37,054 bases of DNA. Origin: a virus. The translations under genes were made by a program, and so were the position numbers. The notes below the pieces were generated by a model, which worked only from the letters and a program-made list of their open reading frames with translations, made no database searches and was not told the origin of the DNA. Within the stretch, counting starts at the first letter, position 1; the number at the start of each line of letters is the position of its first letter. The stretch is taken from the IMG/VR virus record IMGVR_UViG_3300000563_000005, positions 10,143 through 47,196 of that record; one strand, given 5' to 3'. Positions 1 through 37,054 of this stretch are shown in pieces.

Positions 1-3000
1 GGTGCACAGAAACTAGATCCTTTACAAATGTACTCGTACTTAGCTCATGGTGATACAAAAGAACTGCTATACGAGGCCACAGCTATTAAAGGGCAAAAGA
101 ATGATGAATATTGGAGACAGTTGCAATTAGGTATGCCTCCGGTTAAACCTAAACACAATTTTGTATTTGAAAAAATGTTAAACTATATGCGAGCTGCTGG
201 CGCTGATGTTAAGAAGACTGGTGATGAGCTTGTAGTTACTCCATTAACTGATGACGAAGTATTACGCAATTCAGCAGGCGCTTTAAAATCAGCCGGTAAA
301 ATGCTGCGAGGTAAAGATCTTGCAGAAATACCTGGTGGATTGTTTGACAGAAAAATTACGGGAGGTATGCGCGGTGAAAATTGGTCGCATATCAAGTTAG
401 AAAATGAAATACCGCATCCTCTATATGAAAAGGCTATACTAAGTCTGTTAGATATGACTGGACCTCAGTTTGAAAAGATTATGAATGAGGAAGTTGAAGA
501 AGATGGCAAAACTGGCTCAGAGTTAATACGTCATAGATTAGCATCTATCGATCCAAAACTAGAAGTAAAACGAGTAAAAGAAGAACTACAGAAAGCACCT
601 GAAACCAAGGTTAATAAACTACATACTAGGCTACGTCATTTACAGGCCCTGGATAAGTTAAACTTAACCCCAGATAAGGCATATATGATGAAAAATGTTC
701 CTGTTCTTCCTCCAAAGTATAGACCAGTATATGTGATGGAAGATGGTAATCTTATGCCGTCTAAAATAAATTTAGCCTATAGAGATTTAGCTTTAACGAA
801 TAACCAAATAAAAGAAGTTCGTGAAATAGGGCTAGATGATAAAGAATTTAATCGTAACAATAGGCGTGAATTATATCAAACGGCTAAAGCTTTAGTGGGA
901 TTAACAGAACCTGCAACTTATTATAAAGATAAGACAGAAGGAGCAATTCGTTTCCTAGCAGGTACTGGACCAAAGCACGGATTTATTCAAAACAAGGTTT
1001 GGAGTAAAGCACAAGATCTAGCAGGCCGCTCTACCATTACCATTGAACCCTCATTGGGTCTCGATGAGGTTGGGTTACCCAAAGAAATGGCCCAGGACAT
1101 TTTCCGGCCATTCGTAGTAAAAGAACTTGTTAATCAAGGATTTACCCCAGTAGAAGCAGTTGAGCAGTTAGAGGAGTGGACATCCTCAGCGCAAACTGCA
1201 CTAGAAAACGTCGTACGTTCACGCCCAGTTATATTAAACCGTGCACCGTCTCTACATAAACATAGTGTGCAGTCATTCAGGCCTACTCTTACAGAGGGTA
1301 AGAGTATCAAACTTAATCCGCTTGTGTTTCAAGGATTCAATGCTGACTTAGACGGTGACACAATGTCAGTACACGTGCCTATATCGGATAAAGCAGTACG
1401 GGAAGCACACGGAATGATGCCGAGTAGAAATCTTTGGAAAGCTGGAGACAAAGCTCATATGCAGGGGTTCGGTCAAGATTATATACTAGGGCTATACTAT
1501 TTATCAGTAGAAGGTACTGAAACCGGAAGGTCATTCAATACTTTAGCCGAGGCTAAACGCGCTGGACTAAAAATGGATGATGTTATAAATATAGCCGGAA
1601 AAAGGACTACCCTTGGAATAGAATCGTTAAAGAAAGTGTTGCCTCAAAAATATCATAATTTTGCTCGGAATTTAGATGCTCGTAAACTTCAAGAATTGGT
1701 TGATAAGCTGGCTAAGGAAGATGATCATTTATTAACACAGGTTATGAACGACCTTAAGGATTTAGGTCGTGACTACGCTACACGTAGAGGTACGACTATA
1801 TCTATCACCGACATGGCCATCGACAGGTCTTTCCGTGACGATATACTAAAACGCTATGACCAAAAAGCTAAAACAGCCAAAACTCCGGAAGATAGAGCCA
1901 AGATATACTCAGAAGCTAAAAAAGAAATCGTGACAGAGCAGGATAGAAGGCTGCGCGGAAGAAACAACATGTATGATATGGTTATGTCTGGAAGCGCAGG
2001 GAAAAAAGGTGCAGGGGCATTGCCTCAGATATTAACATTTCCCGGGGTATTCGAAGATGTTCATGGTCGTCCTCTAAAGGAACCTGTACGAAAATCTTGG
2101 TCGGAAGGTTTGGATTCATCTGAATATTTTGGAACCTCGTTTGGAACGCGTAAAGGTATCATCGACAAAGCGGTTAATACGCAAGAGTCTGGTGCATTGA
2201 ATAAACGTATGTTATTTAATACAAAAGATTTGGTTATTACTGAAGAAGACTGCGGGACACGTGAAGGGCTAGAACTTGATATCAACGACAAAGATATTAT
2301 GGATAGATATATGGCTAGAAATGTCGCGGGCGTAGGTCGTCAAAATGATGTCATCGATCATACGTTAATAAATAAAGCCCGCATGAAAAATGTTGAAAAA
2401 CTTATAGCTCGTTCACCGTTAACGTGTGATACAGCAGATCACCGCGGTGTTTGTATAAAATGTTATGGTCTAATGGCTAATGGCAAACCTCCTAGAATAG
2501 GAGAGCCAGTAGGTATACTCGACAGTACCGCGGTTACCGAAAGATCAACACAGCTAACCATGCAAACGTTCCACTCAGCTGGAGCTGCCGGAGGAGGAGG
2601 AATTCTAGCGGGGTTCCCACGTCTGGAGGAACTTGTAATGTTTCCACAAGTCATAAAACAGAAAGGTGTTATGGCTAAACGAACTGGAACTGTAGATTCA
2701 ATACGACCTAACCCAGCCGGCGGTCGAGACTTATTTATTGATGGAGAAAGACATTTTATACCTCGTGAAAGACAACTTAAAGTTAAATTAGGAGATCGAG
2801 TGCAAAAAGGTGATGCTATTACTGATGGTTCATTAGATCCTAGAGAAATTTCACAGCTTCGTGATCACTTAGCTGCCCAACGCTACATTGTTGATGAAAT
2901 GGACAACGTTATGGGAAACAAATTCCATAAGCGAACTTTTGAAACAATTATGCGCGGTATAGGGAACAACGTAGAACTTACTGATGTACCGGAAGATGTC

Positions 3001-3306
3001 GATGAAGATATTGCACGAGGTGGTATATCAACACTGCCTATAATACGTAGACTTAATCGTCGTCGACAAGAAGAAAAGAAAAAACCAATTAAATTCCGTC
3101 CATACTTTAGAAGTATTGATATGTTACCGCTTGACAGTGATGATTGGTTAAGTAGACTGTCTACTAATAGATTAAAAGACACTATCGTGCAAGCTGCCAG
3201 TCAAGGAATGCGTAGCTCTATCCATGGACCTGATCCAATGCCAGGTTATCTACATGCTACTGAATTTGGTCAAGACCTTGACGCAGAATCCGGTAAATTT
3301 TATTAG
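1..3306 (+). CDS. Multisubunit-type RNA polymerase, beta C-terminus fused to beta-prime (5' end outside window)
   Basis: The frame is open at base 1, so the start lies upstream. The first codons (GAQKLDPLQMYSYLAHG, then LQLGMPP and MLNYMRAAGADV) match the C-terminal clamp of the beta subunit. With no stop, the frame continues into beta-prime: GGLFDRK near codon 112, RPVILNRAPSLHKHSVQSF, and the catalytic NADLDGD at codons 447-453 with metal-binding Asp449/451/453. The second zinc site is complete (Cys751, 809, 818, 821) and is followed by GEPVGILDSTAV and the trigger-loop segment QLTMQTFHSAG. The C-terminus (STNRLKDTIVQAASQGM) corresponds to the normal end of beta-prime. The usual F of NADFDGD is L, and the N-terminal zinc finger of beta-prime is missing. 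Role: DNA-dependent transcription, probably of phage genes. The beta-prime part is about 1,000 residues, shorter than the E. coli subunit. Identity is certain; the fusion is read directly but the 5' part is unseen. Confidence 0.95.
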   Translation, partial: GAQKLDPLQMYSYLAHGDTKELLYEATAIKGQKNDEYWRQLQLGMPPVKPKHNFVFEKMLNYMRAAGADVKKTGDELVVTPLTDDEVLRNSAGALKSAGKMLRGKDLAEIPGGLFDRKITGGMRGENWSHIKLENEIPHPLYEKAILSLLDMTGPQFEKIMNEEVEEDGKTGSELIRHRLASIDPKLEVKRVKEELQKAPETKVNKLHTRLRHLQALDKLNLTPDKAYMMKNVPVLPPKYRPVYVMEDGNLMPSKINLAYRDLALTNNQIKEVREIGLDDKEFNRNNRRELYQTAKALVGLTEPATYYKDKTEGAIRFLAGTGPKHGFIQNKVWSKAQDLAGRSTITIEPSLGLDEVGLPKEMAQDIFRPFVVKELVNQGFTPVEAVEQLEEWTSSAQTALENVVRSRPVILNRAPSLHKHSVQSFRPTLTEGKSIKLNPLVFQGFNADLDGDTMSVHVPISDKAVREAHGMMPSRNLWKAGDKAHMQGFGQDYILGLYYLSVEGTETGRSFNTLAEAKRAGLKMDDVINIAGKRTTLGIESLKKVLPQKYHNFARNLDARKLQELVDKLAKEDDHLLTQVMNDLKDLGRDYATRRGTTISITDMAIDRSFRDDILKRYDQKAKTAKTPEDRAKIYSEAKKEIVTEQDRRLRGRNNMYDMVMSGSAGKKGAGALPQILTFPGVFEDVHGRPLKEPVRKSWSEGLDSSEYFGTSFGTRKGIIDKAVNTQESGALNKRMLFNTKDLVITEEDCGTREGLELDINDKDIMDRYMARNVAGVGRQNDVIDHTLINKARMKNVEKLIARSPLTCDTADHRGVCIKCYGLMANGKPPRIGEPVGILDSTAVTERSTQLTMQTFHSAGAAGGGGILAGFPRLEELVMFPQVIKQKGVMAKRTGTVDSIRPNPAGGRDLFIDGERHFIPRERQLKVKLGDRVQKGDAITDGSLDPREISQLRDHLAAQRYIVDEMDNVMGNKFHKRTFETIMRGIGNNVELTDVPEDVDEDIARGGISTLPIIRRLNRRRQEEKKKPIKFRPYFRSIDMLPLDSDDWLSRLSTNRLKDTIVQAASQGMRSSIHGPDPMPGYLHATEFGQDLDAESGKFY

Positions 3307-3308
3307 GC

Positions 3309-3347
3309 TAAAAAAAAGAGCCCGAATAACCGGCGGGCCCTTTTTTT
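3309..3347. terminator. Two-way intrinsic terminator
   Basis: An A-run, a GC-rich stem (GCCCG with CGGGC, extended by flanking A:T pairs across one mismatch) and a T-run lie between the convergent ends of the polymerase gene and the 469-aa gene. The A-run and T-run flank both sides, so it can end transcripts from either strand. Confidence 0.85.
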
Positions 3348-3352
3348 ACTAC

Positions 3353-4762
3353 TTACCTTAAGCCATGACTATCAAGAGTAGACTTAAGGTTTCCTTTTGA
3401 CTCATGTTTTGGCAAACGTTTTCGGAACAGGCTATTCTTCAACAAATTTTTCATAACTTGTCGTGTCGACTCAATAACCTGTGTACCGGTCGTGCCTTCA
3501 GGTATATATATACAAGTACCCACGTTACGGCGCACGTCGAACTCCCTTTTTTCATTGAAAGTTCGTACCACCTGCTGTGCCACAATTTTGGACAGAAGGG
3601 GTAGAGTCTTTCGATTGGAAAACCACTCTATTGCTTCATTATTCAGCTCACCATCCACAGTAAACATATATATTCCGTTGGCTATTAGCCTTGAATGATA
3701 ACCTGAATTTGCCCGCAATGTTTTGTAAGTTGAGTCCTGGTTCACTCTATTACCTATAAGGCTCTTTAGCACGTTGATCCAGGTCTCGACCTCGTCACGA
3801 TCTGCTATGGGATCTAACCCTCTTATTGGAAGAAAATCTTCGTGGGTTAGTTGTTTGTTAACAAGGCTTGCTAGATGTAGTCTTTTTGTTAATCTAATAC
3901 CTAAGTGCTTATCCACTGCAAGATATCCTAGCAGATTCTTTTCCCACTGCCTAAACTCAGCAGGTACTTTGGCCTCCCAACGATCATACTGATCGCTGAG
4001 CCACTGAGTATATGCCAACACGTCATAATTATCTTCAGCAACGGCTCTCGCCCTTCTAGCAGCTACTGGGTTAAGATAAACTTTAACCCTCAAGTTTCTT
4101 CCTGCCAACGCGTTGCCAATTGCTTCTTCCGCCCCTGTAACAAAGCAAAGTTTGTTGGCAAAGATAGTTGCCGTTATTTCATCGCCGTGTTTCAGGTAGG
4201 AGTGATCTAAAACATCTGAAATGCGTGTAGGGTGTGTAATACGTGCATCGCCCCCAAAAGAAGACAGTGGTACATTTGTGGCGATAAAATATTCGCCATA
4301 TTCGTCGGTTTTTATGGTTGCTTTGATTTTGGTACCATCCTTAAGTTGGATGGTGCAGAACTTGCGTCCTCGACGAATAACAGTTATTGGTGAGGTTTTG
4401 TATCCCAATTTTGCTAAGAGATCTCCAACCTTGGCAATACAGTTTGGTCCAGTTGAAACCTCTTTCATTAGATTACGTAGGGCCTGTGCTTCAGGAGATG
4501 GCTCGATCCAACCTAGAATATTAGTTGTCTCAAGCATCAGAGCCACGTTACCTATAGTCCTAGCACTAGCTGCAAACGGTGTAAGGTGGCCCACAACCAC
4601 TTTTGTCTGTCCCCGCTTATAGGGCACATATTTCCCCAAAACGGGGTCGAAAAAATGTCCATCTTTGTGCGCTTGTTCTTCCATTTCGTCGTACACTGAC
4701 TTATTAATGGTGCGCTGTTGCGGATGGTTATCCGGTGAATTTACAAATGCTTTATGTGACAT
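3353..4762 (-). CDS. Phage protein of unknown function, 469 aa
   Basis: I do not recognise this protein. The ATG is preceded by AAGGAT at a good distance. There is no signal peptide, membrane segment or nucleotide-binding motif. The N-terminal 60 residues are hydrophilic and rich in charged residues and His. A middle part (about 130-240) alternates short beta-type stretches (FCTIQLKDGTKIKATIKTD). The C-terminal half is helical and basic. It faces the polymerase gene across a shared terminator and is the last gene of the minus-strand run from ThyX. A virion or replication-associated protein would fit the size, but nothing in the sequence decides it. Confidence 0.85.
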   Translation of the reverse strand: MSHKAFVNSPDNHPQQRTINKSVYDEMEEQAHKDGHFFDPVLGKYVPYKRGQTKVVVGHLTPFAASARTIGNVALMLETTNILGWIEPSPEAQALRNLMKEVSTGPNCIAKVGDLLAKLGYKTSPITVIRRGRKFCTIQLKDGTKIKATIKTDEYGEYFIATNVPLSSFGGDARITHPTRISDVLDHSYLKHGDEITATIFANKLCFVTGAEEAIGNALAGRNLRVKVYLNPVAARRARAVAEDNYDVLAYTQWLSDQYDRWEAKVPAEFRQWEKNLLGYLAVDKHLGIRLTKRLHLASLVNKQLTHEDFLPIRGLDPIADRDEVETWINVLKSLIGNRVNQDSTYKTLRANSGYHSRLIANGIYMFTVDGELNNEAIEWFSNRKTLPLLSKIVAQQVVRTFNEKREFDVRRNVGTCIYIPEGTTGTQVIESTRQVMKNLLKNSLFRKRLPKHESKGNLKSTLDSHGLR

Positions 4763-4812
4763 GTATATCCTTCCATAATTTATTTGGAATTATGCCAACT
4801 TCACTGTCACCC

Positions 4813-5076
4813 TCACTTATTTAATTGTTTATAAATATTTTTGACCTGAGATTTGTTTAGGTCAATTGCAAAAATTTTGCTCTTCCGATGTGCGTATACA
4901 TATCGGAAGATAGGTTCTTCAACTTTATTCTTATACCAGGAATAAATTGAAATTGGTATGTATGGGATAATAAAATCCACTATCCGCACCAATATAAATA
5001 AATATGCGGGCATATCTTGGCACATAATACCATTTTTATTACCCTCATCATCGTATAAAAAACTATAAGATCTCAT
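4813..5076 (-). CDS. Small membrane protein, 87 aa
   Basis: The start ATG overlaps the stop of the kinase-like gene upstream (ATGA), implying coupled translation. A hydrophobic stretch at about residues 23-45 (AYLFILVRIVDFIIPYIPI) looks like one membrane span. A basic tail (RKSK...NKSQVKNIYKQLNK) follows, probably cytoplasmic. Function unknown. Confidence 0.7.
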   Translation of the reverse strand: MRSYSFLYDDEGNKNGIMCQDMPAYLFILVRIVDFIIPYIPISIYSWYKNKVEEPIFRYVYAHRKSKIFAIDLNKSQVKNIYKQLNK

Positions 5077-5465
5077 AGGGGCCTCAGTTGAATGTGAAAA
5101 CGTGCTTCCATCTCATCGATGGTTTGTTTAGGAACATTATGTTCGGATACGCCTTTATGGCGATTCTCTACAATTATAGAAAAAGCCCGATGCCCCCATT
5201 CTTCAGCGTACTTAACATATTTATTTACTTCTGATTCTCGGGTAGATGTGTTAGATACTACCACGCTGTTTCCTTGCTTTAATTGTTCAGTCACCTTGCT
5301 AAAACACCATGCATGCGCATCTGATACTTTACTTGGATCAAAATTATAATTTCCATCTTTATCAGTGTGGTACATGTCTGCTTCAAAGTAAGGTAGTCCG
5401 AACATCTTGGCAAGCGTGGTCTTCCCAGAGCCAGGAAGACCACGTATAATAATTAGATCTGCCAT
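5073..5465 (-). CDS. AAA_33-type P-loop kinase (polynucleotide-kinase-like)
   Basis: Residues 9-17 (GLPGSGKTT) form a Walker A loop. The following FEADMYHTDKDGNYNFDPSK, the HAWCF helix and GNSVVVSNTSTRESEV match the kinase fold shared by T4 polynucleotide kinase and NEDD4-binding-protein-2-like ATPases (AAA_33). Family knowledge suggests phosphorylation of a nucleic-acid 5' end, but the substrate is not shown. At 130 aa it is a stand-alone kinase domain without the phosphatase of T4 Pnk; a HAD phosphatase-like gene lies at 16874-17380. It sits between two unknown genes, two bases from the upstream gene. Confidence 0.85.
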   Translation of the reverse strand: MADLIIIRGLPGSGKTTLAKMFGLPYFEADMYHTDKDGNYNFDPSKVSDAHAWCFSKVTEQLKQGNSVVVSNTSTRESEVNKYVKYAEEWGHRAFSIIVENRHKGVSEHNVPKQTIDEMEARFHIQLRPL

Positions 5466-5466
5466 A

Positions 5467-5940
5467 TTAAGGTAAGATTGGTGGTCCTAGATAAAACTTC
5501 TGGATGTACACTAGATCTCCTCCATCCATTCTTAGTTTGAATAGAGACCCATTATGATCCAAAAGTTTAGCGTGTGTTTGCCAGATAGGATTGAACAGAA
5601 CAAAGTGTTTATGTTTTTCTATTCTTTCCTTATCTTCCGGAAATTTCTTGAATAATTTATAATTCTTTTCGTCAAGAAGCATAAATTCTTCTTTTTCGTA
5701 CTCGTCCAAATCAGCTAGATAACAATACTCCTCCAAATCTGGATTAGTAGTTATTATCATGCCATTCCCAATTTCGTGTTTTTCCACTAGGGTGGTAACA
5801 TCATTGGCCTCATCAATTACTTTATATTCATAAGTTTCCGGATTAAGCTCAATTAAATAGTACCTATCCCATATCAATTTTCGTATGCTCCCAAATAAAC
5901 TCGTCATCCAAAATTGTTCCATTCTTTGGGCTGACGGCAT
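5467..5940 (-). CDS. Phage protein of unknown function, up to 157 aa
   Basis: Acidic protein with many aromatic and Glu/Asp residues and no motif I know. The first ATG (5940) lies 77 bases inside the upstream gene and has no ribosome binding site. A later start is likely: Met12, or a TTG near 5879 preceded by GGGAG, giving RYYLIELNPETYEYK as the N-terminus. The body alternates beta-type stretches (YYLIELN, GMIITTN, KHFVLFN, DLVYIQKFYL) with charged helices. It ends two bases before the kinase gene, in the same transcription unit. Confidence 0.75.
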   Translation of the reverse strand: MPSAQRMEQFWMTSLFGSIRKLIWDRYYLIELNPETYEYKVIDEANDVTTLVEKHEIGNGMIITTNPDLEEYCYLADLDEYEKEEFMLLDEKNYKLFKKFPEDKERIEKHKHFVLFNPIWQTHAKLLDHNGSLFKLRMDGGDLVYIQKFYLGPPILP

Positions 5941-6838
5941 TTATTTTAAAGTTTTTCCATTTTGGAAATCCGCCCGTTTTCTTCTCCTGTCGATTTAACT
6001 CTCCGACATTCACTGGAGTATATGGAACAAGCTTATCGTCGTAGATATTGGAATTACACACAAGTACATGTTGCTGCACTGAGTTACGAAGTTTACTCAC
6101 AACTATGATTCTCGCATAGTCCGGAGCTTTCATAAACAGGTTCTGTGCCAACAGATGATCATACCCATGCCGATACTTTTTCATCTCAACCATGAGACTC
6201 TTTGGCGTCATGTTTATTACTTCGTATTCAATGTCATCGATTGAGCTTAACAATACCGGCGATATCTGCTTTAGATTATCTTGTAACCAAGAAACTTGGT
6301 CTAACAGATAAACCTGAGCTGATTTTATTTTATCATCCGGATATTTGTCCACAAACGGAGTTGGAAACTCGTTTATGAAGTTACTCAATAACGAAGGAGT
6401 GTTATTTTTGTAATACAGATATCTATTTGTATTCCATAACTCCAATTCAGCTAATAAGATTTTGTGATTCGGAGTAGAATCAAATATCGATTTCCGGGTA
6501 GCTGGATCCAGCAAGGCTATTGCAAACACATCGATTGGATTTATATCGTATGTTGCACGATGTATCACATTTGGATACCAATCAGGATTCTGCATCACAA
6601 ACATATATGCCTGTGTTGCTATGGATGCCTGTCCATTTTTATCCTCCTGACGAAATAGCCGCTGATGGCCGAATGTTACTATACTACGATCACGTAGCAC
6701 CCGGTGTGCCGGTACTCCCGGCTCAAATAGTACTTTACCTTCCGGCGAAATATTTAAGCCGATAGCGCACTCTCCGTCACCTAATTCGATTTGGAGATTT
6801 TGCGCCCTTGCCGCGGACATGTCGATTAAGTTTATCAT
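5864..6838 (-). CDS. Phage protein of unknown function, 324 aa
   Basis: Not recognised. Its ATG overlaps the stop of the ClpA-like gene (ATGA), so the two are probably translated together and may act together. The N-terminal part (to about 60) is beta-rich (CAIGLNISPEGKVLFEPGVP). The middle is helical with conserved-looking aromatic residues (NPDWYPNV, LELWNTNRYLYY). No membrane or signal segment. An adaptor or substrate partner for the neighbouring unfoldase is a reasonable but unproven idea based only on the coupling. Confidence 0.85.
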   Translation of the reverse strand: MINLIDMSAARAQNLQIELGDGECAIGLNISPEGKVLFEPGVPAHRVLRDRSIVTFGHQRLFRQEDKNGQASIATQAYMFVMQNPDWYPNVIHRATYDINPIDVFAIALLDPATRKSIFDSTPNHKILLAELELWNTNRYLYYKNNTPSLLSNFINEFPTPFVDKYPDDKIKSAQVYLLDQVSWLQDNLKQISPVLLSSIDDIEYEVINMTPKSLMVEMKKYRHGYDHLLAQNLFMKAPDYARIIVVSKLRNSVQQHVLVCNSNIYDDKLVPYTPVNVGELNRQEKKTGGFPKWKNFKINAVSPKNGTILDDEFIWEHTKIDMG

Positions 6839-8967
6839 TTTATTACAATTTCTCCTTCTATTAATTCAATGAAGACCTCGTTGAGTTCTTCTTCCGTTTC
6901 GAGTAACTTATCAGCGAGTTTAGTTTCAATTAGATCCTGGATCACTCGCCTTAATGGTCTCGCCCCATATTTATCGGACCATCCTTTATCTACACAATAT
7001 TTCCGAGCTTCCTCAGAAATATTGATTTTAATTTTTGGATTCAAATCGACCAACAGTTTATCGAATATTAATCCGATATGCTCCATAGTTAACTTGTTAA
7101 AAAACACAATATTATCCACCCTATTTATGAACTCAGGTTGGAATGTATTTTCTACATCTTTGTCAACCATTTCTTTTACTGTCTCCTTATGGTCGCCAAA
7201 ACCAATCGTGGTCTTAGTCAGGTTACGGGCTCCAATATTACCAGTCATTATAATAATGGTATTCTGGAAGTCAACTTGTCTTCCCGATGAATCCGTTAAG
7301 TGCCCCTCCTCTAATATTTGAAGTAATACGTTATATATTTTAGGATGAGCTTTTTCGATTTCATCGAACAGAACCACTGAATAAGGTCTACGTCGAACTG
7401 CTTCGGTAAGTTTACCGCCTTCTTCGTAACCAATATACCCGGGAGGCGCTCCGATTAAATTACTTATCGTAAACTCTTGAGAAAATTCTGACATATCAAA
7501 TGCCAGAAAATGCTTTTCAGAATTGAACATCAACTTAGCTAATTGCTTAGCCAAATAAGTTTTACCTACACCGGTTGGTCCAAGAAATAGGAATGATGGG
7601 GCCTTTCGAAGCTGACTCGTCTTAACGCGAGCTCTTTTAACAGCTTTACTTAGTTCCCTAATTGCTTCCTCTTGACCTACAACCAATTTGTTCAAATCTT
7701 GCTCGAGCGTTTTTAGCTTTTCCCTGTCCTTTGCGGAAAGCTTATCCACCGGGATTCCTGTCATTGTTGCTACAACTCTTTGTACCACCGCTTCATCAAC
7801 CACTGCAGTTTTATTTAGTTTTGCTATACTTCCAGCTTCGTCTATCACGTCAAAACCCTTATCTGGAAAATTCTTATCCGTGATATAGCGCGCGCCTAGG
7901 TATACAACCTCTTCCAGGGCTTTAGGTGTAAACTGCAGATCATGAAACTTCTCGTACGAATAAACCGTATTTGTAAGAATCTCCAGGGTTTGGTCTTCGT
8001 TCGGCGGTTCTACGTATATCTTTTGGAACCTGCGCTCCAGCGCGGCGTCCGTCTCTATATGCTGTTTATATTCACGAGCGGTTGTTGCGCCTATGCAACG
8101 TATTTCTCCACGAGCCAGATACGGTTTTAATATATTAGCCGTATCTCCTTGGCCTTCCCGGTTACCGCTACCCACGATACCGTGAATCTCATCTATAAAC
8201 ACAATATAATCTGGATTACCGCGGAGATCCTGTATAACCGACTGCAATCGTTGCTCGAACTGTCCTCGGAATACTGCTCCGGAAATTAGGGCATTTAAGT
8301 CCAACATAAATATACGTTTATCCCGTAGAGGTTCCGGAACCTGTTTAGATACAATACGTTGCGCAAGTCCCTCAACTATGGCGGTCTTGCCGACGCCAGC
8401 TTCACCTATGAGTATAGGATTATTTTTGCGCTTTCTTCCAAGTATTTGAACTATGCGTTCCAATTCTGTTTCCCGATCAAATACCGGATCCAATTGATTT
8501 TGTTCAGCAGCTTCTATTAGATCTGTGGAGAAATGTTTAAGTGCGCCAGATTCCTCTTTGGGCTTTGGGGGCATAAATTCCTTACCAAAATAACCTGCCA
8601 TCCGTAAATGACGGTATGCTACGGTGTCCTCTTGGCTTATTATAGCCTCAAACAAATCATTTGAGGTAACTTCAGAACCCTGTGAAGATTCTTCGGCACG
8701 CTTTAGTATCAATGAGGCGCTTTCCCCGAATGACACTGCCTGCATCTGAAATCCTGGAGTCGGATACTTTAAATTCTCAACCAAACTAGATTCCAGTTTT
8801 GCGATGTTGTCAATTTTGGATATCAGAGTTTGGTGAGCACTGCATTTATCGGTTTGCACGATGGCTAATAATAAATGCGTACTTTCAATTCTGTTTTTAC
8901 CGTACTCTATACAGATCGTCTCAACCTGTTGCATAACTTCCTGTAGTTCTGACGAAAATGGTTTCAT
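6835..8967 (-). CDS. ClpA/ClpC-type AAA+ unfoldase with putative ClpP-docking loop
   Basis: Hexameric protein unfoldase of the Clp/Hsp100 class, 710 aa. Residues 1-140 resemble the Clp N-domain. D1 has Walker A GEAGVGKT (188-195), pore loop VFRGQFE and Walker B VFIDE (256-260). D2 has Walker A GPTGVGKT (463-470), pore loop GYIGYEEGG, Walker B VLFDE (to 536) and sensor 2 GARPLRR (668-674). The D1-D2 junction is short, without the coiled-coil middle domain of ClpB or ClpC, as in ClpA. An IGF tripeptide at 588-590 sits between NLTKTT and [11 protein letters not shown], exactly where ClpA has IGL and ClpC has VGF to dock ClpP. No clpP or clpS is seen nearby, so it may use host ClpP. Coupled to 5864-6838. 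Confidence 0.95.
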
Positions 8968-9128
8968 TTTTCAGCTTTCTGTAAATATAACAATAGAACA
9001 TACCAATAAGCCTTGGTATTATCCTTTTTTAGTTGATTTAATGATTTAAACGGAGCAATTGGCTCCGAAGGAATGTCAACGATACTAAGATTGTATTTCT
9101 TTAGTATCTTGGGAATTGTTATCTTCAT
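8964..9128 (-). CDS. Small basic protein, 54 aa
   Basis: Reading starts best at the ATG at 9128 (MKITIPKILKKYNLS); a TTG seven codons earlier is possible. It overlaps the end of thyX by 44 bases in another frame and its stop overlaps the start of the ClpA-like gene. Lys-rich N-terminus and a short hydrophobic stretch (AYWYVLLLYL) near the C-terminus. Function unknown; the tight coupling on both sides supports a real gene. Confidence 0.55.
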   Translation of the reverse strand: MKITIPKILKKYNLSIVDIPSEPIAPFKSLNQLKKDNTKAYWYVLLLYLQKAEK

Positions 9129-9921
9129 ATTTATCCAATTCTTCAAATGAAGACGGGAAATACTTTAGTGTAGCTTCGTATGTCCAAGGCATTTTCTCCT
9201 TGAATATCTTTAGTATTTCGTACGCGTAATCCCGTATCTCTTTTTGTGCATGTGATTCACAGCGCAAAATAAAGAAATTCATCAAAGATCGAGCGTTAAC
9301 CGTCCACGTAAATTGTGTATAATAAGCCGTTCCCAATACTCCACGCGCCAACTCCTTCGCTAATCCGGCTTCTTTTAACCAAGTATATATCCACTGTTGT
9401 CGGTACAACTCATGTTCGTATACCTGCCATAATTTTACTCTTTGATGATTATTACGATAATTTATTTTATAGAATGCATCATCATATATAGGATGATGAA
9501 ATGGAAATTCAAAACTAGCCAGGTCTGCGTCTACGCTGCCTTGCTTGTTTTCTTTTGATTGCGGTCTATATTTATCTGGACGGTGGAAATTATCAGCAAT
9601 TTTTTCTGTATATCGTCCAGACATCGTATTAATACTTGACCAACGATGCTTTACCCATTGAAAATGTACGTACAGCGGACATCTTATCCTGAACTGGAAT
9701 ACCGCGGCTTCTAGCGGTGTGCCGTGCTCGTGTTCTAAAAGGAAGTGTAATAATTTTCTGTCTTTTTCCGGACCTTTTAGATTTCCGGCATATGATGATC
9801 GTGCGGCTGCGACTGCTAGTTCATCCAGCGTTTTAGCGCACCCTTCATCTGTTTCTTCGGACACCAATGAGCCTACGAACTTAATCCAGCCATCTGTGCC
9901 TATTTTAATTTTTTCACTCAT
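9085..9921 (-). CDS. thyX: Flavin-dependent thymidylate synthase ThyX
   Basis: Makes dTMP from dUMP using FAD, NADPH and methylene-tetrahydrofolate, securing thymidine for phage DNA synthesis. The ThyX signature (RHRxxSxNExSxRY) is present as KHRWSSINTMSGRY at about residues 92-105: the first Arg is Lys and the Glu after Asn is Thr, while the central HR, S, N, S and RY are kept. The C-terminal core has GVLGTAYYTQFTWTVNARSL and HAQKEIRDYA, the substrate- and FAD-binding region of the family. Its length of 278 aa is somewhat above the common 220-250. It opens the unit that runs into the Clp-type gene, just after a terminator. ThyX is frequent in phages whose hosts may or may not use ThyA. Confidence 0.95.
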   Translation of the reverse strand: MSEKIKIGTDGWIKFVGSLVSEETDEGCAKTLDELAVAAARSSYAGNLKGPEKDRKLLHFLLEHEHGTPLEAAVFQFRIRCPLYVHFQWVKHRWSSINTMSGRYTEKIADNFHRPDKYRPQSKENKQGSVDADLASFEFPFHHPIYDDAFYKINYRNNHQRVKLWQVYEHELYRQQWIYTWLKEAGLAKELARGVLGTAYYTQFTWTVNARSLMNFFILRCESHAQKEIRDYAYEILKIFKEKMPWTYEATLKYFPSSFEELDKYEDNNSQDTKEIQS

Positions 9922-9937
9922 GTTAATTTTTATTAGT

Positions 9938-9966
9938 TAAAATAAAGGGCCCCTAGTTGGGGCCCC
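9938..9966 (-). terminator. Intrinsic terminator upstream of thyX
   Basis: On the minus strand a perfect 7-8 bp stem of G and C (9947-9966, loop of about five bases) is followed by TTTATTTT. It ends the transcript of the 208-aa signal-anchor gene and separates it from thyX. Confidence 0.75.
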
Positions 9967-9970
9967 ATAA

Positions 9971-10597
9971 TCAATATGTAAGGATGATGGCCCTTGAAAT
10001 ATCGGCCATTGCGTTATGTATATCATCTTCGTACATACGTTTTGAAGTAGCGGCTGACATAACACCATAATCTTCGATTATGGCAGATAACATTCTGCCA
10101 CTATAATGATCGTGAACATACGTACGTATTGACCCATATTTGGTTCTTTCCACATGAACCTTATCGCCAAATGTGGAATCCAACTGCTCCAAAAATGCGC
10201 GGTTATATTTAGTAAACGCGGGCCCATCCCCCTGTATCACCCTTGCGGCCATTGCAAATCCAGTACCTACGACCTTATCATTATAAATAAATGCTATAAA
10301 AGCGTAGTTACTATAACGATATTTGTCCGAAAAAATAATGACGTCTAGGTACCCATTGAACACTAAATGCTCTAACTCAACTTTGCTATCCGAGGGCATT
10401 CGCTCAAGAACACTTACTGCATGATTAAGCGATGAACCATATGGTATGGCTGGAAATAGACTTTCCAATGGCTCTTCGTCTGTTTGAACAGCTGAACTAC
10501 CGGATGTATCGATAAAATGCCCAACCGCCGAGATCACTAGAAGTGTGGCGATCAAGGACATTAAGATTCCTATAACCGTCTTTTTAGTCCCGGTCAT
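9971..10597 (-). CDS. Signal-anchored periplasmic protein of unknown function, 208 aa
   Basis: A very strong ribosome binding site (AAAGGAGGT) precedes the ATG. Residues 7-26 (TVIGILMSLIATLLVISAVG) form one membrane span after a short basic start (MTGTKK), so the rest likely lies in the periplasm. The soluble part has mixed beta and helix (LVFNGYLDVIIFSDKYRYSN, FIAFIYNDKVVGTGFAM) and no Cys. It is a single-gene unit: a promoter-like motif stands at 10641-10657 and a terminator at 9938-9966. Being separately and strongly expressed suggests a specific role, perhaps at the envelope, but no family is recognised. Confidence 0.85.
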   Translation of the reverse strand: MTGTKKTVIGILMSLIATLLVISAVGHFIDTSGSSAVQTDEEPLESLFPAIPYGSSLNHAVSVLERMPSDSKVELEHLVFNGYLDVIIFSDKYRYSNYAFIAFIYNDKVVGTGFAMAARVIQGDGPAFTKYNRAFLEQLDSTFGDKVHVERTKYGSIRTYVHDHYSGRMLSAIIEDYGVMSAATSKRMYEDDIHNAMADISRAIILTY

Positions 10598-10640
10598 ATC
10601 AACCTCCTTTTTGTTGGTGAATAAATTTACCTTACACTAA

Positions 10641-10657
10641 TCTTATACCATAATTTA
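10641..10657 (-). promoter_or_regulatory. Putative extended -10 promoter motif, copy 1
   Basis: On the minus strand the 17-mer TAAATTATGGTATAAGA lies 44-60 bases before the start of the 208-aa gene. An identical 17-mer stands at the same distance before the zinc-binding gene at 27387-27671. It contains TGnTATAAG, an extended -10, but no -35 match, so it could be used by host sigma70 or by the phage polymerase. Confidence 0.5.
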
Positions 10658-10900
10658 AGTAAATAGTTCCGTCATGACATCAGCTATATCCGTATTTGAT
10701 ACACCAAGTTCATGTAGGTTTTCAACTATAGCTTCACAATAGGGATCTATTTCTGCTATGAATTTATCCGGATTGATTTGGTTCAGAATCGTTATGGGGT
10801 CCGTCGTTGATTCGAACCGCACCTTTGATATCCACAGATCCCATATCTGGTTCTTGTAGGATTTTGTCTCTAATATCTTCTTTTTCGGCACGAGTGGCAT
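10655..10900 (-). CDS. Hypothetical small protein, up to 81 aa
   Basis: The ATG at 10900 lies 137 bases inside the upstream 208-aa gene. A GTG at about 10821, preceded by AAAGG-like bases, would give a 54-aa protein (VRFESTTDPITILNQ...). The C-terminal half is a convincing acidic helical sequence (YCEAIVENLHELGVSNTDIADVMTELF). The overlap means the start is unsure. It is the last gene before the promoter motif at 10641-10657. Confidence 0.5.
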   Translation of the reverse strand: MPLVPKKKILETKSYKNQIWDLWISKVRFESTTDPITILNQINPDKFIAEIDPYCEAIVENLHELGVSNTDIADVMTELFT

Positions 10901-11390
10901 AAAATAGTTCTCCTATAAACAAGCGTATAAGTTCGATTAGAGTTATTGGTGCGAACGGAACCACTACACCATCCTTATCTCTTAGCGCGTGGTCAATAAT
11001 GATTTCTACATTTTTGAAGGTAGGTACAAGATCATAATGAAGAGCCCACCAAGCTGCGTCTGTTTCGCCTACCATATGCAAATGCATGCCAAATTTAGAG
11101 AGTGATCTTCTTACCTTTATTCGGTCAAACTTTGCAGGTTGCGCAATTTCGTTAAACTGACTCTCAAGATCTCCGATATGATTTTGTAATAGTATAGATG
11201 AAAGTATCAAGTCCAATACTTGATCATCCCTGTATATAACATTATACAATCTTTTAGCTGTAACATTCTCTAGCTGTACAGGTTCAGTTAAAAAGGGGAG
11301 AATAGTATCAAATTGTAACTTGCTGTCTTCATCTCCCCTTGGATAATATATAATATTACTATCAGTAATTTTTACTATATTATGCATCAA
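10764..11390 (-). CDS. Phage protein of unknown function, 208 aa
   Basis: Start overlaps the stop of the TM/coiled-coil gene upstream (ATGA), placing it in the transglycosylase unit. Mostly helical with a Trp-Trp pair (TDAAWWALHYDLVP) and hydrophobic segments too broken up to be clear membrane spans. The last 40 residues are polar (GPHNDSEPNQSG) and overlap the next gene. No family recognised. Confidence 0.75.
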   Translation of the reverse strand: MMHNIVKITDSNIIYYPRGDEDSKLQFDTILPFLTEPVQLENVTAKRLYNVIYRDDQVLDLILSSILLQNHIGDLESQFNEIAQPAKFDRIKVRRSLSKFGMHLHMVGETDAAWWALHYDLVPTFKNVEIIIDHALRDKDGVVVPFAPITLIELIRLFIGELFYATRAEKEDIRDKILQEPDMGSVDIKGAVRINDGPHNDSEPNQSG

Positions 11391-12211
11391 AACCTCACAT
11401 GATATCCGACATTGAATGTGGAGTGGTGAAGGTCGTATGTGAATATATAGTTTCTGTAATATAACCCACCTTGTATATTCACAAACGTGTTATTAAACGC
11501 AATGCTACCAGCAGGCACTCCAGCGTATAATCCAGCATGGATTCCATACTGTCGCACAGGTCGTGCGGGTGCGGGCGCTGTATGTAGCAATCTAAATGCT
11601 TCGGGATCCATTTGATGAGATGCCGACAAATTGACTCCCGGTACTCCGGATACTGTACGTATCCGCCATATACCATCTTCATCACGACCCAACTCACTGT
11701 ATATAGGTATAGGATCTATATTGATAGATATGTCATAATAAGATGCGGGTAGGTTGTCAACATAGGCTCGCGTATATCCAGTATAATGTATTATATTTCT
11801 AGAGCCTGAAAAGTCAATCTGTAAGTATGCTCCCGTGGTATCTTCACCACTTATGGCATCGACAAATTGTTTGTCGTGTAAGCTATCGATCTCAGCTTGT
11901 AGTTCAGATGCAATACCTATCCAACGCTGTGCGCGGCTTCTTTCAGCGTTATAGCGATTAACCATGTCATTTAGATCACTATTTAAATCAGTAACTCGAA
12001 CTGCCAACGTATGTATGCTGTCGGCTTTCTGCTCGAGTTGTTCATTATACCACGCTTCATTCTGCGCTATCTGGCTCTCCGCAGCTTCCAATTCTGCGCG
12101 AGCTGCGTCACGCTGGGATTTAAAAGTACTAGCTGCTATTGTTAACGATACTATCATCAAAGCAACAGCAGCTATAACAAGTCCCGATGATCCTAATAAA
12201 TTTCCAATCAT
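11387..12211 (-). CDS. TM/coiled-coil protein with beta-barrel-like C-terminus (possible spanin-type)
   Basis: Residues 10-28 (GLVIAAVALMIVSLTIAAS) are a membrane span. Residues 30-115 are an Ala/Glu/Gln-rich coiled coil (RAELEAAESQIAQNEAWYNEQ), interrupted once. The C-terminal 60 residues are short amphipathic strands rich in Tyr and Gly ending in a terminal Phe (NVGYHVRF), like the last strand of an outer-membrane barrel. The glycosyltransferase fusion at 25466-27340 ends in the same HVRF. The gene follows the transglycosylase gene by two bases. A protein anchored in the inner membrane and reaching the outer membrane, next to a wall-cutting enzyme, recalls spanins, but this is inference. 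SD AGGAGAGAA. Confidence 0.8.
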   Translation of the reverse strand: MIGNLLGSSGLVIAAVALMIVSLTIAASTFKSQRDAARAELEAAESQIAQNEAWYNEQLEQKADSIHTLAVRVTDLNSDLNDMVNRYNAERSRAQRWIGIASELQAEIDSLHDKQFVDAISGEDTTGAYLQIDFSGSRNIIHYTGYTRAYVDNLPASYYDISINIDPIPIYSELGRDEDGIWRIRTVSGVPGVNLSASHQMDPEAFRLLHTAPAPARPVRQYGIHAGLYAGVPAGSIAFNNTFVNIQGGLYYRNYIFTYDLHHSTFNVGYHVRF

Positions 12212-12213
12212 TG

Positions 12214-12984
12214 TTATTTCTCTCCTGTGTATACATACGTGAATAGGTAAGGTTGTTCCCAGCTATCCAAGTAATTTTTAATTCTCATTACTTCACGCAC
12301 ATAGTTACGAGTTTCGCGATATGGGGGTATCCCTCCAAAACGCTGAACCGCTCGTGGGCCAGCATTATATGCAGCTAATGCCAAAGGTATGCTATTATAT
12401 CTATCTAGCATTGCACGTAAATATGCCGTTCCTCCCATAATATTTTGTTGGGGATCCCATACGTCCAATACTCCCACCTCCATGGCGGTGATATCCATTA
12501 ATTGCATTAGCCCCTTTGCACCCTTATGCGATTGGGCCAACACATTTGCATTGGATTCCACATATATGATTGCCTTGATTAAGTTGGGCTCAATATTATA
12601 CGTGTGTGAAGCTTGACAAATATACGGTAAGTATGTATTTAAACGATTCATAAAAACCACCTCTCTAACGTCGTACCTATTAAACTCGAATTCGTTTTGG
12701 GTTAAGTCCCTAAGAGCGTTTACCGCATCGAGTATTTCGGTAAATGAGGTGGACGTTTCTAATACATGCTGTATATTTTTGATTGTCTGGACAGTATCGA
12801 TTTCTCGATATATCTTGTCCGCAAAAAATAAGTGTACTCCATAAATATTACCGTTGAGATAAAATACCCCAGGTGGTGGAGTAACTTCCGGCTTTGGTTT
12901 AATTTGTGAAAATAGCAATAGTCCTAATATAAGAACTATCCATCCAAAAATGACGACTGTCTCTACTTTAGTAGGCTGTCTCAT
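12214..12984 (-). CDS. Membrane-anchored lytic transglycosylase (SLT domain)
   Basis: Residues 9-27 form an N-terminal anchor. From about 125 the goose-lysozyme-like SLT fold is clear: IKAIIYVESNAN with the catalytic Glu143, HKGAKGLMQLMDITA, NIMGGTAYLRAML and LALAAYNAGPRAVQ. The enzyme cleaves peptidoglycan by forming anhydromuramyl ends, in the periplasm. The anchor may act as a signal-arrest-release segment, in which case it would be a phage endolysin, or the protein may be a virion or envelope enzyme. Its start overlaps the stop of the 41-aa basic gene and it is followed at two bases by the TM/coiled-coil gene. Confidence 0.9.
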   Translation of the reverse strand: MRQPTKVETVVIFGWIVLILGLLLFSQIKPKPEVTPPPGVFYLNGNIYGVHLFFADKIYREIDTVQTIKNIQHVLETSTSFTEILDAVNALRDLTQNEFEFNRYDVREVVFMNRLNTYLPYICQASHTYNIEPNLIKAIIYVESNANVLAQSHKGAKGLMQLMDITAMEVGVLDVWDPQQNIMGGTAYLRAMLDRYNSIPLALAAYNAGPRAVQRFGGIPPYRETRNYVREVMRIKNYLDSWEQPYLFTYVYTGEK

Positions 12985-13106
12985 TTATTTTTCCCCTTTA
13001 TTGTTTTTGATTTTCGTTGCTGTTTACGCTTACCAGCAAATTTTTTAGCTATACCGGCCTTCTGCAAAGCCGCCTGTAACCCATCTTTATAACCTTTAGG
13101 CTTCAT
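12981..13106 (-). CDS. Basic microprotein, 41 aa
   Basis: A short frame with its own ribosome binding site (AGGAGAAAG) reads MKPKGYKDGLQAALQKAG and then a Lys/Arg-rich tail (FAGKRKQQRKSKTIKGKNK). It overlaps the end of the RNA ligase gene and its stop overlaps the start of the transglycosylase gene. The strong positive charge suggests binding to nucleic acid or membrane surfaces; function unknown. Confidence 0.7.
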   Translation of the reverse strand: MKPKGYKDGLQAALQKAGIAKKFAGKRKQQRKSKTIKGKNK

Positions 13107-14196
13107 CACTTTCTCCTAGCAACTCCCGTTGCGTCCTTAAAGTAAATTTGGATAAGTCGACATTACCAGTCTTCGATAATGAAAAAGCAATGCCTCTATC
13201 AATAGAATCAGAGTACACGTTGAGTATATGCTCAGCCTTTTCTTTTTGACTGGCGTCTTCTGGAAGTTGTTGTAAGGTTTCTTTGATACTTTCAACCTTT
13301 TTCAAATAGTCCTCATACTTTCGATATAGATTATCTGATAAACGAAAAGCTTCTTCTAACGATTCAAAATCATATAATTCTTTTAATGTTTCTTCAAAAG
13401 TATTTTTATCTGGACATCCTTGATTTATAAACAACTCACGTATACGCTTTTCAGTTAACTCTGCTTTGGCACGATGCTTTGCCAAATACCAATCAGACTT
13501 AACTTTTAAAATCTTCTGATCATTGTCATAGTATAGGCAGTATCCCTCTATACCTTCAACAACCAGTAAATATTTGATTAACTCCGATAAAGATTCAAAC
13601 TCCTGATTACATATTCGAGGTCTTGGTACGTCTAATTCATTCGCCAATACATCTAGCTCTAGTTGGTTATAGAGTGAGTAGTCCTCATGCCTAATGGCAC
13701 CTACCAGATATATGTCAGGTTCCATAGATTTAATTATTATGGTATTCCTTGGAGAAAGCCATTCATAAATATACGAAATATTTTGCTTACCTTCAAGTGC
13801 CCCGGGATATTTTTTGGATAATATATCGATTTCATCTCCGTTTGGATGATATCGTGCATTTAATTGTCGACGTGTTCGTATAATATCGGTATCTTTATAC
13901 TTACTGACTATTAAAGCGCTACCATCCAATTTCTCTATTATATTAACCCCCTCCAAATTACTTGGTGGTATTGGGAATAGATCGCGCCTTTCTCCTAGAT
14001 TAAAGAATTTCGGAAATGATGCTGATACTAGCTCACCATTTTCATTCCACAAACTTGACCTAAAGATCAGATTATCGGGTGTCCAAAACTCAAAGCTTAA
14101 CAGTCTTGGATATGTAAGATATAGCTTATGTCCATTGAGGTAATGTTCCCGTACGTGAAATATTGACCGATCAACGTCTTTCAGATTAATTCTCAT
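13096..14196 (-). CDS. RNA ligase, T4 Rnl1-like
   Basis: ATP-dependent RNA ligase that joins 3'-OH and 5'-phosphate ends through enzyme-AMP and RNA-adenylate steps. Visible nucleotidyltransferase motifs: I, EKLDGS (adenylated Lys near residue 89, the KxDG box); IIIa-like, ISYIYEWLSPRNTIII; IV, EGYCLYY; V, KVKSDWYLAKH, which is typical of the T4 Rnl1 group. The helical C-terminus (240-366) fits the Rnl1 tRNA-recognition domain. The ATG at 14196 is chosen because GAGGA precedes it; an ATG four codons earlier lacks a site. In T4, Rnl1 acts with Pnk to mend tRNA cut by host anticodon nucleases; kinase- and phosphatase-like genes are also in this window. Confidence 0.92.
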   Translation of the reverse strand: MRINLKDVDRSIFHVREHYLNGHKLYLTYPRLLSFEFWTPDNLIFRSSLWNENGELVSASFPKFFNLGERRDLFPIPPSNLEGVNIIEKLDGSALIVSKYKDTDIIRTRRQLNARYHPNGDEIDILSKKYPGALEGKQNISYIYEWLSPRNTIIIKSMEPDIYLVGAIRHEDYSLYNQLELDVLANELDVPRPRICNQEFESLSELIKYLLVVEGIEGYCLYYDNDQKILKVKSDWYLAKHRAKAELTEKRIRELFINQGCPDKNTFEETLKELYDFESLEEAFRLSDNLYRKYEDYLKKVESIKETLQQLPEDASQKEKAEHILNVYSDSIDRGIAFSLSKTGNVDLSKFTLRTQRELLGESDEA

Positions 14197-14302
14197 TATT
14201 TTCCTCATCTAGTTCATAGATAGATATGTTGCAAGGATTTCCGTCAGTGTCTTCATCAAAATAACCAAAATACCACCGAACGTGTATAATTAATTGTTCC
14301 AT
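14186..14302 (-). CDS. Acidic microprotein, 38 aa
   Basis: Short frame MEQLIIHVRWYFGYF... ending in a very acidic tail (YELDEENNEN). AGGAAA precedes the ATG. It overlaps the 91-aa gene by 47 bases and the ligase start by 11 bases. It fills the only gap between those genes, which supports it; function unknown. Confidence 0.5.
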   Translation of the reverse strand: MEQLIIHVRWYFGYFDEDTDGNPCNISIYELDEENNEN

Positions 14303-14531
14303 TTATAATTTCCTGGTAAATTTCATTCTGTAATATTGATGCCAGCAGACGTTTATTGTTTATATACAAAGAATGTTTGTCTTTTGGATCATACTTAAAT
14401 GCTATTTTGTACTTCTTATAATGTGTATAAATTACATTGCCTTGATCATCTAAAAGCTCTCCAATTAAAGGAGAGTCGGGGTTGTCTACAACCTCGTGCC
14501 TAACTAATATTGCATTCTTTATAAAGCTCAT
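14256..14531 (-). CDS. Hypothetical protein, 91 aa
   Basis: Small alpha/beta protein (LLDDQGNVIYTHYKKYKIAFKY) with no recognised motif. Its start lies 32 bases inside the 149-aa gene upstream. The end overlaps the 38-aa frame, so the last residues (SVVFWLF) could be artefactual if that frame is the one used. Confidence 0.65.
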   Translation of the reverse strand: MSFIKNAILVRHEVVDNPDSPLIGELLDDQGNVIYTHYKKYKIAFKYDPKDKHSLYINNKRLLASILQNEIYQEIINGTINYTRSVVFWLF

Positions 14532-14949
14532 TAAGTAGGGCCTTTCCTGTATATTTTAATTTCTCTAAATAATTTCTATTGGCAACATCTATTATAAAAT
14601 ATTCAAACCTCAATAGCTCCTTTGGATCCAATTCAGCTCTAGGTTCCTTGTATTCAACAGCTATTTCGTCTACAAATCTATTATAATCAGGACAATATAT
14701 CGGCATACTGAATCTTCTATCCATAGCCAAATCTCCGATTTTGTGAGCTAAGGCTTCTGCATTAGTATTTATAACATTTAAATCCAAAACTCCCGGACTT
14801 TCAAATAAATGCCCGATAAGCGATGCGTGACCAATTATAATCATAATTGAGGCAGTTCTTACTATAGTATCTTTGGAAGAAGCACTTGTCGCGTATACCT
14901 TACTAAAACCTTCAAAGGTGTCATCCAAGTATAAAAATTTTTTTCTCAT
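14500..14949 (-). CDS. Hypothetical protein, 149 aa
   Basis: Starts one base after, and shares a base with, the stop of the upstream 113-aa gene. Basic N-terminus (MRKKFLYLDD), a hydrophobic stretch IMIIIGHASLIGHLF, and a C-terminal helix. Not a clear membrane protein. No family recognised. Confidence 0.7.
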   Translation of the reverse strand: MRKKFLYLDDTFEGFSKVYATSASSKDTIVRTASIMIIIGHASLIGHLFESPGVLDLNVINTNAEALAHKIGDLAMDRRFSMPIYCPDYNRFVDEIAVEYKEPRAELDPKELLRFEYFIIDVANRNYLEKLKYTGKALLNELYKECNIS

Positions 14950-15290
14950 TAGAATTGACAGTTTAGATGAGCTCCCGGTAATTTCTCTAAAATGGCTTTG
15001 TAAAATTCATCCGCAGTTTCATAATCTTTAAAGTGAAACTTTATGCTATGATGGTCCTCATAGATTATTGTTACCGATGCCTGTTCATAAATATGGCCGT
15101 TATGTATAAACCGATTGAACTCATGTAATCTTTCTTTGTTGTACGAGATGCCGGCCTCTTTTAATGTACCATACTCTTCCGTATCTCCTCCAAATATAGG
15201 TTTGTATTTGCTATATTTATAACGATTATCCTTGACGGCACCTAAAAGTCTTACATCTCTAACCTTTTCTAAACTAATAGTTCGTTTCAT
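14949..15290 (-). CDS. Hypothetical protein, 113 aa
   Basis: Begins within the stop of the zinc-ribbon gene (ATGA). Residues 60-113 have a beta-beta-alpha pattern (ASVTIIYEDHHSIKFHFKDY, then ADEFYKAILEKLPG) resembling a small single-domain fold. Function unknown. Confidence 0.75.
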   Translation of the reverse strand: MKRTISLEKVRDVRLLGAVKDNRYKYSKYKPIFGGDTEEYGTLKEAGISYNKERLHEFNRFIHNGHIYEQASVTIIYEDHHSIKFHFKDYETADEFYKAILEKLPGAHLNCQF

Positions 15291-15433
15291 TTCTTAACTC
15301 CGCACACAGTGCATTTATATGAAGGGGTTCCAGTTTTTCCTCCTCCGCCGCTGTTATGTACTCTGTTACCCTTTCCATACTGCTTGTCTTGGTATTCGTG
15401 TTTGCATGTACATGGTAATGTTTTAACAGCCAT
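15287..15433 (-). CDS. Zinc-ribbon microprotein, 48 aa
   Basis: Reads MAVKTLPCTCKHEYQDK..., a Gly-rich loop, and a C-terminal YKCTVCGVKK. The CxC and CxxC pairs form a likely zinc site. GGAGGT stands five bases before the ATG. I recall similar small phage proteins starting MAVKTLPC, role unknown. It leads a minus-strand unit just after a hairpin. Confidence 0.8.
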   Translation of the reverse strand: MAVKTLPCTCKHEYQDKQYGKGNRVHNSGGGGKTGTPSYKCTVCGVKK

Positions 15434-15451
15434 AATACCTCCAATTAATTA

Positions 15452-15472
15452 GGGCCACCAATTAGGCGGCCC
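15452..15472 (-). terminator. Hairpin between transcription segments
   Basis: On the minus strand GGGCCGCC pairs with GGTGGCCC (one G:T) around a five-base loop, followed by an AT-rich TAATTAATT instead of a clean T-run. It is probably a weak terminator or an RNA processing/stability site after the membrane protein gene. Confidence 0.5.
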
Positions 15473-15476
15473 AGTA

Positions 15477-15866
15477 TTAGAATATAATTAATATAATAAT
15501 AATCCAGATCAAAATCCAGAATATAAGGAATTCGGTTGGCACCCACCAGCGTTTTCCCTTTTCATGGGTTAATTTATCGTATAATATGTGCGCATTATAT
15601 GCCCACGCCCATGGTAACCATATATGTACCTTCCATCTGGTTAAATACACGTGAGTCATATGATAGACCTCATACCGTATAGGAAGTCCATACTTATTCC
15701 AATCCCACAAAAAAGAGAAATCAGGTAGCGCACCCGCAATAAACATCGTGATCAAGAAATAATGAAGTATACTATTCCCAATAGTAATACCTATTGCTGA
15801 CAGTATAGCCACGAATACTAGTGCAATTATTTTTCCTATAAATCCATGCTGTATAAGATCCCCCAT
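15477..15866 (-). CDS. Multi-span membrane protein, 129 aa (DUF457/YdjM-like?)
   Basis: Three likely spans: about 10-33, 36-52 and a strongly hydrophobic C-terminus (FLIFWILIWIIIILIIF). Between them HYFLITMFIAGALPDFSFLW, YEVYHMTHV and AHILYDKLTHEKGK recall membrane-bound metal-dependent hydrolases of the DUF457/YdjM type, which carry a PD motif and spaced His residues. The resemblance is partial and activity is not shown. Confidence 0.7.
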   Translation of the reverse strand: MGDLIQHGFIGKIIALVFVAILSAIGITIGNSILHYFLITMFIAGALPDFSFLWDWNKYGLPIRYEVYHMTHVYLTRWKVHIWLPWAWAYNAHILYDKLTHEKGKRWWVPTEFLIFWILIWIIIILIIF

Positions 15867-16420
15867 TATCCCTTCAATCCCTCATGTAAAAGTTTGGATA
15901 AGGCGTCCAGAGATTGATATAGCTCTTCCTCCAGCTTGTTAGGGGGTTTAGGTTTCTTTTGGAACCCTGGCGATTCATTAACGTTGAATACCATATCCCA
16001 ATCTAAGGGCTTAAATTTTCTAGATGTTCCAGCACGGACCTCATCAAGACTATCTATGAATCTTTCAGTTTTATCCTGAAGATTATCTATAAGCTTGTTA
16101 CCTGCTGGATGTGAGAACCAATGTGGCGCTTCAAAAGCAAACGCAATTCCTTGTTCCTCTAAATTAACATATGTAGGCATTTCTATCCAACGTGACATAT
16201 ATTTAGGTGTTCGTTTTGTTAATAGTGCCTTTGCAGCTTTTCGTATAGCGGTTCTGTAAGAGAACCCTTTTTTATCGTCGTCAAAGGGATCCTTTATGGT
16301 TTGACCATATGCTAATGGAGTCCCCTCATCGTTCAGCAATAAACATGCTGTAACTATTCTACCCTCTGGTAACGTTTGTCTAGTGACAATCGGGTAGACC
16401 GTAGGATATTGTTTCTTCAT
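15866..16420 (-). CDS. Hypothetical protein, 184 aa
   Basis: The ATG at 16420 is chosen: AAGGAAAAG precedes it and it overlaps the stop of the zinc-ribbon gene. An earlier ATG at 16474 lies inside that gene. The N-terminal half is beta-rich (YPIVTRQTLPEGRIVTACLL). The pattern GFSYRTAIRKAAKALL and the helical C-terminus (NKLEEELYQSLDALSKLL) are not diagnostic. No family recognised. Confidence 0.75.
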   Translation of the reverse strand: MKKQYPTVYPIVTRQTLPEGRIVTACLLLNDEGTPLAYGQTIKDPFDDDKKGFSYRTAIRKAAKALLTKRTPKYMSRWIEMPTYVNLEEQGIAFAFEAPHWFSHPAGNKLIDNLQDKTERFIDSLDEVRAGTSRKFKPLDWDMVFNVNESPGFQKKPKPPNKLEEELYQSLDALSKLLHEGLKG

Positions 16421-16578
16421 CACTTTTCCTTGGGTTTTGTCGGTTTTATAATCGTGTCTCCACAGCATCCGCATTTATACGGTGGTGGAATTATGTGTTT
16501 AGTACACTTTGGACAAGTGTACTCAGAACAATTCGTTCTGACTATTATACCACACTCGCATTTATATATATCTTTCAT
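16420..16578 (-). CDS. Zinc-ribbon microprotein, 52 aa
   Basis: MKDIYKCECGIIVR, then SEYTCPKC, then PYKCGCCGDTIIK: three Cys clusters able to bind one or two zinc ions. First gene of a minus-strand unit; the divergent control region with a palindrome lies directly upstream. No strong ribosome binding site is visible. Its stop is joined to the next start (TGATG). Function unknown; a nucleic-acid-binding or regulatory role is possible. Confidence 0.75.
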   Translation of the reverse strand: MKDIYKCECGIIVRTNCSEYTCPKCTKHIIPPPYKCGCCGDTIIKPTKPKEK

Positions 16579-16713
16579 GTTTAAGTTTTCTACAGCTCTG
16601 TTGAGTAATTCAACAGTACAAATTTTTAATATGCTTTATACGCCGTAATTTAACACAAAAAGGGATAGGCATAATTTTTGCATATAATTACTATACCAGA
16701 AAAGGAGATAATA
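16579..16713. promoter_or_regulatory. Divergent intergenic control region with palindrome
   Basis: This is the only divergent gene junction in the window. It contains a perfect inverted repeat, CTGTTGA-gtaat-TCAACAG (16598-16616), 20 bases before the minus-strand start. AT-rich -10-like sequences occur (TATAAT at 16684-16689 on plus; TATAAA near 16640 on minus), but no clear -35. The palindrome could be an operator or an RNA hairpin. Confidence 0.5.
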
Positions 16714-16887
16714 ATGGTAGCTATATTCGTAGTATTAACAATATGCTTTTTTATGGGCGTTGATTTGATAGTTCAAAAAATTCAGGCATCCGAACGAAAT
16801 AAAATCCGCGACATGTCCTATGATGAAATCAAGGAGTATGTGGGGTTAACTATGGCGGATGGCGGAGAGCCTACTAAGGAAGCTTAA
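16714..16887 (+). CDS. Small signal-anchor protein, 57 aa
   Basis: One of only two plus-strand genes here. AAGGAG precedes the ATG at 16714; an upstream TTG extension is unlikely. Residues 2-20 (VAIFVVLTICFFMGVDLIV) are a membrane span, followed by a polar tail (NKIRDMSYDEIKEYVGLTM). The end overlaps the converging HAD gene by 14 bases. Independent orientation suggests separate regulation; function unknown. Confidence 0.75.
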   Translation: MVAIFVVLTICFFMGVDLIVQKIQASERNKIRDMSYDEIKEYVGLTMADGGEPTKEA

Positions 16888-17380
16888 CCCGCGTATTGGC
16901 AGGAAAACTTTTTGTATTTAGTATATTTATCGCAAGGTCAACGTCTTTATCCGTTAGCCCTGTCTCCCAACTGGTATGTACAAAATTGTCTTTCTGCCAG
17001 TACAACATATCTGAATCATCGTCTAGTATAACATAGTCCCCGAACCTATGGTAATCTTTTACGTGGTCTCTTACCCATCGTAGTATCTGATTACCGCGCA
17101 AACAATCCGAACAACTATCAGTTTTAGTTCTACCAATTATTTCTCCGGTAAATCCATGATGTTTAAGAGCATCTAATAACTCTCTAAACATGGTACCATA
17201 GCGCCACGTAGAGCTCACTACTATCTTTGCGCCTGTGTTATCTACTATTTTCTGCAGTCTTTTTACTTGCTGTGGATCTAGATGATCTTTAGGTGTTCTA
17301 TGTTTATTTCTACTTGTTCTAGATTCAAGAAACGTTTTAGAATTTAAAACACCATCAACATCCAAAAATATTATTTTCAT
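16874..17380 (-). CDS. HAD-like phosphatase (RNA-repair-associated type)
   Basis: Motif I is FLDVDGVLNS (residues 5-14), with the nucleophile Asp7 and acid Asp9. Motif II is KIVVSSTWR (53-61). A later acidic YVILDDDSDM serves as motif IV, followed by FVHTSWETGLT. This pattern fits small HAD proteins that Burroughs and Aravind grouped with RNA-repair modules (HAD_SAK type). A likely role is removal of 3' phosphates or cyclic phosphates from cut RNA, but the substrate is inferred. It lies near the Rnl1-like ligase and directly downstream of the zinc-ribbon and receiver-like genes. Confidence 0.8.
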   Translation of the reverse strand: MKIIFLDVDGVLNSKTFLESRTSRNKHRTPKDHLDPQQVKRLQKIVDNTGAKIVVSSTWRYGTMFRELLDALKHHGFTGEIIGRTKTDSCSDCLRGNQILRWVRDHVKDYHRFGDYVILDDDSDMLYWQKDNFVHTSWETGLTDKDVDLAINILNTKSFPANTRVKLP

Positions 17381-17808
17381 TCTTTATATTCCTCGGGCCA
17401 TCTATCTCCATACCAAAGCACTGGCTTACTTAGTGCTTGCATAAATAACGATAGTTCGGCTTTCAGTTTTTCTGGAGATTCGCCAAACGGTATTGTAGGC
17501 TCGCTAGAATAGGCAGTAGGATTATGATCCTCATCATAATACACCGAGTGTATTTGAAAGTACACAAGATCAGTTCCCTGGTGCGCCATTACCCTATAGT
17601 TCCAAGACATATTCACATCATGATTTTTATATATGGAAAATCCGCAATTAGGGCATTTTAGGCATTCAATAATCTTTCCCGGCCCTCCGTAATGCAGAGT
17701 AATTACTTCATCGGAACCTATAAAGTCCGGCATGCCTGTTAAAGTATTCTCCAAGGCAATTCCGGGCTTCAAAGGCTCTGTACATTTTTTACATATTTGC
17801 TTATTCAT
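17377..17808 (-). CDS. Zinc-ribbon phage protein, 143 aa
   Basis: Start chosen at the ATG at 17808, just after the upstream stop; the 11-residue extension would run back into that gene. MNKQICKKCTEPLKPG and IIECLKCPNCGFS supply two CxxC pairs of one zinc site around an insertion. The C-terminal half (NYRVMAHQGTDLVYFQIHSVYYD) includes beta strands, and a conserved-looking PTIPFGESPEKLKAEL follows. I recall similar proteins in other phages, with no known function. Its stop overlaps the HAD start. Confidence 0.75.
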   Translation of the reverse strand: MNKQICKKCTEPLKPGIALENTLTGMPDFIGSDEVITLHYGGPGKIIECLKCPNCGFSIYKNHDVNMSWNYRVMAHQGTDLVYFQIHSVYYDEDHNPTAYSSEPTIPFGESPEKLKAELSLFMQALSKPVLWYGDRWPEEYKE

Positions 17809-17810
17809 AA

Positions 17811-18161
17811 CTATTTCAAATTGAAAGGTGCATACAAACAATCCACGGATGTTTTCAACAGATTTAACATGTTGAGCGCACCTACAGGGTTAAATGAGTG
17901 TATGATTACTCTCCTTGGTAGTAGGTATTTTGGCATTTGTTTAATAAACTTCGCTACTTCATAACCAGTGGATTCTCCACTCTCTACCATTTGTTTGCCC
18001 CCTAAATCATGGTCCAAATAAACTATGTCAAACGGTGATGCATCTTCTAGGCAGTTGATAGCCTCTTTGACTGTGGTAGCCAAATACAAATCATGCCCAT
18101 CAAAATTCTTTTTGGCAAGTTCTAATCTTTCGAAATCATCATCCAGAAATAAAATTTTCAT
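17811..18161 (-). CDS. Receiver-like protein (cREC type, cyclic-phosphate processing)
   Basis: From the ATG at 18161 (GGAGGAAC before it): MKILFLDDDFERLELA carries the acidic triad, FDIVYLDHDLGG the central Asp, and RVIIHSFNPVGALNML the later strand. It has the fold of a response-regulator receiver, but alone, and with the LDHDLGG and HSFNPVGA signatures of the 'cyclic-phosphate processing receiver' family described beside RNA-repair enzymes. It is two genes upstream of the HAD phosphatase. A processing role on RNA 2',3'-cyclic ends is inferred from family context. Confidence 0.8.
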   Translation of the reverse strand: MKILFLDDDFERLELAKKNFDGHDLYLATTVKEAINCLEDASPFDIVYLDHDLGGKQMVESGESTGYEVAKFIKQMPKYLLPRRVIIHSFNPVGALNMLNLLKTSVDCLYAPFNLK

Positions 18162-18786
18162 GTTCCTCCAACGATTTTTGTAATGTTTCGACCCACTCAT
18201 TGGCTTGTTGACATTTTTCATAATCTTTTTCAGCGTCTTCTAGCAACTTAATTAATTCTGAAATTAGCTTTTCGATGCGCTCCTCGCGCAGCTGTGCCAT
18301 TTTTTCAGGAGTGGTTGAAGCTAATGCTTCGTCAATTTCTTTGAGTTTATTTTTGTAATATCCTTTAGTAGAGCTATCAGTTCCTGTTACATGCAGCTGT
18401 TCTATCATAAATGTTTTAAGCTCATCATGATCGGGTGTTGGGGGTATCCAACTGATAACCTTGTGAAGCATACCATTTACTGTCTTTTCCTCTTCATCGA
18501 TTTCTTTCAGACGTTTATATACTTGCTCTTTTTCCTTATTAAGTAATTCGATTTGTCGCTTAGCAGCCTCTTCACCAGAAAGATACATTTCCTCTTCTAT
18601 TTCTTCAATCCTTTTTTGCACCGCATTTAAGTAATATTCACTGGGTAGTCTAAGTGTGTAGGGTGCATCAAGAGGCTCTTCACGCATATGTACAGTAGCT
18701 CCAAAGGCCCTGGCGCACGTCATCCCAAACTCTTTGAAACTCTTTATACTACCATCTAATAATCCAGCTGTGTATCCTGTAGGCAT
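18139..18786 (-). CDS. Conserved phage protein with MPTGYTA N-terminus, 215 aa
   Basis: The N-terminus MPTGYTAGLLDGSIKSF...CARAFGATVHMR is a signature I recall in many phage hypotheticals. A long charged coiled coil follows (residues 55-100 and 140-210, for example KRIEEIEEEMYLSGEEA). It ends 23 bases inside the receiver-like gene. Function unknown; found in phages of diverse hosts. Confidence 0.85.
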   Translation of the reverse strand: MPTGYTAGLLDGSIKSFKEFGMTCARAFGATVHMREEPLDAPYTLRLPSEYYLNAVQKRIEEIEEEMYLSGEEAAKRQIELLNKEKEQVYKRLKEIDEEEKTVNGMLHKVISWIPPTPDHDELKTFMIEQLHVTGTDSSTKGYYKNKLKEIDEALASTTPEKMAQLREERIEKLISELIKLLEDAEKDYEKCQQANEWVETLQKSLEEHENFISG

Positions 18787-18789
18787 ATA

Positions 18790-18972
18790 TTAATCTTCCT
18801 TTGGTTTAATGGGATCACCGTCTGCGTCACAATGGGATGGTGGATACCCGTTTTTTCGGATTGACAACATATTAAAGAATTTTCTGAAAATTTCACCTAT
18901 GGCCAATAATATTAAAAAAGACCCAGCAAACGTCCAGAAACTTCTGAAAATTATTTCAAATAATTCTACCAT
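18790..18972 (-). CDS. Single-span membrane protein, 60 aa
   Basis: GAGGAAT precedes the ATG. Residues 4-33 contain one span (FWTFAGSFLILLAIGEIF), followed by a polar tail with HCDADGDPIKPKED. It lies just downstream of the 163-base structured element. Function unknown. Confidence 0.75.
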   Translation of the reverse strand: MVELFEIIFRSFWTFAGSFLILLAIGEIFRKFFNMLSIRKNGYPPSHCDADGDPIKPKED

Positions 18973-18989
18973 ATATTCCTCAAAATAAA

Positions 18990-19152
18990 GACAGCTACCC
19001 TAGCAAATTTGTTCGACAGTCATCATGAGATTCAGTTTACGGTTTCGGCGGGAATACCCGTCAGTATTTCCGTTGTAGTGTCATCACTCGCTCGTGTCTT
19101 CGATACCCTCTAGTGGTTTATGCGACCATCTCTAGTCTCGTCGGTAGCTGTC
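18990..19152 (-). ncRNA. Non-coding element closed by a perfect 10-bp stem (possible structured RNA)
   Basis: No convincing gene lies between 18973 and 19157. Its ends are a perfect inverted repeat (18990-18999 with 19143-19152, GACAGCTACC/GGTAGCTGTC). On the minus strand it contains further hairpins: AGTG-ATGA-CACT, TGGT-loop-ACCA, and GGAAATAC pairing with GTATTCC across one bulge. The closing stem is followed by TTTATTTT. The strand is inferred from the neighbouring genes and the T-run. It could be a stable small RNA or a long leader of the 60-aa gene. I could not assign it to a known RNA class. Confidence 0.45.
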
Positions 19153-19157
19153 AGATT

Positions 19158-19793
19158 TTATGCGTCCAATTGGTCACCGTAATCTATTTTAGACTGCTGT
19201 CCGGTTCTATACTGGGCTGTAACTTTTGATAGATTAGCGAATGCCTTAAAGGTACCCTTATCGGTATGGTCATAAGACATAGATGCGCTAATAGGAATGC
19301 CGATGGATTGGCCTTCCTCCCATGCATCCTGGTTAGCACCTAAATATGTAAATTGCCAACCCTCGGATGAGTAGTATTTTATCATGTTATTAAGTTTTTC
19401 CCGAGTATAGTCTCCGGATTCATTATCCTGACCATCGGTTTGTATCACCACGATTACTTTTTCCGGTTTATCTTTGTCGTCTCTGGTTTTAAGTTCAGTG
19501 ACAAATCGATCTAGTAACTGCCCAACTGCGTCATACAATGGCGTCATTTCTCGTGGTCTATATTTTTGTCGATCAAGTGATGGAACATCTAGTATAGATG
19601 TGTACACTTCAGGGTTAAACCCGTTGCGTCTATATGAACTATTAAAACGTTGTATCCATACTTCTGCTGTTCCGTCTATTTGTCGTTGTGATCTAATAAA
19701 CTCATTAAACGCACCTATAGTTGCATCACGTACTACTTCCATAGATGCAGTTTCGTCTAATGCGAATAATATAGCGGTATGTCCTTTTCTCAT
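19158..19793 (-). CDS. VWA-domain protein
   Basis: A von Willebrand factor A domain with a complete metal-ion-dependent adhesion site: FALDETASM (DxTxS-like, residues 11-19), MTPLYDAVG with the Thr, and VIQTDGQDN with the later Asp. Such domains bind partner proteins through Mg2+. Stand-alone VWA proteins of about 210 aa are common in large phages; the partner is unknown. The start overlaps the stop of the 96-aa gene. Confidence 0.88.
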   Translation of the reverse strand: MRKGHTAILFALDETASMEVVRDATIGAFNEFIRSQRQIDGTAEVWIQRFNSSYRRNGFNPEVYTSILDVPSLDRQKYRPREMTPLYDAVGQLLDRFVTELKTRDDKDKPEKVIVVIQTDGQDNESGDYTREKLNNMIKYYSSEGWQFTYLGANQDAWEEGQSIGIPISASMSYDHTDKGTFKAFANLSKVTAQYRTGQQSKIDYGDQLDA

Positions 19794-20080
19794 AATTCAA
19801 TTCTATTTTTTAGTTCTTTAAGTTCCTCAATTCGATTGTGTATCTGATATAGTACTTCATTTAACCAATCCACCAAATCTGAATTACCAGTTGGGGGTGG
19901 TTCATTTGTTCTTTTTTCAGGATTTGCAGGTTTTAAAACCTTATATGCCGTCGCTTCGATATCATCTATTTCTTTTCCGAGCATATTTAATGCGTCGCTA
20001 ATCTTTTCGGTAACATCGCCGAATTTTGAAGATTTATCGCTACTTGAGGCTCTTTCAGGTGTGTCCACTAGTCTATCCAT
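19790..20080 (-). CDS. Coiled-coil protein, 96 aa
   Basis: Polar N-terminus, a Pro-rich linker (NEPPPTGNSD) and a C-terminal coiled coil (LYQIHNRIEELKELKNRIEL). It overlaps both neighbours and precedes the VWA gene, so a partner of the VWA protein is possible. No family recognised. Confidence 0.65.
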   Translation of the reverse strand: MDRLVDTPERASSSDKSSKFGDVTEKISDALNMLGKEIDDIEATAYKVLKPANPEKRTNEPPPTGNSDLVDWLNEVLYQIHNRIEELKELKNRIEL

Positions 20081-20478
20081 ACATATCCTTCCTCTGGAAC
20101 AAAAATATTTCGTTCATTGTCTTTGATAGTTTCTTTACGTATAATACACACATCTTCCTGGTTACAATAATCTTCCAGAGTTATGTGTTGTGCATACGTA
20201 CCATCCCATTCGCATTTCTTGGGTTGTTCGATATACTTATCTAGTTTTTCATCGAATTCGCAATTACGATGAAAGGCCGTAGCCTGAGCGAGCTCCTCGT
20301 ACTCGCATATAGAGTAGTCGGGTCCGCAACATGTGCATGTTACCTTATGCGGGTTATGCCCAAATCTATTATAGAATATACTAACAGCCTCGTGTTCCGG
20401 AGCTTCTATGTATATCTTTTCGTATGGGGGCTCTTTTGTTCCTCCACCACTATGCATGTCCCAAAACTGGGTCCACAT
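20068..20478 (-). CDS. Conserved phage protein MWTQFWDMHSGGG, 136 aa
   Basis: N-terminus MWTQFWDMHSGGG, then YIEAPEHEAVSIFYNRFGHNP and CTCCGPDYSI: a pattern I recall from many phage genomes. Three Cys in CTCCG and later Cys residues suggest a metal site. Function unknown. Starts at the base that ends the previous gene. Confidence 0.85.
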   Translation of the reverse strand: MWTQFWDMHSGGGTKEPPYEKIYIEAPEHEAVSIFYNRFGHNPHKVTCTCCGPDYSICEYEELAQATAFHRNCEFDEKLDKYIEQPKKCEWDGTYAQHITLEDYCNQEDVCIIRKETIKDNERNIFVPEEGYVWID

Positions 20479-20783
20479 TACTCATCCACCTCCTCATATG
20501 TCTGTAAAAATATTTCATGCTTACATGGATAATATTCACCCGTCACTCCTTTTATGGGCCAATCACCGTTCGATACGGTCATATCTCCTTCCAGGGTTCG
20601 CACGACAAGTTCAAAGTCATGTCCGGGGACTCCGCCCCGCCTAACTTCTTCGTTCGCGCTCCAATATTGTACCGGCCCAGATGGGGGTACATATTTAGCA
20701 ACCAATACTTCCGGAAATTCTTCCTGTGTGTAGTATATTCTGGCTGCTTTAACTATTACCGGCTTTTTCCGATATCTCTTCAT
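20478..20783 (-). CDS. Conserved phage protein of the kPv-A / GDW type, 101 aa
   Basis: The ATG at 20783 is chosen (MKRYRKKPVIVKAARIYY), preceded by GAAGAG. The order 'RKKPVIVKA', 'TLEGDMTVSNGDWPIKGVTGEYYPC' and 'EIFLQTYEEV' is a widespread phage pattern: a small beta-rich domain with a GDW..KG motif. Role unknown. Confidence 0.85.
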   Translation of the reverse strand: MKRYRKKPVIVKAARIYYTQEEFPEVLVAKYVPPSGPVQYWSANEEVRRGGVPGHDFELVVRTLEGDMTVSNGDWPIKGVTGEYYPCKHEIFLQTYEEVDE

Positions 20784-21015
20784 TTCCATCTCTTCTATTC
20801 TCTGGCCATCGGTTTTCTTCAATCATGTATCCCTTTTCAATTAGGATATCTTCAGCCACCTTCACGATTTCTCGAGGAGTTGGGCTATCTGCGTCGTTCC
20901 CCTCCTGCCTATAGTACTGGCCAATTATAACTCCTATAGGGGGCCGCCTGTTTTTCTGCCTAGCGTTAAACTGGTTGGGCAACGAATCTATAATTTGTTC
21001 AATTTTTTCTTTCAC
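20749..21015 (-). CDS. Hypothetical protein, 88 aa
   Basis: GTG start at 21015, preceded by AGGAGAAAAATC; an upstream TTG is less likely. Basic N-terminal helix, then RRPPIGVIIGQYYRQEG and a helix PREIVKVAEDILIEKGY. Overlaps the next gene by 35 bases. No family recognised. Confidence 0.65.
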   Translation of the reverse strand: MKEKIEQIIDSLPNQFNARQKNRRPPIGVIIGQYYRQEGNDADSPTPREIVKVAEDILIEKGYMIEENRWPENRRDGNEEISEKAGNS

Positions 21016-21025
21016 GATTTTTCTC

Positions 21026-21493
21026 CTAATCAAGGTGTACTACTTTTATTGCAAATACTTGGAATGATGATACTGATATTTCATCCACTCTTAGCATGTG
21101 GTCGTTTGCCCACAATCTATATAGACCGCTCTTAGCTAAACAATCCATATTCCAGCCGATTGGAGGTATGGCATTAGGTACTCCGGCATGCTCATACGAC
21201 CATTTATATCCGTATCCACCTATTCCGTTTATATGTAAAACATCGCTCACACCTGAAAGAGTTGCTATAGGTTTATTAGCCCTTACCGCTACAAAATCCA
21301 TAAGCCTATATCCTGAATCATGCATACCAGGCTTATAGTCGCCGTATTTTTCGCGTAATATATAATTTCTGTAGTAGTATTTTAGCCAATCCCTCCAGGT
21401 AACCTTTACGGGCAGCAATACTACGTAGTCAAACAACCCAATGTCTTCCCCATTTTTTCTATGGGGAAGTTTGTAAAAGTCTTTTAAACGCAT
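21026..21493 (-). CDS. Hypothetical protein, 155 aa
   Basis: ATG at 21493, six bases after the upstream stop (a GTG eight codons earlier overlaps that gene). Rich in Trp, Tyr and Gly (VTWRDWLKYYYRNYILREKYG; HINGIGGYGYKWSYEHAGV), suggesting a compact beta-rich fold. No motif recognised. Confidence 0.75.
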   Translation of the reverse strand: MRLKDFYKLPHRKNGEDIGLFDYVVLLPVKVTWRDWLKYYYRNYILREKYGDYKPGMHDSGYRLMDFVAVRANKPIATLSGVSDVLHINGIGGYGYKWSYEHAGVPNAIPPIGWNMDCLAKSGLYRLWANDHMLRVDEISVSSFQVFAIKVVHLD

Positions 21494-21498
21494 TGTAT

Positions 21499-21789
21499 TT
21501 ATATTGTCTCTACGCACGGCAGCTCTATTACCTCCATTATTTCATTAAATTTATATTGTAACTCTAACCAATTGCCTTCTATAGGAGCAAATAGCGGTCT
21601 TGCATCACTTCGATCTAAATAAGACAACCTGAATTTATCCGGACCTATTAACAATATTAAACGATCAAAAGTCCGCCGCTCCTTGACCGGATGTGGTTCT
21701 AGAAATCCATGGTCCGCTATAATTTCCTTATCAATTTCTTCAGGAAATACACTTGGATCAAAACGTGAGGGTTCTTTCATAGATCTCAT
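21499..21789 (-). CDS. Hypothetical protein, 96 aa
   Basis: Start at the ATG at 21789 or the one three codons later (MKEPSRFDPSVFPEE). It overlaps the upstream gene by 32 bases. A single beta-rich domain (DRLILLIGPDKFRLSYLDRS) ends in a short helix. Unknown. Confidence 0.65.
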   Translation of the reverse strand: MRSMKEPSRFDPSVFPEEIDKEIIADHGFLEPHPVKERRTFDRLILLIGPDKFRLSYLDRSDARPLFAPIEGNWLELQYKFNEIMEVIELPCVETI

Positions 21790-21958
21790 TTATTAGGCCG
21801 TGTATGGTTATTTTGCTGATAGTTTTATTTTTCTCGTCTATCTCCATGTATAGGCTCATTATCTCAACGTCATCATCCATTAATTCATCCAATGTATTTT
21901 TGAACTCAACCAACTGATCGGAAGACATTGATATTTCAAGCTTTTTCCGTTTGGCCAT
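21758..21958 (-). CDS. Hypothetical protein, 66 aa
   Basis: Basic start (MAKRKKLEISMSSDQ), then an acidic helix (LDELMDDDVEIMSLYMEIDEK). Overlaps both neighbours by 20-32 bases. Not recognised. Confidence 0.65.
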   Translation of the reverse strand: MAKRKKLEISMSSDQLVEFKNTLDELMDDDVEIMSLYMEIDEKNKTISKITIHGLINEIYERTLTF

Positions 21959-22202
21959 CTATTACTAGCTCCTTGGTTAATAATTTTGGACCAATTGTAT
22001 GTCCGAACTGCTCTTGCGCCTGATCGCGATATTTATCTGCCAGCTCCAAAAACTTCTTGGTATTCTTCGCGTCACCAGCTTCCATGTATTCCAACGCCTG
22101 CTTTATACAACGTTTTCTTTTTCGCTGAAGTTCTTCGGTTCTAGCGTTAAGAATAGCCTTGGTATTTAACCTGGACTGTGCATAAGCTTTCTTTCTAGGC
22201 AT
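21936..22202 (-). CDS. Basic helical protein, 88 aa
   Basis: AAAGGAG precedes the ATG; it is the first gene after the hairpin at 22221-22241. Lys/Arg-rich helix (RTEELQRKRKRCIKQALEYME) and a second helix (KKFLELADKYRDQAQEQF). Possibly nucleic-acid binding from its charge; unknown. Confidence 0.75.
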   Translation of the reverse strand: MPRKKAYAQSRLNTKAILNARTEELQRKRKRCIKQALEYMEAGDAKNTKKFLELADKYRDQAQEQFGHTIGPKLLTKELVIDGQTEKA

Positions 22203-22214
22203 ACTAACTCCTTT

Positions 22215-22241
22215 TATAAAGGGCGGACATTGCGCCCGCCC
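22215..22241 (-). terminator. Intrinsic terminator
   Basis: On the minus strand GGGCGG pairs with CCGCCC (22236-22241 with 22221-22226) around a nine-base loop, followed by TTTATAAAA. It lies after the 106-aa gene and before the 88-aa basic gene; the T-run is short. Confidence 0.6.
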
Positions 22242-22250
22242 ATGATTAAT

Positions 22251-22568
22251 TTATATTTTTGCTTTTGTGAATTTACGTACAGCTGCGTCGAGTGTATCGT
22301 TAATGTATTGGATGGACTTCAGCAGAAGTTCCGGCAAATCAGGTCCTACAAAGGAAAATTCATATTCTCCTTCATCGTTCTGTTGATCCTCGGGGGCTAT
22401 GTATACCAAGCCCTCTATTTCAAATGCCCCTTCCACTCTCCAACCCGGATTTATTGCCGAATTAGGTTTGTCCATATCCATATCCATAATATTAATGTTA
22501 AAATATTTAAGATCTACGGAAGCATTCTCCCCGTATAATTTTTCTAGTTTTGTTAATTCTTTTCTCAT
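22251..22568 (-). CDS. Acidic phage protein, 105 aa
   Basis: ATG at 22568 overlaps the stop of the upstream gene (ATGA). An odd MDMDMD run follows NINI, then a beta-rich part (WRVEGAFEIEGLVYIAPED) and a helix. Function unknown. Confidence 0.75.
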   Translation of the reverse strand: MRKELTKLEKLYGENASVDLKYFNINIMDMDMDKPNSAINPGWRVEGAFEIEGLVYIAPEDQQNDEGEYEFSFVGPDLPELLLKSIQYINDTLDAAVRKFTKAKI

Positions 22569-23458
22569 ATGTGACAATCGTATAATGATAATAATGTTTC
22601 TGGAGGTAACTGATTTAACAGTTCGTCGAATTTTTCATGCCATTCTTCGTCAGACATCTCATTGCTGGTCATTCCCCACCAGCCCATTTCTCCTTTTTCG
22701 TACCAGTGTCCGTCTTTTAGCACAGCAAAGGTTGCTAGTGCGTCTTTTGCACGTTTTTCGATAAATTTATCCCTGTCAAAATCTACTAGTACATCTCGTA
22801 TATCGGCAAATATCGGATCGAGATGCTGCTTTCGAAACTCCTTTATTGCTGGATGCGATTGATACTCTGCACGGGCTTCATCAATATTTGTTTCACCGTG
22901 TTTTTCTAATATATCTTTCCAATATGGGGGCTTACCGTGCTTATCAACTATTTTCATTACGGCATCAAAATAGCGTGTACCGGCTTCGCGTGCGTCCTGT
23001 CGCATGCCTTCAATATCGATATCTTTAAGTCGTATTTGGTCGCAGTATCCAGGCTCGATATCGTCCTCTCTAAAAACTGATTTTTCACCCACGGTGTAGT
23101 CTTTAACTCCGGGTTTGCATTTAAAATACCCGGCCCAGCGTCCACCTAACTGATACCAATCCCATTTCGAAAATGGATTATACGTACTATATTCGTACCA
23201 TTCTTGATTCTCATCCATTCTCCAACTATTTCTGTTCCAAGAATCTCCCCATATTGTGTAATAATGGGAGAACTTATTTAACATATCCGTAATGGATTCA
23301 TCAATGGATTTTTTTTCCTTGTAGTATGACAAGAAGTCAATCTTATCATCTTTTGAAAGTTTCTTTACTTTATATTCGGGTACTTCGATATTTTCGTTAT
23401 ATGGAGCTAGTTGTCCCTCTGGATCTTCTCCGACTACCAGCACTGTGTAATGTGACAT
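22565..23458 (-). CDS. Conserved phage/bacterial protein MSHYTVLVVGEDPE, 297 aa
   Basis: The N-terminus MSHYTVLVVGEDPEGQLAPYNE, the central FSKWDWYQLGGRWAGYFKCK and the C-terminal GEMGWWGM and DCHI mark a family I recall from phages and some bacteria, without known function. The many Trp and the WDWY..GGRW box suggest a conserved pocket. Overlaps its downstream gene by four bases and abuts the upstream one. Confidence 0.88.
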   Translation of the reverse strand: MSHYTVLVVGEDPEGQLAPYNENIEVPEYKVKKLSKDDKIDFLSYYKEKKSIDESITDMLNKFSHYYTIWGDSWNRNSWRMDENQEWYEYSTYNPFSKWDWYQLGGRWAGYFKCKPGVKDYTVGEKSVFREDDIEPGYCDQIRLKDIDIEGMRQDAREAGTRYFDAVMKIVDKHGKPPYWKDILEKHGETNIDEARAEYQSHPAIKEFRKQHLDPIFADIRDVLVDFDRDKFIEKRAKDALATFAVLKDGHWYEKGEMGWWGMTSNEMSDEEWHEKFDELLNQLPPETLLSLYDCHI

Positions 23459-23685
23459 TACTCACCCTCACTATCGTTGATTTTAGAAAATTCATGATAA
23501 CAGTCTTTACACCGCAAAACGTTATCACGTTCGTACGTGTTCTCGTGCTTACAATCTAATTTCTTTGAATATTTTTCAAAGAAATGGTGGAGATCCCACT
23601 TAAACCCTTGTGGGAGATTTCTCCACCATTGTTCTACTTTTTCGTTGTGTTCTTGTACTTCCCTTTCGCTCATTGCATGCATCAT
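23458..23685 (-). CDS. Small zinc-binding protein, 75 aa
   Basis: The start overlaps the stop of the AAA gene (ATGATG); a second Met at residue 5 is possible. C-terminal CKHENTY...LRCKDCYHEF supplies Cys, His, and a CxxC pair for a zinc knuckle. The N-terminus is a charged helix with a Trp pair. Function unknown. Confidence 0.7.
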   Translation of the reverse strand: MMHAMSEREVQEHNEKVEQWWRNLPQGFKWDLHHFFEKYSKKLDCKHENTYERDNVLRCKDCYHEFSKINDSEGE

Positions 23686-24782
23686 AATCCAAATCCCGCA
23701 AAATGTGTTTCTTTAAAAGATCCGAATCTTCTACGTTTGCGACTGTAGGTCTTTCCTTTTGATCCTATGTATCCTAACTCGCCAGCATCATCGTATATAC
23801 GTGATATGGGAGTGTCATCTGTATAAACGTGGGTAGTCTCTGGAACTAGAGTCTTAAGAAAAGCCGTAGCTTCTTGAGCAGTTAGCGCGCGAAACTCTAT
23901 AGTATCATAACAACGGCCCTCCCGTAATAAAGCTTCATCTATATTCTTTACGTTTGGAAGATTGGATGTAAATATTATTTTCTTGTCATGTTGCACGAAT
24001 CCATCGCTAGCCGCAAGTATTTTGTGCATAATAGGATTATTGTCTGTTCGTGACTTGAGATTCATGTCAGCGTCTTCAAGTAGTAACATATCGAAATCAT
24101 CGGACAACAATTCTATAATAAATGAATCCTTGTTAAGTAATTCAATATCAGTAGTATATAATACCCGTGCATTACGATTCTTTAATTGCCCGATATGCTG
24201 CGCAACTCTTCTTGCAAAGCGAGTTTTGCCAGTACCAGGCTTTCCCCACAATAATAGTATAGACGCATTATGCGAAAGATAGCCTCCAATATAATCCTGT
24301 AAACCTCCTTCAATATATGGATAGGCTTCATCCATTATTGTTTCGTAAAAATCGTTATAGATTTCCACCTTTTCCAGCTTTTTATGTGCGTATATACCCC
24401 AAGATATATCTACACCCTTACCCGTTAATTTATATGGATTTAACGCCTCTAAAACCTTTTGTTTATTGGTTTCAGTGTAATTACTATTTGAAAACAAATA
24501 GATTTCCAGTAAATCGTGCCGCTGGTCATCCATCTCAGCGATTAATACCATCCGGTCGGGACTATGAATAACAGTAATGCAATCTTTATCTTGATATACA
24601 TTCCCTAATTTACCCAAGACAGTTGACGCTGACTCCGCCTCGATAAGATATCGGTTAGGAAGCTTTACATGATCCTCAATGGTAAAATTAATGCGAGAAA
24701 GTACCCCTAAATAAGCTTGTTGTTGTACTAGGTACCTAAAATCGGCATACACATCTGAAGCGAGTATTCTATGTAAGCTCAT
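23682..24782 (-). CDS. AAA+ ATPase, BCS1-like
   Basis: A single AAA+ domain after a 165-residue N-terminal region with no membrane anchor. Walker A GKPGTGKT (180-187), Walker B MLLLEDADM (232-240), sensor 1 FTSNLPN (271-277) and arginine finger ALLREGR (284-290), followed by CYDTIEFRAL. The Walker B and arginine-finger wording is closest to BCS1/FtsH-like AAA proteins. Such proteins remodel or unfold a partner; the partner here is unknown. AAGGAGG precedes the ATG. The C-terminus is basic (RKRRRF). Confidence 0.88.
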   Translation of the reverse strand: MSLHRILASDVYADFRYLVQQQAYLGVLSRINFTIEDHVKLPNRYLIEAESASTVLGKLGNVYQDKDCITVIHSPDRMVLIAEMDDQRHDLLEIYLFSNSNYTETNKQKVLEALNPYKLTGKGVDISWGIYAHKKLEKVEIYNDFYETIMDEAYPYIEGGLQDYIGGYLSHNASILLLWGKPGTGKTRFARRVAQHIGQLKNRNARVLYTTDIELLNKDSFIIELLSDDFDMLLLEDADMNLKSRTDNNPIMHKILAASDGFVQHDKKIIFTSNLPNVKNIDEALLREGRCYDTIEFRALTAQEATAFLKTLVPETTHVYTDDTPISRIYDDAGELGYIGSKGKTYSRKRRRFGSFKETHFAGFGL

Positions 24783-25005
24783 TTTCCTCCTTGTTTAATA
24801 TGTTAAAATGTGCCAAGGCACCTGTAACTGCACCTGACAATAAATCGTGAATATCACGACGCATGGATAGAGTTAATTCGTATCCGCGTTGCTTTGCGTG
24901 TTGTTCGAATTCTTCCATAGCCTTCTGTGTCCTAAGCTCTATATAGTTTTCTATCTCATCTTTAGAGCTAGGAAATTTTCTTCCGTAAAGTTGTTTTGTC
25001 TCCAT
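24769..25005 (-). CDS. Hypothetical helical protein, 78 aa
   Basis: ATG at 25005 (METKQLYGRKFPSSKDE) is preferred over a TTG 27 bases upstream. Charged helix rich in Glu (ELRTQKAMEEFEQHAKQRGY), ending in EENELT that overlaps the AAA gene start. Unknown. Confidence 0.65.
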   Translation of the reverse strand: METKQLYGRKFPSSKDEIENYIELRTQKAMEEFEQHAKQRGYELTLSMRRDIHDLLSGAVTGALAHFNILNKEENELT

Positions 25006-25237
25006 GCCACATTGTTTTATAATCCCGGACAAATTGCTTATAATAGTCTAAAGTAGCGGACCACTTTGTATGTGTATTAATAATAGGTGTTGTTGGAAAT
25101 ACGTGTGCTAAAATATATATTCGTTTAGCGTACTTTGATGCACTAATGATATCTCCACGATCTACCGCTGTTTTTAACAGATAAACGTACTCACTCATAT
25201 TATTTTCTTTTCGAGTCTTGTGTATAATTATGTCCAT
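24968..25237 (-). CDS. Hypothetical protein, up to 89 aa
   Basis: Two starts are possible: the ATG at 25237, overlapping the upstream stop, or Met14 at 25198 (MSEYVYLLKTAVDRG). Helical, with no motif. It overlaps its downstream gene by 38 bases. Confidence 0.6.
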   Translation of the reverse strand: MDIIIHKTRKENNMSEYVYLLKTAVDRGDIISASKYAKRIYILAHVFPTTPIINTHTKWSATLDYYKQFVRDYKTMWHGDKTTLRKKIS

Positions 25238-25413
25238 CTATCCATCCATGATCCTATAAGATATCCAACACCCAATATTGCACCAATAATCAATACAAAT
25301 GGGAACACCACTGTAAAATGAACTACGAACATTATGGCCGTCCATATTATAACTAACATCAACGCTAATAGAATTACTCCTGATAAGGATTTCACTAACC
25401 ATTCCGGTAACAT
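25228..25413 (-). CDS. Two-span membrane protein, 61 aa
   Basis: GGAGGTAGT precedes the ATG. Two hydrophobic spans fill most of the protein (SGVILLALMLVIIWTAIMFVV and FPFVLIIGAILGVGYLIG). A holin would have this size and shape, but the gene lies far from the transglycosylase, so this is only a possibility. It begins a unit just after a strong terminator. Confidence 0.75.
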   Translation of the reverse strand: MLPEWLVKSLSGVILLALMLVIIWTAIMFVVHFTVVFPFVLIIGAILGVGYLIGSWMDRWT

Positions 25414-25423
25414 ACTACCTCCA

Positions 25424-25452
25424 GATAAAAAACCCCGCGGGTGAGCGGGGTT
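25424..25452 (-). terminator. Strong intrinsic terminator
   Basis: Perfect 8-bp stem AACCCCGC/GCGGGGTT (25431-25438 with 25445-25452) with a six-base loop and a run of six T on the minus strand. It ends the glycosyltransferase transcript. Confidence 0.9.
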
Positions 25453-25465
25453 AGTTTAATTTAAT

Positions 25466-27340
25466 TTAGAACCTTACATGAATGCCGCCACCTACATATA
25501 ATCTTTCGATTCCAGTAAAATCAAAATTATTATGATAGTCCGCATTCACATAAAATATAGACACTCCAAATAACATACCGTAATTATAGTGCCCCAACTC
25601 ATTTGCAGCCAGATGGCTTTGGGCGCGAATTATACCATAACTTGCGCGCACATTGGCTACAGCTGTTATAGTTTTGTACCTAGCTAAATCCTGTATAAAA
25701 TCCAACGTATAAACAGTATTTAGACGGGTATGTGGTTCTACTGAATAATACCCTGCACCAACCATTATACTAGGAACTCCGTAGCCAGCACTCTGTCCAA
25801 AAGCAGTATACCCATACCGCGCTCCAACTCGCGCTGTATAATTCCCAACCCAATGTTCGTACCGTGCAAAGCCCAGAAGCCGATTATTATCACGGATACC
25901 TAAGTCAAGATGCCAGTTTCCAAGATATGCTCCAACATTCATTTGCGTGTAATGTGTATATGTAAACTGAACATACCCGGGACTATATCCCAAATATAGT
26001 TCGTGGTGTATATTGCGCTGGTTATCCGGAAGATCTATTATCTGATTAGCCTTGTAATCCAGTGTATATTCCCCCTGTGCTGATGCACTCAACGCAATAA
26101 ATAGCCCCAAGAACATGGAAATAGATATTCTCTTGGTAGGTTTCCACGCCGACTTTATAAATCTTTGTTTAATCCATACAAAGAAAGCAGCTATTCTTAG
26201 ATGCATTTGGAGTAACGTATAAAATGGCATCAAAAATACTGGGTACAAATAGTATTTTACTCTTCGATATACTAATAATTCTAGCCCCACGTATAACAGA
26301 TAAACCAAGGCCAATACGCTCCAAGTGCCGGTTAAGGCTAATACCCATACACTCAGTATCTTGATTGGATCAGTCACCAAAGTATATAGTAGATAAGCCA
26401 TTTCATGTCGTAATCGTATCGAGACATTCCTCCCAAACAATAAGCGAATTGACATTGGCAGTTTGTGCCATAAACCTGGCCACCAACCGAATACTCGCTG
26501 TTTTAGGAACCCTTTTAATGTGGTGGGAACCTCGGTGTGAACGTTTTCGTTAACAAAAATCACACGACCTTTTAAGAATAGCTCTATCAGTGTTCTTTCC
26601 AAATCTTCTCCTGCAAATACCCCCGTATGGAGTTCGATCTGTTCAAGCAGTCGCTTAGTTTTAAATAAACCACTCGCGCCACTAACACATTCTACAGATC
26701 TTGTTTTGGAGGCAAACACCTTACCAATCAACATACTTTTGCCGTATTCATTCGTTTGAAGAGCATGTAAAACTTTTTTGAATATGTTTTTTGTTTTAAT
26801 TGGCATTGGCGATACATTAAATGCTATCGCGTCAGCCTCTCCGGTTGCCAGTAATGAAACAGGCATGTTGCTTACAACAATCTCAGTATCACTATCCACC
26901 AAAAAAGTGTAATCATATGTGACGTATTCCAGCCCCTTGTTTATCGCTGTAACCTTACCCACATTCTTGTGAAGTTTTATGAATAGCACCTCAATATCAG
27001 AATTTTTAATTTTGACGGTGTATATGTGTTTTTCATCGTCATGCTCTAATAGAGATGCATTGGTTACTTCGGGAAGGGATGCAACTACATCTAACATATC
27101 TTCTTTACTACAGTCATCCACCAATATGATTTGTTTCGCGTGTTGACTTTCCAGATCTATGCACGATAAGAGTGTGCTCGCAACGACTGGGTCATTATAC
27201 ACGGGAATAACCACTGAGAATGGATAAGTGTTGGGCGGAATTTCTAGTTTTTCCCTTTTTGACAGTGTTTCTATAAATATTTTAATACCATCAACTAGGA
27301 TTATAACCAGAAATACCCATAAAAATATGGATAATTCCAT
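25466..27340 (-). CDS. Family-2 glycosyltransferase fused to a probable outer-membrane beta-barrel
   Basis: Residues 1-23 are a membrane span. Residues 40-290 form a GT-A family-2 domain: FSVVIPVYND, IILVDDCS, FLVDSDTE with the metal-binding DxD (149-151), AGEDLERT with the catalytic acid, and KQRVFGWWPG in place of QxxRW. Two to four spans follow (315-395). At 405-422 a second signal-like segment appears (ISMFLGLFIALSASAQGE) with an AxA-type cleavage site. Residues 424-624 are amphipathic strands rich in Tyr and Gly, ending in GGGIHVRF with terminal Phe as in outer-membrane barrels. In E. coli a GT2 (YaiP) and a barrel (YaiO) are separate neighbouring genes; here one frame holds both types. 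Single-gene unit with its own terminator. Sugar donor and product unknown. Confidence 0.88.
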   Translation of the reverse strand: MELSIFLWVFLVIILVDGIKIFIETLSKREKLEIPPNTYPFSVVIPVYNDPVVASTLLSCIDLESQHAKQIILVDDCSKEDMLDVVASLPEVTNASLLEHDDEKHIYTVKIKNSDIEVLFIKLHKNVGKVTAINKGLEYVTYDYTFLVDSDTEIVVSNMPVSLLATGEADAIAFNVSPMPIKTKNIFKKVLHALQTNEYGKSMLIGKVFASKTRSVECVSGASGLFKTKRLLEQIELHTGVFAGEDLERTLIELFLKGRVIFVNENVHTEVPTTLKGFLKQRVFGWWPGLWHKLPMSIRLLFGRNVSIRLRHEMAYLLYTLVTDPIKILSVWVLALTGTWSVLALVYLLYVGLELLVYRRVKYYLYPVFLMPFYTLLQMHLRIAAFFVWIKQRFIKSAWKPTKRISISMFLGLFIALSASAQGEYTLDYKANQIIDLPDNQRNIHHELYLGYSPGYVQFTYTHYTQMNVGAYLGNWHLDLGIRDNNRLLGFARYEHWVGNYTARVGARYGYTAFGQSAGYGVPSIMVGAGYYSVEPHTRLNTVYTLDFIQDLARYKTITAVANVRASYGIIRAQSHLAANELGHYNYGMLFGVSIFYVNADYHNNFDFTGIERLYVGGGIHVRF

Positions 27341-27367
27341 TCATTTTTCCCCTTATTATTATAGTGA

Positions 27368-27397
27368 ATAAAAACAGCCACGTGCTTTACGTGGCTG
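27368..27397 (-). terminator. Strong intrinsic terminator
   Basis: Perfect 9-bp stem CAGCCACGT/ACGTGGCTG (27375-27383 with 27389-27397), a five-base loop and GTTTTTATT on the minus strand. The stop codon of the zinc-binding gene lies inside the stem. Confidence 0.9.
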
Positions 27398-27671
27398 CAG
27401 TTGCTATATCCATAACATACCCACCTGCCTCTAATGCGGTAGATATACAAACATCACAGATTAGTCCTTTTTTTAGTTTTAGAGGCGACACTACCGGACT
27501 AACCTCCAATAGATAATTCTTGTACAATCTCGAGCCATGAGCTACAAAGATCGTATGTGAATCATCTAATATACCTGAACAGCCGTATCCCTGCATATCG
27601 TTCTCTTCCTCGGTGGGAAGAACGCTGGGAAACATGGCTCCGCAGGTGTTACATAAAACCATGCGCGGCAT
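27387..27671 (-). CDS. Zinc-binding protein with CxxC pairs, 94 aa
   Basis: AGGAGG precedes the ATG. CNTCG at 7-11 and CDVC near 73-76 form a split zinc site. Another Cys in GYGCSG and the central IFVAHGSRLYKNYLLEV look structural. Single-gene unit: promoter-like motif at 27712-27728, terminator at 27368-27397. Function unknown; separate control suggests a regulator or dose-sensitive product. Confidence 0.8.
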   Translation of the reverse strand: MPRMVLCNTCGAMFPSVLPTEEENDMQGYGCSGILDDSHTIFVAHGSRLYKNYLLEVSPVVSPLKLKKGLICDVCISTALEAGGYVMDIATAAT

Positions 27672-27711
27672 AAAACCTCCTAAGTTATACGTAAAGTTAT
27701 CCTTACGTATT

Positions 27712-27728
27712 TCTTATACCATAATTTA
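27712..27728 (-). promoter_or_regulatory. Putative extended -10 promoter motif, copy 2
   Basis: Exact copy of the 17-mer at 10641-10657 (minus strand, TGGTATAAGA core), 41-57 bases before the start of the zinc-binding gene and just after a terminator. Equal spacing before two single-gene units supports a promoter. Confidence 0.55.
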
Positions 27729-27748
27729 GGGTAAAAATTTAGGAAGGG

Positions 27749-27777
27749 AACTGCCCCCATACTTGATGAGGGCAGTT
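27749..27777 (-). terminator. Hairpin terminator after the lipoprotein gene
   Basis: Perfect 8-bp stem AACTGCCC/GGGCAGTT (27749-27756 with 27770-27777) with a 13-base loop, six bases past the lipoprotein stop. No direct T-run follows; the first T-rich stretch is about 12 bases further. Confidence 0.6.
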
Positions 27778-27782
27778 ATTGT

Positions 27783-28457
27783 TTATCGATCACGTTCTCT
27801 TGACCTGGACGGAGTATTTCTTGTTGTTTCACGAGATCTACTTTCTTCACGCGAACGCGAAGGTGTCTGTCTTACCTCAGGTTGTCTTGTCCTGCTTGGT
27901 GTCTGTCTTACCTCAGGTTGTCTCGTTCTGCTAGGAGCTTGCCGTGTTTCAGGCTGTCTTGTCCGGCTTGGCGTTTGTCTTGTTTCCGGCTGTCTTGTCC
28001 TGCTTGGTGTCTGTCTTACCTCAGGTTGTCTTGTTCGACTTGGTGTCTGTCTTACCTCAGGTTGTCTTGTCCTGGTAGGTGCAGGTCTTGTCTCGGGCTG
28101 TCTTACTCTGGCCGGAGCTTGCCGTGTTTCAGGTTGTCTGGTGCGTGTTGCACCAAATGTGCGCACAGTCTGCGGTCTGTATACAAATGCAGACTGAGGA
28201 CGATAATGGTATGGTCTATAATACCATCCGTAATAATACGGCCGGTACCAATAAGTAACCCTATAAGGGTAATACCAATAGTACGACGTGTGCCAATAGT
28301 AACTCGGATAGTATCCATAGAAAAATACCCGATGTGGCACGTGTTGTACGTGGTATACGTGTGTCCTCACGGTAACCGGTTCGCGAACACCGACTTTAGT
28401 GTAGACACATCCTGAAAATAGCATTACTGCTATTAATATTAACATTATCTTTTTCAT
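27783..28457 (-). CDS. Tyr-rich, repeat-containing lipoprotein, 224 aa
   Basis: Signal peptide MKKIMLILIAVMLFSGC with a lipobox (LFSGC, lipidated Cys17) sends it to the cell envelope. Residues 40-95 are extremely rich in Tyr, Trp, His and Pro (YYPSYYWHTSYYWYYPY). Residues 105-205 are about eight 12-residue repeats (RTRQPEVRQTPS with E/V or A variants), strongly basic and Pro-rich, ending in an SR-rich tail (PSRSRERDR). An extended, positively charged envelope protein could bind wall, LPS or nucleic acid; none is proven. GGAGGT site and a consensus sigma70 promoter point to strong expression by host RNA polymerase. Confidence 0.85.
   Translation of the reverse strand: MKKIMLILIAVMLFSGCVYTKVGVREPVTVRTHVYHVQHVPHRVFFYGYYPSYYWHTSYYWYYPYRVTYWYRPYYYGWYYRPYHYRPQSAFVYRPQTVRTFGATRTRQPETRQAPARVRQPETRPAPTRTRQPEVRQTPSRTRQPEVRQTPSRTRQPETRQTPSRTRQPETRQAPSRTRQPEVRQTPSRTRQPEVRQTPSRSREESRSRETTRNTPSRSRERDR
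27862..28145 (-). repeat. Tandem 36-bp coding repeat, about eight units
   Basis: The DNA repeats every 36 bases, in frame with 12-residue units, with point differences concentrated at the variable codons (Val/Thr, Thr/Ala). Copy number could change by slippage or recombination without breaking the frame. Confidence 0.85.
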
Positions 28458-28476
28458 AGGTATACCTCCATTTCAT

Positions 28477-28505
28477 ATTATAGCAATAACCGTGCCAATT
28501 GTCAA
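28477..28505 (-). promoter_or_regulatory. Consensus sigma70 promoter
   Basis: On the minus strand TTGACA (28505-28500), 17 bases, TATAAT (28482-28477): both boxes and the spacing match the ideal bacterial housekeeping promoter. The start codon of the lipoprotein is 20 bases past the -10 box. The -35 box overlaps the stop codon of the frame upstream. Confidence 0.9.
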
Positions 28506-28726
28506 TGTATGACCAAAAAATTATCCTCGAAACTAAACCCTAGATCTTCTAACCCGCCCAGCTGGTCATCCGGTATGTAGTGTTTTTGGGGATTTTGTAG
28601 GTCTGATCCTGCGAAAAACAGTACAGCTATACCATTTATACATAAATGTACTATATCTGCACCTTCAGTTTTTTTGAGGGTAATATCAACCTTATTTGCT
28701 ACTTATTTAGTTTGTGTGTATTTCAT
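28502..28726 (-). pseudogene. Small gene interrupted by an in-frame TAA
   Basis: AGGAGAGCT precedes an ATG (28726) reading MKYTQTK, then TAA (28705-28703), then an open frame of 65 codons in the same phase (VANKVDITLKKTEGADIV...FSFEDNFLVIH). The downstream part looks protein-like and has no start of its own (no ATG, GTG or TTG). It may be a nonsense mutant, a recoded gene or a sequence error. Family not recognised. Confidence 0.55.
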
Positions 28727-28767
28727 AGCTCTCCTATCTGTATACTTATCTGGACATAGTGTCCAAA

Positions 28768-28893
28768 TTAATCATCCTTATCAGCTCCTCTTTCCCGAAA
28801 GGCCTCGATTAGGTCGATTACATCACCTTTTAAGGTATCTTTTAGCTTTCCGTCGTCTTTTATATCCATTGCTAAGCTAGTCAATCTTTCCAT
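28768..28893 (-). CDS. Acidic microprotein, 41 aa
   Basis: MERLTSLAMDIKDDGKLKD... ends in RERGADKDD. GAGGA precedes the ATG, which lies inside the end of the upstream gene (17-base overlap). A single amphipathic helix (VIDLIEAFRERG). Unknown. Confidence 0.6.
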   Translation of the reverse strand: MERLTSLAMDIKDDGKLKDTLKGDVIDLIEAFRERGADKDD

Positions 28894-29290
28894 AGAGTTC
28901 CTCCATAAACCTCTTACGGTCATTGATAATCAGATCGTAATGGTAATCACACAAAGTCCGTATCCATTTCGTCTTGCGCTCCTCACCGGGTTCCCCGCAA
29001 GCTTCGCAGACTTCATAACTTAGCCTCTCGAATCTGGATATAAGTTCCCTAACTTCGTCAGTTTCCGGAGCCACATAAAAGCGTAACCCACCAAATTTTT
29101 CTTTTATTTGCTGTACCCTAAAATCTTTGGGAAGATCAAGCTTGCTCAACTCTCTACATAGATCATCGATTAGATCGTACCACCCATCCCCATGTGAGAA
29201 TCCATATCGATATATTTCCGGAGAATTTGAGAATACTTTAGGATACTTTCTTAATAGTTCATCTGTCTTTTTTGGACTCATAACTACCAC
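28877..29290 (-). CDS. Conserved phage protein with CxxC, 137 aa
   Basis: Order of conserved parts: LLRKYPKVF, GDGWYDLIDDLC, QIKEKFGGLRFYV, YEVCEACGEPGEERK, IRTLCDYH. I recall this pattern from many phage hypotheticals. Cys residues of CEAC and LCDYH probably bind zinc. Start may be Met1 or Met4; it overlaps the upstream gene by seven bases. Function unknown. Confidence 0.85.
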   Translation of the reverse strand: MVVMSPKKTDELLRKYPKVFSNSPEIYRYGFSHGDGWYDLIDDLCRELSKLDLPKDFRVQQIKEKFGGLRFYVAPETDEVRELISRFERLSYEVCEACGEPGEERKTKWIRTLCDYHYDLIINDRKRFMEELYGKID

Positions 29291-29670
29291 CAGTGTTTAA
29301 TTAATACCCGCTCACCTAACTCTGCACCCATATCCAAACAGAAATGCGAAATTAGATTAGCTTGTTCTTGATCAAATCCGAAAGTTTCGGACATAGCTTC
29401 TCCTACGACCCATTCGTAGTACGTATCGTTAGTCTTGTCGAGCACCTCTGCTACAAATTTATGTGAGGCTTCGAATGCAGGTTTGTCCGCTTTTTGTATA
29501 TCTAGCAGTGCAATCCTAGTCATAGTTGGTCTTCGATTTTCAAGTCGGTCTATCATGAGATCTAAAGCCATTTTTGCACCACAAACCATGTCGTCATTAA
29601 TATATTCCTGCCTATTGTGTAAAGAATTGCGATATTCCCGCATTTCTTCAATTAAAGATTCCAACTTCAT
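29284..29670 (-). CDS. Hypothetical protein, 128 aa
   Basis: ATG at 29670, with GGAGGG ten bases upstream; its start overlaps the stop of the membrane protein gene. Mostly helical (LESLIEEMREYRNSLHNRQEY; NLISHFCLDMGAELGERVL). Not recognised. Confidence 0.75.
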   Translation of the reverse strand: MKLESLIEEMREYRNSLHNRQEYINDDMVCGAKMALDLMIDRLENRRPTMTRIALLDIQKADKPAFEASHKFVAEVLDKTNDTYYEWVVGEAMSETFGFDQEQANLISHFCLDMGAELGERVLIKHWW

Positions 29671-29906
29671 TGATTTTTTTCCCTCCATTCCTTTACCATC
29701 TCTTCGATCTCATCGAATTCATTGGGAACCTCTTGAACATCAGTGCATACATCGTAAGCCTGTACCTTCCAAGCATACTCTTCACCATAGTGAAACCCGT
29801 CGGTGAGTGCTTTAATCTCGCGAATACGATACACATAACGAGTTACCCAATATGCTGCAAGGGCTCCAATGATGTACCCTATTATTAAACCATAAACTAA
29901 CGTCAT
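29667..29906 (-). CDS. Signal-anchor protein, 79 aa
   Basis: Residues 3-20 (LVYGLIIGYIIGALAAYW) form a Gly-rich membrane span; the rest is a polar, acidic tail (EVPNEFDEIEEMVKEW). Overlaps both neighbours by four bases. Function unknown. Confidence 0.75.
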   Translation of the reverse strand: MTLVYGLIIGYIIGALAAYWVTRYVYRIREIKALTDGFHYGEEYAWKVQAYDVCTDVQEVPNEFDEIEEMVKEWREKNQ

Positions 29907-30109
29907 AACCCCTCCTCATATTTATTAATTAGCTCAATTAAAAATTCCCTAAATGTAAGGGCTCTTCCTTTTGATGCAATAGCATGAAACAATCGTCCAG
30001 TTGTTATCTGATTAATATATTGCTGGTTATTGGGATTCATATCTAGTCCCAATGTTCTGGGATCGTATATGTGCAATTCCAGTTTATCGAGTATCTCTTT
30101 GTCTGTCAT
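29903..30109 (-). CDS. Hypothetical protein, 68 aa
   Basis: ATG at 30109, preceded by AAAGGTAAC; an upstream ATG at 30157 would run through the hairpin at 30121-30184 and is less likely. Reads MTDKEILDKLELHIYDPRTLG... with a helical end (FREFLIELINKYEEGL). Unknown. Confidence 0.7.
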   Translation of the reverse strand: MTDKEILDKLELHIYDPRTLGLDMNPNNQQYINQITTGRLFHAIASKGRALTFREFLIELINKYEEGL

Positions 30110-30120
30110 AGTTACCTTTC

Positions 30121-30184
30121 GAGGCCGGGGGACTCCTACTTTGGGGACTAGCCCCATTTCAGAGTCCTATGCTAATTAGGCCTC
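30121..30184 (-). other. Triple-nested stem-loop ahead of the 68-aa gene
   Basis: Three stems nest around one loop: GAGGCC/GGCCTC (30121-30126 with 30179-30184), GGACTC/GAGTCC (30130-30135 with 30162-30167) and TGGGG/CCCCA (30142-30146 with 30152-30156). It fills the gap between a stop codon and a ribosome binding site. There is no T-run, so a leader, processing site or cruciform is more likely than a terminator. Confidence 0.6.
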
Positions 30185-30440
30185 ACATTTTTCGTTTATA
30201 ATAATACTTGTCCACCCATTCCTGCACATCTTCGTCATTCTTGGGTTTTTCTAGGTGATGCAATTCATAGAACTCCCTAAGAGCTCTATCACACGCTTCG
30301 GTTACCTTGGGTATATCTTCATACCTATGATGACCTGAACGTTCATAATTGACCACCCACTCTATGGGGTGAAATAGTCCACATGCTATACCCGTAGACA
30401 CTATAGCGTGAAAATAAGTGTAATATTCTTGATCAGTCAT
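30183..30440 (-). CDS. Hypothetical protein, 85 aa
   Basis: Overlaps the upstream gene by eight bases. Helical, with HPIEWVVNYERSGHHRYEDIP and a Lys/Tyr-rich end (VDKYYYKRKM). No family recognised. Confidence 0.7.
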   Translation of the reverse strand: MTDQEYYTYFHAIVSTGIACGLFHPIEWVVNYERSGHHRYEDIPKVTEACDRALREFYELHHLEKPKNDEDVQEWVDKYYYKRKM

Positions 30441-30765
30441 TATATTCGTGCCATTTATAGTCGTAATAAATAAATTTTCCCGGACGAAATGTCTTGTGTC
30501 TCAGGATTATCTGTAGAGCTATCTCGGTTTCTCTGTGCAATTCGTTAAGCCTTTCTTCCTGTTCTAATAAAAGTGGATATTCATCTCCTTCTTGATTCCA
30601 TCCTAATATTTCCGCCATATCCAATTCTACAGAGGAGTTTCCATACGGCCGCTTAGGATCGATTGCAGGTGCTCCCGCTTCAGCATCCTCCCATCGAACG
30701 TATGCACTCTGTAGTAGTTTAATATGATCTTCAGTTAATTCAAAAACTGTCCCGTTCTCAATCAT
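30433..30765 (-). CDS. Hypothetical protein, 110 aa
   Basis: Start overlaps the stop of the previous frame (ATGA). Acidic, with LTEDHIKLLQSAYVRWEDAEAGAPAIDPKRPYGNSSVELDM, a layout I recall loosely from phage hypotheticals with 'W...GAP..D.KRPYGNS'. Function unknown. Confidence 0.78.
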   Translation of the reverse strand: MIENGTVFELTEDHIKLLQSAYVRWEDAEAGAPAIDPKRPYGNSSVELDMAEILGWNQEGDEYPLLLEQEERLNELHRETEIALQIILRHKTFRPGKFIYYDYKWHEYND

Positions 30766-31105
30766 TGTTTATGGTATCTCCTAATATATTTTCCTAGGTA
30801 TGCGTTAAATTCATGAGGAAGTCGTGTATGCTCAACCTCAATAAATGCATGGTATAGCCTAAGATCGTTGTGGTTATCATTTAAATTGATTTTCTCCCAA
30901 GTTTTATACCGCGCACGCCATGCAGCTGTGGATACATTATCTGATTTATCATCGGACATATTGTTCGAAACCAGCCATTTACGACCTTTCCAACTGCCGT
31001 ATTGCCAGTCGTCTTTATCTGTGGGCGGCGTGTAGCTAATGCGTATATATATTCGGTGTTATTTATATATCCAAGCTCTATATCGAATTTTACACTCAGA
31101 CACAC
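30762..31105 (-). pseudogene. Conserved phage gene split by a frameshift at a TA repeat
   Basis: The upstream frame (from a GTG at 31105) reads VKFDIELGYINNTEY and then leaves phase. In another phase the sequence continues IRISYTPPTDKDDWQYGSW, GRKWLVSNNM and on to the stop at 30762. That second part matches a phage family I recall (IRISYTP...W.YGSW.GRKW.VS). Removing one TA from the run at 31044-31052 joins them as NNTEYIRISYTP. Either the gene is broken or phase-variable here, or the run is a sequence error. If only the downstream part is made, an ATG at 30959 gives 65 aa. Confidence 0.65.
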
Positions 31106-31184
31106 GCATCAGCTAAATCCGCCTGTATAAGTACCTAGCCGATCACCTTCAAACCTCATTTTAGTAGTATGTGATTTTAGCATA

Positions 31185-31397
31185 CTACCCCCCTACATAT
31201 ACCGCAAATGTAGCAAAACCAAATATTCCAAACAGCACGGCTAAGAAGAATAGCATAGTCCAGCTGACTGATTGTCCCCACTCTCCCATCTTAGCAAATG
31301 GACCCTGACCAAACATAGCCATTGCAGCGCCCATAGCACAAATAAAGAATAGAGATATAAGATATGCACCTATGTAAATTGCAAACAGTGTTGCCAT
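31185..31397 (-). CDS. Two-span membrane protein, 70 aa
   Basis: GAGGAAC precedes the ATG. Spans at about 3-27 and 46-68 (LFFLAVLFGIFGFATFAVYVGG) with a short loop containing GQGPFAKMGEWGQS. Function unknown; holin-like in shape only. The 79 bases between this gene and 31105 show nothing clear. Confidence 0.7.
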   Translation of the reverse strand: MATLFAIYIGAYLISLFFICAMGAAMAMFGQGPFAKMGEWGQSVSWTMLFFLAVLFGIFGFATFAVYVGG

Positions 31398-31421
31398 TTC
31401 ATGTTCCTCATAAGTTGATTT

Positions 31422-31721
31422 CTATTCTGGTAAAATTTCTAGTTTATCATTCACTAATATTTCAATACAATATTCCGGTTTTGTAAGTATTGCTTTTATC
31501 AAGGTCATTCCCCAATAACTTCTTTTAAAATCCCCAGACGGCTTTACCTGACATACAACATGTAAAAACCTATCTAGTTCTTCGGGATCAATTAAATGGC
31601 CATTTACATACATATAAGCTTTATAATATTTTGCCTCTAATATATTTCTAGCATATAAACCTATAAAGTTAGGAGGTTCATATGCAAAACATAATTCAAC
31701 TGGCGTATTAAGTATTTTCAT
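31422..31721 (-). CDS. DPEY-family protein, 99 aa (outlying member)
   Basis: Carries the family's two boxes: YVNGHLIDPEELDRFL in the middle and KAILTKPEYCIEIL near the C-terminus. Asp of DPEY is Lys here. It is separated from the main group (33170-36680) by the exonuclease and two other genes. The N-terminal 45 residues (MKILNTPVELCFAYEPPN) are specific. Function of the family is unknown. Confidence 0.75.
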   Translation of the reverse strand: MKILNTPVELCFAYEPPNFIGLYARNILEAKYYKAYMYVNGHLIDPEELDRFLHVVCQVKPSGDFKRSYWGMTLIKAILTKPEYCIEILVNDKLEILPE

Positions 31722-31734
31722 AGTTTAATTAAAG

Positions 31735-31890
31735 CGCGCCCGGCAGGGTTGAAACCTGCATCCCTCTTGCACATCGTTGCACCCGGGAACAGATGGTACC
31801 ATCCTATGTTACCGAGTGTGTCCAATAACCGCCCACTACTTCTGCGGTGGGGAACCTCTCGCTGGCTGCGTCTACTTCCGCCACGAGCGC
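31735..31890 (-). ncRNA. tRNA-like structured RNA with enlarged middle (156 bases)
   Basis: On the minus strand GCGCTCG (31890-31884) pairs with CGGGCGC (31742-31736) as a 7-bp acceptor-like stem. TGGCGGAAGTAGACGC resembles the D-arm start of tRNA-Leu, though without the GG pair. GCAGG-TTTCAAC-CCTGC just before the 3' strand is a T-arm-like hairpin. Between them lie about 95 bases with no normal anticodon arm: a CCCAC/GTGGG hairpin, an 11-bp-long arm ACTCGGTAACA/TGTTCCCGGGT (one mismatch) capped by GATGG/CCATC, and TGCA/TGCA. No CCA is encoded. The segment is clearly more GC-rich than its neighbours. It could be a degenerate tRNA-Leu or a novel tRNA-like RNA. Confidence 0.45.
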
Positions 31891-31896
31891 AATATT

Positions 31897-32121
31897 TTAT
31901 TTTATTTTAAATCCTATAGAAATGTTATTTCTAGTTGTTACAACGCCAATTATAATTATAGCCATTACAGTAATCCACGACCCTACTGCAAGAAGAATGG
32001 ATATTCTCCTATCTGATTTGTATTCTTGCTCTGCAAGGTCAGGGACCATCTTTTGTATTGTACCAAAAGATAATCCATACGCTAGAAATGCTCCTACTAA
32101 ATATATTAATATGTATATCAT
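31897..32121 (-). CDS. Two-span membrane protein, 74 aa
   Basis: Spans at about 2-20 and 43-63 (ILLAVGSWITVMAIIIIGVV), a charged loop between (VPDLAEQEYKSDRR) and a basic tail (GFKIK). It ends six bases before the tRNA-like element. Unknown. Confidence 0.7.
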   Translation of the reverse strand: MIYILIYLVGAFLAYGLSFGTIQKMVPDLAEQEYKSDRRISILLAVGSWITVMAIIIIGVVTTRNNISIGFKIK

Positions 32122-32127
32122 AATTTC

Positions 32128-32496
32128 TCACTTATTATACCATTGAACATGAGTACAGTCATCGCGTATCTTTCCGGTAGTTACGTCACTGGGTATAATA
32201 CTAATGTCAGTTAGCTTACCGTCCTTAACATACTCACCGAAACCATCGGTGTCCACAAAACTGCCATTCTCGCATAGTGTTTTAAATTCTTCGAGCGTCA
32301 TTGGATTTGTCGCATCTCCTCTATCGTGTGGCTCCAAGACTAGTCGAAGTTCCCTGTAGAGCTCTTGTAGCTCGTTGCGCTCTTTCTCTATAGCCTTCAA
32401 AAACTGATCGTAATCCAGATCATACATTTCATCCATAGTCTGCGCAATAGATTTACTTATCTCTTGTATCTTCTGTTCGATTTCCTGTTGCGTCAT
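32128..32496 (-). CDS. Coiled-coil protein, 122 aa
   Basis: AGGAGGAATT precedes the ATG. Residues 1-55 form a long charged helix (MTQQEIEQKIQEISKSIAQT), followed by a beta-rich end (FGEYVKDGKLTDISIIPSDV). Not recognised. Confidence 0.75.
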   Translation of the reverse strand: MTQQEIEQKIQEISKSIAQTMDEMYDLDYDQFLKAIEKERNELQELYRELRLVLEPHDRGDATNPMTLEEFKTLCENGSFVDTDGFGEYVKDGKLTDISIIPSDVTTGKIRDDCTHVQWYNK

Positions 32497-32585
32497 AATT
32501 CCTCCTTTAGTGCTTGTTTAAATTCAACCAGAGGTATGCTACGAGCTAATGGCTCCAACTTACCTTCCCACTGTATTGTATACAA
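32493..32585 (-). CDS. Possible microprotein, 30 aa (TTG start)
   Basis: The gap between the exonuclease and the 122-aa gene holds a frame starting TTG at 32585: YTIQWEGKLEPLARSIPLVEF and a helix KQALKEEL. Its stop overlaps the next start (ATGA), as for real genes here, but there is no ribosome binding site. Confidence 0.35.
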   Translation of the reverse strand: MYTIQWEGKLEPLARSIPLVEFKQALKEEL

Positions 32586-32606
32586 ATGTTATACTATCGT
32601 GCTGGT

Positions 32607-33173
32607 TTAACTGATCTCGAAGTTTTGTTGTTTTAGTTGGGTAGCGATGTCGCATAAATACTCTATTTGAGATAAGCAATCCACCAGAGATGTATGATCT
32701 ATCCCTGAACGTTCTGGATGGTCCCTATAGTACTCGTATGTTTCACGGGCTAATGAGCGCATTGTACGTACGTCACGCACGCAATTATATTTAAACGGCG
32801 GCTGTTGACGCAAACGCAAATATGCATTTCTAAGTATAGGCATATCAAAATCAGGGGCAGTACACCAAATATATGTGTCCTCGGACCCTATTTTGTCGAA
32901 CCACTGCCGGAATTCATATAACGCCTGACCCAACGATGTGGGATCCTTCTGCATCTGTTTTTGTGCCTCCCGGTCTTGATTCATCCACCAATATATCGTA
33001 TCGCCGTCCACCTCGCATCCTGCATCTATGCTGGATTGAGGGTGGATTTGGCGTTCGAACGTTGAGTATATTTCTTTTGTGTACAAGTTAAAATGTGCTG
33101 CACCTATGGAAAGCATCACTGCATTGGATGTCTTTCCAAGGGTTTCTAAATCTAGCATTATGTGTTTAATCAT
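32607..33173 (-). CDS. DEDD 3'-5' exonuclease (Rv2179c/RNase T-like)
   Basis: Motif I is MLDLETLGKTSNAVMLSIGAA (Asp8, Glu10), followed by FERQIHP and DTIYWWMNQDREAQ, a pattern typical of the Rv2179c-like 3'-5' exoribonucleases. Motif II is WCTAPDFDMPIL (Asp in FDMP). Motif III is HTSLVDCLSQIEYL, with His and Asp. At 188 aa it is a single catalytic domain. It would trim RNA or single-stranded DNA 3' ends with two metal ions; which one is not shown. Overlaps the upstream DPEY gene by four bases. Confidence 0.88.
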   Translation of the reverse strand: MIKHIMLDLETLGKTSNAVMLSIGAAHFNLYTKEIYSTFERQIHPQSSIDAGCEVDGDTIYWWMNQDREAQKQMQKDPTSLGQALYEFRQWFDKIGSEDTYIWCTAPDFDMPILRNAYLRLRQQPPFKYNCVRDVRTMRSLARETYEYYRDHPERSGIDHTSLVDCLSQIEYLCDIATQLKQQNFEIS

Positions 33174-33427
33174 TTCTTCAGTTCTATTTTAATTTTATAT
33201 TCTGGATCATCGAACAAGCAAGCAACTACATCACTTGGAGTGTGGTCTTTAATATATGCCAATATAAATCTTCTAAGCACTATAAAGTTATAGATCACAT
33301 CGTCATCGACCTTTACTCCGTTCACTGTAACACTTAACCTCCTGAATATCGCCCTAAGTGTACAGTTGTTGCGATTCTCGGCCGTAGAGTACATATTTAA
33401 AGATTCACTAAGAGTCATTTCTTCCAT
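33170..33427 (-). CDS. DPEY-family protein, 85 aa
   Basis: VTVNGVKVDDDVIYNFI and CLFDDPEYKIKIEL are the family boxes. Start at Met1 (33427) or Met4. It overlaps the upstream gene by 20 bases and the exonuclease by four. Function unknown. Confidence 0.75.
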   Translation of the reverse strand: MEEMTLSESLNMYSTAENRNNCTLRAIFRRLSVTVNGVKVDDDVIYNFIVLRRFILAYIKDHTPSDVVACLFDDPEYKIKIELKK

Positions 33428-33818
33428 TTAATTCTTCTTTCATTATCTCGTTTATCCAACGCCTTGCTGTATCAGTTTTTATTTCCATTAATTGTATTGC
33501 GCTTTGTTCAGCTTCTTCATCTGATTCATACGTCTTTCTAAATACACTTCCATCAGTAAACCGTAGTTTTAGTTCAGCTTTATCATATACTTTGCCGTTG
33601 ACGAGCTTCCAATCTTTCCCCTCTTTATTCTTTCCTATTTCTACAGGTATGTATCCACTCGCATATCCAACCTTTATATATGCAATCTTTGATCCAAAAA
33701 ACCCAAATATTCTAGTTTCTACATATTTATAAAAACTAGAAATTTGCTGGGGGATAACTTGTATATTTACTAAGTTGTCTAGGTTATAATAATTCTTTAT
33801 CATATTCTTCTCCATCAT
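33408..33818 (-). CDS. Hypothetical protein, 136 aa
   Basis: Start overlaps the stop upstream (TGATG). Two beta-rich stretches (KIAYIKVGYASGYIPVEIG; AELKLRFTDGSVFRKTYESD) and a C-terminal helix. It lacks the DPEY boxes although it lies among that family. Confidence 0.75.
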   Translation of the reverse strand: MMEKNMIKNYYNLDNLVNIQVIPQQISSFYKYVETRIFGFFGSKIAYIKVGYASGYIPVEIGKNKEGKDWKLVNGKVYDKAELKLRFTDGSVFRKTYESDEEAEQSAIQLMEIKTDTARRWINEIMKEELNGRNDS

Positions 33819-34096
33819 TGCGTCAAGGTGGTATAATATTCATATCCATCTTCACCAACAAAAGCACCATCAATATGTATTATGTCAGTCTCTTTGTAGA
33901 TTAATTTGCCATTATAATATCTCGAGATATGTAGCTTTTCCTTCGTTCCATATCTACACTCTACTAACGACGTGTGATCATTCCATAACAAAACTCTTAC
34001 AGTATGAGGACAGTTAGGAAATCTTTTTAGCATATCTTTTGTTACTAACATAATCTGATTTTTTAGCTCCTCTATATCAATTTTAATGTCGTTCAT
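33815..34096 (-). CDS. Hypothetical protein, 93 aa
   Basis: ATGA overlap with the DPEY frame upstream. N-terminal acidic helix, then strands (TVRVLLWNDHTSLVECRYG; ISRYYNGKLIYKETDIIHI). Not recognised. Confidence 0.72.
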   Translation of the reverse strand: MNDIKIDIEELKNQIMLVTKDMLKRFPNCPHTVRVLLWNDHTSLVECRYGTKEKLHISRYYNGKLIYKETDIIHIDGAFVGEDGYEYYTTLTQ

Positions 34097-34383
34097 GGTA
34101 TGTATGTTTTATAAGTAAGTATAATATATTGTGAACTAGAGTTCATAGTTACCTCATATTCAGGGTCATTAAATATGTTTAATATTAGATCTCGAGCGTC
34201 TATTTGCTCCATAGTTAGGTTGCCAGGATTTATAGGAATAAACATTCCCAAATAATTAGCAAAATCTTCGGTGTCAAGTTGAATACCATTTACAGTGACT
34301 CTATATTCATGTAGTGCGTTCTTTACACGGTCACTAAGTAAAGCTTTAAATTTGCTTAAGTATAATTTTATTTGTGTGATAAT
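34093..34383 (-). CDS. DPEY-family protein without a standard start codon
   Basis: A clear family member: YRVTVNGIQLDTEDFANYLG and LILNIFNDPEYEVTM. The stop overlaps the next start (ATGA). The frame opens after a TAG at 34386-34384 but holds no ATG, GTG or TTG before the conserved boxes. Initiation at ATT or ATA, ribosome slippage from the upstream member (34346-34609), or loss of the start are all possible. End certain, start unknown. Confidence 0.6.
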   Translation of the reverse strand: MITQIKLYLSKFKALLSDRVKNALHEYRVTVNGIQLDTEDFANYLGMFIPINPGNLTMEQIDARDLILNIFNDPEYEVTMNSSSQYIILTYKTYIP

Positions 34384-34609
34384 CTATTATCGTTAAATGA
34401 TATTCAAAATCTTCAAATATCATTTCCAGAATACTTTGGGGTACTATTACGCATGCTGAAGTCTGCATCCTGCACCCCATCATTTTATAAATAAATGGTA
34501 CATCAAATGCATCTGGGGTTATTATAACTCCATTAACGTTTATACCGAGCCTATTACCATTATCTGCGCTGTAAAAGCTATTATTTAACAAATCTATTAT
34601 TATATGCAT
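34346..34609 (-). CDS. DPEY-family protein, 87 aa
   Basis: INVNGVIITPDAFDVPF and LEMIFEDFEYHLTIID are divergent family boxes (DFEY instead of DPEY). It overlaps the upstream member by 10 bases and the start-less member downstream by 38 bases. Unknown function. Confidence 0.75.
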   Translation of the reverse strand: MHIIIDLLNNSFYSADNGNRLGINVNGVIITPDAFDVPFIYKMMGCRMQTSACVIVPQSILEMIFEDFEYHLTIIDYHTNKIILKQI

Positions 34610-34863
34610 ATTTTTTCACATCTTAATTCGTACTCCGGATCATCGAACATAGCAAGCAGCTGGTTCCACTGGACAAAGTAAGTATCCATCATGAACATAT
34701 ACACATCTTCAGGTTCCACTAGTATATTATTCACAAATATATGGAACTTCACTTTGCCGGTCCTGACCACATTTTGGTTTATGTGGTTGTAGTTGTATGT
34801 ATACCGTATGAAAAAACTGTTTCCTGGATGCACACATATTTTAGTTAATGGATGTAGGTTCAT
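34600..34863 (-). CDS. DPEY-family protein, 87 aa
   Basis: FVNNILVEPEDVYMFM and LLAMFDDPEYELRCEK are the family boxes. N-terminus aromatic (NSFFIRYTYNYNHINQN). ATGA overlap with the 178-aa gene upstream. Confidence 0.75.
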   Translation of the reverse strand: MNLHPLTKICVHPGNSFFIRYTYNYNHINQNVVRTGKVKFHIFVNNILVEPEDVYMFMMDTYFVQWNQLLAMFDDPEYELRCEKICI

Positions 34864-35396
34864 ATCACCATTATTCGATCAGCTAATAATACTGATGGAT
34901 TAGTTGGCTTAGCACTGATTTTATATGCAAATACCGGCGCTATGACTAAATCATCACGCTTACGGAATCTATTAAGATAGTCCCCGGCATGCTCTAGTAA
35001 GCGGAATATATGAAAACCTGACCAATACATTGTCCCTTTACCATCTCGAACTCTTTTTATATCGGCTACCATCCATTTTCTTATCGGCAGCTCACGGCTT
35101 CGATTAACTCCATGATATAAAAACTTAAGCCTATCATCTTTAGTTCGACGCACTATTTTATAATATACTTGTCTTCCTACCACTGTAACACTAGCGTATC
35201 CCTGAGCGTAGGCTTTTACCTCGTTACGCTGACAAGCCCGAAGGGCGGCAGGAAAACTGTTGTATGTGCCTACATCTTCTTGATTGTGGTTATCTTTAAA
35301 TACATAATAAGGTAATAAGTTCGGGTGATCCTGGTACTGAATAAAGCACCCTCTATACCACCATTCATTTGTTTCAATTGCTACTGGTTTTAACAT
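34860..35396 (-). CDS. Conserved phage protein, 178 aa
   Basis: N-terminal part WWYRGCFIQYQDHPNLLPYYVF...YNSFPAALRAC and C-terminal part LPIRKWMVADIKRVRDGKG...YWSGFHIFR, then VLLADRIMVI, resemble a two-part protein I recall from large phages. No catalytic motif is visible. It overlaps a DPEY member at each side and may be served by the same unit. Confidence 0.78.
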   Translation of the reverse strand: MLKPVAIETNEWWYRGCFIQYQDHPNLLPYYVFKDNHNQEDVGTYNSFPAALRACQRNEVKAYAQGYASVTVVGRQVYYKIVRRTKDDRLKFLYHGVNRSRELPIRKWMVADIKRVRDGKGTMYWSGFHIFRLLEHAGDYLNRFRKRDDLVIAPVFAYKISAKPTNPSVLLADRIMVI

Positions 35397-35625
35397 CTGT
35401 TATCTCTACACTATATTCTGGATCATTAAAAAGCTCTAATACTTGTAAATTAGCATATGTGTTTCTGCCTGATTTAATTGTTGTGGTACATATTCCATTG
35501 TGCAGCACGAATTCTTGTAGTTCTGCCCATATAACGGGTTGTCCGTTTACTACTATTTGAAATTGGTCCCACTCCACTACTATACGCTCTGTTGTTAAAT
35601 CGAGCATTGTTATTGATGGATTCAT
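35374..35625 (-). CDS. DPEY-family protein, 83 aa
   Basis: IVVNGQPVIWAELQEFV and LELFNDPEYSVEITD. N-terminus MNPSITMLDLTTERIVVEW. It overlaps the 178-aa gene by 23 bases. Confidence 0.75.
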   Translation of the reverse strand: MNPSITMLDLTTERIVVEWDQFQIVVNGQPVIWAELQEFVLHNGICTTTIKSGRNTYANLQVLELFNDPEYSVEITDVKTSSN

Positions 35626-35632
35626 TTAATTA

Positions 35633-35710
35633 TTAGTTCCATATTATCTCCAGGTTATACTCGGGATCCTCAAATAAATCTCTAATTATTTCTAACATAT
35701 TTTTATCCAT
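35633..35710 (-). pseudogene. Truncated DPEY-family remnant, 25 aa
   Basis: Only the C-terminal box remains: MLEIIRDLFEDPEYNLEII. The frame is open back to about 35755 but the VNG box is absent and no ribosome binding site is seen. It looks like a decayed or rearranged copy between two intact members. Confidence 0.55.
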
Positions 35711-35724
35711 AGAAATAGTTTCAC

Positions 35725-35853
35725 TTATTGAGTATAACACAAACCAAACTGATTTTCACATTTTTCTAGCAGTTGTTCTCGTATACTTTTGTCGCATGTA
35801 GTCATTCCCCATAAATTTATTAAAGACTCCATTTGTTCAAATCGGTCTTTCAT
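35725..35853 (-). CDS. Microprotein, 42 aa
   Basis: MKDRFEQMESLINLWGMTT, then CDKSIREQLLEKC and ENQFGLCYTQ. It overlaps the end of the upstream DPEY gene by 17 bases. Helical; unknown. Confidence 0.55.
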   Translation of the reverse strand: MKDRFEQMESLINLWGMTTCDKSIREQLLEKCENQFGLCYTQ

Positions 35854-36139
35854 ATAATACCTCGTTATGTGCTAGCTTACCATCTTGGTACAGTTGTATT
35901 TCCGAAGTATACTCAGAATCAGTGAAGTATAGAGTAATAGTATAAAATGTTACATAGTTTCTTCTCCACCTATATCGACTAGAAAAGCGCATAAATTCTG
36001 CAAAATCTATCTCTGTATCGTTAACTATTATCTTAACTTCGAATAGCTGCATCGGTAGCTCAAATAATAGCTTACCATTAAACTCATAAAAGACGTGTTC
36101 ATTTATAAGTATCATATATATACCCTCGTACATCCACAC
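35837..36139 (-). CDS. DPEY-family protein, divergent (DSEY), 92-100 aa
   Basis: VKIIVNDTEIDFAEFMRF and LYFTDSEYTSEIQL are changed forms of the two boxes. Met9 (MILINEHVFYEFNGK) is the likelier start. The C-terminus runs on with QDGKLAHNEVLYERP. Confidence 0.7.
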   Translation of the reverse strand: MWMYEGIYMILINEHVFYEFNGKLLFELPMQLFEVKIIVNDTEIDFAEFMRFSSRYRWRRNYVTFYTITLYFTDSEYTSEIQLYQDGKLAHNEVLYERPI

Positions 36140-36145
36140 ACGTAT

Positions 36146-36382
36146 TTATTCATGATAAATTCTATAATTGTATTCTGGATCTTCAAACATATTTTCGATA
36201 CTACTTCTGTTTATAGTATAATCTCGTCCCGCCACCGCAGGTCTTCCCGAAAAAAGTATAAAATATACAGGATCAATAGTTACACCATTAACTATTATTG
36301 TTACTTTTTTCCCGTCTTCGGTTTGTAAATGGGTTGGTTCTTTTTCGGGCTTTAGATGGATGAAATATATATGGTTTGTCAT
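36146..36382 (-). CDS. DPEY-family protein, 78 aa
   Basis: VTIIVNGVTIDPVYFILF and IENMFEDPEYNYRIY. It overlaps the upstream member by 95 bases in another frame, so the upstream C-terminal extension or this N-terminus may be non-functional. Confidence 0.72.
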   Translation of the reverse strand: MTNHIYFIHLKPEKEPTHLQTEDGKKVTIIVNGVTIDPVYFILFSGRPAVAGRDYTINRSSIENMFEDPEYNYRIYHE

Positions 36383-36680
36383 GATTTTCTATCTTTATCG
36401 TTAACTCGTATTCTGGGTCATTAAATAGATCTAAGATAACTGAAAAGGCTATGTCATAATAAATACCCAATCCCGATGCATAACGGGTCATCAAATGTGT
36501 ATATATCTGTGGAAATCTCGATTCAATAAATTCCGTTGGGTCTATAGCTTCTCCGTTTACGTACATAGTTACCTGTTCATTAGAATTAGTTAATCTAATA
36601 TGGTTATTTTGTGTTAAAATATCAACGCAAAAGCTTAGTATAGGTCCGGTATTCATATTTTTAGCCTGTTTTTTAATCAT
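36288..36680 (-). CDS. DPEY-family protein with basic C-terminal extension, 122-130 aa
   Basis: The clearest member: VTMYVNGEAIDPTEFIESRF and VILDLFNDPEYELTIKIE. After the box a basic tail follows (SKARKRTNPFTNRRREKS) that exists only here and is encoded in the overlap with the next gene. Start at Met1 (36680) or Met9 (36656), where AGG lies upstream. Confidence 0.75.
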   Translation of the reverse strand: MIKKQAKNMNTGPILSFCVDILTQNNHIRLTNSNEQVTMYVNGEAIDPTEFIESRFPQIYTHLMTRYASGLGIYYDIAFSVILDLFNDPEYELTIKIENHDKPYIFHPSKARKRTNPFTNRRREKSNNNS

Positions 36681-36694
36681 GGAGTCAATTAAAG

Positions 36695-36871
36695 CTATTT
36701 GATCATTGATGCGTTTAACTGCATAACTGTGGCTGCTAACTTGTCAGTGTCGTGTGACAATTTGTACTGTATCGCTTTAGTCTCGTAATGCCTTTTTGTT
36801 TTTATATCCCTTTCGAGAATATTACTTAGTGTCTTCAGGTCGTACAGGTCGTTTTTTGATAGTGTAACCAT
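36695..36871 (-). CDS. Basic helical microprotein, 58 aa
   Basis: MVTLSKNDLYDLKTLSNILE, then RDIKTKRHYETKAIQ and a helical end (DKLAATVMQLNASMIK). It overlaps the 64-aa gene upstream by 50 bases and fills the gap before the first DPEY gene. Likely a coiled coil; function unknown. Confidence 0.6.
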   Translation of the reverse strand: MVTLSKNDLYDLKTLSNILERDIKTKRHYETKAIQYKLSHDTDKLAATVMQLNASMIK

Positions 36872-37016
36872 ATACTATGCAATGCCCTTCGTGATTATAA
36901 TAAGTTAACCATTCTACATCTTCGTCCAAACGTAGATAGACTCCGCGGACACAACCGGTTTCTTCTGGTTTAGTTGCGGGTGAGTTCACCCATCTCATGT
37001 TGACATCAGTTATCAT
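36822..37016 (-). CDS. Hypothetical protein, 64 aa
   Basis: MITDVNMRWVNSPATKPEETG, with WLTYYNHEGHCIVYGYTIKK: a short beta-rich protein. It starts three bases after the stop of the partial frame at the window edge. Its last 17 codons are shared out of frame with the 58-aa gene. Confidence 0.65.
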   Translation of the reverse strand: MITDVNMRWVNSPATKPEETGCVRGVYLRLDEDVEWLTYYNHEGHCIVYGYTIKKRPVRPEDTK

Positions 37017-37019
37017 ATG

Positions 37020-37054
37020 TTATCCTAATTGTTTTTTAAGTTTCTCTTGCAATA
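37020..37054 (-). CDS. 3' end of an upstream gene (partial)
   Basis: The last ten codons of a minus-strand frame entering from the right edge, LQEKLKKQLG and stop. Helical and charged; too short to identify. Confidence 0.4.
   Translation of the reverse strand, partial: LQEKLKKQLG

Follow-up and report, generated by a model that had tools for sequence, protein, structure and literature searches.

The analysed window is a stretch of 37,054 nucleotides corresponding to bases 10143-47196 of a virus record of 48,707 bases (IMG/VR record IMGVR_UViG_3300000563_000005), in which frame 1 is uninterrupted from the first base until a stop codon at position 3306 (1,101 codons; Table 1). In the upstream DNA (record bases 1-14000), the start of this gene was found 3,816 bases before window base 1. 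The whole gene spans record bases 6327-13448 and forms a single ORF of 2,373 codons, with its ATG at 6327 located behind AAGGA. Both RpoB and RpoC profiles hit this one chain (NCBIfam rpoC, E = 1.4e-151; rpoB, E = 2.7e-88), the RpoC part covering residues 1440 to 2348 according to Pfam and NCBIfam. A sequence-only reading of the window had proposed that beta is joined to beta' in one polypeptide and had named an upstream stop or a separate beta gene as the observation that would speak against it; a full in-frame beta was found instead, and the presence of both profiles on one uninterrupted chain bears the proposal out. The contig contains 12 N-containing codons directly 5' of the window (record positions 9945-10142), which raises the question of whether an assembly or base error merged two neighbouring genes or whether N bases mask a stop codon. 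None of these 12 codons can be a stop under any base, however, and since all 130 distinct relatives, which come from many metagenomes, carry an identical in-frame junction, as do two isolated phages, we regard an artefactual fusion as already refuted and its remaining probability as negligible. Behind the stop codon lies a probable intrinsic terminator, which was missed by a simple scan because its loop measures 9 nt.

Table 1. Features of the fused RNA polymerase gene within the window (window positions; codons counted from window base 1).
Feature	Position	Strand	Basis
C-terminal part (1,101 codons plus stop codon) of the gene for the fused beta-beta' RNA polymerase	1..3306	+	ORF analysis of window and upstream DNA
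End of beta: C-terminal clamp helices (codons 1-74)	1..222	+	Alignment to relatives and bacterial beta; structural alignment limits
Fusion point: two-strand hairpin (codons 68-73 and 76-81), no linker	202..243	+	Predicted structures
GGLFDRK...WSHIKL, beta' N-terminal region with first zinc ribbon deleted	334..399	+	Alignment to relatives and bacteria
Part of beta' clamp helices, NNRRELYQTAK	856..888	+	Position by sequence comparison
NADLDGD, catalytic Mg-binding triad (codons 447-453)	1339..1359	+	Sequence comparison
Second zinc site (Cys codons 751, 809, 818, 821)	2251..2463	+	Sequence comparison
Trigger loop AVTERSTQLTMQTFHSAG (codons 844-861)	2530..2583	+	Sequence comparison
Probable (bidirectional) intrinsic terminator: A-run, G+C-rich stem, T-run	3311..3347	+	-15 kcal/mol, z -3.5

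Beta comprises residues 1-774 and 1130 to about 1346 of the translated chain, and beta' follows directly. The C-terminal clamp of beta, which had been placed in the first 60 or so codons of the window, was recovered there and extends over about 74 codons as judged from the alignment limits. Bacterial beta' chains were aligned to an AlphaFold model of the window protein (pLDDT 88.2, pTM 0.84) from residue 72-74 onwards, corresponding to beta' residues 3-6 of Thermus and Mycobacterium, with Z about 30 over some 990 residues, and comparison of the whole window model with a model of B. subtilis RpoC yielded a TM score of 0.84. In a junction-spanning model of the close relative L012 (pLDDT 86.8, pTM 0.78), the alignments of bacterial beta chains have Z about 31 and in most rows extend up to residue 637-644, which is equivalent to window codons 74-81. 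The predicted hairpin at the junction shows a block-mean pLDDT >90. The models thereby assign the folds of bacterial beta and beta' to the two halves, and at the level of the sequence beta and beta' constitute one open frame in which they are joined without a linker.

Upstream of the window, beta is interrupted by a 355-aa insert at residues 775-1129 (record bases 8649-9713), which splits an active-site motif between GDKL and SGRYGNKG. The insert exhibits a first cysteine (C775), a TxxH block reading TPNH, a terminal asparagine (N1129) immediately before S1130 and a LAGLIDADG domain (PF14528, E = 2.7e-12), while its penultimate residue is Gly rather than His. These hallmarks identify it as a putative intein with a LAGLIDADG homing domain, whose self-excision after translation would leave a mature chain of 2,018 aa; the spliced chain would be expected to fold as one unit. 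Among the relatives, at least eight carry an intein at the same beta site and five at nearby positions of the same motif, and further intein sites are LDPxxTPE (four), NADFDG(D) (five) and the trigger loop (five; between TM and TFH or between FH and SGG), with three inteins accommodated in a single 3,259-aa frame in one relative (L217). Second subunits of eukaryotic RNA polymerases carry inteins near the active site, likewise at the most conserved sites (PMC1635734); the phage inteins differ from these in that they are found in both beta and beta', with NADFDG(D) and the trigger loop among their sites, and number up to three per chain. With inteins lodged in both the Mg-binding motif and the trigger loop, the phage polymerase would depend on protein splicing. 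The intein upstream of the window is one of two features overlooked by the sequence-only reading, the other being the missing first zinc ribbon of beta'.

The beta' landmarks named in that reading (GGLFDRK, NADLDGD, a four-Cys zinc site and the trigger loop) were all located in the window, GGLFDRK itself at positions 334-354. The stretch from GGLFDRK to WSHIKL occupies, just past the junction, the place of bacterial beta' zinc ribbon 1 (Zn1), which is absent from the window protein, and none of the 130 relatives has a CxxC in this region. A part of the beta' clamp helices, which in bacteria are the binding region for sigma region 2, is recognizable further downstream. The catalytic triad, the GDK and GNK lysines of beta and the trigger loop are conserved in the alignment, and the chain hence displays both the DxDGD triad in beta' and the catalytic lysines in beta by which two-barrel DNA-dependent RNA polymerases are recognized. 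The rifampicin pocket reads LSNAAPQTNLVEMLSEWRKTTIRGE where bacteria have LSQFMDQNNPLSEITHKRRxSALGP; as the pocket is replaced, the core is predicted to be resistant to rifampicin.

A single-sequence scan of viral contigs with the whole protein gave no match and alignment queries were needed; with these, scans of IMG/VR brought up hundreds of relatives among the matches listed, originating from many environments. For the census we used the loci of the first three IMG/VR scans, amounting to 130 distinct contigs among the matches listed, and in 130 out of 130 the beta/beta' junction lies inside one ORF. Wholly fused enzymes account for 118 of the 130, typically with 2,015-2,200 aa when devoid of inserts, and about a dozen contigs end within beta' (nine with the remainder in a separate ORF, one cut by the contig end). 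Patterns outside the junction were employed in two of the later scans, so that unfused relatives could have shown up. The Salmonella phage Arash and the Vibrio phages D69, D148 and D181 encode a protein of ~1,525 aa in which beta is joined at the same junction to the N-terminal half of beta'; the remainder of beta' is made as a separate protein of 606-609 aa. The suggestion that the junction may serve as a marker of its lineage is thus corroborated by all 130 contigs; the fused enzyme is not peculiar to this phage and is ancestral in a large family. Several look-alikes were set aside. The 'phage' matches OR84xxxx, MT83xxxx, AGRM/AFYI and CAKLQ are bacterial rpoBC genes in mislabelled or mixed records and were left out of the phage count; Rhizobium phage Y65 is not fused, its beta' being encoded separately and retaining Zn1, and no beta could be detected in it; and Cobetia phage Carin-5 and Yersinia phage GN1 are not fused either, carrying a sigma factor and separate genes in the order beta', beta. 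A scan of genome contigs returned bacterial enzymes only, one of them fused (L136, a contig of a bacterial MAG with its own fused rpoBC), and gave no host assignment for the phages.

A tree was calculated from 62 rows and 1,030 columns covering the C-terminal part of beta and the N- and C-terminal parts of beta' (quick search with SH-aLRT support only; Helicobacter, Wolbachia, archaea, eukaryotes and NCLDV lie outside it). The phage enzymes form one clade (support 100) on a long branch apart from bacteria, and within it the window protein groups with L012 and L013 (support 100). The re-split of beta' in the clade with Arash and D69 occurred once, at a position nested within the wholly fused enzymes, and for this reason the fusion is, on the sequences compared, ancestral in a large phage lineage. 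As the phage clade is separate and L136 nests in the bacteria, where it keeps Zn1, the phage fusion arose independently of the bacterial fusion that was tested. The proposal of an independent design is hence supported by the tree with respect to L136, and Helicobacter and Wolbachia were compared by NCBIfam models only. The NCBIfam models of fused RpoBC do match strongly (E = 1e-145 and 7e-120), as would be expected if the phage had acquired a Helicobacter- or Wolbachia-like fused rpoBC gene from bacteria. These models are outscored by the plain RpoC model, however, the phage clade sits on its long branch while the only bacterial fused enzyme found lies within the bacteria, and Zn1 is missing from 130 of 130 phage enzymes, all of which renders such an acquisition highly improbable. 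The enzyme differs from bacterial RpoB/RpoC proper by the lack of zinc ribbon 1 and by a position outside the bacterial tree. Its earlier description as near-bacterial is only partly apt, given the long branch and the absent Zn1.

The interpretation we favour, with a probability of about 0.78, is that a tailed phage encodes a DNA-dependent RNA polymerase core of bacterial type in a single chain, and that window positions 1-3306 hold the C-terminal half of it. This core would pair with a phage sigma factor and transcribe phage genes. Sigma70 region 2 scored above the cut-off in 6 of 14 relatives' records, and the phage of L012, the nearest relative, encodes a complete RpoD/RpoS-like sigma of 271 aa adjoining its DNA polymerase gene; several relatives gave no sigma match, and neither did the window record, a fragment of 48.7 kb. 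Bacterial RNA polymerases work with alpha and omega. Profile searches of 15 records for alpha (PF01000) and omega (PF01192) gave no match while positive controls did, an absence that holds at the level of profile searches and leaves room for divergent versions or for host alpha. In the single-chain core, beta and beta' may be brought together by the covalent join instead of by alpha and omega. Alternatively, the chain might not be self-sufficient and might assemble with a host alpha dimer and omega, perhaps also with host sigma, as a replacement core. Its overall fold of bacterial beta and beta' would be compatible with such an assembly, no phage alpha or omega was detected, and sigma was not found in every relative; against this, several near-complete relatives encode a sigma of their own, published Arash virions hold phage beta/beta' together with sigma, and the lineage has spread over many environments without an alpha of its own. 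We consider assembly with host subunits unlikely.

Evidence on packaging comes from the published proteome of purified Arash particles, in which Gp206 gave the most spectra of any protein (3,516), Gp216 gave 1,210 and the sigma factor Gp010 gave 467 (PMC10585845). Gp206 is called 'subunit beta' by the authors of that study; sequence comparison identifies it as a fusion of beta and the N-terminal part of beta', and Gp216 as the C-terminal half of beta'. We relied only on the spectral counts, because the 'coverage' column of the Arash table approaches 100% for proteins represented by as few as two peptides (PMC10585845). A homologue of the Arash portal adjoins the RNA polymerase gene in 84 out of 97 loci, and homologues of the Arash virion protein Gp218 are located downstream of it in about 92. 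The Arash proteome and this neighbourhood of portal and Gp218 therefore make packaging likely for much of the lineage, and most of its members probably package the enzyme and eject it together with the DNA, while in the subclade of the window it may be made early from a host-type promoter. More specifically, we tentatively propose, at somewhat less than even odds, that the lineage possesses a virion holoenzyme devoid of alpha and omega, in which the fused beta-beta' chain and a phage sigma are ejected together with the DNA. If this is true, the fusion would ease the reunion of subunits threaded through the tail into the host, and the virion polymerase would work like a bacterial holoenzyme.

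Packaging is least certain in the subclade of the window, because its RNA polymerase genes do not lie beside the portal and a perfect promoter precedes the ATG of the window gene. In the window, L012 and L013, the gene is found away from the portal and alone between genes on the opposite strand, with genes for a reverse transcriptase, a VWA protein and MoxR upstream on the other strand. A perfect TTGACA-17-TATAAT lies 28 nt upstream of the ATG of the window gene, whereas chance would give 0.01 such matches over those 14 kb, and L012 shows a TTGACA-17-TATATT ahead of its RNA polymerase gene. A host-type promoter as a trait of the whole family was rejected, since over 124 loci the median resembles random windows. 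The window phage may accordingly possess a non-virion enzyme: the host polymerase would provide for its synthesis early on, it would then serve the middle and late genes, and it would remain unpackaged. The perfect promoter, its counterpart in the nearest relative and the isolation of the gene among opposite-strand genes in all three subclade members argue for this possibility; on the other hand, the phage sigma is RpoD-like and might recognize this promoter as well, the gene belongs to the virion module elsewhere in the lineage, and Arash packages its enzyme. In view of these opposing observations, we regard a non-virion role in the window phage as close to an even bet.

To our knowledge, beta and beta' are separate proteins in nearly all cells, and this near-universal split has been undone in a whole virus lineage and later partly redone elsewhere. 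The lineage provides a natural single-chain bacterial-type RNA polymerase, apparently without need for alpha and omega and without the beta' zinc ribbon; as these parts are absent, their roles become testable in one protein. The junction and the loss of Zn1 are clean lineage markers and bear on the question of an ancient versus a reworked-bacterial origin of phage polymerases. If packaging holds throughout the lineage, these phages would inject a near-complete holoenzyme. For genome annotation the findings matter as well, because pipelines label the gene 'beta' or 'hypothetical' and miss both the intein and the fusion.

Phage beta/beta' sequences that form a deep clade were described from IMG/VR contigs under the name mReC (Weinheimer and Aylward, 2020; PMC7481178). 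Both sets derive from tailed-phage contigs of IMG/VR, have beta/beta' matched by cellular profiles and form a clade apart from cells, which in our tree, lacking archaea, eukaryotes and NCLDV, refers to bacteria only. None of the IMG samples named in the mReC paper is among the matches listed, the mReC capsid family PF07068 matched 0 of 14 relatives but gave no match in the controls either, and a terminase match (Terminase_6N in mReC) was obtained in 5 of 15 records. Our family very probably overlaps with mReC, and the polymerases were probably already noted in 2020 without mention of their fusion. The text of the mReC paper treats beta and beta' as subunits, mentions a fusion for crAssphage only and does not mention inteins (PMC7481178). 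For Arash, the available part of the report does not mention the fusion of Gp206 (PMC10585845), and in the open-access literature that could be searched, reviews and later papers included and bioRxiv excluded, we found no report of the fusion, the Zn1 loss or the active-site inteins. The single-chain nature of the phage enzyme has apparently been overlooked until now.

The closest known systems are Gp206/Gp216 of Arash (PMC10585845) and their counterparts in the Vibrio phages D69, D148 and D181, which share the junction, the Zn1 loss and the clade and, in Arash, the association with the virion; they differ in the re-split of beta' after the catalytic barrel and are annotated as beta and beta-prime or as hypothetical. 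Fused RpoBC of Helicobacter and Wolbachia and that of L136 also join beta to beta' in one frame, but L136, unlike the phage enzymes, keeps Zn1 and a position inside the bacterial tree. The RNA polymerases of phiKZ-type jumbo phages are phage two-barrel enzymes as well, with virion and non-virion forms and no alpha or omega. They are far more divergent and composed of at least four to five polypeptides (PMC7598289), whereas the present enzyme consists of one chain, or of two in the derived clade. The crAss-like and YonO RNA polymerases likewise unite both barrels in a single chain, and the crAss enzyme is found in the virion; these polymerases have no recognizable similarity to COG0085/COG0086 (PMC7481178), whereas the chain described here matches RpoC at 1e-151.

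In phage relatives of the window phage from IMG/VR (L217, L282, L278, L224, L066 and L284), beta' inteins are placed right inside the NADFDG(D) motif and the trigger loop, and L217 carries three inteins in a single polymerase, in an ORF of 3,259 aa. An intein 34.5% identical to that of the window phage is found in Lak phages, where the host protein is a different, non-polymerase one (Prevotella phage Lak-A1, L009 7194-9320). In Vibrio phage D181 (L004 3977-9491), which has a beta/beta'N fusion and a separate beta' C-half, a segment containing a homing-endonuclease ORF interrupts the beta part past residue ~493, and in the close relative D69 the beta part is intact. The interruption in D181 is a recent invasion, either intron-like or free-standing.

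On a bacterial MAG contig (L136 3-4895, isolate CSMAG_1505, labeled only as 'bacterium' in the record), rpoB and rpoC form one frame and the first beta' zinc ribbon is retained. Bacterial rpoBC operons are present inside public 'phage' records as well (OR84xxxx, MT836236, MT838503 and others); these records are cases of mislabeling or host contamination.

Further features of the window, of L002 (bases 1-14000 of the same virus record) and of L003 are collected in the table. The T4-like protein and the thymidylate synthase favor a tailed-phage origin of the record. The second part of ORF 25466-27340 resembles, by eye, an outer-membrane beta-barrel with a terminal HVRF, and the product of window 11387-12211 ends similarly; a Gram-negative host is hinted at by these barrel-like endings. 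The gene behind the second TTGACA-17-TATAAT encodes a lipoprotein-like product rich in repeats (TRQPEVRQ). The small ORFs are an expanded paralogous family of hypothetical proteins, whose shared motif approximates L-F-x-D-P-E-Y and is followed by a short tail.

Features of the window, of L002 and of L003, with strand and remarks
Feature	Position	Strand	Remark
Reverse transcriptase (PF00078), VWA protein and MoxR ATPase genes	L002 529-5506	minus	directly upstream of RNA polymerase gene
Thymidylate synthase	window 9085-9921	minus	
T4-like RNA ligase/tail-fibre attachment protein	window 13096-14208	minus	
Single ORF, glycosyltransferase-like N-terminal half, barrel-like rest	window 25466-27340	minus	N-terminal half: weak GtrB-like match
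Second perfect TTGACA-17-TATAAT	window 28477-28505	minus	20 nt 5' of gene 27783-28457
Small ORFs, at least nine, 78-130 aa	window 31422-36680 and L003 1-1638	minus (window)	common C-terminal motif

The gene order reverse transcriptase/VWA/MoxR next to the polymerase is common to the window phage and its nearest relatives, L012 and L013. In the beta active site (L002 ~8595-10140 in the window phage), one position differs from E. coli, where beta H1237 contacts the initiating nucleotide; across the aligned phage enzymes the equivalent residue is never His, being instead Lys, Ser, Glu or others.

Follow-up and report, generated by a model that had tools for sequence, protein, structure and literature searches.

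The array and its genomic setting

At least 11 strongly diverged copies of one small gene are clustered within 6 kb of a large phage. They were found in a virus record of 48,707 bases, of which positions 10143-47196 make up the window, the whole stretch of 37,054 nucleotides that was analysed. The record probably represents one part of a large phage's genome, and relatives traced via the beta' subunit reach 210 kb. The window's share of the family amounts to nine ORFs and a truncated remnant (Table 1). All copies lie on the minus strand, closely packed and with short overlaps, and between them sit unrelated ORFs, one encoding an exonuclease and several matching no family. The array region at 34-36 kb has the lowest GC content of the window (0.344 vs 0.357-0.414).

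Table 1. Members of the array and associated features (window positions unless stated otherwise; LOO, leave-one-out)
Position	Strand	Feature	Boxes or remarks	Score
31422..31721	-	Family member, 99 aa	VNGHLIDPEEL ... TKPEYCIEI	LOO E 2.4e-4
33170..33427	-	Family member, 85 aa	VNGVKVDDDV ... FDDPEYKIKI	LOO E 1.7e-9
34093..34383	-	Family member without standard start	VNGIQLDTEDF ... FNDPEYEVTM	LOO E 8.4e-9
34346..34609	-	Family member, 87 aa	VNGVIITPDAF ... FEDFEYHLTI	LOO E 8e-6
34600..34863	-	Family member, 87 aa	VNNILVEPEDV ... FDDPEYELRC	LOO E 3.5e-6
34860..35396	-	Unrelated ORF within array, 178 aa	No family match; both ends overlap array members (ATGA coupling)
35374..35625	-	Family member, 83 aa	VNGQPVIWAEL ... 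FNDPEYSVEI	LOO E 2.4e-8
35633..35740	-	Truncated remnant	DPEY half only (LFEDPEYNLEI)	21.2 bits vs best 8.7 in 500 shuffles
35837..36139	-	Family member	VNDTEIDFAEF ... FTDSEYTSEI	LOO E 4.6e-5
36146..36382	-	Family member, 78 aa	VNGVTIDPVYF ... FEDPEYNYRI	LOO E 1.5e-10; model pLDDT 82
36288..36680	-	Family member, 130 aa	Basic C-terminal tail	LOO E 1.1e-13
Record 47377-47637		Eleventh copy	Beyond window's right edge	Profile E 2.2e-18
Record 47165-47392 (window part 37023..37054)	-	Possible twelfth, damaged copy	Contains N bases	E 0.057

An earlier sequence-only reading had placed ten members here, one of them decayed and another without its start, and had proposed a search for more beyond the right edge. 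All ten ORF ends hold on the minus strand, and the two damaged copies are as it described them. The copy at 35633 keeps the second of the family's two sequence boxes alone, and in the copy at 34093 the open frame spans 34096-34383, with its earliest ATG, GTG or TTG (34251) downstream of the first box. That a +1 frameshift links 34346 to 34093 is speculation. Past the right edge, the search yielded the eleventh copy and, adjoining it, the possible twelfth, which ranked as the top or second-highest non-member in the leave-one-out runs. The copy at 36288 extends about 30 residues beyond the domain and overlaps the coding region of 36146 by 95 nt in a different frame, while the start of the 35837 copy is probably the ATG at 36115, with GAGGG ahead of it, rather than the GTG at 36139. 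The encoded proteins are mostly acidic, with a net charge of -1.4 to -7.4 in nine of ten members.

The wider record encodes RNA polymerase beta and beta', a LAGLIDADG intein, a reverse transcriptase, MoxR- and VWA-type proteins, a ClpC-like unfoldase, ThyX, a T4-type RNA ligase and an Rv2179c-like 3'-5' exonuclease. The two RNA polymerase subunits form a single open frame (record 6222-13445, plus strand; L002 6327 to window 3306), with the intein in its beta part and some N bases within the stretch. Related phages have a shorter single frame of about 2,030 aa, so the beta/beta' fusion is common to them. The reverse transcriptase is retron-like (L002 529-1422, minus strand; PADLOC RT_XIII, E 5e-74), and about 1.1 kb upstream of it holds no ORFs of 60 aa and no Rfam match. 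Three related phages conserve it at 41-48% and in the identical position, next to VWA, MoxR and RNA polymerase genes, which makes it an apparent core gene. The unfoldase (window 6835-8967) combines AAA_2 with ClpB_D2-small and has an IGF loop of the ClpP-binding type. The related phage G012 encodes both ClpP (L102 19258-19863, minus strand; PF00574, E 2e-74) and a ClpC-like unfoldase.

Three further features of the window were recorded. On the minus strand at 31730-31891 lies a tRNA-like stretch with the acceptor GCGCTCG/CGGGCGC, a Leu/Ser-like D arm, a canonical T arm (GCAGGTTTCAACCCTGC) and about 90 additional nucleotides in the interior; it was called by neither ARAGORN nor Rfam, and its fold stability is not above that of shuffles (z -0.56). 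An ORF at 25466-27340 (minus) encodes a family 2 glycosyltransferase fused to a C-terminal outer-membrane beta-barrel-like part ending in F. Another, at 27783-28457 (minus), is lipoprotein-like and contains repeated RTRQPE(V/T)RQ(T/A)PS units.

One old family held together by two boxes

A profile built from the family and run on the 48.7-kb record matched 11 copies, one of them outside the window, and found nothing among reversed ORFs. A profile inevitably recovers the sequences it was built from, so the ten near-complete copies were also sought one by one, each with a profile of the remaining nine. All ten were recovered, at E-values from 1.1e-13 to 2.4e-4 and scores of 17.8-47.4 bits, against a background (200 shuffles of each copy and 1,327 further ORFs from the record) that never exceeded 11.6 bits. 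At the level of sequence, these comparisons demonstrate that the copies share a common ancestor and constitute a single protein family. The paralogy claimed by the sequence-only reading is thereby upheld, and the concern it raised that the boxes might arise by chance is answered by the same background. An ORF at 33815-34096 reached 11.4 bits at best; lacking both boxes, it was left out.

The signature itself proved looser than first described. The earlier reading gave it as VNG..IDP followed by F.DPEY, and both boxes are indeed present, in relaxed form. Box 1 consists of VN followed by G, D or N, with V-N kept by every window copy that retains the box and IND in its place in the eleventh. Box 2 is degenerate in three copies: 31422 (TKPEY), 34346 (EDFEY) and 35837 (TDSEY). 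The sole invariant of all copies is the E-Y of box 2. When the boxes were masked, one of ten members outscored 299 of 300 shuffles and a further two outscored 294; the others stood out little or not at all. Since masked members barely exceed shuffles, with one clear exception, the family appears to be united essentially by its boxes. Synonymous codons underlie the identical box residues in 162 of 302 pairwise comparisons, so the boxes are maintained by selection at the protein level.

Outside the boxes, comparison of the copies documents near-complete divergence, together with the decay of at least one copy. Pairwise identities between copies are 15-36%, with the maximum in the adjacent, overlapping pair 36146/36288, in keeping with the repeated duplication and strong divergence first proposed. 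The array DNA contains short repeats only, mostly centred on the DPEY codons, which rules out a recent duplication origin. Considering also that similarity outside the boxes is nearly gone and that box codons vary, the copies are old.

Predicted fold and the search for relatives

An AlphaFold2 model of the 36146 protein, built with a nine-sequence alignment, is a confident alpha/beta structure (pLDDT 82, pTM 0.66). It comprises strands at residues 5-9, 18-21 and 26-31, a tight VNG turn, a helix at 38-44, a strand at 54-58, a helix at 59-65 and a final strand at 73-77. ID(P) opens the first helix in this model, and DPEY sits between the final helix and the final strand. For the diverged 31422 protein the model is poor (pLDDT 55). 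Its core runs strand, VNG hairpin, helix, helix, strand as in 36146, and one shallow alignment underlies both models. From the confident model we infer that the boxes are what keeps the scaffold together. Box 1 would correspond to a beta strand, followed by the tight VNG turn and then a helix with ID(P) as its cap, and box 2 to the end of a helix and a DPEY turn leading into the last strand. The family proteins are small (about 80-100 aa), of predicted alpha/beta type and probably cytosolic. No His, Cys, Ser or Lys is conserved across the family, making an enzymatic role unlikely.

Structural searches of PDB and BFVD with Foldseek gave no convincing relative (best E 0.89 and 0.42, respectively), and the best VIA-align score (Z 2.2) was not above background. 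The best VIA-align rows, spanning 53-58 residues, were the PDZ domains of LIMK2 (8gi4) and syntenin (1obz), in which a hairpin followed by a helix is reminiscent of the VNG region. In PDZ domains, further strands and a helix come before that hairpin. With a score at noise level, the family was not assigned to PDZ.

The sequence-only reading had recognised no known family, and the libraries searched agree. Pfam, PHROGs and NCBIfam returned no meaningful match, the best single-member E-values being 0.15, 0.075 and 0.044, respectively. Matches to GerD (one member, E 0.15), lumazine synthase (one member, E 0.044) and tRNA threonylcarbamoyladenosine dehydratase (profile, E 0.17) were at noise level. 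PADLOC, a library of defence rather than anti-defence proteins, matched none of the three members scanned. A tblastn search with one member against 50,697 phages gave nothing convincing (best E 0.4), and a profile search of 35 related viral records gave nothing at E up to 1, with the 11 matches in the family's own record as positive control. The box-2 pattern occurred once in 34 related records, a match judged to be chance. Gapped two-box DNA patterns picked out 8 and 1 stretches in viral contigs and 38 in a genome collection, none of which was a relative on profile check; a few small ORFs among the pattern matches have an isolated F.DPEY alone in common with the family. Because collection scans may omit the record itself and its near neighbours, close kin may exist unseen.

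The syntenic relatives L011, L015 and L017 share the reverse transcriptase, VWA, MoxR, RNA polymerase and unfoldase genes with the record at 37-53% identity, yet no copy of the family turned up there or in the other related records and flanks searched. A shared core without copies found beside it marks the family as an expansion specific to this lineage, lying in an accessory stretch of the genome. As a sequence family it appears new to the libraries searched, while an expanded, diverging array of small proteins in a virus is of an already known kind.

What the copies might do

We speculate that the copies are anti-defence or host-takeover binders built on a shared scaffold, a reading we favour tentatively and by analogy. 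The sequence-only reading had suggested an arms race or interchangeable binding modules, a proposal that is plausible as a hypothesis. Old tandem duplications would have multiplied one small scaffold gene in the accessory region of the phage, leaving the surface outside the scaffold-holding boxes free to change. Each copy would then bind and block a different host protein, whether of a defence system or a takeover target, and the retention of many diverged copies would widen the range of hosts or defences that the phage can meet. The family resembles sets of host-directed binders in being small, much copied, without a conserved catalytic residue, changed save at positions that look fold-determining, and accessory in location; the compact fold of the confident model, the synonymous variation in the boxes and the mostly acidic charge also speak for it. 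The identities of 15-36% are a sign of age, not of adaptive change. Counting against binders, the three members scanned had no PADLOC match, though with the limits of that library, and the truncated copy and the start-less copy also fit a drift of redundant genes.

Such drift is the first alternative. The copies would be redundant accessory duplicates under weak constraint, their fold just soluble, with no distinct functions and heading for loss. The half-domain remnant at 35633, the start-less 34093, the tail of 36288 running into the next gene, the degenerate boxes of three copies and the possible damaged twelfth would all be expected of genes in decay. Dead genes would, however, have gathered stops, and at least eight frames of 78-130 aa are still open despite wide synonymous change. 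We regard drift as rather unlikely.

Still less probable is a single hetero-oligomer or paired assembly, in which the variable surfaces would be partner interfaces between paralogues. Genes that run in one direction, closely packed and in part overlapping, would co-produce such subunits, and the modelled copies are predicted to share a fold core. Against this, the copy number is untidy, with a remnant and a start-less copy, other genes unrelated to the family lie in between, and kin with the same core genome yielded no member. Known Clp adaptors are small and diverse, the phage itself encodes an unfoldase with a ClpP-binding-type loop and its syntenic relative L102 encodes ClpP; even so, it is highly improbable that the copies are adaptors each delivering one host protein to the unfoldase for destruction, as they show no Pfam similarity to MecA, ClpS or other adaptors (only chance families at E up to 1) and kin with the same unfoldase show no family member in the stretches searched.

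Known systems offer parallels for the binders that we favour. The Sulfolobus rudiviruses SIRV1-3 carry AcrID1 arrays in which many diverged copies of a small protein lie close together in one virus genome, many of them uncharacterised, as here; the 12 AcrID1 homologues of SIRV2 have been interpreted as products of duplication that may have diversified in function (PMC11065993). The resemblance is one of pattern, not of family: no sequence relation was found, and the array here belongs to a large phage that encodes a multi-subunit RNA polymerase of its own. Phage T4 amplifies its small anti-toxin gene tifA under defence pressure (PMC9391042), likewise placing a small phage gene in multiple copies, with host-defence pressure being a feature of tifA. 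The tifA copies are fresh and arose under experimental selection, whereas those of the array are ancient and, beyond their two boxes, can hardly be recognised.

A more ambitious proposal, which we consider a long shot, is that a new scaffold here forms a library of about a dozen host-protein binders, possibly serving as target-recognition adaptors for a phage-encoded ClpC/ClpP machine. The two boxes in any case provide a usable signature of the family. The array occurs in a little-described group of large phages, which have a single frame for RNA polymerase beta and beta' as well as a conserved reverse transcriptase. If its copies are anti-defence or takeover binders, they would offer natural variants of a single scaffold, ready for use in identifying host targets.
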